The notes beneath the pieces are model-generated. The model was not told the origin of the DNA. It ran no database searches and saw only the letters and a list, made by a program, of their open reading frames with translations. Positions 1 through 64,000 of a DNA stretch of 64,000 nt are shown one piece after another; the stretch's first letter is position 1, and each line of letters opens with the position of its first letter. This DNA is from Tribonema minus (Eukaryota > Sar > Xanthophyceae > Tribonematales > Tribonemataceae). Where the stretch lies: positions 1,240,001 through 1,304,000 of the forward strand of contig JAFCMP010000445.1 in the NCBI GenBank assembly GCA_017506865.1, given 5' to 3'. A program made the translations under genes and the position numbers.

Positions 1-148
1 GTCAACAACGAGTTCCGCTCTGTGCAGGCCGACGGCTCCTCGGTTTGTTGGATGCTGTACGTACGAGACGAGCGCCGCGCGCGCTGTAACTTCATCATCA
101 AGTATGCCCTCTGCACCTCTCCCCAACGTCCTTGAGAGCAGACTGCAG

Positions 149-2336
149 GGCTCAGTCCATTGCAAGATCCATTTGTCTGCTCCCAACGGCGTACGTCGCC
201 ATGGAGATGCTGCGACACAAGGTGAGAGACGAGCGTCTTGCTGGTATGCATGATGTGTTCGGAGTGCGCTGGGGGGGGGTTCAAAGGGGGGCGGGGGGAT
301 ATTGATTTTGGGGGGGGGGTACATGAAGTACTTCGGGGGGGGCGAGGGTGCGGGGTATTTGGGACGTGCATGAGGTGGTCAGGGGGTACACAAACTGCCA
401 AGGGGTACACAAACTGTTGAGGGGTTTGCAAGGCGTTCGAGGGGCAGGTGAGGTGTTCAGGGGGGACGCACGAGGTGTTACAGGGGGTACATGAAGTGTA
501 CAGGGTGGGTGGGGGGGGGATCAGGCTTTGCACGGCGCTCGAGCACAGCTGCGAAGACAGCCCCATGAATGGCGCTGCCGGCATCAAGGGACAGGTTTGA
601 GAAACGATGATGAGAACCGACGGCAGAGTGGTCCTCAGTGTCCTGTCACGCCTCGTAACTGTTCACATGCTGTGTTTGGCGCGCCACCGCCGCCGCCGCT
701 GCGGTCGCCAATGTCGCAGTTCACGGCGGGGGCTGCACGCCTCGCTTCAACAAGCTGCTCGTGGTTTGTGAACTTCAAAATTGAACTTCAAATTGCCCCC
801 TTCTTCGCCGCAGCCCTACGGCACGTCCGTGGACATGCGGAGCATTACAAACATCACTTCAACATCATGTGTGAACTTCAAATTTGAACTTCAACTTGCC
901 CCTTCTATGCAGCCCTACGGCACGTCCGTGGACATGTGGAGCATCGGCGTGATCATCTACATCCTGCTGGGCGGCTACCCGCCGTTCCACGACGAGAACC
1001 AGACGCGCCTGTTCCGCAAGATCCGCGCGGGCAAGTTTGAGTTCCACAACGAGTACTGGGGCAGCATCTCCAGCGACGCCAAGGACCTCATCAGCAGGCT
1101 CCTGACGGTCGACCAGCACAGCGTGAGTCAAACTTGAGGGCACAGTTTGAAGTACTTTGAAGTAGAAGGAGTGTGGGGCCATTTGAAGGCCTGGGCCACC
1201 GTGCTCAGGGCGCCGTCAGCGGCCTGACTGCTCGGCTCCGACAACGTGAGTTGAAGTTGAGAGCGTGGGCGGTCGTCATGTTCCATGCCACCGTGCCTGA
1301 GGCATCTGCTAACCACCGCTGCAATTTAGCGTAATGCGAATTCGAGAGCGTGCGGTGTGAGTGCCACACAGCCGCCATGTCGTCCGGATGGCGGCGCCTG
1401 CAGCCGCGCCGCCGCGCTCGTTGCTGTGAGTGTCATGCCACAGCTCATGACAATTGAGGAAGTCCAAAAGATGCATCAAACAGGCTGCGCGCCTGAAATA
1501 CGATACCCCTTCGGCGCGCTCTTCTTGGTGCCTCTACGTGCGACACGCGTCCATCGTCCACACCCCCCCCCCCCCCCCCCAGCCCCCCCCCTGTCGCCAC
1601 TACCCCCCCGCTTCCCCCCTTCGTTCCACCCTGTGCAGCGGCTGACAGCCGCGGAAACACGTCCTGGCCATGATATCCCTTCAGCGCACGTTGCTCTTGT
1701 ACTTCCGCACGCACTCTCGTCCGCCCCCCCCCCCCCCCTTCCCCCCCTGTTAATCATCACACATCATCTATGCACACCACAGAATCTTGCAGATCACCCT
1801 GCTGAACTTTAGCAGCGCACAGCGCCGCACGCACACCTCAGCCGCGGGCACACAAGCATTCAACATCAGCACCTCCATGTGACGCAAGCGAATGTCGTCT
1901 CTCCCCGCTCCTGCGCAGCGTCTCACGGCGGCGCAGGCGGCGTCGCACCCATGGCTGCTGACGAGCGACACGAACCTCACACAGCGCAGTTTCTTGTACC
2001 TGCGCACTCATTGTCCCTCACCCGCAGTTTCTTGTACCTGCGCACTCTTTGTCCCTCACCTGCCCCCCCCCCCCCCCTCCCCTGGCCGCTATTCCCCCCC
2101 CCCTCCCCTCCCCTGGCCGCTATGCCCCCCCCCCCCCCCCTTGCCCCCTGCAGCGGCTCACGGCGAGGGAGGCGGTGTCGCACCCGTGGCTGCTGACGAG
2201 CGACACGGACCTCGCGGCGCGCAACCTCGGCAAGAACCTCGAGCAGCTCAAGCTCTTCAATGCGCGGCGCAAGCTGCGCGCCGCCATCAAGAGCGTGCTC
2301 GTCGCGCGGCGCATGGCGCACTTTGCCAACGCCAGG
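149..2336 (+). CDS. CaM-kinase-like Ser/Thr protein kinase, 3' part
   Basis: Readable exons are about 149-221, 913-1122 and 2154-2336, all joining in phase 0 at GT-AG sites. The first ends in AYVAMEMLRHK (activation-loop end, subdomain VIII). The second has DMWSIGVIIYILLGGYPPF (subdomain IX) and DLISRLLTVD (subdomain XI). The third has the SHPWL close of the kinase domain, then FNARRKLRAAI, which closely resembles the autoinhibitory and calmodulin-binding segment of CaMKII (FNARRKLKGAI). By family knowledge this is a cytosolic kinase switched on by Ca2+/calmodulin. The N-lobe and catalytic loop are not visible, so the gene starts left of the window. The subdomain VIII region reads A-M-E where A-P-E is usual, so that first exon is the least certain. 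The 3' end is not resolved; a possible last exon lies near 3.9 kb. Confidence 0.75.
230..530 (+). repeat. G-rich degenerate intronic repeat
   Basis: Intron of the kinase gene made of runs of 6-10 G separated by short units such as GGGGTACACAAACTG and GGGGTACATGAAGTG, loosely repeating every 20-30 bases. It could form G-quadruplexes. No coding signal is seen. Confidence 0.6.
781..909 (+). repeat. Partial copy of kinase exon 913-1122 with its acceptor
   Basis: At 811 the intron repeats the acceptor and the first ~11 codons of the true exon (PYGTSVDM, then R where the exon has W), about 99 bases before the true acceptor at 912. The flanking AACTTCAAATTGAACTTCAA intron sequence is repeated as well, so this is a tandem duplication of the intron end plus exon start. 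Confidence 0.8.
1625..1990 (+). repeat. Two decayed copies of kinase exon 2154-2336
   Basis: Near 1637 (CAGCGGCTGACAGCCGCGGA) and 1917 (QRLTAAQAASHPWLLTSDTNL) the intron contains copies of the start of the next exon, each preceded by a C-rich tract and CAG. The second keeps about 22 codons. Only the copy at 2154 runs on into the calmodulin-binding segment and a good donor, so it is taken as the real exon. Confidence 0.7.
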
Positions 2337-2395
2337 GTGAGCGCTGCCGCACTGTTTGTATCAGGGTTGGGTGTATGTAGGGTTGGGGTTAGGGT

Positions 2396-2530
2396 TGGGG
2401 TCGCGATCAGGGCATGAAAGAGCGTGCTCGTCGCGCGGCGCATGGCGCACTTTGCCAACGCCAGGGTGAGCGCTGCCGCACTGTTTGTATCAGGGTTGGG
2501 TGTATGTAGGGTTGGAGGTAGGGGTTAGGG
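2396..2530 (+). repeat. Copy of kinase exon end and donor
   Basis: About 129 bases after the original, the exon end (SVLVARRMAHFANAR), the GTGAGC donor and about 60 bases of intron are repeated almost exactly. Both copies are followed by GGGTTGG/GGGTTAGGG telomere-like intron sequence. Confidence 0.8.
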
Positions 2531-3909
2531 TTGCGGGCAGGGCGACAAGCGTACGCGCTTGCCGTGCGGCGAATGGAAACACGAGGGCATGCCTTATGCG
2601 TAGCGGATGGCACAAGTTGTTGCCAACACCACTAGCGACCGCACCTCAACTGCAACTTCAATAGCGGTCGATGGAGCACTCAGCACGCCTCAGCGGCGTC
2701 GCCAGTGCTCGCAAGAACGTGCCCGGAGGAGGGAGGGGGGGGGGGGGCAGTTTGCCGCCTCCCGGCGAGGGGTGACAATTTGCGCCCGTATCTGCACGTC
2801 TGCTCTCTTCTTCTTATTTCTTGTTGTCCACGTGCGTGAAGCCGGGCTGCTGCCGCGCGATTTTGCGAACCCTACTCGATCACCTCGTCAGTACACCTAC
2901 GCCTTCTCATCCACTGTGTATACGAAGCATTGTCGTGGCCGATGATTCATTGCACATATCAACATGGCACTGACGCACTGGGTCTCCCTCCTCGCATGTC
3001 GTCCTGTGACTGCGGCAGTGGTAGTGGCAGTGGCGGAGCGCGCACCACGGCTGGGCTGTGGCGGAACGTGCGGCGAGAGTGGAGAGGGGAGGGGGGGTGG
3101 GGGTGGGGGGGACGAGCGCTGCCACGTGCGTAACGCAGGTGCGTGCGTGCCACATGCCGTACATGCCGTACATGTACATCATAAGTTGCTATGATAGGTA
3201 TGCCGCGCGTCGGCAGTGGCGGCGCGCGCGCTGACGCCGCGGGACGGGGGCGCAGGAAGCGCGCGCGCTCTCGCGTCGCGGCAAGTGGCATTCCCATGAC
3301 AGCCGGCGCGCACGCGCGGAACGGCGGCGAAACCGCGGCGCGCGTGTCACTTTCAAGGGGCCGCGACGCACGCGCGCCGCAGACGCAGTGCGTGCTGTCA
3401 ACTGCAGCAAGCGCGTCGACTGTAGCAAGCGCGTCCGTCGCGCTGAGTGCTGCTGCTCCCGCGTGCGCGGCCGCGCGGTGAAAGCGCATCATCTCATGGC
3501 GACTTGCGGTGCGCCAGTGCCGGCGAGGGGGGCCGTCGGTTCACGAACGCGGTGCGGGCACCATGTCCACGCCCTGTGGCGCTGCGCATTCACTTGCCTG
3601 AGCAAACCGCGCACGCTGCGCGCACGCTTTCACGCGGCGGCCAGCATGGTTCTTAGCCTTCAGACCGGAGCATGCGGCAGGTCGTATTGCCGCAGGTGCC
3701 AGCTAGCTACAGGCGCGGGCTCCCGCGATGCTCGTCTGGTACGCCTCCGCTCGTGTGCTCCGTATTGATGCTTTCATCTTGGGGCGTGAAACACCCTGAT
3801 GGCCATGCCAAGCTTGCTACTGAAGTCCACACGTACTACCTTGCTACAAAGTGCAGCATGGCTCGCTCATATATACTCTGTACCCCCCCCCCCCCTTGCT
3901 CGCGTGCAG
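2531..3909. other. Gene-poor stretch, CpG-rich
   Basis: No convincing gene. Positions 3200-3480 are dense in CGCG and open in several frames on both strands, as expected from composition alone. A G-run lies near 2740 and a C-run near 3888. It may be a long intron or the 3' region of the kinase gene. Confidence 0.4.
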
Positions 3910-4276
3910 CACGCCCGAAGGCGCGCTCGCTGCAGCTGCCGCTCCGGCGCCGATCCCCGCCGCCGCGAGCGGCAGGCAGATGGAGCGGTGGTGGAGCGGT
4001 GCTGCAGCGCGTGCTGCAGGAGCTTGCACTACAAGAGAGCGCGCCGCAGAAGATGCACGGCGCGCGGCGCTCCAGAAACAAGAACGAGAGAGAGAGACGA
4101 AGGGAGAAAGAGAGAGAGAGAGTGACAGAGTGTGTCGTACCATGGAGAAGTTTTACGGGCGGGCGAGCGGCGGCGGCGGCGGCGGCGGCGCTGCACGCTC
4201 GCAGCTGCTGCGCGCGGGGGCAGCGGCAGCCGGCGCGCGCTCGTGTGTGTGTGCTCAGCAACCAACCCCCTTGTGA
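3910..4276 (+). CDS. Possible last exon of the kinase gene (uncertain)
   Basis: A good C-rich tract and acceptor (GCGTGCAG, ending 3909) leads into a reading frame rich in Ala, Arg, Glu and Gly that stops at 4276. A second frame stops earlier, at about 4125. The sequence is low in complexity (E/R-rich, then GGC repeats coding Gly), so the frame cannot be chosen with confidence. Its place downstream of the kinase exons on the same strand is the only link to that gene. Confidence 0.2.
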
Positions 4277-4869
4277 GGATTGTCCTCCCCCCTTCTAGTG
4301 GTGTTTTCTCCTGCTTGGCACTGTGTGTGCGTCGATTGATGGCCCCCGTGCTGCCCCCCCCCCCCCCCCCCCCAGCCTGTGTAGGTGTCAGTTGCACTTT
4401 GCAATTGTCCGGTGTGCGCAGGCACTTTTCTACAGCATTGTGAATGGCACAAATTATGAAGGGTGTCACTTCCATACGTCACCGTTGCGCTTGTGCGCAC
4501 GCATGCCTTCTGTGCTTTTGTGCTGTTGCATGCATCGATGGCAGCTTTTGCTGATGTCTGAGGGGATGGTGGGGGGGGGAACTTGAAGTTGCAGGCGCTA
4601 TCAGAACTGTATGTCGTCACGGTTGGAGGTGTACTAGTGGAACGTAGCCGATGGAACAAGAGTGCGTTGCGCAGCGTCATGTGCTGGCTTACGCAACAGC
4701 CATGTCGCGTATCAGTTACAATGGCCAGTAATACAGTAGGCTTGCTGGCGATGACGGGGGTGTGATGCACTGCTGCCGGTCGCTCCTGATGGCTAGGCCC
4801 TAGTACGGGCAATAGCCGTCGTAGTCATGGCATCTCCAGCTGCTGGTCCGTCACAACCCGCCGCTGCAG
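4277..4869. other. Intergenic stretch
   Basis: A C17-like run lies near 4357-4373 and a G-run near 4570. Nothing else was recognised. Confidence 0.4.
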
Positions 4870-5957
4870 CTACGAGGTGCCGCTTGTCCGCTTCCCCGTG
4901 GCAGCGTCCTTGACGGGCTTGCCGCCGCACGCCTTGCACCGGCTCTTCCGCCCGTGCGCGCACACCGCCGTCAGCGCCGGGTGGCACGCGTCACACTTCC
5001 GCCGGATCTGCCCGTGCACGCAGATGCCCTTGCCACCGCAGTCCTTGCAGTGGTAGCGGCGCCGCCCATGTGCGCAGATGGAAGAGCCGCCGCACTCCGT
5101 GCACTGCGCGCGCCGGCGCCCGTGCGCGCAGATGAAACTGCCGCGGCACTCCCTGCACCCCGCGCGGTGGTGTCCGTGCTCGCAGAAGCCTTTGCCGCCG
5201 CAGTCCTTGCAGTAGTAGCGCCGCCGCCCGTGTGCGCAGATGGAAGCGCCGCCGCACTCCGTGCACTGCGCGCGCCTGCGCAGGTGGAGCTGCTGCGGCA
5301 CTCCTTGCACTGTGAGCGCCGCTGCCCGTGCGTGCAGAAGGCAGGCCTGCCGCAGTCCCTGCAGGTGTAGCGGCTCCGCCCGTGCGTGCACGTCTTGCTG
5401 CTGCCTGTGCCGCTGCAATCTCTGCAATCTCGTTCCATCCCGTGCTTACAGGGCTGTTGTCGCAGCGGCGCCAGAGGAGTCCATTCTCCGTCCACGTGCT
5501 CCATATTTGCGCGTGCATGCGCCTCGCCGGGCTGTTGTCGCAGCGGCATCAGAGGAGTCCATTCTCCGTCCATGTGCTCCAAACTTTCAAGTGCACACGC
5601 TTCGTCGTTGCGGTTGCCATCGGCAGTGATAGCGGCAGCAGCTACACAAGTGGCGGCGGTCTCTGTCCCGAATGGCTTTAGAGGGGATGTGGCACCGCTC
5701 CCGCCATCTACTGCCGCTGTTAACGGTGCCCCTGCGATGGTGCTATCGCCGTTGCCGCTGGGAAACGCTGGATCGTCGAAGATCGCCCACGGCACAACAA
5801 ACACCGCAGGTGGTTGCACGTGGTGGCTGGAACTCCGCTGTGCTCTCGCCGTTTCTGAGGGTGCTGCTGCAGTGGATCTGTCGTCATGTTTGGTGGCCGA
5901 CGCTGAATCATGGGGGACCGCCCAAGGCACTTCAGGCAGTGTAGCAGCAGCCTGCAT
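4870..5957 (-). CDS. Cysteine-rich C-x-HGR-x-C-x2-C-G repeat protein, frame-disrupted
   Basis: Reading leftwards from ATG at 5957. The first ~150 residues are low-complexity and include a 23-residue duplication (EHMDGEWTPLMPLRQQP / EHVDGEWTPLAPLRQQP). About nine repeats of 18-19 residues follow, of the type ICAHGRRRAQCTECGG, each with C-x-H and C-x2-C, which suggests one zinc ion per unit. Such repeats are seen in many algal proteins of unknown role. The repeats run in one frame to about 5285 and in another from there to the TAG at 4870. At that point one unit lacks 7-8 bases (a CCCGTGCG-type block present in its sister units), which causes the shift. It is therefore a recent pseudogene, an allele, or an assembly error. 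Confidence 0.65.
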
Positions 5958-6243
5958 TGGACGCTGATCTGCAGGCTGCTCTCTGCACTGAGAGCCGGAA
6001 CAGTGAAGACTATGAGAGCCTTTCCTCGAGGGTCGGATCTCTACTTGTTACGCCGCGAGACAGAGGCCTCGGCGTTGGCGTTGGTTGGTTTCCGTTTTTG
6101 CACAGACTTCAACATTTGGCGGAAGTTGAAGTTGAGAAGCGACTGTGAACACATACTGGCACATATTTTGCCAGCCAAACACCCCCAGACATCATCTGCA
6201 GCACTTCAGCCGTCACACTAGCTTGAAGAAGGGCTGTAAGCTG

Positions 6244-7749
6244 ATGACGCGCAAGTCAAGGAGCAAATCGCAGCATGCATCCTCATACACTTGCAGCAGC
6301 AACCGCCAGTTGCCCAGGTTTTCAAGGTGATGGCGTCGCTGTCGCTGCTGCCGAAAGCTGCTTGGGACCTCAAGAAGCAACTGCGGCGCGACGTGAGTCC
6401 GATGGTGACGCTCAGAATCAACCCCGCGACTGCTGCCGCCGTGCTACAGGGCGTAATGGCGAGCGAAAGTGAAGCGCCTACTCGGCATGACAGGCCTGCC
6501 GCCGCGGCTGCGTGACCTGCCCTATAGCATTTGCTCGATGACTTTGCTGGGCGTTCAGGGACAGCTTGAGCTAGGAGTGTTGCCTCAGCACCTGAAATCT
6601 TTCAGCCTGATGGCAGCAGCGAACATCGGCAGCTCGTCCCTGGCGGCGTGCCTCCATGCCTTGCCGCAGAGCGTGCGCCAGCTCAGCTTCCACTGCACAT
6701 CGCTCAGAGACCCGCTCAGCATGGCGGGCGTCAAGCTACCAGCGCGGCTGGAGGAGCTGGAGCTTCGCAACATCAGGGCACTGACCACGCTGCCGGCCTC
6801 TCTGACCAGCATGAAGCTGGCGCAGTGCCGGCTGCCGCTGGCGCTGCAGCTCCCCGCATCCCTGACCAGCGTTCGCTTCGATGACGTCTTTTGCACACGC
6901 GCTGCATTTGACATAAAGTGCCTCCCCAGCCTGCCACAACAGCTCAGGAAGCTGGATCTGCTCAGCCTCGACCCGTCACTGCCCGTGGCGCCGCTGCCGC
7001 CCGCGCTTCTGGACCTCTACATCTCCTACGACGGGTCTCACACCATGGCTGCTGGCGGCGCCGCCGCGTCGCTGGCGCCGCTGCCCGAGACCCTCAAGAC
7101 GCTCCAGGTAACGGACTATTCCGTTATTCTGCGGTCCGTCCTCGGTCCCTTGCCGCAGAGTCTGGAGGTCCTCGACGTGCAGCAGTGTTCCCAGCTCAAC
7201 ACCCCCCTGGGGCAGCTGCCGCCGGCGCTCACGGCGCTGTGCCTGGGTCAGCACTTCACGCAGGCCCTGGGGCCCCTGCCCGCGCAGCTGCAGGTGCTCA
7301 ACCTCCGGTTGTGCAGTCACTTTAACGTCCCGCTCGGGGCGCTGCGGCCTGCGCTGCGGGAGCTGCGGCTCGGCGACGCCTTCGACCAGCCGCTGCAGGC
7401 GCTGCCGCCAACATTGGAGGTGCTGGTGCTGGGCGATGCGCTCAGCCAGCCGCTGCAGTGCGCTCTGCCGCCGGCGCTGCGCACGTTTCAAGTGGGGAAC
7501 CTCTTCAACTCGCCTGTTGAGCTTCCGGGGACCCTGCGGTCACTGTCCATGGGCGACAGTTACACGCACCTCATGGAGCTGCCGTCGGGCCTCAGGGAGC
7601 TGCGCATAGGTCAGAGCTACATGCACGCGGTGCCGCCCCTGCCGCTTGCCCACGTCTGTTGTTCGCAGGCATATCCACACACCGTAGTGAGCAAGTCACT
7701 TGTGGTTTGGGACGCTGACAGCGATAGCGATGACAGTGATGCAGGGTAA
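6244..7749 (+). CDS. FNIP-repeat protein, copy 1 (frame-disrupted near the N-terminus)
   Basis: The long open part (6469-7749, ~426 residues) is built of ~22-residue leucine-rich units of the form LPPALRELRLGDAFDQPLQ and LPPTLEVLVLGDALSQPLQ, matching the FNIP (F-N-x-P) repeat known from Dictyostelium and algae; these proteins are thought to bind other proteins. Before it, a conserved head (VAQVFKVMASLSLLPKAAWD) lies in a different frame. Comparison with copies 2 and 3 puts frame shifts near 6285 and 6465. The ATG at 6244 aligns with the start of copy 2. The C-terminus ends in an acidic tail (DADSDSDDSDAG). A shorter protein from an ATG at 6469 or later is possible; otherwise this is a decaying gene. 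Confidence 0.65.
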
Positions 7750-8072
7750 AGCGCGCTATGACCTGCGGGCATGCCGGCCACAAGTTGCAGTGTGGGCTGG
7801 GCGATGAGTCGTGCATCACTGCAGTTCTTGTGGCCTTTTTTGTCATGCAGGCAGCAGATCTCAGCAGACTGTGTAGACCTTTAAAAATGCACTACAGCGA
7901 CAGAGGCAGAGGACCAAATATAATTGAACCTGAGGTGTGGCCCATATTCGCCTTGTAATCTTGAGCTGCAGCGATGCTTGCCTCAATCTGTTTTCCACCG
8001 CTGAACCGCGGTGTCCGCACATATTTTGAAGTATCGCTTTTGTGCCATCCATTCACCAGCGCATTACACCTG
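7750..8072. other. Intergenic stretch left of the LTR element
   Basis: 3' flank of FNIP copy 1. AT-rich compared with its neighbours; no gene seen. Confidence 0.4.
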
Positions 8073-8184
8073 TGTAGCCTTGTACTTTTTATTAATTCTC
8101 ACTCAGGCCTTGTACTTTTTATTAATTCTCGCTCAGGGCGCGCAAAAGCCCAGATGATTGGCATCTAGCTGTAAGGAATCTACA
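8073..8184 (+). repeat. Left terminal repeat (short LTR, tentative)
   Basis: Begins TGTAG and ends CTACA, giving TG...CA ends. Its right ~77 bases recur at 19178-19254 with one mismatch. It contains a partial internal tandem copy (two CCTTGTACTTTTTATTAATT units). At ~112 bases it is short for a Gypsy LTR, so the left edge is uncertain. Confidence 0.45.
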
Positions 8185-8190
8185 TGTCTG

Positions 8191-8205
8191 TGGTGACACT
8201 GGATG
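8191..8205 (+). promoter_or_regulatory. Primer-binding-like site
   Basis: TGGTGACACTGG begins with the TGG expected opposite a tRNA CCA end and lies six bases after the end of the terminal repeat. The matching tRNA was not identified. Confidence 0.35.
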
Positions 8206-8456
8206 TTGGGGTGTCACCTGTAACTGTTACGGTTGGCAGTTACGAGTTGTTCGTTGTTGTTTGTTTGGCTCAGACAAGAGCAGCAGCCCCAGAATACACA
8301 TAGCACAGTTCGGTCAGCTGTGTTGTGTGTGGGTGTCTTCTCTGCATTGTTCCCTGCACTTGCTGAAGTGTAGTACGGAGACTAGTTGTTTCATCAGTTG
8401 GTTCCCGAGTACGAAAATACGACCTTTGACCAAATCCACCAGGCGATAGCGGTACG

Positions 8457-11400
8457 ATGGCGCACGAGCAGGACTCGGCGCGTGCTGCATCAGGAGTAAA
8501 CTCTCGCGCAACGCGGAGCTCTGGAGTTGTGTTGGCCAAGCTGCCCTATGGCCACAACCCGGAGCCGAGGCGTGTGCAGAGGTCACGGAGTTTGTCCGTG
8601 GGACGCGCAGCATCACTGGCAGATGCTGTTGCGATCAAGGCTGGAGGCGCTGCTGGTGGCGCAGTCGTACCAGCCCAGAGTGCGAACGAGCTAGCAAGCG
8701 GCAGCGCAGTGAGAACAGAGCCTGTGCCAGGGCCTGCAACTGACGCTGCTGCGGCGGCTCCGCACCACTTGTCCACCATCGGGAGCAGCGACACCACTTC
8801 AGGTCCAGTATCTGTCGCTGACCACGCTTTGGTGGAGTGGGCAGACAGTGCTGCTGCCGACTGGGGGCACGAGTCTGGCGGCAAGCCTTCTGGACCCACA
8901 GGACTTCTTGGCGCCCTCGCCGACAACCCGAAGCACCTGGTCATCCGCCCGATGGGATCTGGGCCCGCAATGGACGCGGCGCCCTCTCCTAGGGAGCGTG
9001 AAATGGAGCAGGAGGAGCAGCGAAAGGAAGCTGCGACGGTGGGGCATATGACTGCCGAGGAGGACTTGGACTTGCAGCTCAACATGGAGTTGCAGTTCCT
9101 GCAGTCCGAGGTAACCAGCCTCAAAGGGGGGCTCGCAGGGGTGGCCAACACCACCTCTCTCATGGGGCAGGATCTGTGCATGGTAATTACGCACAACTTG
9201 CCCGGTATCGACACATCGCTGCGCAGGCACCAGATGCAGCTGGCGGAGCACGCTAGTGCACTGGCGCAGATGGGGAGTGGCCCCACCATCGCAGGCGGTG
9301 CAGCATCACAGCGCGACATGGACGCGCTGGTACAGGATGTGATTCCTGTCATACAAGGAGACATGGCGGCCATCGCGGGGAGCATCGCGGAGGTCGGTGA
9401 GAGGGTTGCGACTGCGGAGTTGCGGCTGATCCACATGGGTGAGCGCCTGTCAGGAGTGGCAGCGGAGGTTGCGCAGGGGCAAAAGCGCATGGAGGAGGTG
9501 ATCGCGCGGCAAGAGGATCTGCTGCGGCGGCACAACAACGCTGCAGAGGGCGTGGGGGACATGCGGCGCCAGCTACTTGAGGTGGGCACTAAAGTTGCGA
9601 TGCTTGATGCGCAGCGTCGTACCACAACGGCGTATGAGACATCCTTCCACTCTGTGGGTAGCAACTTTGGCAGCGCAGCACCCAGTGTGGCTCCCGAGGA
9701 CAGCGTGTCAGTAGCAGACTTCAGCACCAGCGGCCCGGCAGTGCCGCTTAGTACGATCCGCAGCAGCAGCGTGGCACGACCGCCTATTGCGCCATACGCT
9801 GCACCATTGGCTGGGCCTGGAAAGCACGTGTCGCCGCGCGGATCGGCGGCGCCGACCATTCCTGCTGGCGGCGCTGACGCCCGGCCACTGCGTCAACAAC
9901 TGGAACGTGTAACAAGCAGCTACGCTGCTGACTCGTCGGATGCGACTTTGGCACCCACAGCGCAGCCTACTATGAAGCCCGACGCTCAGCTGCAGCTGCA
10001 GCATGCAGCAGATCAGAGCTACTTCCATCAGGCTCTGATGACACTTACTATGCAGCGCGATGCAGCTACGGCAGAGGCTCAGCAGCTACGGAGGGCCAAC
10101 GCTGGCCTATCGGCGGCGCCAACGGCCGCAATGGCGGCCGCCCCAGGTACTATGCAAGCAGCGGCTACCCAGCAGAGGCCATCGACGACTGCTGCGCCAA
10201 CTGCCTTGCCTGCTGCCACCCTCGCGGACAGCGGCAGCAGCGACTTTGGCGCCGCAGCCCGCGGCGCCGGCAGCAGCGGCGGCGCCGGCAGCAGCGGCGG
10301 CGCTGCAGGCAGCGGCGGCGCCGGAGGCGGCGGCGGCGGCGATGGCGGCGGCGGCGGCGGCGGAGGCGGCAGCGGCCCCTCTAGATCGCCCCGGGGCAGT
10401 GTACCGGTTGGCGCAGCCTCTGGCGGCGGCAGCGGCGGCGGCAGTGGAGGCGGCGGTGGTGCAGGTGGCGCTGGTGGTGGCGGCAGTGGAGGCAGCCGCG
10501 ACGACAACTTTGATCGTGATGGCTGGGCTCTGCGCCGTGTACCGGCAGACTTGGACAAGCTGTTCCATGGCCTCACGCCTGTAAACCGCGGCGACGAGTA
10601 TGTCGTGTGGCAGATTGGCAGTCAACTGCTGGTGCACCTGCGCCACGCCTGCTCACTCGCGCGCCAGAAGGCCAAGCTGCCGCAGGTGCTCAACAGGGAG
10701 GACGACTTTGGTTGCGAATGGCTGGCCCCCTTCACCATGGGCCTGTGCGTCGCCTTACGGGGCTCGCACCCTGCAGCAGCAACGGTGCGCGAGCAGGCAG
10801 AACAATGGATCGCGGAGGGAGCACGGGGGGTGGCGGCTGGCACGAGAGACCTGCAGCTCTACAAGTGGCTCATGGAACAATTGGGGGAGCACTTCCAGCA
10901 AGGTCAGCCTTCTCGCATTGCGGCGGACCTGTTACGCGTGGCGGTGCGCAAAGACACGCCATTCCGTGATGCGCTCAACTACATGCAGTCCAAGTGCAAC
11001 CTGTCCGCAATGATCGACCCGACAAACGACAACCTACGCGTCCAAGCTCTTACGGGCTTGGTGAACAGGCAATACCCAACGATTGCTGCGCAGGACAACA
11101 TTCGGGACATCATCAACCGCCACACACGCTACAGCATGCACCAGGCGCTTGAGGCGCTCAAGGCGCACCGCTCCGTGCAGCATCTCGCCAGCGGCGCACC
11201 CGCCGGCTACTCTATATACCCGGAGACACTCAGCACGGGCTCAGGCGGAGGCGCCAGCGGTCTAAGTGGCGGCAGTGGTGGTGGTGGCACCAATGATTAC
11301 GCGCTGGGCGACAGGAGGCGCAGGCAGCAGCGTGAATCAGTGACACTGAACTCTATGGCTCTGTTGGCAGTGGTGGAGGAGAAATTCACCAGCTCGGAGC

Positions 11401-11738
11401 GGGCGCGGGGTAACGCGCTGGGGTGCTACAACTGCGGCGGTGATCACCTGTTCAGCGCATGCTCGGAGGCATTCAACCACGCAGGTTGGGCAGCGGCAGC
11501 AGTACAACGCCCACAGGTGCAGAAATTTGCGCCTACGAACCAGACGACGTGGCAGGCACTCCGGTCGCGCGTACGTGCTTTCAACAGCGGCGATGCCTCC
11601 TCGCTTCAGGGCCCGCGCGGCAGAGATTCTGCAGATGGTGGAAGCGGAAGTGGCGCTGGCGGTGGCAGGAGCTACAACCGCTACGGGGGCGGCTACGGCC
11701 GCGGCGGCCGTGGCAACAGTGGCAACAGGGGCACCTAG
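8457..11738 (+). CDS. Gag-like part of the LTR element
   Basis: Open frame of 1093 residues. Residues ~195-380 look like a long coiled coil (heptads around MTAEEDLDLQLNMELQ to RRQLLEVGTKVAMLD). Residues ~610-690 are Gly/Ser-rich low complexity. Residues ~690-930 form a helical region that fits a capsid-type domain by place and composition. A zinc knuckle CYNCGGDHLFSAC lies at residues 990-1002, spaced C-x2-C-x3-H-x4-C, one residue shorter than the usual C-x2-C-x4-H-x4-C. The tail is Gly/Arg-rich. It would coat the element RNA. The ATG at 8457 lies 266 bases after the primer-binding-like site. Confidence 0.75.
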   Translation: MAHEQDSARAASGVNSRATRSSGVVLAKLPYGHNPEPRRVQRSRSLSVGRAASLADAVAIKAGGAAGGAVVPAQSANELASGSAVRTEPVPGPATDAAAAAPHHLSTIGSSDTTSGPVSVADHALVEWADSAAADWGHESGGKPSGPTGLLGALADNPKHLVIRPMGSGPAMDAAPSPREREMEQEEQRKEAATVGHMTAEEDLDLQLNMELQFLQSEVTSLKGGLAGVANTTSLMGQDLCMVITHNLPGIDTSLRRHQMQLAEHASALAQMGSGPTIAGGAASQRDMDALVQDVIPVIQGDMAAIAGSIAEVGERVATAELRLIHMGERLSGVAAEVAQGQKRMEEVIARQEDLLRRHNNAAEGVGDMRRQLLEVGTKVAMLDAQRRTTTAYETSFHSVGSNFGSAAPSVAPEDSVSVADFSTSGPAVPLSTIRSSSVARPPIAPYAAPLAGPGKHVSPRGSAAPTIPAGGADARPLRQQLERVTSSYAADSSDATLAPTAQPTMKPDAQLQLQHAADQSYFHQALMTLTMQRDAATAEAQQLRRANAGLSAAPTAAMAAAPGTMQAAATQQRPSTTAAPTALPAATLADSGSSDFGAAARGAGSSGGAGSSGGAAGSGGAGGGGGGDGGGGGGGGGSGPSRSPRGSVPVGAASGGGSGGGSGGGGGAGGAGGGGSGGSRDDNFDRDGWALRRVPADLDKLFHGLTPVNRGDEYVVWQIGSQLLVHLRHACSLARQKAKLPQVLNREDDFGCEWLAPFTMGLCVALRGSHPAAATVREQAEQWIAEGARGVAAGTRDLQLYKWLMEQLGEHFQQGQPSRIAADLLRVAVRKDTPFRDALNYMQSKCNLSAMIDPTNDNLRVQALTGLVNRQYPTIAAQDNIRDIINRHTRYSMHQALEALKAHRSVQHLASGAPAGYSIYPETLSTGSGGGASGLSGGSGGGGTNDYALGDRRRRQQRESVTLNSMALLAVVEEKFTSSERARGNALGCYNCGGDHLFSACSEAFNHAGWAAAAVQRPQVQKFAPTNQTTWQALRSRVRAFNSGDASSLQGPRGRDSADGGSGSGAGGGRSYNRYGGGYGRGGRGNSGNRGT

Positions 11739-11849
11739 GGGTGCGACCCCCAGCCCACTCCTGGCTGGGGGGGAGCACTTGGAGCCTCTAGTGTCACTGG
11801 GGGGGGGAGTGACGCCCTCCCCCCGACGACAGTCAGAGACGCTGCGGCA

Positions 11850-12600
11850 GCAGCGGCGCCTGCGGGCGTCGCGCAAGCTGCAGTGCGCGCGACGTCTGCG
11901 GGGGCGACGGCGAGCGCCGCCCAAGCAGCTGACGCGCAGCGGAGCGCTGCGGTGGCAGCGGTGCCCTCGGGCGCCGCGCCAGTCGCAGCGCGTACTTCTG
12001 GTGTGGCGGCGCCGCGGCGCGCCGCGCACGCACCAGAGGCACTACGGAGTGCTGTGGCAGCAGCGGCGCCTACTGACGTCGCGCAAGCTGCAGCACGCGC
12101 GGCTTCTGCGGGGGTGCTGGTGAGCGCCGCCCAAACGGCCGACGCGCAACGAAGCGCTGCGATGGCAGCGGCGCCCTCGGGCACCGCGCCGGTCGCGGCG
12201 CGTGCTGCTGGTTTGGCGGTGCCTGCGCGCGCCGCGCACGCACCAACAGCACCACGGAGGGCTGCGGCAGCAGCGGTGTCTATGGACGTCGCGCAAGCTG
12301 CGGCGCGCGCAGCTTCTTCAGTGGCGCCGTCGAGCGCCGCCCAAGAGGATGACGCGCAGCGGGGCGTTGCGATGGCAGCAGCGCCCTCGGGCGCCGCGCC
12401 AGTCGCGGCGCGTGCTTCTGGTGTGGCGGCGCCGCGACGCGCCGCGCTCGCACCAGCAGCACCACGGAACGCTGCGGCAGCAGCGGCACCTTTGGGCGCT
12501 GCGCTGTCTGCAGTGCATGCAGCTTCTGCAGCAGCGGCGAGCGCCGCCCACGCAGCAGCTGCGCAGCAGAGCGTTACGACGGCGCAGCTTCCGTTGAGCG
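11850..12600 (+). repeat. Ala-rich coding tandem repeat, left block
   Basis: About 3.5 degenerate units of ~70 codons (near 210 bases) with recurring phrases AAPSGAAPVAARASGVAAPR and DVAQAAARAASAG. GC content is very high. It lies between Gag and protease. Related units recur right of the methyltransferase. Confidence 0.7.
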
Positions 12601-13539
12601 CTGCTGCTGAGGAGGCGCCCACGAACGCTGCTGAAGTCGCAACGGCGCGATGGAGACCGGCGGCGTTGGCGGCGCCTGATGGTGCTGCACAGTCGCCGGC
12701 GACAACAACTACGACTGTACAGCGGTGGCCTATTTTGGGGCGACGTAAGTCCAGCGGCGCGCGGCTACGGCGCGCGCGCGCGGAGCGCCTGCAGCAGGAG
12801 CAGCGCGCTCGACAGCCGGTAGCACCCCTCAGCCCTATTCAGGAGCGTGGTACTCCAGCACGGAGACCCGTGCATGCTGCGGCGGGTCATGGAGTTGGCG
12901 CGCACGCGTCATCGCAAGGGGGGGTGAGGATACCACCAGCACCAGCAGTGAGTAGCTGCAGCACGGCTACAACTGCAACTTCTGCGCCGGCAACGGCGCC
13001 ACATTTGGCGACTGCAGCAGCTGCTGCGACGCGACACACGACAACTCCATCTTCTACACCAACTTCAACTCTGACATCAACTGCGACTCCCACACATTCC
13101 TCAAGACCGCCTTCAGCACCACTCAGCGGCGGCGACGCTGCTGCGGCGGCGCACGCCGCCGACGACGCCGCCTTTGCAGCGGAGCAGCAGCGCAGGCTGA
13201 TAGCTCTGCAGCGGCTTCATGCTTTCAAGGTGGATGGCACGGCTCAACCTGAGCCGCAGCGGCGGATGCGCAGCTGGGCGCCGGCGGCAGAGACCCTTGG
13301 CGCCATCGACGAGGTGCTGGACGGCGAGGCGGGCCTGACAGCGGTGGAGATAGCCATGGCAGAGGAGGCGCGCACTGTTGAGCGCTGCTTCGAGATACTG
13401 GCGATGTGGGCGCCGGAGGACGGAGCTGATGACGGGGCGGTCTTGGCATACTACGCTGAGGTGGCAGCAATGGAGGCCGCAGTACTACCTGTACCACAGC
13501 AGGCAAGCATGCCCAACGTAAGGGGCAAACTCTATACTG

Positions 13540-13960
13540 ACGTGCACTCTAGGTTCAAGGCCCGTTTACGCTCTGCGCGCGCACTACGTTGCAAGTTTTC
13601 TAGGGACATTCTCTGGGACACTGGGGCCTCAGTTACTGCCATCAGGGAGCAAGCATTCCGCAAATTAGTTGCATCAGGAGCCATAGAGCAACGGGATGTT
13701 CACCAACTCAGCAAACCTAGGGCAGTAGCCGGTGTTGACACATCCAAGAAGCCACAGCTCGTCACCCACGCTGTAGCGCTTCACTTTGAGGCTGATGGCC
13801 CAGACGGGGTAGCTTTCACTCAGCTGGCGCTCATTGTACCACATCTGCCACACGACATCATCATTGGGCGTGACCACATCAGCAGACATAAGTGGCATGC
13901 AAGTCATAGTGGCAGTGGGCCCACATACGTGTATGGCGAGCCATCAGCAGAGTCCACCCC
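13540..13960 (+). CDS. Aspartic protease part of the LTR element
   Basis: The active-site phrase WDTGASVTAI (near 13617) and the later DIIIGRDHI (near 13860), about 80 residues apart, match retropepsin-type proteases (D-T/S-G and I-L/I-G-x-D). It lies upstream of the methyltransferase. Confidence 0.75.
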
Positions 13961-14329
13961 CAGCTTCAGTCCCAAAGTCCCAGTGTACACCTACGGAGAG
14001 GAACGCGATTGGGTGGCAGTAGTGCGCGTCGCAACAGAGCTAGATGGCCTTGAACATGGTGTGCAGACAGTTTGGGTTCAAGTGATGGAGTCTGATGGGA
14101 TCACACCTGTCGTCTCCTGCCCGGGAGAACTGGACACAGCACATCTGACCATTGCGGAGGAATTCCTGAATCACATGTACACACGCGAGCTGACGGTTGG
14201 GCTGCATGCCAAGCCGGTCAAGCTCGAGCAGCAGGGGGAGCCCCTCTCGCTGCCACGTGGCACCGTGCTGGGCAAGGCGCGGCCGCTACGTGAGGTACCT
14301 GACAGCGTGCTGGAACGGGACCCGAACGC

Positions 14330-15400
14330 GCGCGCCACGGCGGTAGAGGTTTACTGCGGCGCTGGCGGCCTGGCGGAGGGGCTCCAGCCCTACTTGAACG
14401 TCAAGCTAGCCGTTGACTCTGAGGAGCGCGCTCTTCGGATATACAAGGAGAATCACCCTCATACGGACGTCCGCCGCCGGGATATGGCGGACCCATCTAC
14501 GCGCGCAGAGCTCATTGCAGATATGTGGCGGCTGCGCGCCGAGGTCTTATTAGGGGGCCCCCCCTGCCAGAAATTCTCAACAGCAGGGGAGGGGGAGACG
14601 GCTTTGGGCATGGAGCACCTCTACTACATGCTGGAGGTAGCAATGGGCGCAGAGACCTGCCGACTACTGCAGATTGAAAATGTTCCGGGCCTTGGAGCGG
14701 CACCGGAGCTGGCGGAGTTTCTGCGCTGCGCAGCACACGGCGGCTTCACGGTGCAGCAGGAGCTAGTGATCACTGGTGCAGACAGCCGCATTGCTCAGAC
14801 GCGCACGCGTGTGTTTTGGCTGCTGGGGCGACCTGGCACTGGCGAGCACGACAGCGCGCGCATGCAGGCGTCTATGTGTGCGCCCAGGTGGTCAATGCAA
14901 CGCATTTCGACCTTGCATTGACCACCTGGGCGCACATATGCACCAGGCAGTGCAGTTGCTGACATATGCCAAGCAGCACGCTGAGTACGACACCGTGCGC
15001 AACGTCACCAGCGACGTGCTTGACTCCAACGGTCAGCGGCGCGACTTCTTTGCAACAGTTGGCCGCAACACTAAGGCCAAACAGGTGCACTCTATGGACG
15101 GCCCGGCGCCGACCATTCGCGGCTGCACGTACCGCCGAAACCTGCAGCCTAACATCGACGTGCGACCACAGGATGCTACGCAGGACCCGGCTGAGCACGC
15201 GCGCGCGGAGTACCTACCCTGGCATGCGCTGCGCGCCATTCACAGCTTTCCCACCTCGTACAAGTGGGATGCTCCAGAGCCGCCTGACGTCACTGCCTAC
15301 TCACAGATGCTGGCGAACGCGGTGTGCCCGCAAATGGCGGACCTACTGGGGGGGATCCTGCTGCAGAGCGGATTGCTGCATGATGTCGTGGACCAGGCGG
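14330..15400 (+). CDS. C5-cytosine DNA methyltransferase part of the LTR element
   Basis: Motifs of the C5 family appear in the normal order: I (EVYCGAGGLAEGL, near 14347), IV with the catalytic Pro-Cys (LLGGPPCQKFSTAG, near 14550), VI (QIENVPGL, near 14672), VIII (IAQTRTRVFWLLG, near 14790), and further right a motif X-like NAVCPQMADLL (near 15315). The family moves a methyl group from S-adenosylmethionine to carbon 5 of cytosine in DNA. Retrotransposon-borne enzymes of this kind are known from some algae and dinoflagellates, but this position between protease and RT is unusual. It belongs to a broken element, so activity is not assumed. Confidence 0.8.
14877..14936. repeat. Perfect 24-base inverted repeat
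   Basis: Arms 14877-14900 and 14913-14936 (TGTGCGCCCAGGTGGTCAAT... and its reverse complement) are perfect over 24 bases around a 12-base loop, inside the methyltransferase part. No other perfect hairpin of this length was noticed nearby. Confidence 0.9.
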
Positions 15401-15529
15401 CGGCATCGTCGCTGCCAGATCCAGTACAAACCCTCATCAATTCTGGCACCCACCCTGCTTTCGGCAAGTATGGAGTGGCTCTTGCACAGGAGGCGCGCAG
15501 ACGTGTGGCGCGCGGAGCGCGCGCCCCTC

Positions 15530-16480
15530 AAGCACAGGCTGCTGCAGCTGCGGCGGCGCCGGCGAGCGCTGCGACGGCGGCGCCAGCGAGCGCTGCTGCA
15601 GCAGCGCCGGTGAGCGCTGCTGCAGCGGCGCCGGCGAGCGCTGCTGCGGCGGCAGCATATACAGGCATTGCGCGCAGTGCGCCGCGGGCTGCTGCCGCGG
15701 CGCCGCAGGGTGCCGCGCAGTCAGCGGCCGCGCCGCGGAGCTCTGCGACAAAAGAGACGTCTTCTGGCCCCGTACACGGCGACACTGCTGCTGCTGCGCA
15801 GGCAGCGGCTGCACGCCGGGACGCTGCGGCGGCATCGGTGCCGGCTGGCACCGTGTGCGCTGCGGCCCAAGCTGCCTCAGGGGCGGCTCATAAGGAGGTC
15901 GCGCAGGCAACAGTTGCGCGACGGAGCGCTGCGACGGCAGCGGCGCCCGAGGGCGCCGCGCCAGTCGCGGCGCGTGCTGCTGGTGTAGCGGCTGCGTCGG
16001 CGCGCGCCTCGCGCGCACCAGTGACACCAGGGAGTGCTGCAGCAGCAGCAGCGCCTGTGGGCGCCGCGCCAGCTGCAGCGCGCGCAGCCTCTTCGGTGGC
16101 GCCGACGAGCGCCGCCCAAGCGGCGGACGCGCAGCGGAGCGCTGCGGTGGCAGCGGCGCCTACGGGCGCCGCGCCTGTCGCGGCATACGCTGATTCTGCC
16201 GCGGCGCCGACCAGCGCCGCGCATGGAGTGGCAACACAACAGAGCACTGCGGCAGCAGCGGCGCATGCTGGCGCTGAACCAGTCGCAGTGCACATGGCCA
16301 CCGCAGTGGAGTGGGCGAGCTCCGCACAGGCGGCAGCGGCGCAGCAGCGCTCTGCAGCGGCAGCGGCGTCTGAGGACGCCGCGCATGCGGCAGCGGCTAG
16401 TGGGAGCAATGCTGCAGCGGCAGCATCAGTGACAAGCGATACAGCGGCGCAGCCCGCGCACGCGGCAGGCGCCGCCGCGG
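15530..16480 (+). repeat. Ala-rich coding tandem repeat, right block
   Basis: Degenerate Ala-rich units. The stretch ~15880-16250 repeats the phrases of the left block (AAPEGAAPVAARAAGVAA, AADAQRSAAVAAAPTGAAPV), so the two blocks share an origin. Shorter PASAAAAAPVSAA units lie at 15545-15655. Confidence 0.65.
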
Positions 16481-16917
16481 CGGCGCCAGCGCGCGCTGGG
16501 AGGGAGGAGCACATCTTTGTGCTGGACCTGCGCACTGACATTATGCGCTGCGAGGCGGAGCCGGAGGGTGACGCCGGCAGCAGCGCTGACGCGACTATTG
16601 CGAAGGGCGCAGCAGCCGTGCGAGAGGCGCTGCAGCAACACCTCGGTGAGGCCGTTGACTTTGAGCCTAGTGGGAGCGCAAAAGTACACATTCCTGACAG
16701 CGGCGGCTTAAGTTTGGGGTCATAAGTTCACGAAGACCCTAAGGTTAATGCTGCTTTGGCTGAGGCACGCAAGCACTTGCCAGACTACATGCTGGCAGTG
16801 CGCGTTGACCTGCAGGGATGGGACGTTGATCAGGTGGCGTGTTTGTGCCTGCTGCTCGCTCAGTATAGCAGCAAAATGTTCTCAAAAGACAAGTGAGACA
16901 TAGGGCATTGTAACACA

Positions 16918-18390
16918 TTGCCCTTCCGCTTTGAGCTCAAAGCGGGCAGCACACCGCACCATGACCGTCCATATAGGTACTCTCCTGCAATGACGGCTCT
17001 GGTCAAGGTCGAAATCGACAAGCTGCTGGCTGCTGGCATCATCCGCCCTTCCAACTCTGAGTGGGCATCCCCAGTGGTGGCAGTGCTCAAGCCTGATGGC
17101 ACTGCCCGAATCACCGTCAACTACAAGAAGCTGAACGCCCAGACCAAGATCCCCCAGATCCCCATTCCCAACATAGAGGATCTTCTCAATAGTTTGGGGG
17201 GCTCAAAGGTCTTCACCACCATGGACATCACCAGTGGGTACTTCACTAGTGCCATAGATGCAGACAGCATCCCCCTCACTGCCATGGTCACGTCGTTTGG
17301 CTTGTATGAGTGGCTACGGTGCCCACAGGGGGCAGCGGGGGCGCCAGGGCACTTTACACGCCTCATGCAGATGGTGCTTTCCGGCCTAGAGCGCGTCCAG
17401 CCCTACATTGACGACGTCATTGTGCACTCTACATCCACGGCTCAGCACCTCGACGACCTCAAAGCCCTTTTTCAGCGCCTAGAGCATCATGGGATGAAGC
17501 TAGCCCCCAGCAAGCTGCACATAGGGTGTAAGCACATCAAGTTCCTGGGGCACATTGTGGGCGTTGATGGCATCAGGCCAGATCCATCCAAAGTTCAAGC
17601 CCTACTTGAGATGCCCATCCCCTGCAACATCTCTCAGCTGCGTGCGTGGCTTGGCCTCGCAAACTACTACCGGCGATTCATTCAGAACATGGCCAAGCTG
17701 GTAGCACCGCTCACCCATCTGATGGCCAAGGGGGTGGACTTCGTAGTTGGCAGTGCTCAACAGCAAGCCATCCGCGAGGTCAACGAAGCCCTGGCGCTTC
17801 ACACTTGCATGCAGTACCCCGACTACGCGCGCGCCAGCACCGGCGAGCGCCCCTTTGTCCTTGCCACAGACGCATGCAAGGAGGGCTTTGGCGCAGTGCT
17901 CTCGCAGGCCAACAACGACGGCGCGGAGCAACCGATCGCCTTCACATCTCGCGCGACTCTACCCAATGAGCGCAACTGGTCTACTACCGACCTTGAAGCT
18001 GGCGCCATCGTCTTCGGCATCAAGAAGTTCAAACACATCCTGTGGGGGACGCCGTTTGTCCTCTACACCGACCACCGCGCTCTTCAGTACATCGACAGCC
18101 TTCGCGAGCGCACCGCGCGCGGCGCGCGCTGGAGCGAGTTCCTCAGCGCCTTCAACATCACCATTCGCTACAAGAAGGGCGCGTCACACGGCAATGCCGA
18201 CGGGCCAAGCCGCAATCCTGTCCCTGCCACACCACAAGATGCAAAGGAGAGCGAGCGCGAGCGGCTGCTCGAGGCGTACTGCCTGCAGGCCCACGAGTGG
18301 GAGCGGCTGGAGGCATTTGCAACAGCAGAGTACATCAACATCTGCACAGAGGTGGTAGCAGCGCTTCAAGGAGGGGGAGACATGTCGTAT
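16918..18390 (+). CDS. Reverse transcriptase and RNase H part of the LTR element
   Basis: The RT has FTTMDITSGYF, the catalytic box YIDDVIVHS (near 17404) and KFLGHIVGVDGI, then the WLGLANYYRRFI phrase typical of Ty3/Gypsy. The RNase H part has LATDACKEGFGAVLSQ (near 17860), YTDHRALQYI (near 18064) and the closing HGNADGPSR (near 18187). Order and phrases assign the element to Ty3/Gypsy rather than Copia. The integrase that normally follows is absent; LINE sequence begins soon after. Confidence 0.9.
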
Positions 18391-18421
18391 GACAGTCTGA
18401 AAGTGTCGCAACGACAACCAC

Positions 18422-19177
18422 TCAAACGCCGCCGCCGCCAAATGGCATCTCGGGGTCCTCCCCTACGTCCTCCTCCATGTGCCCCCCCCCCCTGGATTCT
18501 GCCATGTGTGTCATGACACGGCCAGAGTACGCCATGTGGAGCGCTGCCAACAGTGCCGAGCGTAAGCGCGCCAGGGCGATGCCCTTGAGAGCTTTAGGGC
18601 GCGCTCCTCCGGGCACTGACATCCTGCTGGCATACTCCGTCGCCACAGCCTCCAGCAGCTTCCGCCCCTGCTCCCCGATGCTGCCAAATGACCCTATTGC
18701 CAAAGTGGCAAGTTTGTAGCAATTCTGATCATAATGACCAGAATAGTGGGTAGTCTTGGCGGCCTCTTGGTCGCGGCAGCATCGCTCGGGGTCTGCTGCA
18801 GTCTTCGCCGCCCGCGACGCCACCTGTGCCTCGAAGCAGGTAACGTCCACCATGAGCGGTAGGTGGCGTGTCGGGTCGTCGTAGCCGGTCACCGGGAAGG
18901 CGTCGGCAGGCAGCACGATGTCCATCATGCGACTCCCCGGCGGCCCGGCGGACCCCAGAAACGGCGTGTAGTCCTCGTCCACCAGTCCCGTTTTGAGGTA
19001 TTGCCGCAGGATGCGCTGCGTGGCCCTCTTGACGCTATTGTGGACGATGGTGTCGTGCGCCTTGACGCGTGGCGCTTGACACAGCCGTGCATGCAGGGTG
19101 CCGCCCGGCGACTTCCCGCACAGCTTGCAGCCTGCCGTCTGCCCCTCTACTCCGATGGCGCGTTTGACGGCCAGCAG
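18422..19177 (-). mobile_element. LINE 3' fragment (C-terminal end of ORF2), 5'-truncated
   Basis: About 250 residues read leftwards to TGA at 18422. A zinc-finger-like CKLCGKSPGGTLHARLC is followed by KAHDTIVHNSVKRATQRIL, a D-I-V-L-P segment, and LPLMVDVTC. This order (CCHC finger, then an R-x-K/R-H-x2 helix, then a D...DVT pair) matches the tail of non-LTR retrotransposon polyproteins in algae and oomycetes. The reverse transcriptase itself is missing. Its 5' edge is cut exactly at 19177/19178, where the LTR remnant begins. This fits either insertion of a 5'-truncated LINE into the LTR element or a deletion junction. Family assignment is inferred from pattern only. Confidence 0.5.
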
Positions 19178-19257
19178 CCTTGTACTTTTTATTAATTCTC
19201 GCTCAGGGCGCGAAAAAGCCCAGATGATTGGCATCTAGCTGTAAGGAATCTACATGT
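19178..19257 (+). repeat. Right terminal-repeat remnant
   Basis: 80 bases matching 8108-8187 with one difference. Only the right part of the repeat remains, because LINE sequence abuts its left edge. A small palindrome (CTACATGTACTACTAGTACTAC) straddles the right boundary. Confidence 0.8.
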
Positions 19258-20724
19258 ACTACTAGTACTACCATGTAGCTGAACACGAGATTTTAAGCGG
19301 CGTGCCCTGTTGCCGCAAGAAGCATATGCATGTCACTTGTGTATTGCCCTTGCACTGGTGCACCGCAACTAATGGAGACTTGCAGTGGCTGGAATGCGTA
19401 GATGCCTGCAGGCAGCATCGTGAAGGTGCTGAGGACATTGATCTTCATTCTCGTCATGTTGCGCGCACTATCTATCCGCGTAACTTGCCGCAAACAATCT
19501 TCATTGTCGTCATGTTGTGCGCACTCTCTATCCGCGAAACTTGCCGCAAACAGTCCTCGACCGTGCACTGCTTTCGCTGCATGTGGTGCGTAACATTGAT
19601 GCCTCGAGTGATGTGAGGTTGTACAGTACTTGGGCAGCTGCTCGTTAGCACCGAGAGGTGCGGCAGCGCTTGCGGTGGCGCTGATGGTGGCGAGGGTGCA
19701 TCAGGCAGCTAGGGGATGGGAGATGCTGGCTCTGACTGTGAGCAGGAGCTGCGGAGTCGCGTGTGGTGAGGATACGGCTTTGGGCAGCAGCAGGGGATAT
19801 TGGAACATGGGGATGCGGGTAGCATCAGGGCACACTGTAGATCGTTTGCTTGAACACGCAAGAAAGAGAACCTCGGCCAGGCACGTCAGCGGCGTGCTTA
19901 GGCAAGGAATCGAGGACCGGGCGCCTCTGGCCCAAATGTATACTAGAGGCATAACCGCGGTCCTCCGGCGTTTTCGCTCAAGAGATGGAGACATCGGCTA
20001 CGATAGGTGTGGCTCAGACTGGGTGCCGCTGTGTTTACCCCCCATGAGTCTAGTACAAGCCTGCAACGCAGGGCTCTAAGGGCCCGTCCGATTTTAGTTT
20101 TTTGCAATCTTATCCAACGCATCAAGCCCACCTTGGGGCTGCTATAAATACAAGATGATAAGTACTTGGGCAGCAGGCAGGCAAGCACTTTCATTGGCAG
20201 CTATGCCTACCACACCTGGATTGTACACGAAAGTGCTTTTTTGTCCTCACTCACCCGCCATTGAGACAAGCTGAACCATGGTGTTACCAGGGGGCCAGCA
20301 CACAATCTTTGTTGGCATAGGCTCTATTGGGCAAAGGCTGCAAGAGGTGCAGAGCACTGCGCACTTGTGTCATCAAAGCGCGCGTCCAGTGCGGCCCAGT
20401 GCGCCTCAGGCTGCTGAAGTCTAACCTTGTCGTGGCTGGTGGTACGTCTCCGCCGTTGCCACCAGTTCCCAGTGCCACCCCAGCCGCCGCAGAGCCAAGA
20501 CTGCATTGCCTGCCCGTGCAGCATCCCGCGCAGATGCGGCATGTGCCGACAGTTGTGTTGTAATCTGACCTCTCGTCCCATTGGCGGCGGCGCGCGATGG
20601 CTTGCGGGAGGCGGAGGCAGTGAGTGACGATGCATTGGCAGCGCGCCTGGCTGACGCTGCCGCGCGTTGCGCTGAGCGAGCAGCGGCGGCGGCGCAGCAT
20701 GAGCGTGTGGAGCAGGAGGTGCAC
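19258..20724. other. Intergenic stretch right of the LTR element
   Basis: A 149-codon open frame at 19630-20079 (+) has no recognisable domain and ordinary intergenic composition, so I do not call it a gene. A short direct repeat around TATCCGCGAAACTTGCCGCAAACA occurs twice at ~19470-19550. The phrase TACTTGGGCAGC recurs near 19627 and 20161. Confidence 0.35.
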
Positions 20725-20838
20725 GGCGGCTCTGACGCAGCCGCCTGCCAGTGAGCGCAGAGCAGGGTGCCGCAGCAGCGCGGCGGCTCTGACGCAGCCG
20801 CCTGCCAGTGAGCGCAGAGCAGGGTGCCGCAGCGGCGG
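20725..20838. repeat. 57-base tandem repeat, two copies
   Basis: The unit starting GGCGGCTCTGACGCAGCCGC at 20725 repeats at 20782 with only terminal differences. GC-rich; upstream of FNIP copy 2. Confidence 0.85.
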
Positions 20839-21229
20839 CGGCCCGGCGGCGGCGGCAGAGAGTATTCGGTAGGAGGTGCGCAGCGGCGTTGTTGCAGCCG
20901 TGACCGCTGAGCAAGCTGCTGCAGCAGCTGCGGCGGCGGCGAGAGTGCGCAGCTGGTCAGCACGGTGAGCCTGGTGGGCATGGTCAGCATGGTGAGCATG
21001 GTGGGCCTTGTTTAACGCGTGCGTGATCATTTCATGGTGTTTCGAATGAACCCTCGGTCGGCCAGCTGCACATGAGATCATCTTGTAGTTCAACTTGAAC
21101 ATGAGATCGAGACGAGAAACATTACAATTGTTTGAGGGGCGAGCGGCCAGGGCAGCTTCATAAGGCGGAAGCCTCGTTCTGGCAGTACAGAGTGGGTCAC
21201 AGTCGGTCAGATTAGAATAGCCCTGCGCC
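20839..21229. other. Upstream region of FNIP copy 2
   Basis: Contains short GGTGAGCATGGTGGGC-type repeats near 20960-21010. No gene seen. Confidence 0.35.
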
Positions 21230-22852
21230 ATGCGGCAGCGAAGGAGCAAATCCAAACATGCATCGTCCACCTTGCAGCAGCTGCCGATTGCACAGGTGTT
21301 CAAGGCGATGGCGTCGCTCTCACTGCTGCCAAAAAACGCTTGGGATCTAAATAAGCAACTGCGTCGCGACGTGAGACCAATGGTCACGCTCAGAATCAGC
21401 AGAGGACACAGGTGCTGCCCTGCTGCGGAGCGTGCTGGCGAGCAAGTCAGTAAGGCATCTGATCGGCGAGGGAGGCCTGCCGCGGGTGCACGATCTGCCA
21501 GGCAGCATTCGCGAAATGACCCTAATCGACGTGCAGTCTAGGCTGCTGGTAGGAGCGCTGCCCGCGCACCTGGAAGCCTTCAGCCTGACGGCATTGGAGG
21601 GCGTCAGCAGCTCTGGCCTGGCGGCATGCCTCAATGCTTTGCCAACCAGCGTGCGGCGGCTTGCCTTCAGCGGTCCTTCGGACAGTGCCCTTTTCAGCAT
21701 GGCCGACGTCAAGCTCCCGCCACAGCTGGAGAAGCTGGAGCTCAGCGATGTCAGCGAGTTAACCGTGCTGCCGCCATCGCTGACCAGCATTGCGCTCCAG
21801 CACTGCTGGCTGCTGCCAGCGCTGCAGCTCCCCGCATCCCTTACCAGCGCCTGCTTGGGCTGGAGTTTCGGCGAGGACACTGCGCTGCCCGGTCGTCAGG
21901 CGCGCCGCGTGCCCGCCCTGCCGCAGAACCTGAGGACACTTGAGCTGTCGGCGCTTGACCCACTACCGCCTGTGGCGCCGCTGCCGCCCATGCTGGCGCA
22001 TCTGAAGGTCCCCTACACGACCTATTTCACCAGACATCATGGCGACAACGCCTTCCAGCCCCAGCCGCTGGCGCCGTTGCCATCGACCCTCAAGACGCTG
22101 GAAATCACGGAAGACGACATTCATGTTGTTGAGCTGCAGCCCATCCTTGCTCGCCTGCCGCCGCATCTGGAGGTCCTGGACGTGTCGCAGTGCACCAACT
22201 TCAACATCGCCCTGGGTCAGCTGCCCCCAACGCTCACGGCCCTGCACCTGGGATCACGCTACACGCACGCCCTGGGGCCGCTGCCGCCCAGCCTGACGGA
22301 GCTGCAGTTCCACACTTCCTTAGGCTACTTCCCCACATCCTTGTTCAACTGTCCGCTCGAGCCCCTGCCCACGCCCCTGCGCATGCTCGACTTGAGCCTG
22401 TGCGACCTCTTCGGCTTCCCGCTCGGACCGCTGCCGCCTGCGCTGCAGGAGCTGCGGCTTGGCGATACCTTCAACCAGCCGCTGCAGCCGCTGCCCCCAG
22501 CATTGGAGGTGCTGGCGCTGGGGAATGCCTTCAACCAGAGCCGCTGCAGCGCGCTCTGCCGTCGGCACTGCGGACATTCGAGATGGGGCACAGTTTCAAT
22601 GCGCCTGTCGAGCTACCGGAGACCCTGACAAGGTTGGTCATTGGCGACAGTCACACGCACCGCCTGAACTTGCCGCAGAATCCCGAAAAGCTTCGCATAG
22701 GATACATGTACACGCACTTGGTGCCGGAACTGCCGTTGGCGCACGTAAGATGCCCGCGATCATATCCTCATGCCGTAGTGAGCCAGTCCATCGCGCTTTG
22801 GGACTACAACAGCGATGCAGATGACAATGGTGCAGCGTATATCGGTGAGTGA
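21230..22852 (+). CDS. FNIP-repeat protein, copy 2 (frame-disrupted)
   Basis: ATG at 21230 opens the shared head (IAQVFKAMASLSLLPKNAWD). The repeat body reads from ~21410 in a second frame to ~22540 (units such as LPPALQELRLGDTFNQPLQ), and the end (TFEMGHSFNAPVELPETL... to the stop at 22852) lies in a third. The two shifts, near 21405 and 22540, are placed by comparison with copy 3. Length and repeat content otherwise match copies 1 and 3. It is probably a pseudogene unless the shifts are sequencing errors. The acidic C-terminus (DYNSDADDNGAAYIGE) parallels that of copy 1. Confidence 0.65.
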
Positions 22853-24266
22853 TCTGCATGCGCGGGGGGCAAGAACATGCAGTGGGCGAACAGTAGCCTT
22901 GCAGCAGTTGACTGCCTCTGCTCGACGTTTAGTCAACATCCCTATTCAGGCTATACGTAGTATTACCAGGTGTTATATAATATATATATATATATATATA
23001 GCATATGCCACCCTATGACTGGGCTGTAATCCCTGTCAGAACGCTGCTCTCGACCACCAGTGCCGTGTGCATCCGCATGACTCATGAGTGCATGGCATGC
23101 CAATAGACCAGAAAGAACGTCACAGTTGCCTTGGAGTCCGTCTTTTTTTTAACGGCATTGCACTTGATGAACGTCGACACAAGAAAGTCCAGGCAGCATT
23201 TGTGTTGTTCTGCGCTAGATCGTAGGCTCCATGATTGACATCACGTTGTGCACTCAGTCCTTGTTTACCAACTGAACTGGCCTGCGCAGCATCCCATGAT
23301 GCAGTGATTGTGATGCATGAATGTGTTCCACGAAGCTCTTGCCAACAGTGTGTCTCGTGCATTTTCGTGACTGTGCGGCAATAGGGCCAGTGTGATGGCT
23401 GGCAGCTGAGCACACAACACCACAGCATGATACATGATGCAGGCTCACTTGCAGTGCCGCAAGAGCGGACGGCTCTGGTGGTGTTTGGTCAACGGTTTGC
23501 TAAGAGCAGCTTGTGGAGGAGCTGCTGCTCGACAGCAAACCGATGCAAGTAGGGGCAACTAGTTTTGCCATTCAAACAGCAGCAGCGGCGCCCGGGCAGG
23601 GAGCCACTGTGGCCCCACCATGCAGCGGACGACAGCACCTCTGCCGTTCTCTTTATGCTGAATGCAGCGCTGCAGTAGGATACTTACTGCAACTTGATGC
23701 ATGTAACGCATCGGCAGCCGACAACAATCACCAGACTGCGCAATAACAGTGTAGTTCGAAGGATGGCTGATGAGCGAATGCTGATGAGCGAATGTAAACA
23801 CCAAGTGGCTTCAGCAGCCGCTGCAATGCCGAGAACCACACAAGAAACCTCGACTCCGCGGCGGTGCATGTCATCAACGATCCCAGTGGAACTAGTATCA
23901 GTATAGCAGTCCAGGGGTGCAAGGGATTTAAAACCTTGCGTCGTTGCAGGAAGGGGCTCTTTTCGACGCGTGTGCAGCGCTTTTTGCACACAATTGGCGT
24001 TTACGTGCACACTGCACGGGTAGACAATGCTCGCCAATGGCTCTCCAATGGCAACATGTACACATGCAGCGATCGTGAATTAGATGGCGTAGACCTACGG
24101 CGAAGCCTACGATGTTTTCAAATGGGACACGTAAGGTTTCCGTTTTTGGGAGAGTCACCCTACGCCAAGTTCACATTGTTCTGGATTGTTCGAGGTTCGC
24201 GTGTGCAGCTTTCATTGTGAGCCGGCAAGGTGCCCCATCAGCCGATCAGAGCAGCGTACGGCGATT
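22853..24266. other. Region between FNIP copies 2 and 3
   Basis: Holds a TA microsatellite at 22975-23000. The stretch ~22860-23500 is related to ~25850-26520, showing that the downstream flank was duplicated together with the FNIP gene. No gene seen. Confidence 0.5.
22975..23000. repeat. TA microsatellite
   Basis: Almost uninterrupted TA dinucleotides in an otherwise GC-rich window. Confidence 0.9.
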
Positions 24267-25841
24267 ATGGTGGGGCAGCATTCAAGGACCAGATCAAAAA
24301 ATGCACCCACTTTGCAGCAGCCGCCGCCAGTTGCACAGGTGTTCAACCTGATGGCCTCGCTCTCGCTGCTGCCGAAAGCCGCATGGGACCTCAACAAGCA
24401 ATTACGACGCGACATCAGGCCAGTGGTGACGCTCAGAGTTGAAAAGGAGACAAGTCGTGCCCTGCTTCGGAGCGTGCTGGGGAGCAAGTCAACAAGGCAT
24501 CTGATCGGTGAGGGGGGGCTGCCGGGAGTGCATGGCCTGCCCGATACCATTCGCGAGATAACTTTAGAGGGCGTTCAGTCCAGGCTGCTGTTAGGAGCAC
24601 TGCCGAGGGACCTGGAGGCTCTCACTTTGAACGCAGCGGCGCGCGCCAACAGGTCGTGCCTGGCGGCATGCCTCAATGAATTGCCGCATAGCGTGCGCCG
24701 GCTCAGCTTCAGCTGTTGGTCTTGGGACGATTACTTCAGCATGGCTGATGTCAAGTTCCCGCCAGGGTTGGAGGCGCTGGAGCTGAGAAACATCAGCGAG
24801 GTGACTGCGCTGCCGGCGTCGCTGACCAGCATCAAGCTCAGCGCGTGCAGGCTGACGCCGGCACTGCAGCTCCCCGCATCATTGACCAGCGTTTACCTGA
24901 GCAGTATGGAGTTCACGGCGACTGCAGCGCCCGTCGATCAGGTACGCTGCATACCTGCGCTGCCGCAGCAGCTGCAGAAACTTGAGCTGCTGCTCCTTGA
25001 GCCATGGCTGCGGGTAGCGCCGCTGGCGCCCACGCTGGCTCACCTGTACGTTGACTACGCCCCTCATCAGTGGGCCGGTGCCGCCAACGCCCTCCGCATC
25101 CAGCCACTGGCACCGCTGCCACATACCCTCAAGACGCTGGTAGTAGCAGCCGATTTTTCAAGGTATGCTGGAGCCCATCCTGGGTCGCCTGCCGCAACAC
25201 CTGGAGGTGCTGGACCTGCAGCAATGCACCTATTTCGACACCCCTCTGGGGCAGCTGCCCCCAGCACTCACGGCTCTGCGCCTGGGGACAACTTCACACA
25301 GGCCCTGGGGCCGCTGCCCCTCAGCCTGACGGAGCTGCAGTTCATCCCTCGACGCAATGACTACTGGCCCACGTGCCGATTCAACTCCCCGCTGGGGCCC
25401 CTGCCCGCGCAGCTGCGGGTGCTCAACCTCAGGGAATGCAGCCACTTCAACTTCCCGCTCGGAGCGCTGCCGCCTACGCTGCAGGAGCTGCGGCTCGGCG
25501 AGGCCTTTGACCAGCCGCTCTTGTCACTGCCCCCAACATTGGAGGTGCTGCTGCTGGGCTACCACTTCAGCCAGCCGCTGCCGCACCAACTGCCGGCGGC
25601 ACTACGGGATTTCCAGATGGGACACGACTTCAATGCGCCCATCGAGCTTCCAGGAACGCTGCAAAGGTTGGTCATCGGCGACACTTACACACACCAGTTG
25701 CATGTGCCAAGGGGCCTCAAGATGCTGCGTATAAGTCAGAGCTACATACACCCAGTACCGCCATTGCCGCTAGCGCACGTCTGCTGCCCACAGTGGTATC
25801 CGCATGCTGTAGAGTGCCGGTCCATGGAGTATGGATTGTAA
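24267..25841 (+). CDS. FNIP-repeat protein, copy 3
   Basis: Continuous frame of 524 residues from ATG at 24267, with head (VAQVFNLMASLSLLPKAAWD), repeat body (LPPTLQELRLGEAFDQPL, LPPTLEVLLLGYHFSQPL) and tail. This is the only copy open from end to end. However, residues ~300-340 (25160-25290) do not look like FNIP repeats in this frame, while another frame of the same DNA reads LPQHLEVLDLQQCTYFDTPL. A pair of opposite indels therefore put one and a half repeats out of frame without closing the gene. The head region may be a degenerate F-box; that is a guess. Its role is unknown beyond likely protein binding. Confidence 0.75.
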   Translation: MVGQHSRTRSKNAPTLQQPPPVAQVFNLMASLSLLPKAAWDLNKQLRRDIRPVVTLRVEKETSRALLRSVLGSKSTRHLIGEGGLPGVHGLPDTIREITLEGVQSRLLLGALPRDLEALTLNAAARANRSCLAACLNELPHSVRRLSFSCWSWDDYFSMADVKFPPGLEALELRNISEVTALPASLTSIKLSACRLTPALQLPASLTSVYLSSMEFTATAAPVDQVRCIPALPQQLQKLELLLLEPWLRVAPLAPTLAHLYVDYAPHQWAGAANALRIQPLAPLPHTLKTLVVAADFSRYAGAHPGSPAATPGGAGPAAMHLFRHPSGAAAPSTHGSAPGDNFTQALGPLPLSLTELQFIPRRNDYWPTCRFNSPLGPLPAQLRVLNLRECSHFNFPLGALPPTLQELRLGEAFDQPLLSLPPTLEVLLLGYHFSQPLPHQLPAALRDFQMGHDFNAPIELPGTLQRLVIGDTYTHQLHVPRGLKMLRISQSYIHPVPPLPLAHVCCPQWYPHAVECRSMEYGL

Positions 25842-28026
25842 CTGGTTAGCACAACAGCAGCGGGGATGCCAGTGTGTAATAAGGAGCAGCTGAACTGCAG
25901 CAAGATACACAAGGGGGCACTAGTTTTGTACCACTGTGACTGCCTATGTTCGCTGTGCAGGCAACATCCCCCCTGAGGCTGTGCAGACCAAATGCCATGC
26001 AACATATCACCATGAATGAGCCATCGAGACTTCAATGTTAGCACAACTCTGCTTTCGCCCACCATCTGCCTCGTGCATCATCTTGTCAGTTGCGCGTTAA
26101 CAGCAGTGTTTCAACATTCAACCGTCGCATTTGATCTCTCTTGGCCATGCAGTAGATGGATCCCATATGCGTTGGCGCCATGTGCTTTGTAGTCGTGATG
26201 CATCATGATGTTGAAATGAGAGGTCCATGGCTCTCAAGATGTGCTTCACTCATTTCAACATTCAAAGCGAAGTGCCCTGTGCACTTCTACCAGTTAGTGG
26301 GGCAGACACTCTCACACTTCTGCATACATGTAAATCACGATAATATTCTGTGTCATATGAGATATCATTGCATAGGCAAATCACGACTGTGCAACAAGAG
26401 CCCCAGCATGATGGCTGGCAATTGAAAACACCACATTGTAGCAGTCGCACAATGTCATGTCACAGGCTTGCAGTGCTTGCCGCACACAGAGGAGGACGGT
26501 GTGGTACTACTGCTGGGTCAAAACTGTGGCCAAGACGCATGCTGCGAAGCGCCGCTGGTAGCAAACTTCTTCAAGTACACTATAGGTGCTGCTCTGCAAA
26601 TCAGGCAGCTGCTGCAGCAGATTCGGAGAGAAGCGCCCCTTCACCGGACAGCTGACAACACATTTGCAACCCTCACGAGTCAACATTTGCAAACCTCATG
26701 AGTCAATCGTGTCGTGCTTCTTGAGCAGTGACTTCAGGTGGGTGACCCGAGTGTCCCAGGGCCTGTGTGACCTCATTGCTGGGCCTTAAGCTTACGCACC
26801 ACATGGGTGCAAAACAAATGTCGGAGCATTGCCACAACTTCCGCATTCCGTCTGCCCTATGCTTATCTTGTCACTTGCACTGATAGGCAGGTAATGGTAT
26901 TTTACGCGTGCCATGAAGTGACCGTCACATCAGATCTACTATCAGCTTTGCATGGGGTGGTCACAGACACATTAGCGCATTTCAGCTGCGATGGAGCTAA
27001 ATTGAAAAGTCCCCACTCACTATGTTGTGCACTGTAAACGAAGGCCATCGTTTAGTAAGAAAATGGCCTGTGCATTTTCAATGGCACAGTGGCGCTGAGC
27101 AAGAGTCGACAAGAAACACGATGAAGAGTTTGCGGAAGTCGTCTCATGAAAGCAGAAAAGTTGGATCTTAATGTTGAAGTTGGGTGGCAACCGAAAAAGC
27201 ATGAAGATGCATATATACCTGCAAGTACGTTACCCTACAACTACATGATATCAAACATCATAGGGCAGCAGCGCAGTCAGCCTTGACTTGTGAACGGGCT
27301 GCGCAATGTGAGGCAATGGTGCGCACAAATGTGTAGCTGCGACTAGCATCTTCCATGTCCATGCTAGCCTTGAATCTCTCTTGCCTGCTTTCTTTGTTCT
27401 GGTTTGTGGAACCGAACACATTCCCAACGTCTCTGTGCTGATCACACCATGAGGCATTGACACATTGCAGCAACGTGTAGCAAAACGCAGCCACATGACC
27501 AACTCCTACCTCACCCCAGCGCCAGTGTAGTGTCGTGAAACAGGGGAAGTCCGCCCTGACCCCCACTTTCAGGTCACAACGGTCATGATTGCAAGCTGAA
27601 TAGTGGCTTTACAAACGTCAGTGATGAGCGCATGAGCCTTCTGCTGTGGCAGGTTAACCATGATTTCACTGATAAGCGTGCACCTTCGCTACCTCGTCAG
27701 CTCAGTCAGGGGCAGATGCGGTATTGACAACTCCTTGCACCTCGGGCGTTCGACACACCGCAGTCGGCAACAAGCGCAGCACGCGCGCGTCCGCGCACCC
27801 CCGCATACGTACATGCTGCCTGCATCCCTGGTGGAGGACGGCGGTGGCAGAATCGATGTGCGTGCCGAGGACAACTATGGCGGCGTCGTTGAGGTGCAGA
27901 TTGTTGCAGTGTCAATCAGGGACCTGAGCGACACGGCTCGCAAGCAACAGGTGTAGCACAGGCCCAGGGGTATGTACATTATAGCGCGATCATGCCTACT
28001 GTACGCGCTGCAGCAAGCGCGGAGCG
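25842..28026. other. Gene-poor stretch between FNIP copy 3 and VPS26
   Basis: The left part (to ~26530) is the duplicated FNIP downstream flank. The remainder has moderate GC and no sizeable coding signal. An open frame at 27660-27956 has no recognisable feature. Confidence 0.45.
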
Positions 28027-31000
28027 TCACCCCACGTCGCGCCGCCACAGCACCACTTCCTGTTGCTTGAAGTAGCGCCGGTCCTCCTCGTCCACCAGCA
28101 CGAGGTTGAGGTAGTAGCGCACCGAGAACTTGTTGTTGATGGACTTGTACGTGGGCGTGAGGTCGTAGGGCTTGAGGAACAGCCGCAGCGGCACGCATTC
28201 GCCTGGTGGGAAAGGAGGGGGGGGGGGGGGGGGGCATAGGCAGGGGGGGAGGGCGGGGGGGGGTGGGGGGGGGCAAACTGTAAGAGCCAGCTGACACTTG
28301 TCACGCACACCATCAGTTCACCTATTGCAAAAGTAATGGGGTAAGAATCTGAAAAGTGGTAGGGGAGGGCAGCAGCACTGAGTACCCGCCGTAGGCCTGC
28401 AGGCGAGCTAGTGCGCCTGAGAAATCGCCGCAGTGGCACGCATTGCCCGTCAAAGATGTGCACGCAGTGAGGCTCAAGACGATGCAGCCTATGTAGGTGT
28501 CTTGCAGGGTGGGGCTATCTACCTCATTAGCCCATGTCGCAGCGTTGTGAGAGACAGCCGCCAGCAAGGGTTGGAGCATGCCGTCATGATGACGGCCAGG
28601 CAGAATGCCAATCAAGCACAGCAGCAGGTCAGTACGGAAGCTGTGCGCGTTGTGCATCTCATGCATCTTATGCTGATTGGCCCCAATCGATGGCCAAGGC
28701 AGGGGTACCACATCGCAGCGTACTCTGCATCAATTCTTGCTTTGAGCGAGAATGACGCCAGATGACTGCAATGACCTCTGACAGGGGCCCGTTCATGACC
28801 CTCGTACTTGGACAACACTTCTGGTCTCATTGTGGCATATGGTGGCGTCGCTAATTAGCCATGTGACATCGACAAGCGTACATTCGAAGGAAAGGAAGCC
28901 GCACAAAGTCATGTACCATGAGCTCGCCCACCGATCTGTTGGGGTATGTATGACAAGGTGGGGGTACCATACCTTTCACCAGGGCGCCGTCCATAACCTC
29001 ATTGCTTGACAACGGTTTCGCTCTTGTTTTAGACAGCAACGCTGCTGATATGAAAACGAATCAAAAGATCCTAGAGCTCTATGTAGGTGATAAGGGGTGG
29101 TTGGCCGCCAAGTGCCTTCCACCAATAACCGTGGTCGCCGCTGCTGCAGCAATTGGCCACGAGTCAAACAGTATGTTTTGTGGACAAGTGTACACTCAGA
29201 GGAAAAGCAAGGAAGCTACACAAAGGTCATGTACCATGAGCTTTGACTGCCCGACCACCGATGTGCAAGGCTGCTGGGGGTATGCATGAGGGATTGGGCG
29301 GGTACGGTGCCTTCACCGGGGCGCCGTCCATCACCTCATACTTCTGAAGTACTTGACGACGGTTTCGCTCTCGCTGTAGACAGTGGCGCCGCTGAAATGT
29401 CATGTAATGTTGATGAGCGTACACTCGGAGTAAAGTAAGCTGCACACAATGTTATGTACCAGTGAGCTTTGAACACCCGCCCCACCGATCTGTTGGGGAT
29501 GTAAAGCTGGGGTACGATACCTTTGACCGGGGCGCTGTCCATAACTTCATATGTGACGACGGTTTCGCTCTCGTTGTAGACAGTGGCGCCGCTGGTATGT
29601 GGTGTAACATCCACAAGCGTAAACTTGGGAGAAAAGGGAACTACACAAAGTTATGTACCATGAGCTTTGAACGCCCGCCCACCGATCTGTTGAGGTACGT
29701 ATGACAGTGTGGGGGTACAACACCTTTCACGGGGGCGCCGTCCATAACTTCATACTTGACGACGGTTTCGCTCTTGTTGTAGACGGTGGCGCCGCTGATA
29801 TGTTGTATGGACAAACGTACACTCGGAGAAAAGCAAAGAGGAAGCTACACTAAGGGCCAATCTGCAAGGCTGCTGGGGTATGCATCACAAGGACCGGGGG
29901 GTACGGTACCTTTCACAGGGGCGCCGTCCATAACCTCGTACTTGACGACGGTTTCGCTCTCGTTGTAGACAGTGGCGCCGCTGCCTGCGGCCTCGCGTCG
30001 CACCACGGCAAGCTCCATGTGCTTGATCTTGATGCGCACCAGCAGGAAGTAGATCTGCAGCGCGCGCATTCGCAAATTTGGACGGGAGATGAGGAGCGCT
30101 GCTGCGCATTAGATGTCCGCAAAAAAGGCGCACAGAGGCAGTGCACTCCAGCTGTGTTACGCAGTACACACAGTGGGTGTACACGGCAGAAAAACACGAC
30201 AAAAGCACGAGAAGTGTTTGTGGATGCGCATTGAGACACTTGCGACTTTCCACAAGGCACGTGATGATTTCAGTAGCAAGCTGGACATCTGCCGTCTGGG
30301 CTTTTTTGAGCCCCAAGCAAGAAGTAATTCATAAACAGTACACGAGACACAGCGCGAGAGCTTCCGCGCTCTCCATGACATGCTGCGCACACCTGGCGCA
30401 CACTTCCATCGTGGTATTGAAGCCTGTTGTTGAGTGCAGTGGAACCGTGCTCACCTTGCCAATGATGACGTCCCGCAGGTGGTACTTGGACTTGTCGTAC
30501 TCAAACTCTATGTGCAGGCACTCCTCGATGCCAACCTCCATCTTGAGCGATGGATTCATGACCGGCTCCTCCTACCGCACCAGGGTCAGGGGCGCCGTCA
30601 GTGAGGTTGGTGACATTGTCACTGGTTGGCAGCGGCGCGCACAGGCCCCGTTTCATTGGCGGCAGGTGCGTCAATGCACGTATCTCGTTGGACACGTGAA
30701 TATGGCATGGTCCAATGTGTGGTTACAGGCAGAACTGCAGCAGGACGGACGTGGCAGATGAGGTACGGCGCATTGACGTCGCCGAAAACGTGACAGCAGA
30801 CGGGCCGCGCCTAGGCTGCTGGGGCGCTCCTGCCACGATCCAGACTGTCGCTGCTGTGCGAAGGGGGGTGCTGCCTCTGTGCGAAGGGGGGTGCTGCATG
30901 GGGGGCCGACACAGTGCACGAGAGCCGTTGGCGGTTACAAGTGGGTTATGGGTGATAGCACACCCCCACTCACTGGTAGGGGTCAAGGGGCCCCCAGTTG

Positions 31001-34000
31001 TAACTCTTACACCGGCTGAGGTGAGGGGTCAGTATGCAGCCATGTACAGGGCTGCTATGGGCAGCGCACACCACCAGCAATGCAGGAGGTGCTCACATAG
31101 GAAGGCTGTTGCATGGAGAAGGGGCAGGGGACCTCTGTCACTGACCCTGGGAGGATTGAGAAGGAGGATAGGGTGCCACATTTATCCTGGAAGGGTTATC
31201 AAGGAGGATGTGCCACCCCATTCTCCTTGATGATCCTCCCAGGGTCAATGATAGAGGCCCTCCTGCCCCTTCTCCATAGCTATAACCTTCCTGAGCATGC
31301 CCTGCGCTGCTGCTGGTGCACTAGCCATAGGAGCCCTATGCATGGCTGCTTACTGACCCCTCACCTCAACCGATGTATGGGTGGGTAACAACTGGGGGCC
31401 CCTGACCTTCACCCAAGAGTGGGGGTGTGCTATCACCCATGACCTACTTGTTACTGCTGACCAAGCCCTAAGGTTCAAACGGTCGGCGAGAGCCGTGACG
31501 AGCCCCGAGAGTACCCTGCTGCACCGCTCCGTTTTGCAGTACCCCCCTCAACAGGGCGACAATTTGGGGTGGCGGGACAAGTACCCCCAGTGGCCTGCTC
31601 AACTGGGGGTTTCATTTGGCCTGAAGACACCCCCAGCAGCCTGCTCAAGGGGGGGGGAGTCATTCGCCCTGCCACGCGTCCTTTTGACGGCCGGGGTGAG
31701 ATGCAGTTTGACATTAAGGTAGTCTGGCATCTGTTCTCGATGACCCCGGTCACCACGGCGCCAGCAGGACGCCCAACGCGGCTGGAGCTCGATGCTCAGT
31801 CCGCCCTAGCTGGCGCCAGCAACACCATTGACATTCACCCCCCCCCCCCCCCCCCGTCCTCCCCCGGCAATGTCTATCAAGAATCGATCGATGCGGCACG
31901 AGCGCGATACTCAGTCCACCCTAGCTGGCGCAAGCAACACAACTGATAGTCAGCCCGCCCTTGCAGCTGCTTTCTCAAATCAGTTACTTCAAAGCGTGTC
32001 CATTTTTCCCCGCGGCTCACCGGCTCAACATTCTGCACCGCAAACTCAAAGTCCTTGGTGATGGTGCCGTAGTTGCGCGTAATGGTCACGCGCACAAAGT
32101 AGCGCAGCCGCACGTTGAGGCCGCTGTACGACTCGTACGGCTTGTCCACGTTGCTGAAGTCAAACAAGAATTGCTGGCAGTGGGCGGCGGGGGGGGGGGA
32201 GGGGGGGAGCGGGGAGGGGGATGGGGGGTCAGTCCATGCAGACACGGTCAACCTCGTTTTGGCAAAATAAGCCGCCATGCAAAACGATAAATCAGCGCCG
32301 CGCGTTGTCGTGCTTAGGCGCTCAACGAGTGACTCGGCGCGCACGCGCTTGCACGTGCATGGCCCTCTGGAGAACTGGGACGCGGGCGGCGGTGCCACGC
32401 AGTCACACGCGCAATACAGGGGACAGTGCGCGACGCGCTGCGTGCATACCGTTGGGCCTGATGAGTACACGTTATCAGTTGAAGTCTGATCCGCGCCGCC
32501 GCGCTACTGACTGCCGCAGACCTGAACAAATCAGAGAGGTGGATGCCAAGCGCCATCGCAACAGCAGCCAGAGATACATACAGTAGATACACGGTCCACG
32601 TCGTCTCACCCTGTTCCCCACGAGCGAGTTGGCGGTGTCGAGTTCGCGCACCAGCGAGCTGAACTTGTAGTGGTTGCCGCGGTCGTAGTACAATTCTGTG
32701 ACATGCGTTCAAGGGGACAGGGCGTGCAGGGGGGGGGGTTCAGCAGGTGAATCCGCGTCTGCGCATGCGGATAATTTCAAGCAGACGAGACAATGACTAC
32801 AGTTTGGTTGAGATATTGTCAAAGTGCACTCAGCGCAAATGTCCGGCCGCTGCTAGAGTAGGGCACAGCGTGCGCTTGGAAAGCAGCTCACTGTAGTGCC
32901 GCGACGCATCCTCAAAATCCCTCACACAGTCCGCTGCATTTAATGTTACTATGATCCACAATGCACAGCAGAAGTCAGTGGTGCCCGGCAGCAGCACATT
33001 GGTGACAAAAGGAGAAGCGAACCTACCTACTCGAAGTCGTGCTGAAGGCAACACGCAATTGGGGTCCGTGTTCACCCCACAGTGCCAAGGGGAAGGGGGA
33101 GGGCTTCAGTTCTGCATCAAACTGCGTACGCGGCACTTTCAGAACTGCCTGATTCTGTGAAGAGCGTTGAGACGCTGCGCGCCGCTTGTCACTACGTCCA
33201 TTCCGCAGCAATCATTCCGACCACAATGATGTGCGGTGCGTCGTGTTGTCGCCTCCGTGGCTTGACTCTGACTCTGACTGCGACTCGCAACATTCAGGCA
33301 TCTTGCTCATGTGCCACACCCCCTGCCACAACATGAGCACCTAACATGCCGTTGGGTGCAGCAACATCAAGCGTGTGGTGCCCTTCCCGCTGACCCAGAC
33401 CTTGCAGTTTGCACTTCACGTTCACCCCTTACAGTGGCAGCCTGGGAGTACAGCGGCAGCTTGGGACTGCAGTAGCAGTGTATGGGAGCTCGCAGAGGCA
33501 CTGGAGTGACTGCCCACGGGCAGAAGTGGGCCCTCCTGTTTGCCGACGAAAGCAGGCCGCAAAAGTGAGACTTCCTGATTTAGGGTTAGGGTTAGGTGAG
33601 AGCAGGCCGCTGGGCGGCCGCTGTTGCAGCCCCTGGCCACCTGAACTGCCTGACGGCGCCTGCCAAGCGCTGCCACCACTCTCATGTATCACACACACTC
33701 TCGCCTACATAGAAGTCAGAACGCTCTCTCAATGACGCGTCGCGGACTGCGTGCTGGCGCCCTGTGAGCGCTGCCTTGCTCACCTATCTGCCCGATCATC
33801 TCGACCTTGATGCCCATGTGGTCGACCTTCTTGCCTGGCGCTACGAGCACTGTCACGGCACCGCTGACCGGCTGCATGCGCGAGGTGGCGAGAGCGAGAG
33901 CAAGAGAGAGAGACCAGGGAGGGGGGGGGGGGCACAGGTGAGTGACATGGCGCGTTGTTCAAGTAGGTTGGAGGAGCCGCGGACCTGCTGCCGCGGGGTT

Positions 34001-35229
34001 CGCGTGCATGGGACACATAGCGAGAGCAAGACACCAAGCGGTCGGGGGGGGGGGGGGAGGGGGCAAAGAGCGCACGTGTGTGCCATGGCACTGGTTAATT
34101 GCATTAGAGCCTCAGGGCTGTTTGGGTATGCTTTCAGGCTGCGGCGGGGTGCATATGCACGCGCGCGAACATGAAAAAGCGAGGCAGTCAACGCGGCGCA
34201 CACACGCGCAGTTGACAAAGCAGTTTGAAAGCACCTACTGGGGGTAGGCACCGCGCCTGCAGGCTTCGCGCTTCACTGATTTCTCTGTTTGAAAGGAGGG
34301 CGGCGATCGAAACACCACGGCCCCGTCGGCTCGAACATCGCTGGGCGGTGGACCGCAAAGCCCGCTTTCTCGCGGAGCAGCACGCGCGCAGCGATCCGAC
34401 CCCTCGCCTGCTCGCATGGAGGCTGGCCCAGGTCGTGAACTCGCAGGTGCACCCCCCCCCCCCCCCCTCCCCCCCCCCCCCTCTGTGGGGATGGGCCCTT
34501 ACCGCCAACGCAAACCCTAGCCCTGACCCTACGCCTTGCGCAGACTTGGATGTCCGCTCACGCATGCCTCGTACACAGAGCCACATGCGCCCATGCCTGC
34601 ATGACAGTTCACGATGACCACGCTACCGCAGCGCTCTGAGGAATGATAAAATGTCATCATTGACGGTCGGCGCGGTCTAGAGTTGGACCAGCGCCGCCTG
34701 CGAATGCGCGGCGGCAAGAGCGCTCTCCGAGCAGAACCGACAACGCGTTGATGAACAACGCGGTTTAGCGACGGGCCAGCGCCGCCCCGCAGCCGCGTCG
34801 CGGCAGCGCTCGCCTCGTTGCCGGCCGACATATGTACGCGCTCCTACGCCCGCTTGCCGCCCAGCGGCGGCGGCGCTCACCAATGAACAAATACTTTGAG
34901 GTATCGCTTTTTACAGTCAGCGCGGTCCAAAATCGAACCCGCGCCGCGCCGTTCACCTCGTTCCTGACGAACATGAGCACGCGCTCCAGCGCCTTCTTGT
35001 CCCCCGGTGGCAACGCTCACCGCTGGAAAAAGAAGTACGATTTACAGTCGGCACAGACCAGAATTGAGCCAGCGCAGCCCGGAGTGGCAGCGCTCACCTC
35101 GCTCCCGACGAATATGGGCACGCGCTCGAGCGCCTTCTTGTCGCCCGGGGGCGGCGCGCGCGACGGCCGCCGCTCCGCGCCGTCGAACTCCAGCAGCACG
35201 GTCGCGCCCGGCTGCAGGCCGAACCACGC
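28027..35229 (-). CDS. VPS26: Retromer subunit VPS26
   Basis: Seven exons in reading order: 35229-35098, 33871-33784, 32695-32610, 32173-32021, 30571-30455, 30054-29910, 28202-28027. Their phases fit and together they code 298 residues. Clear matches to human VPS26: [96 protein letters not shown]26 is the arrestin-fold part of retromer, which with VPS35 and VPS29 sorts cargo from endosomes to the Golgi. Only the first exon (start codon) is missing, probably right of 35.23 kb. Introns are long and full of exon-end copies, and one holds a foldback repeat. Acceptors are preceded by C-runs on the coding strand. Confidence 0.95.
28960..29800 (-). repeat. Tandem copies of a VPS26 exon end and donor
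   Basis: Downstream of exon 30054-29910 the intron holds four further copies of its last ~25 codons plus donor ([20 protein letters not shown]-type), with GCGCCGTCC anchors at 29735, 29532, 29321 and 28984 against 29921 in the true exon. Spacing is 186-337 bases. Each copy keeps a possible GT donor. Only the first has the acceptor and the [10 protein letters not shown] part, so the rest are read as decoys. Confidence 0.9.
30934..31454. repeat. Foldback (inverted-repeat) element in a VPS26 intron
   Basis: Left arm ~30934-31160 and right arm ~31229-31454 are imperfect reverse complements over ~220 bases. For example, GGGTGATAGCACACCCCCAC on the left matches GTGGGGGTGTGCTATCACCC on the right. 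The ~70-base centre is itself partly palindromic (AAGGAGGAT/ATCCTCCTTG). No open frame of note. It resembles a MITE or foldback transposon. Target-site duplications were not identified. It lies between the exons at 32.0 and 30.5 kb. Confidence 0.85.
31830..31860. repeat. C-run in VPS26 intron
   Basis: Near-pure run of about 19 C followed by CGTCCTCCCCC. Unlike the acceptor-linked runs, it has the opposite orientation to the gene. Confidence 0.7.
33578..33598. repeat. Interstitial telomere-like repeat
   Basis: TTTAGGGTTAGGGTTAGG inside a VPS26 intron. Single or degenerate units also occur near 34505 and 35581. Confidence 0.75.
34640..35090 (-). repeat. Copies of the end of the first readable VPS26 exon
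   Basis: Around 34960-35010 the complement reads [19 protein letters not shown], a diverged copy of the end of exon 35229-35098 with its donor. The intron phrase CAGTCGGCGCGG recurs near 34666, 34916 and 35046, giving a unit of roughly 130-250 bases. Confidence 0.75.
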
Positions 35230-38200
35230 CTGCAATGCGAGTGCGAGCGGCAGTCGCAATTGCGCGGCAGTTGTATCAGACTGCAGTGATTGTGCACGCG
35301 GTGCCGCACGAGGACAGAATGGGCGCTAACACGACTAGACTACAGGCCGCACCACGCCTGCATGCTTGTAGCCACAGCGGCGGTGGCAGTAGCGGTGGTT
35401 GGACGCGGCGTGCGGAGCGCTGACGCTGAAGATACGTAAGCGTTTCCCAATGCAATTTCAGGAGGCATTGCGGGATTTGAAGAGGTGGCGCTGTAGGACG
35501 AAGGTATCAACAGTAGGCGGCGAGAAGCAAAAGACGAATCTTTAAAGTATCAGGGATGCGTGCTGCACTGGGGCAGTGCAGCTAACCCTAACCCCAACGC
35601 TAACTCCAAGACAACGATACGCCGCGCCGTCGAACTCCAGCAGCGTGGTCGCGACCGGCTGCAGGCCGAACCACGCCTGCGCGCGCACCCGCGCGCGGCA
35701 GTCGCATTTGTGGCAGTCGCATCAGACAGAAGCGATCGCCCATGAGGTGCCGCACGAGGATAAAATGGGCGCTGACACGACGAGACTACCGGCCCTCTGA
35801 CGCAAGCATATGCAGCGGTCGTAGCGCTGACGCTGATGAGATGTGTGCAGCGCAGCAGACGACAAATGCGAGAACGCACAGGGGAGCCGGCTGACGGATC
35901 CGAGCGCCGCTGTAACCGCGCGTGCAAAGGTGCACGGATGCTAGCAAGCGGCGTCGCGCGGCGGCGGCGGCGAGCGCGTGCGCCGCGCATTGGTCACAGG
36001 CAGGGGAGGGCATGGCAGCGAGAGCACGCGAGCTGCTGATCGCATGAATCGTGTCGCTGCATGCTGACACGCGTGATGTTGCGCAGATGTGCAGTGCCAC
36101 GTCGACAGCGCGTTCCGTGGCGCAGCACAGCTGAGGTTGATGTGCCGCCTGACCTGACAGCAATGCGGTTGTGACGCGTGCCACGCCACTGGTGGCCGCG
36201 AGCACCTCAGGCGCATTGCTACAGCATGCTTGAAGTAGGTATGATGCACGAGAGTGTTTGGCGATAGGTGACCCGAAACCCGTCACCCAGCAACAAACTA
36301 GTCATTTCCTCTTATTTTAAAATTGTTGTAGAACCACGTCAGACAGACTGTCAACAACTTCCGTGATCAACGGGCAAGTGTGTATTGGACAGCTCGATGT
36401 TGTCTGCACAGCTGCAGGTCCTGCGCAAAGTACAAGTGAGTGGGCCCTTGCAGGCTTCTGACCAATACAATGGCGGCGGCACATAGGAATAGGCCGGCAT
36501 CACATCTCTTCAGTTGGTACATTGAGACGCAGAGCTGGTGTGCACTGCTGGTACTATACCCCAATCAGGGAGCGGCGGCGTTGCTGCCTACAAGAGATGA
36601 AGAGCGGCAAGCGGCAGCGCCATAGCACAGCGCTGCCACGCATCAGCTTGGGTACTTGTGAGAGGGTGAGGTGAGGTTCTGGGCAGCTGTGAGTCGGGCC
36701 CACATTCGTAAACTTGACGCGGATCACTCTTCTGCCTCCCTGTGTTCCCTAGCATGCAAGTACTGATATCACCCTCACAGAAGGTAAGACAGGACAACTT
36801 ATGGAGCGGATAACGTACCATGGTTCACACCCAACGAGGTCAGGTCCGCTGAGGATCCGTCGCCAGCGAACTGTGGATCACGCCTCTGCTGCAGCACCAG
36901 CTTTTGGGACTTCCTTGAGCCCTTGCAATGCAGCAGTTGCTGCTCCAGGTCCAGGTCCGGCTCAGCAGCTTTGGCTTACACAAGAGGTGATGAGTGTCCT
37001 CTACTCTCAGCGCGATCTTCAACTTTTCCGTTGAACTGGGGACTTGCAGTTTGAACTTGAGCTGTCTTACGTAATGTTTTTGAAATACGGTATGTGTTGA
37101 CACACATGTCACCGCCTGTGCTGGCAAAATGAGATCCAGTATCATAAATGCATGTTTTTCTGTTTCAGTCCGACTGCAGGAGATTGCTGAGCAATATCTG
37201 GGTTGACACTTCCGGCGTACGTCTTGCTCCTCACGCGGCATCAGCCGCCATTGAGTGACTCAGCACAGTAGCAAGTTCATAGATTTTGAAACTTGACGTC
37301 AAGCCAACATGATACTGTCAGACGCGGCTTCGTCAGACGTCCATGGGCGTTGATGCCGTTACAAAAGCAGGCAAGCTGTCAAGCGGTCACTTGCGCCCTT
37401 GTGTTCAACATGAATGGTAGATCCAGCATCCTGGAGGGACTCACCAAAAGAACAATGAAAGAAAACTCTGCAGATGTTGAATTCGCCAGACATCAGCAAC
37501 GCCACACGCTATCATCATGAGTGCACAATAATCACAAGTGAACACACCCTGGTAACGTGCAGCAACGTGCAAGCTTGTCAACCCAAACTGCAACAACACA
37601 TTTTGTTCCAACAGCTTCCTCAAGATATGATTTCACAAACGGCAACACGTTTGAGCAACAAGCCACACTGCTGATAGGGATTAGTCTAGTTTCTTTACAA
37701 CAGCAAAGTAGACAGTAAACGGACAGCAATTTCACAGCTCTCCTTCTCCATGTACGGCAGCACATCTGTTCCCATAAGTCTGTAACACCTTGAAAAGAAT
37801 GCATGAATGTGTGCTTGTCTGTTGATGCATATGTGCCTCCTCAAACTCCTGACAGACGAGCTTCACTGCTGTCGTAGGCGTGTGTGTCGGCAGGTGCCGC
37901 ATCGAAGTGCCAAAATAAGTTATTCTAAATAACAAGTTGACAAACCGAGATGTGTACGCCTTGACGCTGTCTTGCCCGTATATCTGCGCAGCGCATCGAC
38001 AACATGACTGGTGTCAACAGCTCAGCAGCGCAAGCCTTGATTCCTACCACAGTCGCAACCAGAGATGCTGACCTGCACAATGGCGGTGACTTGCCTACAC
38101 AGACCCCTTTTTCAAATAAGGAGAGACGGCTTTGCCGCATGGTGAGTGTCACTGAGTGCAGTGATACTGCGTTGCCTGCAGCAGAAATGGTGCGTCAGCA

Positions 38201-38599
38201 GCGGCGATGGCTCGGCGCCGCTGAACACGTCGGCAATGTTGGTTCACACGCATTCTGTACGCTGTCACAAGCGGCCCCTATGCTACGACAGAGCTGCTAG
38301 CGATTGTGAGGGAAAAGCCAGCGCCGAGGTATGGTGATGCACTCAGACGCTTCTTTCAGTCACTTCACAAGCATTGTGTAGTTGTGGGGCATTCCTAAAA
38401 GCGGTACAGGGTGTGTTTGAAGCAACCGATACCCACACTTGAGCATTGTGATACCACGTGTGGTGTCGCACGTGTTGTGAAATGTGTCACTGAGTCACCT
38501 GACACTGCTGCCATCGCTGCTGCGCGCTCCCCCCTCCCCCCTCCCCCTGCCGCTGCCCCTTGCCGCCCTGCACGCGCCACCCTTGCTGTTAGCTCAGTA
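35230..38599. other. Region right of VPS26, no clear gene
   Basis: Around 35620-35690 the complement repeats the start of the first readable VPS26 exon (AWFGLQPVATTLLEFDGA), so the missing 5' exon may be here or further right. Positions 35990-38590 hold no recognisable gene. The segment ~37200-37680 is repeated at ~39740-40410. Confidence 0.45.
37200..37680. repeat. Dispersed repeat, copy 1
   Basis: Shares long blocks with 39740-40410, for example TGAGTGCACAATAAT and GTAGATCCAGCATCCTG, and GCCATTGAGTGACTCAGCA at the left edge. Non-coding; family unknown. Confidence 0.7.
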
Positions 38600-39493
38600 C
38601 TACTCCGGGCATCCATGCGCTCGTGCCCACTCCAGCACATGTTGGTGCCCGCCACTGGCAGCCATCGCGCATGTTCGCTTGTCCCAGGGACATCCGTTCG
38701 CTTGCGCCCACTGCAGTATGTCGAGATGCCCGCGCTGCGCAGCAAAGCTGCACGTGTACTCGTCCCATGGGCATCCGTTGGCATGTGCCCACTGCAGCAC
38801 ATTTAGGTGCCCCTGTAATGCGGCATAGGAACACACCGTCACATTCCAGGGGCAACCATTGGCACGTGCCCACTGTAGCATCTGCAGCTCGCCGCTCTCC
38901 GCAGCTGCGCTGCAAGTATGGCTGTCCCATGGGCAGCCATTTGCATGTGCCCACTGCAACACCTCAAAGTTCCCCCGACGAGCGGCGTTGCTGCATGTGT
39001 CCTCGTTCCATGGGCACCCGTTGATGTGTGCCCACTGCAGCACCTCGAGTTGTCCGCCCTCTGCGGCGTAAGTGCATGTCTCCTCGTTCCATCCGCAGCC
39101 GTTGGCTCGCGCCCACTGCAGCACAGCAAGGCTCCCGCAATACGCAGCGGAGTTGCAGGTGCCGTCGTCCCATGGGCAATCATGGCCTCGCAGCCACTGC
39201 AAAGCCCCCAGGTGCCCCCTGCGAGCAGCTAGCTGACAGTGGTCTGACAGCAGAGGCAGGTCGTATGTGGTGTGAACGAGATCCAGGCCCGTGACATCGC
39301 CGCAGCATGCGCACGACCTCAGGGCCACCTCGGCCTTGTGGATCTGCTCTGTGACGCCAAGAAAGGTGCGGCTTGTGCTCCTGACGATGATGGAGGGAGG
39401 CACGAAGGCTAGAATGTGCGAAGCCAGCATGAGAACTGGGTGATCTGCTACTGTGCTGCTGCTTCTGATGCACTTTCCCTTGCGCTCTGCCAT
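38600..39493 (-). CDS. WARANG-type ankyrin-like repeat protein, intact
   Basis: Single exon, ATG at 39493, TAG at 38600, 297 residues. The head (HILAFVPPSIIVRSTSRTF) resembles a degenerate F-box. About nine repeats of 26-28 residues follow, of the form CSNAARRGNFEVLQWAHANG then CPWD, a spacing and A-A-x-x-G-x-L-x-x-L-x-W pattern close to ankyrin repeats. Such proteins are numerous in algae and large DNA viruses; their targets are mostly unknown, though F-box forms would feed partners to ubiquitin ligases. It is related to the genes at 58.7 and 61.8 kb but on the other strand. Absence of introns and a clean frame suggest an active or recent copy. Confidence 0.8.
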   Translation of the reverse strand: MAERKGKCIRSSSTVADHPVLMLASHILAFVPPSIIVRSTSRTFLGVTEQIHKAEVALRSCACCGDVTGLDLVHTTYDLPLLSDHCQLAARRGHLGALQWLRGHDCPWDDGTCNSAAYCGSLAVLQWARANGCGWNEETCTYAAEGGQLEVLQWAHINGCPWNEDTCSNAARRGNFEVLQWAHANGCPWDSHTCSAAAESGELQMLQWARANGCPWNVTVCSYAALQGHLNVLQWAHANGCPWDEYTCSFAAQRGHLDILQWAQANGCPWDKRTCAMAASGGHQHVLEWARAHGCPE

Positions 39494-39739
39494 TTCGATG
39501 TTTTCGATGTAGGTACGGCTTCTGTCACAGCCATTATCAGTTGAAGTTCACTCCAGAACTTCACATGACAGAACTTCACTCCTGACAGTTGAAGTTCACT
39601 CACCTGAACGAAGGAGACCTGCAGGGCTTCTTTGGAAAAACTGTCGATGCCAGACACATTGCCTTGCGCTGACAGAAGATGACATCCAATGCATGTTCTC
39701 TCTGTTTTCCGACTGATGGAGTTTCGCTGCAACAACTGC

Positions 39740-40410
39740 TAGGTTGACACTTCCGGGTACGTCTTGTTCCTCACCGCATCAGGCGCCATTGAGTGACTCA
39801 GCAACAGCATCGTCGCGGTGTTGATACGGACTTCTCCATCACTCAATCCAGGACACAGGGCAGAGCATATGAGCTGCGTGACTTGGCACATGCCTTATGA
39901 GGCACCACATCAAGTGCTCCAGCTGATGACACCAGTGTCATAATACTTTGAAGCACAGAAGTGGGTCCAAGGGCGTTTCGCGCCCTAAGCGAGAATCAAT
40001 AAAACTACAGTAGCAACGATAATCAATAAAAGTACAATATCTATTAGCAAGCTCCAGTCTTTCAGATCAGAAGTCCTGCCAAGTCAAATGCGGCTTCATT
40101 CGACGTGCATACATGGGAATCAATGGCTTCCGTGCTACTGAAGACAGGCAAGCCGTCTGGCCATTTGGCAGATGGTCACCTGCAGTCCCTCGCGCTGCGC
40201 CTCTCTGTTCAACGGTGATAGTATGTAGATCCAGCATCCTGAAGCGACTCACCATGAGAACACTAGAAAGACAACTCTGCTGATGTTGGTGACGCCAGAC
40301 ATCAGCAGCAAAGCCATACACCAACACCATGAGTGCACAATAATGACAACTGAACACATCCTCGCAGTGAAGTGCAGCCGAGCATCCCGACAAGGCAATT
40401 GGCGAAGGAG
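39740..40410. repeat. Dispersed repeat, copy 2
   Basis: Diverged copy of 37200-37680, same orientation, about 2.5-2.8 kb away on the other side of the WARANG gene. Confidence 0.7.
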
Positions 40411-41033
40411 CCGCGCTGACCGTCTGACACGACACCACATACATTCATACTGCTACACTGCCGGCAGCGCTCACAGAGGCCACAAACGCCAGCTCCTCAG
40501 CACGTGCCGCGCACCTTCACGTCCACTGCATTTGCGAATCAACACTCACATAACTCTCCCCCTCCCCCCTCCCGCGTCCAGTTCAAGGGGGCCTGTAAAA
40601 TGGCATGGCTCACACGTCGCGTGCGCCGCCGCGTATAATGCTCCCCGACGGCACCCGCTCTTGCAAAGAACACCGCGTCGCGTACACCGCAGCTGCTGCG
40701 GGCCGCACGGGGGCAGGCCTGCAGCACGGCCAGGCGTCAGCCTGACCTGCGGCACCATTTGCATCTTGCTTCACGCCGGACGGCCGCACCGCAGCACCGC
40801 GCATAGTGCGTGCAGAGAGAGGGGGGCGGGGGGGGGGGGGGGTATACTATAGCGTCCGGGCGGCAGCACTGTGGTGGCAGCGCTTCTCAACAGCGCTCAG
40901 CAGCAGCCCCTTGCATGTCGCCGCAACCGGCGCAGCAGCTGCGGTCCGGCGGTGAACCTCACGGGTCAGCGCATGGCTGCTGCTGCCGCCGCTGCTGATG
41001 CTGCCAGCACCGGCCACATTTCGCGCTGCTGCG
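40411..41033. other. Intergenic stretch
   Basis: GC-rich, with a G-run near 40820-40845. No gene seen. Confidence 0.35.
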
Positions 41034-42185
41034 CTAGCGCCGCATGTTGAGCAGCAGGTGCTCCGCGTAGCCCTCCTTGGCCTCGCGTTCCTTCTCGGGG
41101 TCCACCTGGCCCGACAGAGGGTCCGTGCCTAGCGGCCTGCGGAGGGGGGTTGGGGGGGGGGGTAGGGCTAGGGTTAGTGGTGGGGGTAGGGTCAGAGGAG
41201 GCGAGGGGGGGGAGTCGCCTCCATGGCGAGTCTGCTGAGCTGACAGCTTGTGTACACGTAGCACCCCAGAAGGGGGGAAAGGCTGCTGCCCTGCCGGGTG
41301 GTGCGCACACTGTGCACTGCACGGACTGTGAGCTCAGCGGCAAACCCAGCGTGGCCGCACACCGCGCCGGTGTTCGCGCGCGCGCCGCCGAGCGACGCCC
41401 TCTCAAAAGAATAACAACGTGCTGGTGCTGTGTCACACACGCGCGACCCCACACGTCCCCGATCGACTGCAGCTGCTCGCTCGCGCGCCGCTGGCAAAGG
41501 GCGAGAGAGACGGTCCAGCCGTCGCGGTGGCATGTGTAAGCGCCGCGTGCATTGCGACAGCATTGCCGTGGTACGTGCGTGTGGCTCCGCGAGTGCTCCA
41601 GTTTACGGTTGAAATTGGCTGTAAACGCTGCGCACAGGTTTTTTTGCAGCGCACAACAGATCTCCCTCCTGAATCATCAGGGGCGCCAGGTCAGGGCGCC
41701 CGCGACCGCCGCACAGAGGGAGAAAACAGTCTCCGTTGTCCGCCGGGGATGGCCCGTCTCAGCGCGCTGAGCAGCGCTGCCGCGAGCGCGCGCGAGGCTC
41801 CACGCAGCTCCGCCTCAAAGTGCTTGAAGTTGAAGTTGAAATCGAACTAATCTCCGCAGACAGTGCGCTTCACTGACAACGAACGACGGCGACGAAGACG
41901 TCGATGACGAGAAGCAATTGTCTGTACCCGGCACACAAAGAACAAGGCTGCGCCGCCACTGACATAGGGGGAGTTCCATTGGGGTACATGGACGGCAGGC
42001 ACTGCGGCGCACCACACGAGCAGACGTGTGCTTCCGGAACACCCTGTCTCATCTGCTCGCGTGCGCGGAGGGCGCGCGGCGACGCTGCGCGGAAAGAGCT
42101 TGCGGAGCGCACCTGTGGAACAGCAGGATGTGCGGCTCCGGCCGGTGTATGGCGTAGTGCACCCAGCCCCTGCTCTGCTGCACGC
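41034..42185 (-). CDS. Unidentified gene, last two exons
   Basis: Exon 42185-42113 has C-rich tract plus CAG before it and GTGCGC after, and reads [20 protein letters not shown] then LFH. Exon 41136-41034 has a strong C-rich acceptor and reads [20 protein letters not shown] to LLLNMRR then TAG. The phases fit across the junction, giving ...[14 protein letters not shown].... I do not recognise the family. The sequence is not low-complexity, so a real conserved protein is likely. Upstream exons should lie right of 42.19 kb but were not found. The intron carries a TAGGGTTAG-like motif next to the acceptor. Confidence 0.5.
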
Positions 42186-43394
42186 CTGCGCGACCAAGTG
42201 GGAGTGACGGGGGAAGGGGGGGGGCAAGGGGGGGATTCAGCGCGGTGAATCCCAGTGAGAGCGCGTGCAATGAGGTCAAGCACAGCAGCAGTTGTTGGCA
42301 AGGTCGTTGCGGGCGGCGCCACGTATGACGATGTTTGGGCGAATACGAGGCATCGCAAGAGAGTCCTGGGGCTCCAATCTGCGCGTTTGCTGGAGCATGT
42401 ACTGTATGTGTGGCCCCACTGTTACACCAAACTCCGCGGTGAGCGTCAGAGCTTGGTTTGCACTTCAAAGTGCAGTATAACGCAGGTGATGACGATGAGA
42501 CAACGGTTGAGCAACGCCCGAAGCGCGACGCCGCCGCCGCTGCCGCCGCCCCCGGTGCGGCGGCTGCGGAGAGACAGCGAGACCGGCTGGAGCGCGTGCG
42601 TCGCACAGCACAGCAGCGCTCAGCAACAAGCACCGCGACAGCGCTCAGGCACCAGCTTCAGCGGCGCTCAAATGGCACGATGCAGCGGGACTCGTGGCAG
42701 CGCTCGATAGCAAAATGCAGCGCCGCCGGGCGGCGAAATGCGGCGCCGCTCGGAGGCAAAAGGGCGTTCGAACATGCAGCCGTCACTGGGTAGCCATGGG
42801 TGCGCACTTCTGGCGGCTGGTCGCGTGAGCGCGCCGAGCAGTGAGCAGTTGCATTTGAAGAACATCAACTGTAACTGTAACCCTAGCCCTGAACCTAGCC
42901 CCTGATCCTGACCTGGTACGCGTCGAGCAGTGAGCACTTTGGCCAATCAAGAACGTCAACTGTAATCATAACACTAACCCTGATCCAAGCTCTAACCCTG
43001 GCCTAGTACGCGTCAAGCAGTGAGCAGTTTGTCCAATGGAGAGCTCACCAGTAATCGTTACCCCACCCGAACGTAAACCCTCACCACAGCCAAGTACGCG
43101 TCGAGCAGTGAATACTGTGCTCATTGGAGCACTTCAACTGTAATCACAGCCCTGACCCTGATCCTAGCCTGTGCCCCACTACTCTGCCCCCAGCGCTGCT
43201 GCACCGGCACGGCGCTGGCGTGCTGGGAATGTGCCACCGCCGCGCTGCACATGAGACAAAGCACCGAGCACCGCTAAACCATCAGCTCTAAGCCATAACC
43301 ACTGAGCACCAAGCATAAATCATCAGCTCGAAGCCATAAGCACTGAGCACCAAGCACTGATCACCAAAGCACTGCCCCTGTGTATCTCTCTCAG
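42186..43394. other. Intron or intergenic region with short repeats
   Basis: Around 42910, 43005 and 43090 the phrase TACGCGTCGAGCAGTGA repeats with ~90-base spacing, with CCCTGACCCTGATCC-type degenerate telomere-like units between. Around 43190-43250 lies a decayed copy of the start of exon 43395-43510. Earlier exons of the aminotransferase-like gene were not found here. Confidence 0.5.
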
Positions 43395-46300
43395 CGCTGC
43401 TCCATCGGCACGGCGCCCTGGCGTGCTGGGACTGCGCCACCGCCGCGCCGCACATGCGTGTCAACATGAACCCCGTGGTGGTGGGCGCGGACCAGTCTCT
43501 GGTCTACAAGGTGTGTGCAGTAGCCCTAGTTGAATTTTAAGTCTAACCCTAGTTCAACCCCAACCCTAGTTTAAACCTAAACTCAAATCCTAAACCCTAA
43601 ACCTAGCCCTGTGGTAGTGGGCGCGGACCAGTCTCTGGTCTACAAGGTGTGTGCAATAACCCCAGTTAATAATTAAATGTAGGCTACCCCTAGCGTTAGC
43701 CTGAAGTGACGCTGTCATGGTGAACGCCGACCAGTCTCTGCTCTACAAGGTGTGTGCGGCAGCCCTAATTACAATTTCAACATTAACCCTAGTTTAACTC
43801 TAAACCTAGTTGAACCCTAAACCTAACCCTGTGGTGGCGGAATCGGACCAGTCTCTGGTATACAAGGTCCGTGCAGTAACCTGTTGACATTGCTGGTTTT
43901 AAACCCTGGTTCAACCGCGAGCGTGATGTATGGTGGTGGTCGGAGCAGTGACCCTGACCCTGGTTGAAATTCTGTACCTGGCCATAGCGTCATGAACCCT
44001 TGATCACTGACCTCAACCCTACAAAGTGCAATAACCATTTTACCCCCTGAGCACTAAATCCTTATCATATCGTCTGCTCGTAAAGCTAGTGGTCGCCAGC
44101 GCTGATCAATTTCTGGCCCAAACGGAACCCTAACTCCAAATTGCGTCTGTGTATCCACACCAGCCTCTGGTCTACGAGGTGTTTGCTGGTTAATCAACCT
44201 CAACCCTAGCCGCATTTTGATTTCAAACCTCATTATGTGTTGCCACGCAAACACACAAATGAAGTTCTCAATCCCCGCCCCCCCCCCCACACATCGCAGG
44301 ACGCCATCTTCATGTCTGGCCACAAGTTTGTGGGCGGGCCGGGGACCCCGGGCGTGCCGGCGGTCTACTTTTAAACCCAAACCTTTTTCTCTGTCGACAT
44401 GCAAACATACAGATGAAGTCCTCAACCCCCCCCGCCCCCCTTCAACACATCACAGGACGCCATCTTCATGTCTGGCCACAAGTTTGTGGGCGGGCCGGGG
44501 ACCCCCGGCGTTCTGGTGGTGAAGCGCAGGCTACTCGCCAACGCGGTGCCGACGGTGCCAGGGGGCGGCTCTGTGTTCTTCGTCACGCCTACGGACCATC
44601 GGTTCCTGCGCAACAGAGAGGTGATTTGATCCATATGAAGACGCAAGAAATGCTTTTGATGTCCGTTTTCATCTTGTTGCGATTTTATTTACGGTGCCGG
44701 GCGGCGGCTCCGTGTTCTTCGTCACGACGACGGACCATAGCTTGCTGCGCAACAGAGAGGTACGGCGGAGCCCTGGTGCATGCTGAGCGTTGAGCAGGCG
44801 ACTGAGCACTTAGCTCAAGCGGAGTGTCACTTGTTGTCACGTGTGCCAATTGTCCTGTGCCGTACTTGAAGTGCTCGGCGGTGGCTCCGTCTTCTTCGTC
44901 AAGCCTACGGACGACCGTCTTCTGCGCAACGGAGAGTACGGCGGAGATGTGGGGTGTGCTGAGCGTTGAGGAGGCGACTGAGCACTGACCTTAGTGGAGC
45001 GTCACTTGTGACACTTGTACTGTGTCGTAATTGAAGAAGGCGATGAGGCGGACGCTCTGAAAGGGGCGATGTCCCCGCGCAGGTGACGTAGGTGAAGTGC
45101 CATAGTTGAAGTAGCATGGCCTGTGGTCGCGAGCAGGCATTCGCGCAAGTAGCCACAGTTGCAAGTCGTCTGCTTGCTGTCACACCTTGCACTTCAGGTC
45201 TGATGTCTGTCTCCCAGCCATGGTATTGACGAGACCATGCTCACGTGCAGGAGCTAGAGCAATCACAGTGCATGCGGCTTACGTACTTGGAAGCACGACA
45301 TTCTTCCCGGTCGGCGCCGTTTCTGCATCCTACAGTACAATTTCATACTAAACATGTTGCTTCAGCCATGATTTTGACAGGACTGTGTATGTGCACTCTC
45401 CGCGCCGTTCTTCGCTGGAACAGGAGAGAGAGGAGGCGGGCTCCCGGATTTGCTGGGCGTAGTGCGGCTGGGCCTCGCCATGAGGCTGCAGCAGCAGCTG
45501 TGCGCGCTGCGCATCGAGGTGCGTGGTCATGGCCTAAACCTAACCCTATTTCAACACTCAGGTTCAGCCAACCGATTCAAGGGAACCGCTTGCTGCCATG
45601 GCTGAGCAACACGCACCATTGACACATTCCTCAGCAGGAGGTACCTGCTCATTGTTCCGTCTGCAATGCCGCAATTTTCAGCAGCAGGTCGACTTTGTGC
45701 TTGCATATACCGTGTGGCAATGCTCATTTTTGCCCAGCTCATCTCCAGAAATCCTTGTGCACCTCACCGGCTGTGCGCTCTCCTTACCCCCTCTGCCGGC
45801 TAGCTCTCCATCATATGCGTGCGTTGGGTTCAGCGCCGTGGACGTGCTTGTACGATCCCCTGATCAAACCATCACCGCGACTTGACGCACTGCTGCTGCA
45901 CCATTCGCTTCACTCGGTGTGTATCAGCGTGGTGTGTTGACGTTCGTTTCTCGCTGCGTCGGGTGCAGAATACAGCGGCAGAACTAGTGCGCGTATCATG
46001 CTGCGCCATTCTCATTCAACCTCACTCGCTGCTGCCTGCGTGTTCTATCGGGCCAGGCACGGCAAGCCTCAACCCCACTTCACGTTCAGCTTTCTCCACA
46101 TGTGACACTCCCGATCCCCTGGACCTCATGCGCCGCTGACCGCGTTTTGTCAGGCCAGGCGCAGCGACCACAGCACCCGCTTGAACTTCATCACTAATTT
46201 CCCGAACGACGCTCCCAATCGCTGCCACGTAGGACGCCGAGGCAGCGCTCTGCAGGCGCGCCCTCGACAGCCTGCGCGCCAACCCCAACATAGTCGTGCT

Positions 46301-49300
46301 CGGCGAAGACGCCGCCGCTGCCGCTGCCGCCTCCGCCGCTGCTGCCGCTGCCGCCGCCGCTGCCACCGACGCGCCGCAGCCCCCGCGCCGCGCAGCGACC
46401 GGCGGCAGGCTCCCAATCCTGTCGTTCCTGATACGCTGCGGCAGCGGCGGCAGCGGCGGCGCGCAGCAGCAGCAGCAGCGGCGCGGCGCGCGGCCGCTGT
46501 TCCTGCACTACAACTTTGTGTGCGCGCTGCTCAACGACCTGTTTGGGGTGCAGGCGCGGGGGGGGTGCGCGTGCGCGGGCCCTTACGCGCAGCGCCTTCT
46601 GGGCCTGAGCGCTTCCGCCGTGCGCGCGCTGGAGACGCAGCTGCTGCTGAAACACGTGAGTGTGGCTGCCGCGTGCGCATGCGTGCCCACCTCTTGCAGC
46701 CTTCATGGACAGGCTAGTGAATGAGTACAGAATATACTACGCACAGTGCCTTCTGGGCCTGAGCGCTGCCGCCGTGCGCGCGATAAAGACGCAGCTGCTG
46801 CTGAAACACGTGAGTCCGGGGCACGGATGCCGCATTATCACTGGCCTAAGGGTAGGGGTTAGTGTTGAAGGTAGGCGCTGTGCGCGCACTGGAGACGCAG
46901 CTGCTGCTCAAGCACGTGAGTGCAGGGGGGCCGTGTTGTCGCTGGCCTGAGGGTTTGGGGTTAGGTCTAGGGTTAGGGCACTGCCACAGGCCGTGTTGGT
47001 GATGCAGCAGCTGGCCAGGCACGCGAGTGCACGCGCGGCCGTTCGAGGCACAGGGACTGCGTTCCTGTCAGCTGAGTGCTGGAGTACGGTTTGAGTTGCG
47101 GATGAAAAATCGCCAAAATCATCCGCTACACACGTTCCTGTGTGAATGCACTTGTTGACTCGTGTGCCCCCCCCCCCCTGCCCCTCTCCCCCCCTCTCCC
47201 CCCACCTCCCCATTCCTTGCCCAGGAGCTCCTGCGGCCCGGTTTCACGCGCCTCAGCCTCGCCTTCTTCAACTCCGAGGCGGAAGTGGACCACATACTGA
47301 GCGCTGTGCACTTTGTTGCAGACAAGGGCGCGCTCTTCCTGCCGCAGTACCGCATGAACCACCGCACGGGGGAGTGGAAGCACGTGACGCGCGCCAACAG
47401 GTTCCCCGAGCGCAGGTATGTGTAAAAAAATAGGGGCACGCGAGTAATGTACTTCAGTGTTGAAGTATGCACGGCGCTCACAGGCGGTGGTGCGGGGCAC
47501 GGTCGCTCGTGTGCGAGGGCGCATTACTATTTCAATACAGAAACGGTCTGGTTGTTGAATAAATAAGAATGGCAGGTAGCATTGGATAATACAGGGAAGA
47601 AATGCTGGAACTGTGTCAATTGCTGTCTGCCACTACCTTTACTCTGCGATTACGTCAGTGCGATGCACCAACGTTGGCCCTCAGCAGGTCACGCCGACGC
47701 AGCCAAACGGCCGCAACTGCCGCGACTAAGCGGCAGTTGACACTCGGTTGCACAACTTCATGCTCAATTACATGCTCCGCGACGCTGCTGTTGATTTTTG
47801 CTGCAGGTGGCTGGGCAACTTCAACTTTCTGGCTGCTGCGTCACTGCGCAACGGCGCGACTTCGCACCCGACCATGGCAGCCCCTGCAGGAGGCTGCACG
47901 ATGAATGACGCTGCTGAGAGGGAGCTGCTGCAAGGCGTGCAGGTACGCCAAGCGTGCGTGCATCAACTTCAAATTGCAGTTATCAGCTGCCAACAGCCTG
48001 CCATCGACGTCTGTAACTATATTGTATATACGGATTTCACTGGCGTATATACACCTAGAGCTTGACGATCTTTGATTCGTTTCCACGTTCATACAAAAAT
48101 TACGCCGAATGCGTACATCTACCCATATATGAAATCTCATTATACGGGTTTTGCTGACCATAGGCACAGTTGAGCTTGATGTTATGCTGCTCACCACTGC
48201 ATCGGTGCCACGCTGCACCTTCCCCCCCCCCTTTCACCGCAGTCCGCTGTGATGGCGGAGGCTCAGCTGCTGGAGCGCGCAGCCGATGTCAATGGAACCG
48301 CTAACCTTGACCCTGATCTTGATCCTAACAGGAAGCTTAGCGGACCGCAGCATCAATAACCTCCACTAAATCGGATTCAGCGAGTCATTCCGATTGATGC
48401 GCCACAAGCACGCGTGCCCACCAGACTTGAAGTTCGTGTCAGCTGAAGTTGACAGTGTGCTGCTCACCGCCGCGCCCGCCCTCACCCTAACCACTGTTGC
48501 ACCGCAGTCCGCTGCAATGGCGAAGGCTCAGCTGCTGGAGCGCGCAGCTGATATCAATGGCAGCGCTCAGCGACCAGCAATCGCCGGCGCCGTTGCCACC
48601 GCCGGCCTCGCCAACCACGACAGCCTTCTCACAGCGGAGGGCGAGGCACTCAGGTATGGGTGCATGGGTATGTGTGTAGGGTAGGCAGGTATCTTGCGAT
48701 CAAGTTAGGTATGGGTATGTGTATGGGTATGTGTGTAGGGTAGTTGGGTATCTTGTGAACAAGTTGGGTAATGTGTAGTATGGTATGTGTGTAGGGTAGG
48801 TAGATATCGTGTGATCATGTTAGCTATGGGTAGGTCCGTTATGTGTGTAGGGTAGGTGGGTATATTGTAAACAATTCAGGCATGGGTAGATGTGGGTTAT
48901 GTGTGTAGGGTAGGTAGGTATCTTGTGATCAAACACCACAGCGTGTGCGCGCGTGAGAGCGCAGCGTCAACAGCGGCATCCCCAGCGGCATCGCTTGCGT
49001 CACCTAGGGGGTGCACACCCGCTGCAGTGAGGCCTTTGATGTCTGTCAGGTGGTGCCGCGTTCCGAACGGCGACCGCATTCGGCGCACAGCGCGCACCTA
49101 GGTTTAGGGCTAGGGTCACATGTCTCACGCTCTGCCACGCCTCTCGCAAGCACCGCGATAAGCTCTGCCACGGCGCCCATTCTGCTGCTTCATGATCATC
49201 AACTTCTGCACACTTTGCTGACACTTGCCACTGTGTTGCTTCGCCAGGTGGTTTGCGTACCCCTGGGAAAGGCTTGGTGGCGGCAGCGGCGGCGACGCCG

Positions 49301-50286
49301 CGGGCGTTGACACCGTGGAGGCAGTTGTAGATCCATCGCGGTACTTCTACACGTCCTCTCAGGTGCAGCCCGGATCATTGGTGCACCGTCAGCTACCATG
49401 TGTACTGCGCACATTGATGAGCGCGGTCCAGCGTTATTCACACAGTACAGTGAGTCTTGATCTACGATACTCGGAAGTGTGATACTTGAAGTGATCTTCT
49501 TCGGTGAGGCGCTTGTGTGCCATGGTGCATGCATTTTGCACTGGTGGCGCCCTCTCTCGCTTGACGCTGCTGCTCGTCTCGACTCGATGCGCCATTGGTG
49601 ACGCATTCGGCCGCGAAGCAAACTTGCCAGCCTGCGTGTGTTGTCAGTAGCCTCTCGCCATTGCACTCACTACAGAACTTCACATGGGCCTACATGGTGA
49701 CTCGCAGCAGGATGTGACCACACCGTACAAAATCAAACAGACGCGTATGTTCTGTGCATACATTTTCCTATACCCCCGCCCCCCCCCCCCTCTCACCCCA
49801 TGTCCGCAGGTGCAAGCGGAGCTGGGCTGGGAGGACTCCGTGGTGAGCTTCCAGTGCGACCTCCACCACCATCCGCAGCAGCAGCAGCAGCAGCAGCAGC
49901 CGCCGCCGCCGCCGCAGCAGCAGCAGCAGCCACAAAATGGCAGCGAGCGAAACAGCCGTGACGCTCTGGCACCCGAACTCGAACACGAAGCCGCCGATGG
50001 CCCTGAAACGGAGCACGAAGGCGCCAACGGCGCGACGCACGACACCGCTGTTAACAGTGTTCTGGCAGCCAGTACATCGCTCAGCACGGCGCCGCAGCTC
50101 GACCACAAGTACTACAACAAGTACCCGAAGCGGGAGGGGGGGGGTAGCGGCGGCGGGGGGGCGGCAGGGGGGGCGGCATTGCCAGCGTACATGACGCTGG
50201 CGCAGGCGTGCAAGCTGCCCGATCGCGCCGCAAGGTATGTATGTAGGCATGTATGTACCGCGTCTGAATCGCGGCAGCGCTGCTGA
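43395..50286 (+). CDS. Class-V aminotransferase-like (PLP) protein, N-terminus not found
   Basis: Exons: 43395-43510, 44456-44620, 45424-45518, 46233-46655, 47225-47415, 47807-47942, 48508-48653, 49248-49362, 49810-50286; phases fit apart from one point. Key phrases: LLHRHGALACWDCATAAPHM, SGHKFVGGPGTPGVLVVKR with the PLP-binding lysine, GGGSVFFVT, NPNIVVLGED, LLNDLFGVQARGGCACAGPY, FFNSEAEVDHILSAVHFVAD. This is the cysteine-desulfurase/Moco-sulfurase-like fold; substrate unknown. The readable part codes ~620 residues. In exon 45424-45518 the expected EREEAGSPDLLGVVRLGLAM needs one more C in a CCC run (near 45453), so as read the frame breaks: sequencing error, real damage, or another acceptor. 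Exon 4 has Ala-rich and Gln-rich insertions; the last exon has a Gln/Pro tract. A GTATGT after 50233 could be a further donor. Confidence 0.85.
43460..44190 (+). repeat. Five copies of an exon end and donor (aminotransferase-like gene)
   Basis: The end of exon 43395-43510 (GADQSLVYK plus GTGTGTGC) recurs near 43620, 43720, 43840 and 44150 with growing divergence, separated by CCTAACCCTAG-type intron sequence. The copy nearest the exon is the best preserved. Confidence 0.9.
44290..44372 (+). repeat. Copy of acceptor and start of exon 44456-44620
   Basis: CACATCGCAG followed by DAIFMSGHKFVGGPGTPGV, then a stop soon after. It repeats 155 bases later in the true exon, including the CACAAATGAAGT/ACAGATGAAGT intron lead-in. 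Confidence 0.9.
44690..44945 (+). repeat. Two copies of the end of exon 44456-44620
   Basis: GGGSVFFVTTTDHSLLRNRE followed by GTACGG (donor near 44760), and a poorer copy near 44876-44936. The following intron phrase (GCTGAGCGTTGAG.AGGCGACTGAGCACT) is duplicated as well. Confidence 0.85.
46740..46925 (+). repeat. Two copies of the end of exon 46233-46655
   Basis: LLGLSAAAVRAIKTQLLLKH with donor at 46810, and LETQLLLKH with donor at 46916, after the true donor at 46656. Confidence 0.9.
48236..48330 (+). repeat. Copy of acceptor and start of exon 48508-48653
   Basis: CACCGCAGTCCGCTGTGATGG... reads SAVMAEAQLLERAADVNG, about 265 bases before the true exon (SAAMAKAQLLERAADING). Confidence 0.85.
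48655..48940. repeat. Intronic GTATGTGTGTAGGGTAGG repeat
   Basis: Five or six degenerate ~60-base units containing TATGTGTGTAGGGTAGGTAGGTATCTTGTGATCAA. The first unit starts at the donor of exon 48508-48653 (GTATGGGTGCATGGGTATGTGTGTAGG), so the donor region seems to be the seed. Confidence 0.75.
49874..49930 (+). repeat. CAG/CCG microsatellite coding Gln and Pro
   Basis: Within the last aminotransferase-like exon: (CAG)8, (CCG)5, (CAG)5, giving a Gln-Pro-Gln tract after LHHHP. Confidence 0.9.
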
Positions 50287-51086
50287 CTCGCAGCAACAGA
50301 AGCAGCAGCAGCAGTAGCAGCAGCAGCAGCAGTAGCAGCAGCAACAGCAGCGGCAGTAGCATCGTGGCGCGCCAAAAGACGCGTCTCACGGCAGCGCATG
50401 TGTGGCGGTTGTGAAGCGTTAGGGTTGCAATGGTTTTTTCAGTGTTTTACGGTCGCGTCTTGCGTGCGCCTGTTGTACGCTCGTACCACATGGCTCAGCC
50501 GTTGTAGGGATGTATGCATATACTGTATGGAAAGGAATCAGAAGATGTATACATATACTTGAAAAATAATGGCACCATTCTAGTGTACTTCTCACGTATC
50601 ATGAGGCACTGCTGATACATTAGGCACTCAAACGCTTACTTATTTGGTCATCCACGTGTAAGAGTCACTTAACCGTTACCCAATACTTCCGAAGTACATC
50701 CTCATCTACTGACAGACAGAATCGCACCGCGCTAGTTGCCGACTGACAGCGTTGCACCGCATGCTTTGCTGTTTCTGCATCACCCCCAGTGTTGCCGTAG
50801 CGGACGCCGCCTGTTGTCTGTTGACAGCATTGCGTGGTGTCGATGCCATCGCACCACGGTATTTGCCCACTGACAGCGCTGCACCGCCTGGTTTGCTGTT
50901 CTTGCATCGGCCTCCACATCGTCGGCACAGAGCGCCAACGCTGATCCTGGTTGTCCACTGACAGTAACGTGTGCTTGTGACGCGAGAGCTTGCAGGGCAA
51001 ATAATGGCAAACACATTTTGGCTTTAAAATACCTCTGTGCCAGCTCTCTCACGTTTGTTTCCGCTGCCTGCTTATCCGTTCTTACA
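50287..51086. other. Intergenic stretch before the TtcA-like gene
   Basis: A GCA-type microsatellite lies at 50290-50355. Positions ~50740-50790 and ~50865-50915 repeat each other (CTGACAGCG.TGCACCGC). Near 50789, GTGTTGCCGTAGCGGACGCC is a diverged copy of part of the first TtcA-like exon. Confidence 0.5.
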
Positions 51087-54000
51087 ATGCCCCGCCACAG
51101 CGTTGCCATAGTGGACGCCGCCCTGGCGGCCCCCCTGTTCCCCAAGCCCCCAGTCAAGCTCTGCCGCACCGTGAGCCAGGCCATCACGGTGAGCCAGATG
51201 TCAGCGCTCAACTGTTGCAACACAAAGTCAGCGCGCACAGGCGTGCATTGCTCAACAGAGCACAGTGCTCGGCACTCAGCTGTATCTAGGGTTGGAGTTA
51301 GCTTAGGGTTAGGGTTAGGGTTACAGAAGTCAGCGCTCAACTGTTACAACCCAAAGTCAGCGCTCACAGGAGTGCGTTGCTGGGCAGAGCGCAGCGCTCA
51401 ATTTTATCGAGATACTTGAGGCCGCACTCAGGTGCACCCAGAGTTAGTTTGGTTAGGGTCAGGGTAGGGTCAGGGTTAGGTTTAGGTAGAAACGAGTGCG
51501 CAACAGATCAGTGCTCAGCTACGGTGTTGGACGGAAGGCCGCGCACAACAGATTGCAACGCGCAACTGTATTGTGAGACAAAAGCCAGCGCTCGATCGAC
51601 TGCAGCGCTCAGCTTTGTTGCGCATCAACGCGCACGCCCGCACCCTCCGCCCTCCATCAGCCTCAACAACACCGTTTTGGCCTCCAGAGATGCCGTGGCC
51701 TGGCCTCTATTGCAGCAGTGCTCATCTGCTGCAGCGTAATGCAGCCGAGAATGTTGTGGCGCTGCGCGTTCTCTTTTTAAAGCGTGTGTTGCGTTCTGCG
51801 CGCGTGTGTGAGGATCGCCTGCAATCACGGACGTGCTTGCGCTGTGCACTGCCGCTGTGCAGCTGCAGCCTTTCATGTTGGACCGCGCAACGGCTTTGCG
51901 TGTGTTGATATGCGCGCCACTAACTTCAACTGTACCAAACCTGCTGTGTGTGACGTGCCGCTAACTTCAATTGCACCCTGCTGCGACCGTAGGAGTGGGG
52001 CATGATCGAGGAGGGAAACCGCTTGTGCCTGAGGTGCCATTAACTTCAACCGTAGTGTGCTGCTAACTTCAACTGAAACTACCTCACGGCTGTGTGTGCC
52101 ATGTCGCTAACTTCAATCGCACCCCCGCTGCACCTGCAGGAGTGGAGCATGATTGAGGAGGGCGACCGCTTGTGCCTGGGGCTCAGCGGCGGCAAGGACT
52201 CGCTGGCCCTGCTGCACGTGCTGCTTGACCTTCAGCGCAGAGCGCCGGTGAGCAATCCATACGTACCCACACCGTACAGTTCACTTCAAGAAGTGTAGGT
52301 TATACTCCTCTAATTTGAGATCAGATGAACGCATTTATATATTAAATTAAAACAACGAAAAACCATGAACCTCCAGCGCAGAGCGCCAGTGAGCAATTCA
52401 TACGTACCCACCAGATGAATGTATTCATCAAACATGTCACACAACTTGGACATGGAAAAAGCTGAAGTGTAGAGACTACTTGTATCACAACAGATGCATG
52501 TAGACTGCAGAGTTCTTGTGCTGCCCCCCCGTCCACTAGCTGTCACGTTGCGATGTGCATCTGCTCAGCTCCAGCGTCGGGTGCTGACACTCAAGCGTCG
52601 GTTGCTGACAGTTCACGGCATCCCACTACCTACTGGTAGCTCCAGCATCTCAATACTGCTACTGTATGTCGCCATCGTCTGCAGTAATGCTGGTGATACA
52701 CTCTTGACTTTGGTACGCCACAACCAACGTCTCTGTCATCACACGCTCTGCGCACGTGCTACGTGCGCTCCCTCACGTCGCCGCAGGTGCGGTTCGAGCT
52801 GGCGTGCGCGACTACCTTAGGTAGTTACAAGTACCAGTGTGTGAGCTCCAAACTTAGTACGCCGCAACAGAGGTCTCGGGAATCACACGCTCCGCGCACG
52901 TGCTACGTGTATGCCGCCTCTCTCGCATTGCCGTGCGATGCGAGCTGGCGTGCGCGACAGTAGACCCTCAAACGGCCTCCTTCGACCCGTCGCCGCTCAA
53001 GCCCTACATGGCAGCGCTCGGCCTAACCCTAAGTACCACCACCTGAGCGATGCCATCGTGAATACAAGTGCACGAGTTCCAATTTCAGTACGCCGGCGCA
53101 ACAGAGGTCTCGCTCATCACACCCTCTGCGCACGTGCTATGCCGCCTCTCTCGCATTGCCGCTGCAGGTGCGATTCGAGCTGGCGTGCGCCACAGTCGAC
53201 CCGCAGACGGCCTCCTTCGACCCGTCGCCGCTCAAGCCCTACATGGCCGCGCTCGGCGTCAATTACCACTACCTGAGCGATGCCATCGTGGAGAGGGCGC
53301 GCGCGAAGTTGCAGGGAGACAGCCTGTGCGCCTTCTGCAGCCGCGCCAAGCGCGGCCTGCTGTACACGTGCTGCAGGGACAACGGCTACAACAAGGTAAC
53401 TGCCAAATCTCAAACTTGATGAAGGGGGGATTGCCCCGCCTCCCGCTCGCATGCATTCGGCGGCTAGCTTACATGCCTTAGGATGGCTGGCTTGCATGAC
53501 TTGTGCGCCTTCTGCAGCCGCGCGAAACGCGGCCTGCTGTACACGTGCTGCCGGGACAATGGCTACAACAAGGTAGCTTTGCCAGCATTCAAAGTTTTGA
53601 GCGCCCCACGCGCACATGCGTTTGGCGGGCACTTGTGTCTTCGGGCGGCTAGATTGACTGGTGCTGATCCAGTGACAAATGATAACAGTAGCGTAACTGA
53701 CGGATTTTGGATTTGTCAATAATTGAAAATATTCCAGTCCGTATGCCTTCAGGCGGCTAGATTGACACTTGCTGCAGGCAAACATGGTCACAGTAATTTC
53801 ATTAGCTAGATTTTGTTTTTGTTGAGGGATGCAACAGTTTAGGCCCAGATGCCTTCAGGCGGCCGACTCAACTTGTGCCTGGGAGAACATCTACAATAAA
53901 GTAACTGCAGGGTGTGCGGGTGCGCTGAGAGGTTTGCCAGCGCCTCTCATGCCTTTGGGTGGCTGGTTACCTGGCGTTGCGTTGGTTCAGTGAGGTCCTC

Positions 54001-57000
54001 AAGACCGAAGATTTGGGGGCAGAGTGCGGAAGGCTGTGCGCATGGCACACACGAACTGTAGGATGTAAGCGCTGCGTGGCGCATGCGGTAATGGCATCGA
54101 CGGTTGTGAGTGTACAGGTGTCAAAGGCCTGCTGCATGCAAGCACTCTTTTGTCCCTCTGCTGGTCTTGCATGCCCCCCTCCACCCCCCCCCCCCCCCCC
54201 CCCCCCCGTGCTTTGCTGATCTCATTCCTGCCCTGGGCTGTTGGCACACCCTGGCGCGTCCCGACAGCGCGCCCTGCCTATCCGGTTTACAGATGATCCT
54301 TGATAAGGTCATTTACGGATGTTCTTGTCCTAACTGAGCACTGTTGCTCATCGTCGCCGCTGCTCCGCTCATTACTGTCCTGGCGCGTCCCTATAGCGCG
54401 CGCTGCCCATACTGGCTTACAGATGATCTTTAAAAAGGTCCTGACTGAGCACTGTTGCTCGTTGTCGCCGCTCCGCAGCTGGTGCTCGCGCAGCACCTGG
54501 ATGATCTCGCGGAGAGCTTCATGATGAGCTTCCTGCACAATGGCCAGGTGAGGCATGTATATATGTATGCATTGAGGCATGTATGTATGTATGTATGTGT
54601 ATGTATGCTTCCTGCACAACCGCCAGGTGAGCGTTGTGTGCAGATCTTGCAGCGTGCGGTGCTGGCGCTGCTACACTTTGGCCATTTCGTGTGTGCAGGG
54701 TTTTTGCAGGTGGCACTAGACTGAGCTTGAATCATCCCAACATGAAGTGATGCTGCTGAGTCCTGAGCGCTTTTATTGTAATGCTCGCAAAGAATGCAAT
54801 AGTGGCTCGATGCATGATGTACTGTGTTCAGTGGCTAGGTTTAAGCGTCGAACATCAACAAGGAGCAGTTTATTATGCGAAATAGAGCACTCCAGTGCTG
54901 GCGTCAGTGACAAGGCTGTTTCAGCACATGAAGCTGTTGTTTCATGTCATCAGTGACTCTCCACATGCCAAGACTGAGCGCTGCCGTGTTCGTTGCTGGC
55001 GCCGCAGACGCGGACCATGAAGGCCAACTACTTGAACGACGCGGGCGACGTCTCCATCATACGCCCCCTCATCTACACGCGCGAGGTACGTACGTACGCG
55101 CAGACAGACTGAGTCAGTGCTCAGCATCAGCGCACGCGCGCATGTACGTACGTACGCACCATGTGTATGTATGCACAGACAGTCTGTGCTCAGCACAAGC
55201 GCACACGCGCACGAGGCACGTTGAGATGTAGTGCGCAGCGCTCGGCACGTGAAGTTTCATGTGGCATGATGAGCAGCTGCATGCATAGTGTATCTTGCAC
55301 GCCGCGAAAAAAACGAACACTGTACGGCGCTGGGCGCGTTCGTGGCCACATGGCATGATGAGCAGTGTTGCCGTCCCGGCGCAGGCGGGCTCGTGCTGCA
55401 CAAGTCGTGGCCATCTTCCGTGGCAGGGCGTGGCCACCACCAGACTTTGCTGGCAGGTTGTCCGCGCCGCCAACTGGCATGCCTGCCGGCGTTTTTTTGC
55501 CACTGAGACTGGCAATAGCTGACGGACACTGCAACTACACATTTTGCCGATGTCGCAAGCCCATCAACACCTGCTTGCTTGCGATGCAATGATGCAGTCG
55601 ACACCAAGTTTCTCATCGTACGTGGTTGCAGACGGTTGATTGTCCCTAATTGATTAGGTGGATGCCTCCCCGGGTCTGCTGCACCTCACCACCACTGCTG
55701 TGCGCAAACAAGTTCAAGAAGTCACGAAGGCTTTCGATCAGGAAATTCCACGGCAGTTCTGAGGAAACAAATTCAAAACTCCGCACGTTCACATTGGAAA
55801 GTCTGCTCAAAACGACGCAAGATGATTGAGAGAACGGCATTTGAACACTGTCGTTGCATTGGACCCTTTAGCAAGGTTATCTTGTTTTTGAAATCAAGAA
55901 CAGAACACCAGGGCTGAGCACTGTCACATTGACCTTCGTGCCGGTGGCCACGCGCGACTTCTCAATGAGTGCGCGCATGAAGCTCGAGGAGGCTCGCACC
56001 CTCAAAAACCGCTCAATCTTTGCAAGTCAAGAAGCGAGCTCTGCACTGTCACACTGACACCCCCTGCAGGTGGCCACACGCGACTTCTCCATGGGCGCGC
56101 GCATCAGACTTCATGCTCGCGCCCTTGTCTACCTTGTCTAATCAACAGCAGAAAACGAGGTCTGAGCAAAGGCTCGCGCCCTGCAATATTCGTTGCTAAT
56201 CAAAAGCAGAAAGCAAGGCCTGAGCAGTGTCACATGGACCCCGCGCAGGTGGCCACGCGCGACTCCTCCACGACCGCGCGCGTGAAAGTCGCAAAGGCTC
56301 GCGCCCTGAAATGTCCCTTGTCTAATGAGAAATAACAGAAACCGAGGCTTGAGCACTATCACACTGACCCCCCTGACCCCCCCCTTGCATGTGGCCACGC
56401 GTGACTTCTCCACGGGCGCGTGCCTCCCCGTCATCAACGAAAACTGCCTTTTTTTACTCTTCATCTATACAAGCAAAAAAAGAGGTATGAGCACTGTCAC
56501 ACGAACCCACCCCTGCAGGGTGCCACGCCGACTTCTCCGCGGGCGCACGCATCAGACTAGCAAAGGCTCGCGCCCTGAATAACTCCTTGTCTGATAAGAA
56601 ATAACAGAAAGCGAGGCCTGAGCAGTGGCATACTGACTCCCCTGACCCCCCTATGTAGGTGGCCACGCGCGACTTCTCCGCGCGCGCGCGCCTCCCCGTC
56701 AACAAAACCTGCTTTTCCTTACTCTTCATCTAGTCAAAAAAAGGGTCTGAGGCTGTCACACGGAACCCCCCCCTGCAGGTGGCTCAGCGCGACGCCTCCA
56801 CGGGCGCGCGCATCAGACTTGCTAAGGCTAGCGCCCTGAAACACCCCTCATCTATGCAAGCCAAAAAGCGAGCTCTGAGCACTGTAACATAAATTCCCTG
56901 CAGGTGGCCACACGCGACTTCTCCACGGGCGCGCGCCTCCCCGTTATCAACGAGAACTGCCCGGCGTGCTTTGAGCAGCCCAAGGAGCGCGCGCGCGTGA

Positions 57001-58100
57001 AGGAGATGCTCGCACGCGAGGAGTCCCTCTATCCGGACATGTTCCACTGCATACGGTACGTATCGTGGCTGTGCCGCAGGCCCGTTCTGTGTGGAGGGAA
57101 CGAAGGGTATCTGAACTTGTACTTAGAAGAGTGGTATTTGTTGTGGCAATGTCATAGTGCGTGCTGTGTGCACGGAATGGAGGGTATCCACTGCATACGG
57201 TATGTAGCATGGCTGTGCCGCCGGCAATTTTGCGTGCAGGGAACAGAGGGTATTTGGACATGTCCTGCTATGTATGATACTTCAAGCATTTCTCATTGCT
57301 GTGCCGTAGTACGTTTTGCGTGCATTGAATGGACAGGGTATTTTAATATGTTCCCCTGCATACGGTATGCATCATGGCTGCGTGCAGGGGATGGAGGGCA
57401 TAGGCGCTCAGCATCAGTTTGGTGCTTCTGCGGTGCACGAGGTGTGAATCACAGTGTAAAGGTTAGGGCTCCGCTCCGCACAATTCTCAGCTGCGGCTCC
57501 ACACGATGCGTTTGACGGCATCAGTGGCAGCTGCCGCTGCCTCACATGACAAGGGGACCAACTGCTCCTGATTACTCTTTCTGTGATGGGAGTTGAAGAA
57601 GGTGCGCGTTACACAACACCAAGTGCGCAGCGCAACATTCCAGACCCCCCACAACAACACTCCAACATACACATGCCCCCCCCCCCCCCCATGCTGTACC
57701 CTCCGCCCCCAGGCAATCGCTCGTTCCGCTCATGCACCCGTCCATCTACGCGCCCATGCAAGCTCTGCGTGACGCGGCGGCAGACAAGGGCAAGCTGTCA
57801 TCGCGCAAGGCCCGCGCGCCGTCAGCACGGTGGGCAGAGCGCCGCAGCACCAGAGCAGCTACAGCGAGCACTGCTGCGTCTTCAAATGGGTCTGTCGCTG
57901 CAGCGGCAGAAGTTGAGATAGATGGCGCGGCAGAAGCGGCAGAAGTTGAGGTGGGCGCCGCGGGAGAAGCGGATGCTGCAGCAAATGAAGAGGCGGTCAC
58001 GGCTGCTGCTGTCGCCAATGATTCCGTCGCTGGCAGTGCAGAGGGTGCAGGGGGGGGTTCCGCAGAGCACCTCGGCTCAAGTTCCGCTGTCCAGAGCTAA
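51087..58100 (+). CDS. ttcA-like: TtcA-like tRNA 2-thiocytidine synthase
   Basis: Seven exons with fitting phases: 51087-51188, 52140-52247, 53168-53395, 54479-54547, 55008-55085, 56904-57055, 57713-58100; about 374 residues (E. coli TtcA 311). Landmarks align with TtcA in order: [21 protein letters not shown] (PP-loop for ATP), [13 protein letters not shown] (first CxxC), [39 protein letters not shown] (second CxxC), [16 protein letters not shown]. The family thiolates C32 of some tRNAs using ATP and a [4Fe-4S] cluster held by these cysteines. The last ~100 residues are an Ala/Glu-rich tail with no counterpart. The bacterial type suggests an organelle or transferred origin (inference). ATG at 51087 is the best visible start, but an earlier exon is possible. 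Introns are packed with boundary copies. Confidence 0.93.
51200..51620. repeat. Tandem intronic repeat with telomere-like core
   Basis: The unit TCAGCGCTCAACTGTT.CAAC.CAAAGTCAGCGC occurs near 51208 and 51333, with weaker forms near 51505 and 51590, separated by TTAGGGTTAGGGTTAGGG (51303-51322). Confidence 0.8.
51983..52045 (+). repeat. Decayed copy of TtcA-like exon 52140-52247
   Basis: GAGTGGGGCATGATCGAGGA reads [13 protein letters not shown], 149 bases before the true exon. The CGCTAACTTCAA.TGCACC lead-in is repeated too. Confidence 0.85.
52775..53060 (+). repeat. Two copies of the start of TtcA-like exon 53168-53395
   Basis: Near 52788 a short copy reads VRFELACAT with its acceptor. Near 52935-53060 a longer one carries [20 protein letters not shown]-type sequence with damage. 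Both follow the TCTC.CATTGCCG..GCAG lead-in of the true acceptor. Confidence 0.85.
53480..53580 (+). repeat. Copy of the end and donor of TtcA-like exon 53168-53395
   Basis: [20 protein letters not shown] then GYNK and GTAGCT, nearly identical to the exon end at 53327-53395 and its GTAACT. Two further, much weaker intron echoes (TGCCTTCAGGCGGC) lie at ~53740 and ~53850. Confidence 0.9.
54235..54478 (+). repeat. Duplicated intron 3' end before TtcA-like exon 54479-54547
   Basis: Units ~54245-54365 and ~54378-54478 share GGCGCGTCCC.A.AGCGCGC, TTACAGATGATC.TT, and ACTGAGCACTGTTGCTC.TCGTCGCCGCT. Only the second ends in the CAG used before LVLAQHLDD. Confidence 0.85.
55944..56903 (+). repeat. Seven decoy acceptor/exon-start copies before TtcA-like exon 56904-57055
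   Basis: The phrase GTGGCCACGCGCGACTTCTC (VATRDFS) starts at about 55944, 56070, 56249, 56391, 56519, 56659, 56779 and, in the true exon, 56904; spacing 120-179 bases. Most copies have CCCCTGCAG or similar before them. They carry 10-20 codons of exon start, then AT-richer intron with a repeated AAAGCGAGGCCTGAGCACTG-type phrase. Confidence 0.95.
57047..57420 (+). repeat. Donor-side copies after TtcA-like exon 56904-57055
   Basis: CACTGCATACGGTA (exon end plus donor) at 57047 recurs near 57190 and, as CCTGCATACGGTATG, near 57356. Each is followed by TGGCTGTGCCG and GGGAACGAAGGGTAT-like intron. Confidence 0.9.
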
Positions 58101-58735
58101 TGCACTGCGCTGTCACAACTCAATGCTCGAGGCTCTGAGCGTACTGCCAAAGTGCAATACTCTGCTGGCAATATGCAATGACGCAGTGCTCAAGTGCTTT
58201 CGGCGGCTTGTGGTGTGCGGCGAAAATAGCATTGAATGGTGTTCAAGCTCGCGAGCGGGTGCGTCACATGCACTGGTGGCAGCGCTTACTGCCGTGTGTA
58301 TGCAGCGCGCTGGCGTCGCGGCCATGGCGTGTCACTGCAGTGTGTTGCCTTTCAAATGACGCCGTGGACAGCGCAGCAGTCGTCACTACGGTTTTCATGA
58401 TGAGTTTGAGGCTGCACAAATTCACCCTTGCATTCGCACCAAGTCAGTTTGAATCACCAAAGAGGCAGAAGTTGCATCTCTTCATCGAATCAACACTGCA
58501 ATGGCACAGTCGGCTGCAAGATGGTTAACGTTGTCCTGCACCTACTGCGTGTTTGGTTCACGCTCAGCTGCTTACATGAAAGCTATGCTTCTTAAGTGGT
58601 GCAATCGACTTGCCTTTTCCCCTGCTTTAACTTCAACTCAAACTTCGGGAGTTTGAATTTGCCGCGCTGGTGAGGTCTTAAAGGCGAGTAGCAATTGCAA
58701 AGCAGCACTGGACTATTGTCTTGATCGGCAACAAC
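58101..58735. other. Stretch between TtcA-like gene and WARANG gene
   Basis: From ~58410 it is related to ~61300-61432 (CACAAATTCA.CCCTTG.ATTCGCACCA, ACACTGCAATGGC.CAGTCGGCTGC), which marks the left part of the tandem duplication. No gene seen. Confidence 0.5.
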
Positions 58736-60790
58736 ATGATGCAGACCAGGGCCGTGAGGAGGGCAATCGCCGCTGCGCATCCAATACTCGACCCGACGCT
58801 AGCTCGATTCATCCTGGCCTTCCTTCGCCCATCTCTCATGATCAGGAGTACATGCCGCTCGTTCAGGAGCGCTGTCGAGGCGCATGGCGACAAGCAAAAG
58901 CATGTCACAATAAGTACAGATATTGCGACCAGCATCAGGCTCATCAGATGGGCTATATACAACGGCCTCAGGCCGGTCTTGGCACAGATTGCGTGCATCG
59001 ACTGCGGCAATCTCGACGGCGTGCGATTGCTTCAACCGTTGACCTCGAATTTGGACGAGGACTTCTGCCAGCTGGCTGCACGCGCTGGGCACCTCGAGGT
59101 GTTGCAGTGGGGTCGTGCTCATGGATGCTCCCTGGATGAACGGACCTGCCGATATGCCGCACGCGGAGGGCACCTCGACATGATGCAGTGGGCACGTGCC
59201 AACGGCTGTCCCTGGGACGAGTCGACAACCTCATATGCTGCAGAGAATGGGCATCTACACGTTGTGCAGTGGGCCCGAGAAAACGGCTGCCCTTGGAGCA
59301 TGCACACAAGCTATGCCGCTGCACTCTTTGACCATGTGGAGGTGTTGCAGTGGCTGCTCAGCAACGGGTGCACAATGCACCCTGAGATCTGCTGCATGGT
59401 TGCGGCCGCCGGCAATTTCAAGACGCTGAAATGGGCGCACAGCAACGGCTTGCCCTGGGATGGGTTCACGTGCAGCGCTGCTGCGTCTGCCGGACACCTG
59501 GATATCTTGCAGTGGGCGCGAGCCAACGGGTGCCCCTGGGACTCGGATACATGCAAGTGGGCAGCTGATAGGGGGCACGCTGAGGTGTTGAGCTGGGCGC
59601 TAGCCAACGGGTGCCCGCCGCACAACGCGTGAGACGGACACAGGTGACTTTGCGTTACACCAGATTCTCACGTGCCTTGCCTGTCACTTTCTGCAGCGAC
59701 TGCTTGCGCTACGATGTCGTGCATGACTGTCTACCTCCGCAATACAAACTGCATCAGCACTTTCGCTGTACATGCAGCTGGAACGGATGTCTGCATCTGT
59801 TGCAGGCGGCAGCAGGAAATCTGCAATTTTATGTCACAACCCCCCTGCAGACACCCCTTCAGCACACCCTCACCGTTCTCCACTCTCCTTCCTCCACCTT
59901 TTTCCTGCTGATTCACAGCAATGGCTGCGTGTGGCAACTACATGGCGGACCTGAGGAGGGAAAGGAGAGGCAGGGGGGTTTACTTTTACGGTGACTGCGT
60001 TCGAAAGCACATTCAGCAATTCCTGCCGGCGCGGAGGCAGCAGCTGCAGTGCGCGACTAAACCCACGTGCCCAAGCAGGTGACATTTATTCTCAAGGAGA
60101 TTCACAGCAGCGTGCCAAAGCAGTGATGCAGGGTTTTGACTTGTACCGCGAGCAATCAGCTCGGGAGCAGTACAGTTTTTACTCGTTGCCTCACATGGCA
60201 GTTTTTGCGTACGAATTATATCGTGACAACGGGTACGAATTAAGGCACGCATTAAAAGTTTCGTACTCGTACTCGTGCCACGGGTGTCTGCGCCATCTCT
60301 GTGTATTTCCTTTCTAATCGTTGTACAGGGTAAATTTGGCAATGGCAGCATTTGCGAGGGCAACGTTGACTGTTGCATGCCATGTAGCACGCTGCTCAGA
60401 TGAAGTCACCTGCACCAGCGTTGCAGACAAGTTGAGTACATAGTTTGACCACCGAAATGCACCTGCAGCAGACAAACGTCTTGCGCAAACATGACCTTTT
60501 GTGACCGTGTATGAGGAAAGGGCCCGCTGCACGCAGTGCATTTGCGGCTTCTCAGTGTAGGCGCCTCAGGGGATGCCAGCTCATGTATCATGCTGCTGAA
60601 TCTGAGCAACCCGCGAGTCACTCTGAATCTGAGTCACCATGAGTCACTCATGCATGAACCTGAGCACTGCGGGCTCCCTGAAAGCTGTGCACGCACACAA
60701 TGACACACGCCTGACCCTTGCGCGAAACCTAACAGGGCTTGCTGCCGTGCATGCATTGCCTGTGCTTGCAGGCAGCTGACCACAACGAGA
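58410..60790. repeat. Tandem duplication, left unit
   Basis: Matches 61300-63890 at an offset of 2.9-3.2 kb. Anchors: ATCCTGGCCTTCCTTCG at 58811 and 61823, gene ends at 59632 and 62803, and AGGGCTTGCTGC.GTGCA.GCATTGCC near 60736 and 63829. Offsets vary because of indels. Confidence 0.85.
58736..59632 (+). CDS. WARANG-type ankyrin-like repeat protein, intact
   Basis: Single exon of 298 residues, ATG at 58736 (a second ATG follows at once), TGA at 59630. The head (RFILAFLRPSLMIRSTCRSF) is like a degenerate F-box. From residue ~110 there are about seven repeats of ~27 residues such as CRYAARGGHLDMMQWARANG then CPWD, ending WALANGCPPHNA. It shares design with the minus-strand gene at 38.6 kb but is closest to the decayed copy at 61.8 kb. 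As with that family, protein binding is likely and the partner unknown. It sits in the left unit of a ~3 kb tandem duplication. Confidence 0.8.
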   Translation: MMQTRAVRRAIAAAHPILDPTLARFILAFLRPSLMIRSTCRSFRSAVEAHGDKQKHVTISTDIATSIRLIRWAIYNGLRPVLAQIACIDCGNLDGVRLLQPLTSNLDEDFCQLAARAGHLEVLQWGRAHGCSLDERTCRYAARGGHLDMMQWARANGCPWDESTTSYAAENGHLHVVQWARENGCPWSMHTSYAAALFDHVEVLQWLLSNGCTMHPEICCMVAAAGNFKTLKWAHSNGLPWDGFTCSAAASAGHLDILQWARANGCPWDSDTCKWAADRGHAEVLSWALANGCPPHNA

Positions 60791-61787
60791 GCTGCTATTC
60801 TCATTGCCGGAGAAAATCATCCCACAGCAGCAGCATTGCCACAGGGCTGATAGCGTCAACAACTAGAGCGCAATCTGGCCCTCGTGCATTATGCTTCAGT
60901 TGATGCACGACGGATCAGTTGCTTGTGCGCATACAACAGTTATTGACTACTACTCTCAATCACTTGTGTTTAAAGGGTGCGCGAAGAACACGAGGCGCTC
61001 ACCACCTGTGCCGGAATGCGGTAGAAGCAGCTGCAGCTCCCTGTAGGATTCTACAATAGCCAGACCGAATACACAAGACAGATTACAGGGCACATGTGTA
61101 GACACAGCTGATGCTGCCTTGTGAAGTCTGCTGCATACGCTGCACGCCACATCATGTTCAAAGTATGCAGGAACCTCTGACGTCGAGAGCAAGTGTGTCA
61201 GCATTTGCACATGGCAGCGTTTTTGAATGTGTGTTGGCAATTCTGGCTAAACTACCAAAAACTGTTCAGTCGCAGGTGTGATCTTGTTGCACTGATTGCT
61301 GCACAAATTCATCCCTTGTATTCGCACCAGGTTTCTTGCACCCTGCGCATCACCATTGAGGCAGAAGTTTGCCATCTCGTTGCCATCTTTATCAAACCAA
61401 CACTGCAATGGCGCAGTCGGCTGCTACAATAGGTACATGGACAAGTTCAACAAGTTGCTCTGCACTTGCTTCAATCAACGATGCAATTGGTGCTGTCGAC
61501 TGCTGCAAGAGTACATGACATTGTTCTGCACTCTTCCTCAAGCCTCCAGGCCCAGGCCCTCAGTCTTTTTTTCAGGTTCTTCAAAAGTTCAAAGTTTGAC
61601 TTCGTTGAGGTAAAGTTTGACTTCAACTTGACCTTTGATCGGTGTGGTCGGCAAAGCATGCTGCAAGCACCATAACACATACCGGTCGCCCAGCTTTAAG
61701 CCCCCTACCCCAGACCCCCGACCAAAACCCCAGGGTGCTTGAAACGCGTTTCGGTCGGGGGTCGCAAAGAGGACAGACACGGCAGCC
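59633..61787. other. Region between tandem WARANG copies
   Basis: 59633-60790 is the downstream part of the left duplication unit, matching 62804-63890. 60800-61300 is unique, with no gene seen. 61300-61440 starts the right unit. Around 61700-61740 lies GACCCCCGACCAAAACCCC and its near reverse complement (TTTCGGTCGGGGGTC), a small inverted repeat just before the decayed gene. Confidence 0.5.
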
Positions 61788-63890
61788 GTGCATGCGCTAC
61801 TCGACAAGGCGCTGGCTCAGCACATCCTGGCCTTCCTTCGGCCATCGCTCATGATCAGGAGAACATGCCGCTCGTTCACGCTGTCGAGGCGCATGACGAA
61901 AAGACAAAGCATGTCACGATGGACACAGATGTTACGACCAGCATCAGGCTCATCAAATGGGCGATCCACAACGGCCTCTGGCCAGTGTTCGCACAGATTG
62001 CGTGCATCAAGTGCGGCTACCTCAACGGCGTGCGATGGCTTCACCCGTGGACCTCGAATCTGGACTTGGACTTTTGCCAGCTAGCTGCACGTGCTGGGCG
62101 CTTTGAGATGCTGCAGTTGGGCCACGCCCATGGTTTCCCCTTGGATTACCGGACCTGCCGGGATGCCGCACGCGGAGGGCATTTCGAAATGCTGCAGTGG
62201 GCACGTGCCAACGGATGCCCCTGGGACGACATGACAACCTTACAGGCTGCAGAGCATGGGCATCTGCACGTTGTGCGGTGGGCCCGAGAAAATGGCTGCC
62301 CTTGGAGCATGGACACAACATACGCTGCTGCCATCAGCGGGCACCTGGAGCTATTGCAGTGGCTGCTGAGCGATGGGTGCACGCAGCACCCTGAGATCTG
62401 CCGCATGGCTGCGGCCGGTGGCCATATCGAGATGCTGCAATGGGCGCACAGCAACGGTCATTCCTGGGACGAGTTCACGTGCAGCGCTGCTGCGTCTGGC
62501 GGACACCTGGAGACCCTTCAGTAAGCGCGAGCAAACGGGTGCCCATGGGATGCGAAAACCTGCAGGGCAGCTGCATCAAGTGGCCTTCTGGAGACTCTTC
62601 AGTGTGCTCGCGCGAACGGCTGCCCTTGGGACTCGGATACGTGCAGCGCAGCGGCATTCAATGGCCACGTGGATGTCCTGCAGTGGGCGCGCGCCAACGG
62701 CTGCCCCTGGGACTCGGAGACGTGCAAGTGGGCAGCTGTCAGGGGGCACACAGAGGTGCTGCGCTGGGCGCTGGCCAACGGGTGCCCGCCGCACAACGCG
62801 TGAGACGGACGCAGGTGACTATGCGTGACATCAGATTCTCACGTGCTGTGCGTTGCCAGTCACACTCTGCACTGCAGCACATGCTTGCGCTACGATGACA
62901 CGCATGACTGTCACCTCCCGCATCAGTGCTGCATCAATAATTGTTGCTGTGCATGCAGCTGGAACAGATATCTGCACCAGGTGCAGTCGGCAGCAAGTAT
63001 GGTCCAATCCCCGTGCAGTCAGGCCCTTAAGCACACCCTCGCTGCTTTCCGCTCGCCTGTCTCCTCCTGTCCCCTGCTGATTCATAGCAACAACTGCCTG
63101 TGGCAACTACATGACGGACCTGAGGAGGGCAAGGAGAGGGAGGGGAGGCTGACTGTTACTCTGACTGCATTTGAACGCGCATTCAGCAATCCCTGCTGGC
63201 GCTGAGGCACCAGTCGCAGTGCGCGATGAAGCTCATGTGCCCAAGCAGGTGACCCAAATGCACGTTTGTGGCGTTACTGAAGTGTTCTATAGACTGCTTC
63301 TGCATCAATATGAGTAGTTCCTTATAATCATTGTATAGGGTACAACCGGCATGGCAGCATTCATGAGGGCAACGTTGAATATGGTGTATTTGCTTCAATC
63401 ATTGTAAAGGGTAAATAAATTACAAATTCGGCAATGGCAGCATTCGTGAGGGCAGCGTTGACTGATGCATGCCACGTAGCAGCTGCTCAGATGCAGTCAC
63501 CTGCATCAGCGTTGCAGACAAGTCAAGAACTGCGACCACGACACTGCACCAACTGAAGGCTGCAGCAGATGAACGTTGTGCGCGGATACGACTAGCTGAA
63601 ACCTTGCATGAGGAAAAGACCCGCCGCGTGCAGTGCATGCGCGGCTTATTGGTGCAGGCTTCAGACGATGCCAGTTCATGCGTCATGCTGCTGAATTTGA
63701 GTCACCCGCGAGTCACTGTGAATCTGAGTCGACATGAGTCACTCATGCATGATCCTGAGCACTGCGGGCTCACTTAAGCTGTGCACGCGCACGAGGACAC
63801 ACACCTGACCCTCACGCCTATCCTAATAGGGCTTGCTGCTGTGCACGCATTGCCTTTGCTTGCAGGTAGCCTGAACCACAATGGGAGGTG
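61300..63890. repeat. Tandem duplication, right unit
   Basis: Right partner of 58410-60790; contains the decayed WARANG gene and its non-coding downstream flank. The last ~1.2 kb of the window holds no other gene that I can see. Confidence 0.85.
61788..62803 (+). pseudogene. WARANG-type repeat gene, decayed copy
   Basis: Homologous along its whole length to 58736-59632, with about one and a half extra repeats. The head (AQHILAFLRPSLMIRRTCRSF) is in one frame. Four bases (GGAG in the intact copy) are missing near 61880, so the rest lies in another frame. Later a TAA at 62522 stands where TGG (Trp of QWARANG) is expected, after which 92 codons stay open to the same CPPHNA end and TGA at 62801. 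No in-frame ATG precedes the head. It is therefore a clear pseudogene of a host gene, still similar enough to be fairly recent. Confidence 0.85.
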
Positions 63891-64000
63891 CCATTCCTAC
63901 TCGTGGTGCGATCATGCGACAGCAGCATCGCCACAGTACTCAGTAGATGGCGCCAACAGCCAAAGCGCAATCTGGCAGTCGTGCATCGCGCTCCTGTAGA

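Follow-up and report, generated by a model that had tools for sequence, protein, structure and literature searches.

A preliminary description of this locus had reported cytosine methyltransferase (MTase) motifs at 14330-15400 inside a Ty3/gypsy-type element, which raises the question of whether such a domain is an accident of one insertion or a regular part of the polyprotein, and what it might do there. The MTase does lie in that interval, but the whole element is larger. Within the window, the full 64,000-nucleotide stretch of DNA analysed here, a decayed Ty3/gypsy element occupies 8189-18380 and carries, in order, a 5' LTR, gag, an in-frame UAG, protease, C5-cytosine MTase, reverse transcriptase (RT) and RNase H. 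Its parts are listed below, C551 being a copy elsewhere in the genome to which the window copy aligns at 98-99% identity across 8189-18380.

8189-8398, plus strand: 5' LTR of about 208-210 bp, TG...CA, 99% identical to the C551 LTR
8457-11738, plus strand: gag open frame, ending at the in-frame TAG 11736-11738, with a CCHC-like knuckle from 11424
11736-11778, plus strand: putative UAG readthrough site, a TAG in conserved context with a predicted downstream stem-loop
about 11795-12600, plus strand: Ala-rich linker, similar to that at 15500-16500, repeats mostly at 105-bp spacing
13500-13990 (approximate limits), plus strand: retropepsin-like protease, by its motif (DTGAS, 13617-13631) and by the relative L011
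14325-14876, plus strand: C5-cytosine MTase, motifs I-VIII, by PF00145 (E 3.7e-14) and motifs
14877-14936, no strand: inverted-repeat insertion of 60 bp, fold-back/MITE-like, which interrupts the MTase frame and has a 4-bp duplication
14937-15380, plus strand: C-terminal part of the MTase in another frame, motifs IX/X-like, 98% alignment to C551
15500-16500, plus strand: Ala-rich repetitive linker, repeats mostly at 105-bp spacing
17086-18153, plus strand: RT (YIDD, 17404-17415) and RNase H, by RVT_1 and RT_RNaseH
18381-19257, minus strand: unrelated abundant repeat at the expected site of integrase, chromodomain and 3' LTR; the C551 match ends at 18380

Four stop-to-stop frames follow one another across the element: 8430-11738, 11739-14921, 14770-16725 and 16897-18516. 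The first (1102 aa) matched no Pfam gag family and is labelled gag because of its position and its Cys/His motif. The second holds the protease and the first part of the MTase (DNA_methylase at residues 868-1029), the third the remainder of the MTase and an Ala-rich linker, and the fourth RT and RNase H, where Pfam E values range from 3e-25 (RVT_1) to 8e-34 (RT_RNaseH) and RT_RNaseH_2 is also matched. Read directly from the window, motif I lies at 14343-14369, motif IV (GGPPCQ) at 14553-14570, motif VI (IENVPG) at 14673-14690 and motif VIII (QTRTRVF) at 14796-14816; an IX-like stretch (RAIHSFP, 15232-15252) and an X-like stretch (LANAVCPQ, 15310-15333) are both in a different frame from motifs I-VIII. 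We take these motif numbers and names to be those of the C5 MTase numbering. Pfam and motif reading together confirm the arrangement first described, with motifs I, IV, VI, VIII and an X-like stretch between a DTGAS protease and a YIDD RT with RNase H. The domain search proposed at the time returned DNA_methylase and RVT_1. Neither the window copy nor C551 gave a Pfam protease call; a gag-asp_proteas match (E 8e-4, under the curated cut-off) was obtained in L011, a relative of the same layout.

The copy is broken, as had been stated: the 60-bp inverted repeat shifts the MTase frame, a TGA at 16894-16896 precedes RT, and the 3' third, everything past RNase H, is gone. Because of this truncation the copy has no integrase (and no chromodomain); it retains one LTR and is a dead element. 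The 60-bp insertion itself has 24-bp perfect arms, which recur as the arms of a longer inverted repeat in the C551 flank (L010:5377-5493), and so represents a MITE-like family. Within the window Rfam gave no match at gathering scores and ARAGORN found no tRNA.

Families of the element across the genome

The assembly searched comprises 158.2 Mb, and the window was located in its G000:C445. The MTase piece of the window matches at least 151 places (150 of 370 candidates scored), and identities among the listed matches form groups at ~96-99, 62-66, 34-41 and 29-32%. PF00145 lies above its cut-off in at least 123 places, host-type genes included (123 of 378 candidates scored); 48 of the 123 listed are in frames of at least 2000 aa and 88 in frames of at least 1000 aa. 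The C551 RT matches at least 115 places (114 of 553 candidates scored), in a list that reaches down to 37-38% identity and leaves more distant RT families outside it. When up to 8 kb upstream of each RT match was examined for an MTase in the same orientation, 92 of the 115 listed had an MTase or MTase-like domain at 1.3-3.4 kb. This domain is of the active type in 66 cases (1295-3415 bp distant, and exactly 2119 bp in 16 of them) and of the type found in copy C214 in 26 further cases (2125-2684 bp). Among the first 85 RT rows (at least 50% identity) 66 are paired, as are 26 of the 29 rows at 37-38%, one short RT fragment falling outside both identity groups. The other 23 RT matches have no MTase partner, several being RT fragments or lying near contig starts; 92 of 115 may be an underestimate, because the MTase lists used for pairing were partial (91 and 38 typed rows). 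The genome search for relatives with the same order of parts, as initially proposed, was thus positive, and a one-off insertion or a chimeric assembly, which had been named as the opposing case, is effectively excluded, since different contigs carry dozens of copies in which the parts keep this order and are similarly spaced.

The Pol frame of C551 (2936 aa) has the MTase at 867-1179, followed by RT, RNase H, Integrase_H2C2, rve and Chromo, and that of C66 (2758 aa) has the same layout. C23 (3177 aa), C290 (3129 aa) and C525 (2832 aa) carry MTase, RT, RNase H and integrase, with no Pfam match to Chromo in these three frames. The Chromo match has an E value of 5e-7 in C551 and of 2e-5, exactly at the cut-off, in C66, and rve is above its cut-off in C290 and under it in the other four. 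Protease is detectable by Pfam only in C66, as a weak match below the cut-off, and by motif in C551, C66 and C490. In C507 the MTase and part of the RT were detected, and in C212 the MTase alone in the frame examined. The order of parts in the window and in these relatives supports the original assignment to Ty3/gypsy, since Pol runs protease-RT-RNase H-integrase, the last three by Pfam in C551, C66, C23, C290 and C525. Paired LTRs, also expected of Ty3/gypsy elements, were found in 7 of 11 copies checked, with identities of 99.07-100%; the pair in C279 spans 89 bp only, and the repeat of C290 has 881 bp and reaches into the end of the Pol frame. The two LTRs of C551 are identical over 210 bp, with TG...CA ends and an apparent 4-bp target duplication. 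The C551 and C490 copies are both incomplete, because gag is spread over two frames in the former and no gag frame of at least 300 aa exists in the latter. Judged from sequence, the MTase-bearing element is a group of several families with long open Pol frames, and recent insertions are present among them. The term fossil, used at the outset, suits the decayed window copy, but this copy is not a lone remnant: it is one member of many-copy families with long open frames.

Chromoviruses (PMC12477816; here and below, comparisons with published systems follow partial texts of the papers cited) are Ty3/gypsy elements with a chromodomain, and C551 and C66 likewise have a chromodomain after the integrase. 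By layout, their protease-RT-RNase H-integrase order with a C-terminal chromodomain is chromovirus-like, but they differ in containing an MTase, and Chromo was not found in C23, C290 and C525. In Ectocarpus, the same partial text describes chromodomain gypsy lineages outside the chromoviruses (PMC12477816).

Gag and pol lie in one frame in both the C551 and the C66 subfamily, with a TAG in the same context between them. The TAG of the window copy does not look like damage: C551, C66, C279 and C490 all have it, in a conserved context. A 9-bp stem (11747-11755 with 11763-11771), surrounded by an outer stem, begins eight bases past the TAG. Folding predicts it in each of four sequences, which amount to three different ones because window and C551 are identical here, and two neighbouring stem pairs, read off the alignment, are changed on both sides between the subfamilies with pairing kept. 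The folding energies are unremarkable, with hairpin MFE z-scores of only -0.4 to -1.2, slightly under shuffles. A conserved in-frame stop followed by 3' RNA structure, the signature of readthrough, was found in the C551 and C66 subfamilies only, and the stop context, conserved stem and compensatory pairs make it likely that their Gag-Pol is produced by UAG readthrough. A parallel may be drawn with Candida albicans Tca2, which we take to be a Ty1/copia element. Tca2 also has one in-frame stop between gag and pol, with a possible RNA structure after it, but its stop is UGA, as opposed to the UAG followed by a stem-loop in the present gypsy element (PMC2194720, in part).

Relatives outside this genome were found among database proteins: P0002-P0006 (JGI and ENA records) share 42-68% identity with the query across 42-81% of its length. 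The element group is present beyond this genome, because in P0005 a single frame contains both the MTase and a stretch resembling a protease (below cut-off). A full-Pol search scored on residues 560-1180 gave none at E 0.001 among 7986 candidates. IMG/VR held no MTase relative with the query patterns from a single sequence or from alignment A4, and the prokaryote species set held none with the A4 pattern.

The algal host that had been assumed is supported: the genome appears to be that of an alga with a red-type plastid, with 92 light-harvesting matches and one short rbcL fragment of red type, whose best matches are presumably diatom and red-algal chains. The light-harvesting fragments are nearest to the multi-repeat chain 9vfj, and the next-nearest chains are, we assume, cryptophyte or red-algal. 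The phycoerythrin alpha family, to our knowledge confined to cryptophytes, had no match in the genome, and control genomes gave no match either.

Class, descent and selection of the methyltransferase

Against solved structures, the MTase profile scored highest with DNMT2 (83 bits), followed by the bacterial-type 3g7u (67), HhaI (62) and DNMT1 (59), the best match covering only profile positions 4-163 of 323. Among the 53 solved-structure sequences at E <= 0.01 (DNMT2, HhaI, HaeIII, DNMT1 and other C5 enzymes), none was named DNMT3 or DRM, in a library that we take to include DNMT3 structures; by this comparison the element MTase is not DNMT3-like. DNMT1-RFD had no match in the genome, nor in control genomes. 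The motif set of C5 MTases (I, IV with PC, VI with ENV, VIII with RxR, IX and X) is present in the window and in the C551/C66 type and incomplete in C23, C54, C15, C264, C214 and C544. Over 11 aligned MTase rows there is no variation at E124, N125, R166 and R168, which belong to motifs VI and VIII, and hardly any at the catalytic cysteine C87 and at G21. A predicted structure of P0003 was of low confidence (pLDDT 31, from 5 aligned rows) and was discarded.

In a 22-row tree, 13 retroelement MTases (11 from this genome, with P0003 and P0005) form one side of a branch with support 98/96. The nine outgroup rows are six database proteins, the genome's DNMT2-like exon and two standalone MTases, and the tree contains no DNMT1, DNMT3 or DNMT5 row. 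C525, C507, C279, C311 and L035 (near copy of L034) were left out as near copies, P0002 because it has no N-terminal half, and P0004 and P0006 because they are apparently frame-damaged; C54, C15, C264 and C544 are also outside the tree. With regard to the comparison with host genes proposed in the preliminary description, the DNMT2-like gene of this genome lies outside the retroelement branch, on a long branch. The claim of a single origin is limited by the nine outgroup rows, by the 44% column fill of C214 and DNMT2 and by long branches, of which the tree tool warned. RT and MTase identities covary (r 0.89 over 21 pairs of 7 copies, with 3 of 2000 permutations as high), and the simplest reading of these sequences would be a single MTase uptake followed by joint descent with RT. 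Three standalone C5 MTases of 367-390 aa, L033, L034 and L035 (G000:C223, C181), are the top three listed PF00145 matches; the two standalone MTases in the tree fall outside the retroelement branch.

Between C66 and C490, dN/dS (NG86) is 0.078 for the MTase, 0.064 for RT, 0.055 for integrase and 0.104 for RNase H, with 0.15 for the protease, 0.165 for Chromo, and 0.45 and 0.62 for the linkers. Between C551 and C66 it is 0.24 for the MTase and 0.09 for RT, with dS above 1 in both. These ratios indicate that the MTase is under purifying selection.

Possible roles of the methyltransferase

Architecture, copy number, common origin in the sampled tree, purifying selection and recent insertions are sequence-based results; readthrough, enzymatic activity, substrate and purpose are what we infer beyond them. 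The overall explanation that we favour, and hold to be somewhat more probable than its competitors taken together, combines one MTase uptake, joint descent, a readthrough Gag-Pol and methylation of the element's own cDNA. Before the families split, a Ty3/gypsy lineage would have acquired a single C5-cytosine MTase of bacterial-/DNMT2-like kind, placed between protease and RT, and the domain would have been inherited together with RT ever since. The element would make Gag alone or, by UAG readthrough with the stem-loop after it (C551/C66 subfamilies), Gag-Pol, from which the protease may free the MTase within the virus-like particle. The likeliest role of the enzyme would then be to methylate the element's cDNA around reverse transcription or integration, which might provide a self mark or set the chromatin state of the insertion; in chromodomain subfamilies the integrase chromodomain may contribute to placement. 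The self-methylation reading draws on the position of the MTase in Pol, on selection and on the precedent of the SymbioDIRS MTase, which methylates CpG de novo (PMC5890265, in part).

The copies themselves carry no clear 5mC footprint, because the CpG excess is weak and CpC is equally high in C551-type copies. Pooled transitions per 1000 sites between C551 and the window plus seven copies are 19.3 for CpG, 21.5 for CpC, 7.6 for CpA and 6.7 for CpT, with shared differences counted more than once. The corresponding values for CpG and other contexts are 121 and 60-86 (C66 vs C490), 21.6 and 9.0-13.4 (C23 vs C525) and 23.2 and 11.9-18.9 (C290 vs C507), so that CpG transitions are only ~1.2-2.9 times those of other contexts. 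CpG observed/expected is ~0.9 in the element and in the window.

Catalysis is not retained in every family, because motif IV is altered in some and lost in one. It reads PPC in C551, C66, C212, C550, C64 and C312, APC in C513, TPC in C290, SSC in C23 and STRC in C54, C15 and C264; C214 and C544 lack the loop altogether, with the neighbouring motifs kept. Against the MTase profile, the C214 domain retains a score of 65.3 bits, where the best of 500 shuffles reaches 5.0; its Pfam E value is 0.0044, under the cut-off. At least 27 of the 133 listed C214 matches are at least 97% identical (150 of 204 candidates scored); the loop's absence was read in the letters of two of these, and the other 25 each give a single unbroken alignment with the loop-less query across that stretch. 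Eight of the 27 lie in frames of at least 2000 aa, four of them ~3450 aa. In 16 of the 27 the MTase-like domain is split: a second frame, overlapping the other, is needed to match its first 34 residues (the two are often ~1496 aa and then ~1972 aa). This would reflect either an inherited break in a master copy or a programmed shift. Such split-frame copies (e.g., C16:474185-474744, minus strand) are broken at the same spot, yet amplified.

These families bear on an alternative that we consider unlikely, namely that Pol retains the domain chiefly as a folded scaffold or as a nucleic-acid/SAM-binding module and that methyl transfer is dispensable. It would account for a C214 family that matches the MTase profile despite the missing motif IV stretch and has spread at high identity, partly in long frames, as well as for the sister families C54/C15/C264, which retain the cysteine but not the proline. 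Set against this, PPC is kept in 6 of 13 distinct families or copies in the alignment (C544 apart), the dN/dS of the MTase is near that of RT, and the domain is split by frame in the 16 places. The C214/C544 dN/dS of 0.47 cannot show constraint, because ~10 changes are too few, and the value of 0.17 between C214 and C54 comes with near-saturated synonymous sites and includes time before the loss. A combined proposal, which we offer tentatively as a minority view, is that one ancient uptake of a prokaryote-type C5 MTase founded a long-lived gypsy group of red-plastid algae with the MTase as a standard part of Pol, and that in one branch the catalytically dead fold became a non-enzymatic part of replication.

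That the MTase acts on RNA, for example the element RNA or a tRNA primer, seems to us decidedly unlikely. The top structure matches are DNMT2 / tRNA (cytosine(38)-C(5)) methyltransferases, ahead of HhaI and DNMT1, and RNA methylation has been proposed for SymbioLINE (PMC5890265, in part); against this, the best DNMT2 stretch is confined to half of the profile, as given above, and the DNMT2-like gene of this genome stands apart from the retroelement branch. Still less probable is a service to the host or an attack on rivals, by silencing competing elements or guarding against DNA viruses, as put forward for accessory domains of retrotransposons (PMC6338049, in part), since the spacing to RT and the pattern of selection are those of an element gene.

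MTase-bearing retrotransposons as such are already known (PMC5890265, PMC12344493, PMC6338049), and the uptake of cytosine MTases by dinoflagellate and charophyte retrotransposons, mentioned in the preliminary description, is in print (PMC5890265). DNMT3 has been described in LTR Copia and DIRS elements (PMC12344493). Among the known systems nearest to the element described here is KnitGypsy-Dnmt3 of Klebsormidium nitens, a Ty3/gypsy Pol polyprotein with a DNMT3-type MTase; the two share a gypsy Pol with a cytosine MTase under purifying selection, but the Klebsormidium system has DIRS-like repeats and a charophyte host, whereas the present one has plain LTRs and an MTase outside the DNMT3 class, occurs as several families in what is apparently a red-plastid host, and shows erosion of the catalytic site (PMC5890265, in part). 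SymbioDIRS-Dnmt3 and SymbioLINE-Dnmt of Symbiodinium are likewise high-copy retroelements with a cytosine MTase, but they are DIRS (tyrosine recombinase) and LINE elements, in contrast to a gypsy element with integrase, and their MTases are DNMT3 or of a Symbiodinium orphan class (PMC5890265, in part). A gypsy group with a non-DNMT3 MTase, an apparent red-plastid host, several families and active-site loss was not found in the open PMC literature, a scope that leaves subscription papers and Repbase outside. The published retrotransposon MTases (dinoflagellates, charophyte) have an unclear purpose, and the series from PPC through APC/TPC, SSC and RC to deletion, in one 158-Mb genome with recent insertions, makes for a natural experiment on the enzyme's purpose, in which families that have a catalytic centre and families that lack one can be set side by side within one cell.

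Neighbouring features in the window

The repeat at 18381-19257 occurs in at least 40 places, the window included, at ~99% identity over 799 bp (40 of 1576 candidates scored), and a unit of ~80 bp adjoins the 799-bp repeat and recurs beside its copies. A 270-aa minus-strand frame within it matched no Pfam family. The 81-bp direct repeats at 8107-8187 and 19177-19257 were considered as LTRs and rejected, being part of this abundant repeat, with the true LTR starting at 8189. Long open frames of similar sequence flank the element at 6457-7749, 21375-22628 and 24135-25841, and FNIP repeats were found in the first and third, the two frames scanned. Ankyrin-repeat proteins with CPW-rich repeats are encoded at 38600-39547 (minus strand) and 58682-59632 (plus strand). 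At 4870-5442 (minus strand), Cys/His-rich tandem repeats, mostly 54 bp apart, had no Pfam match.
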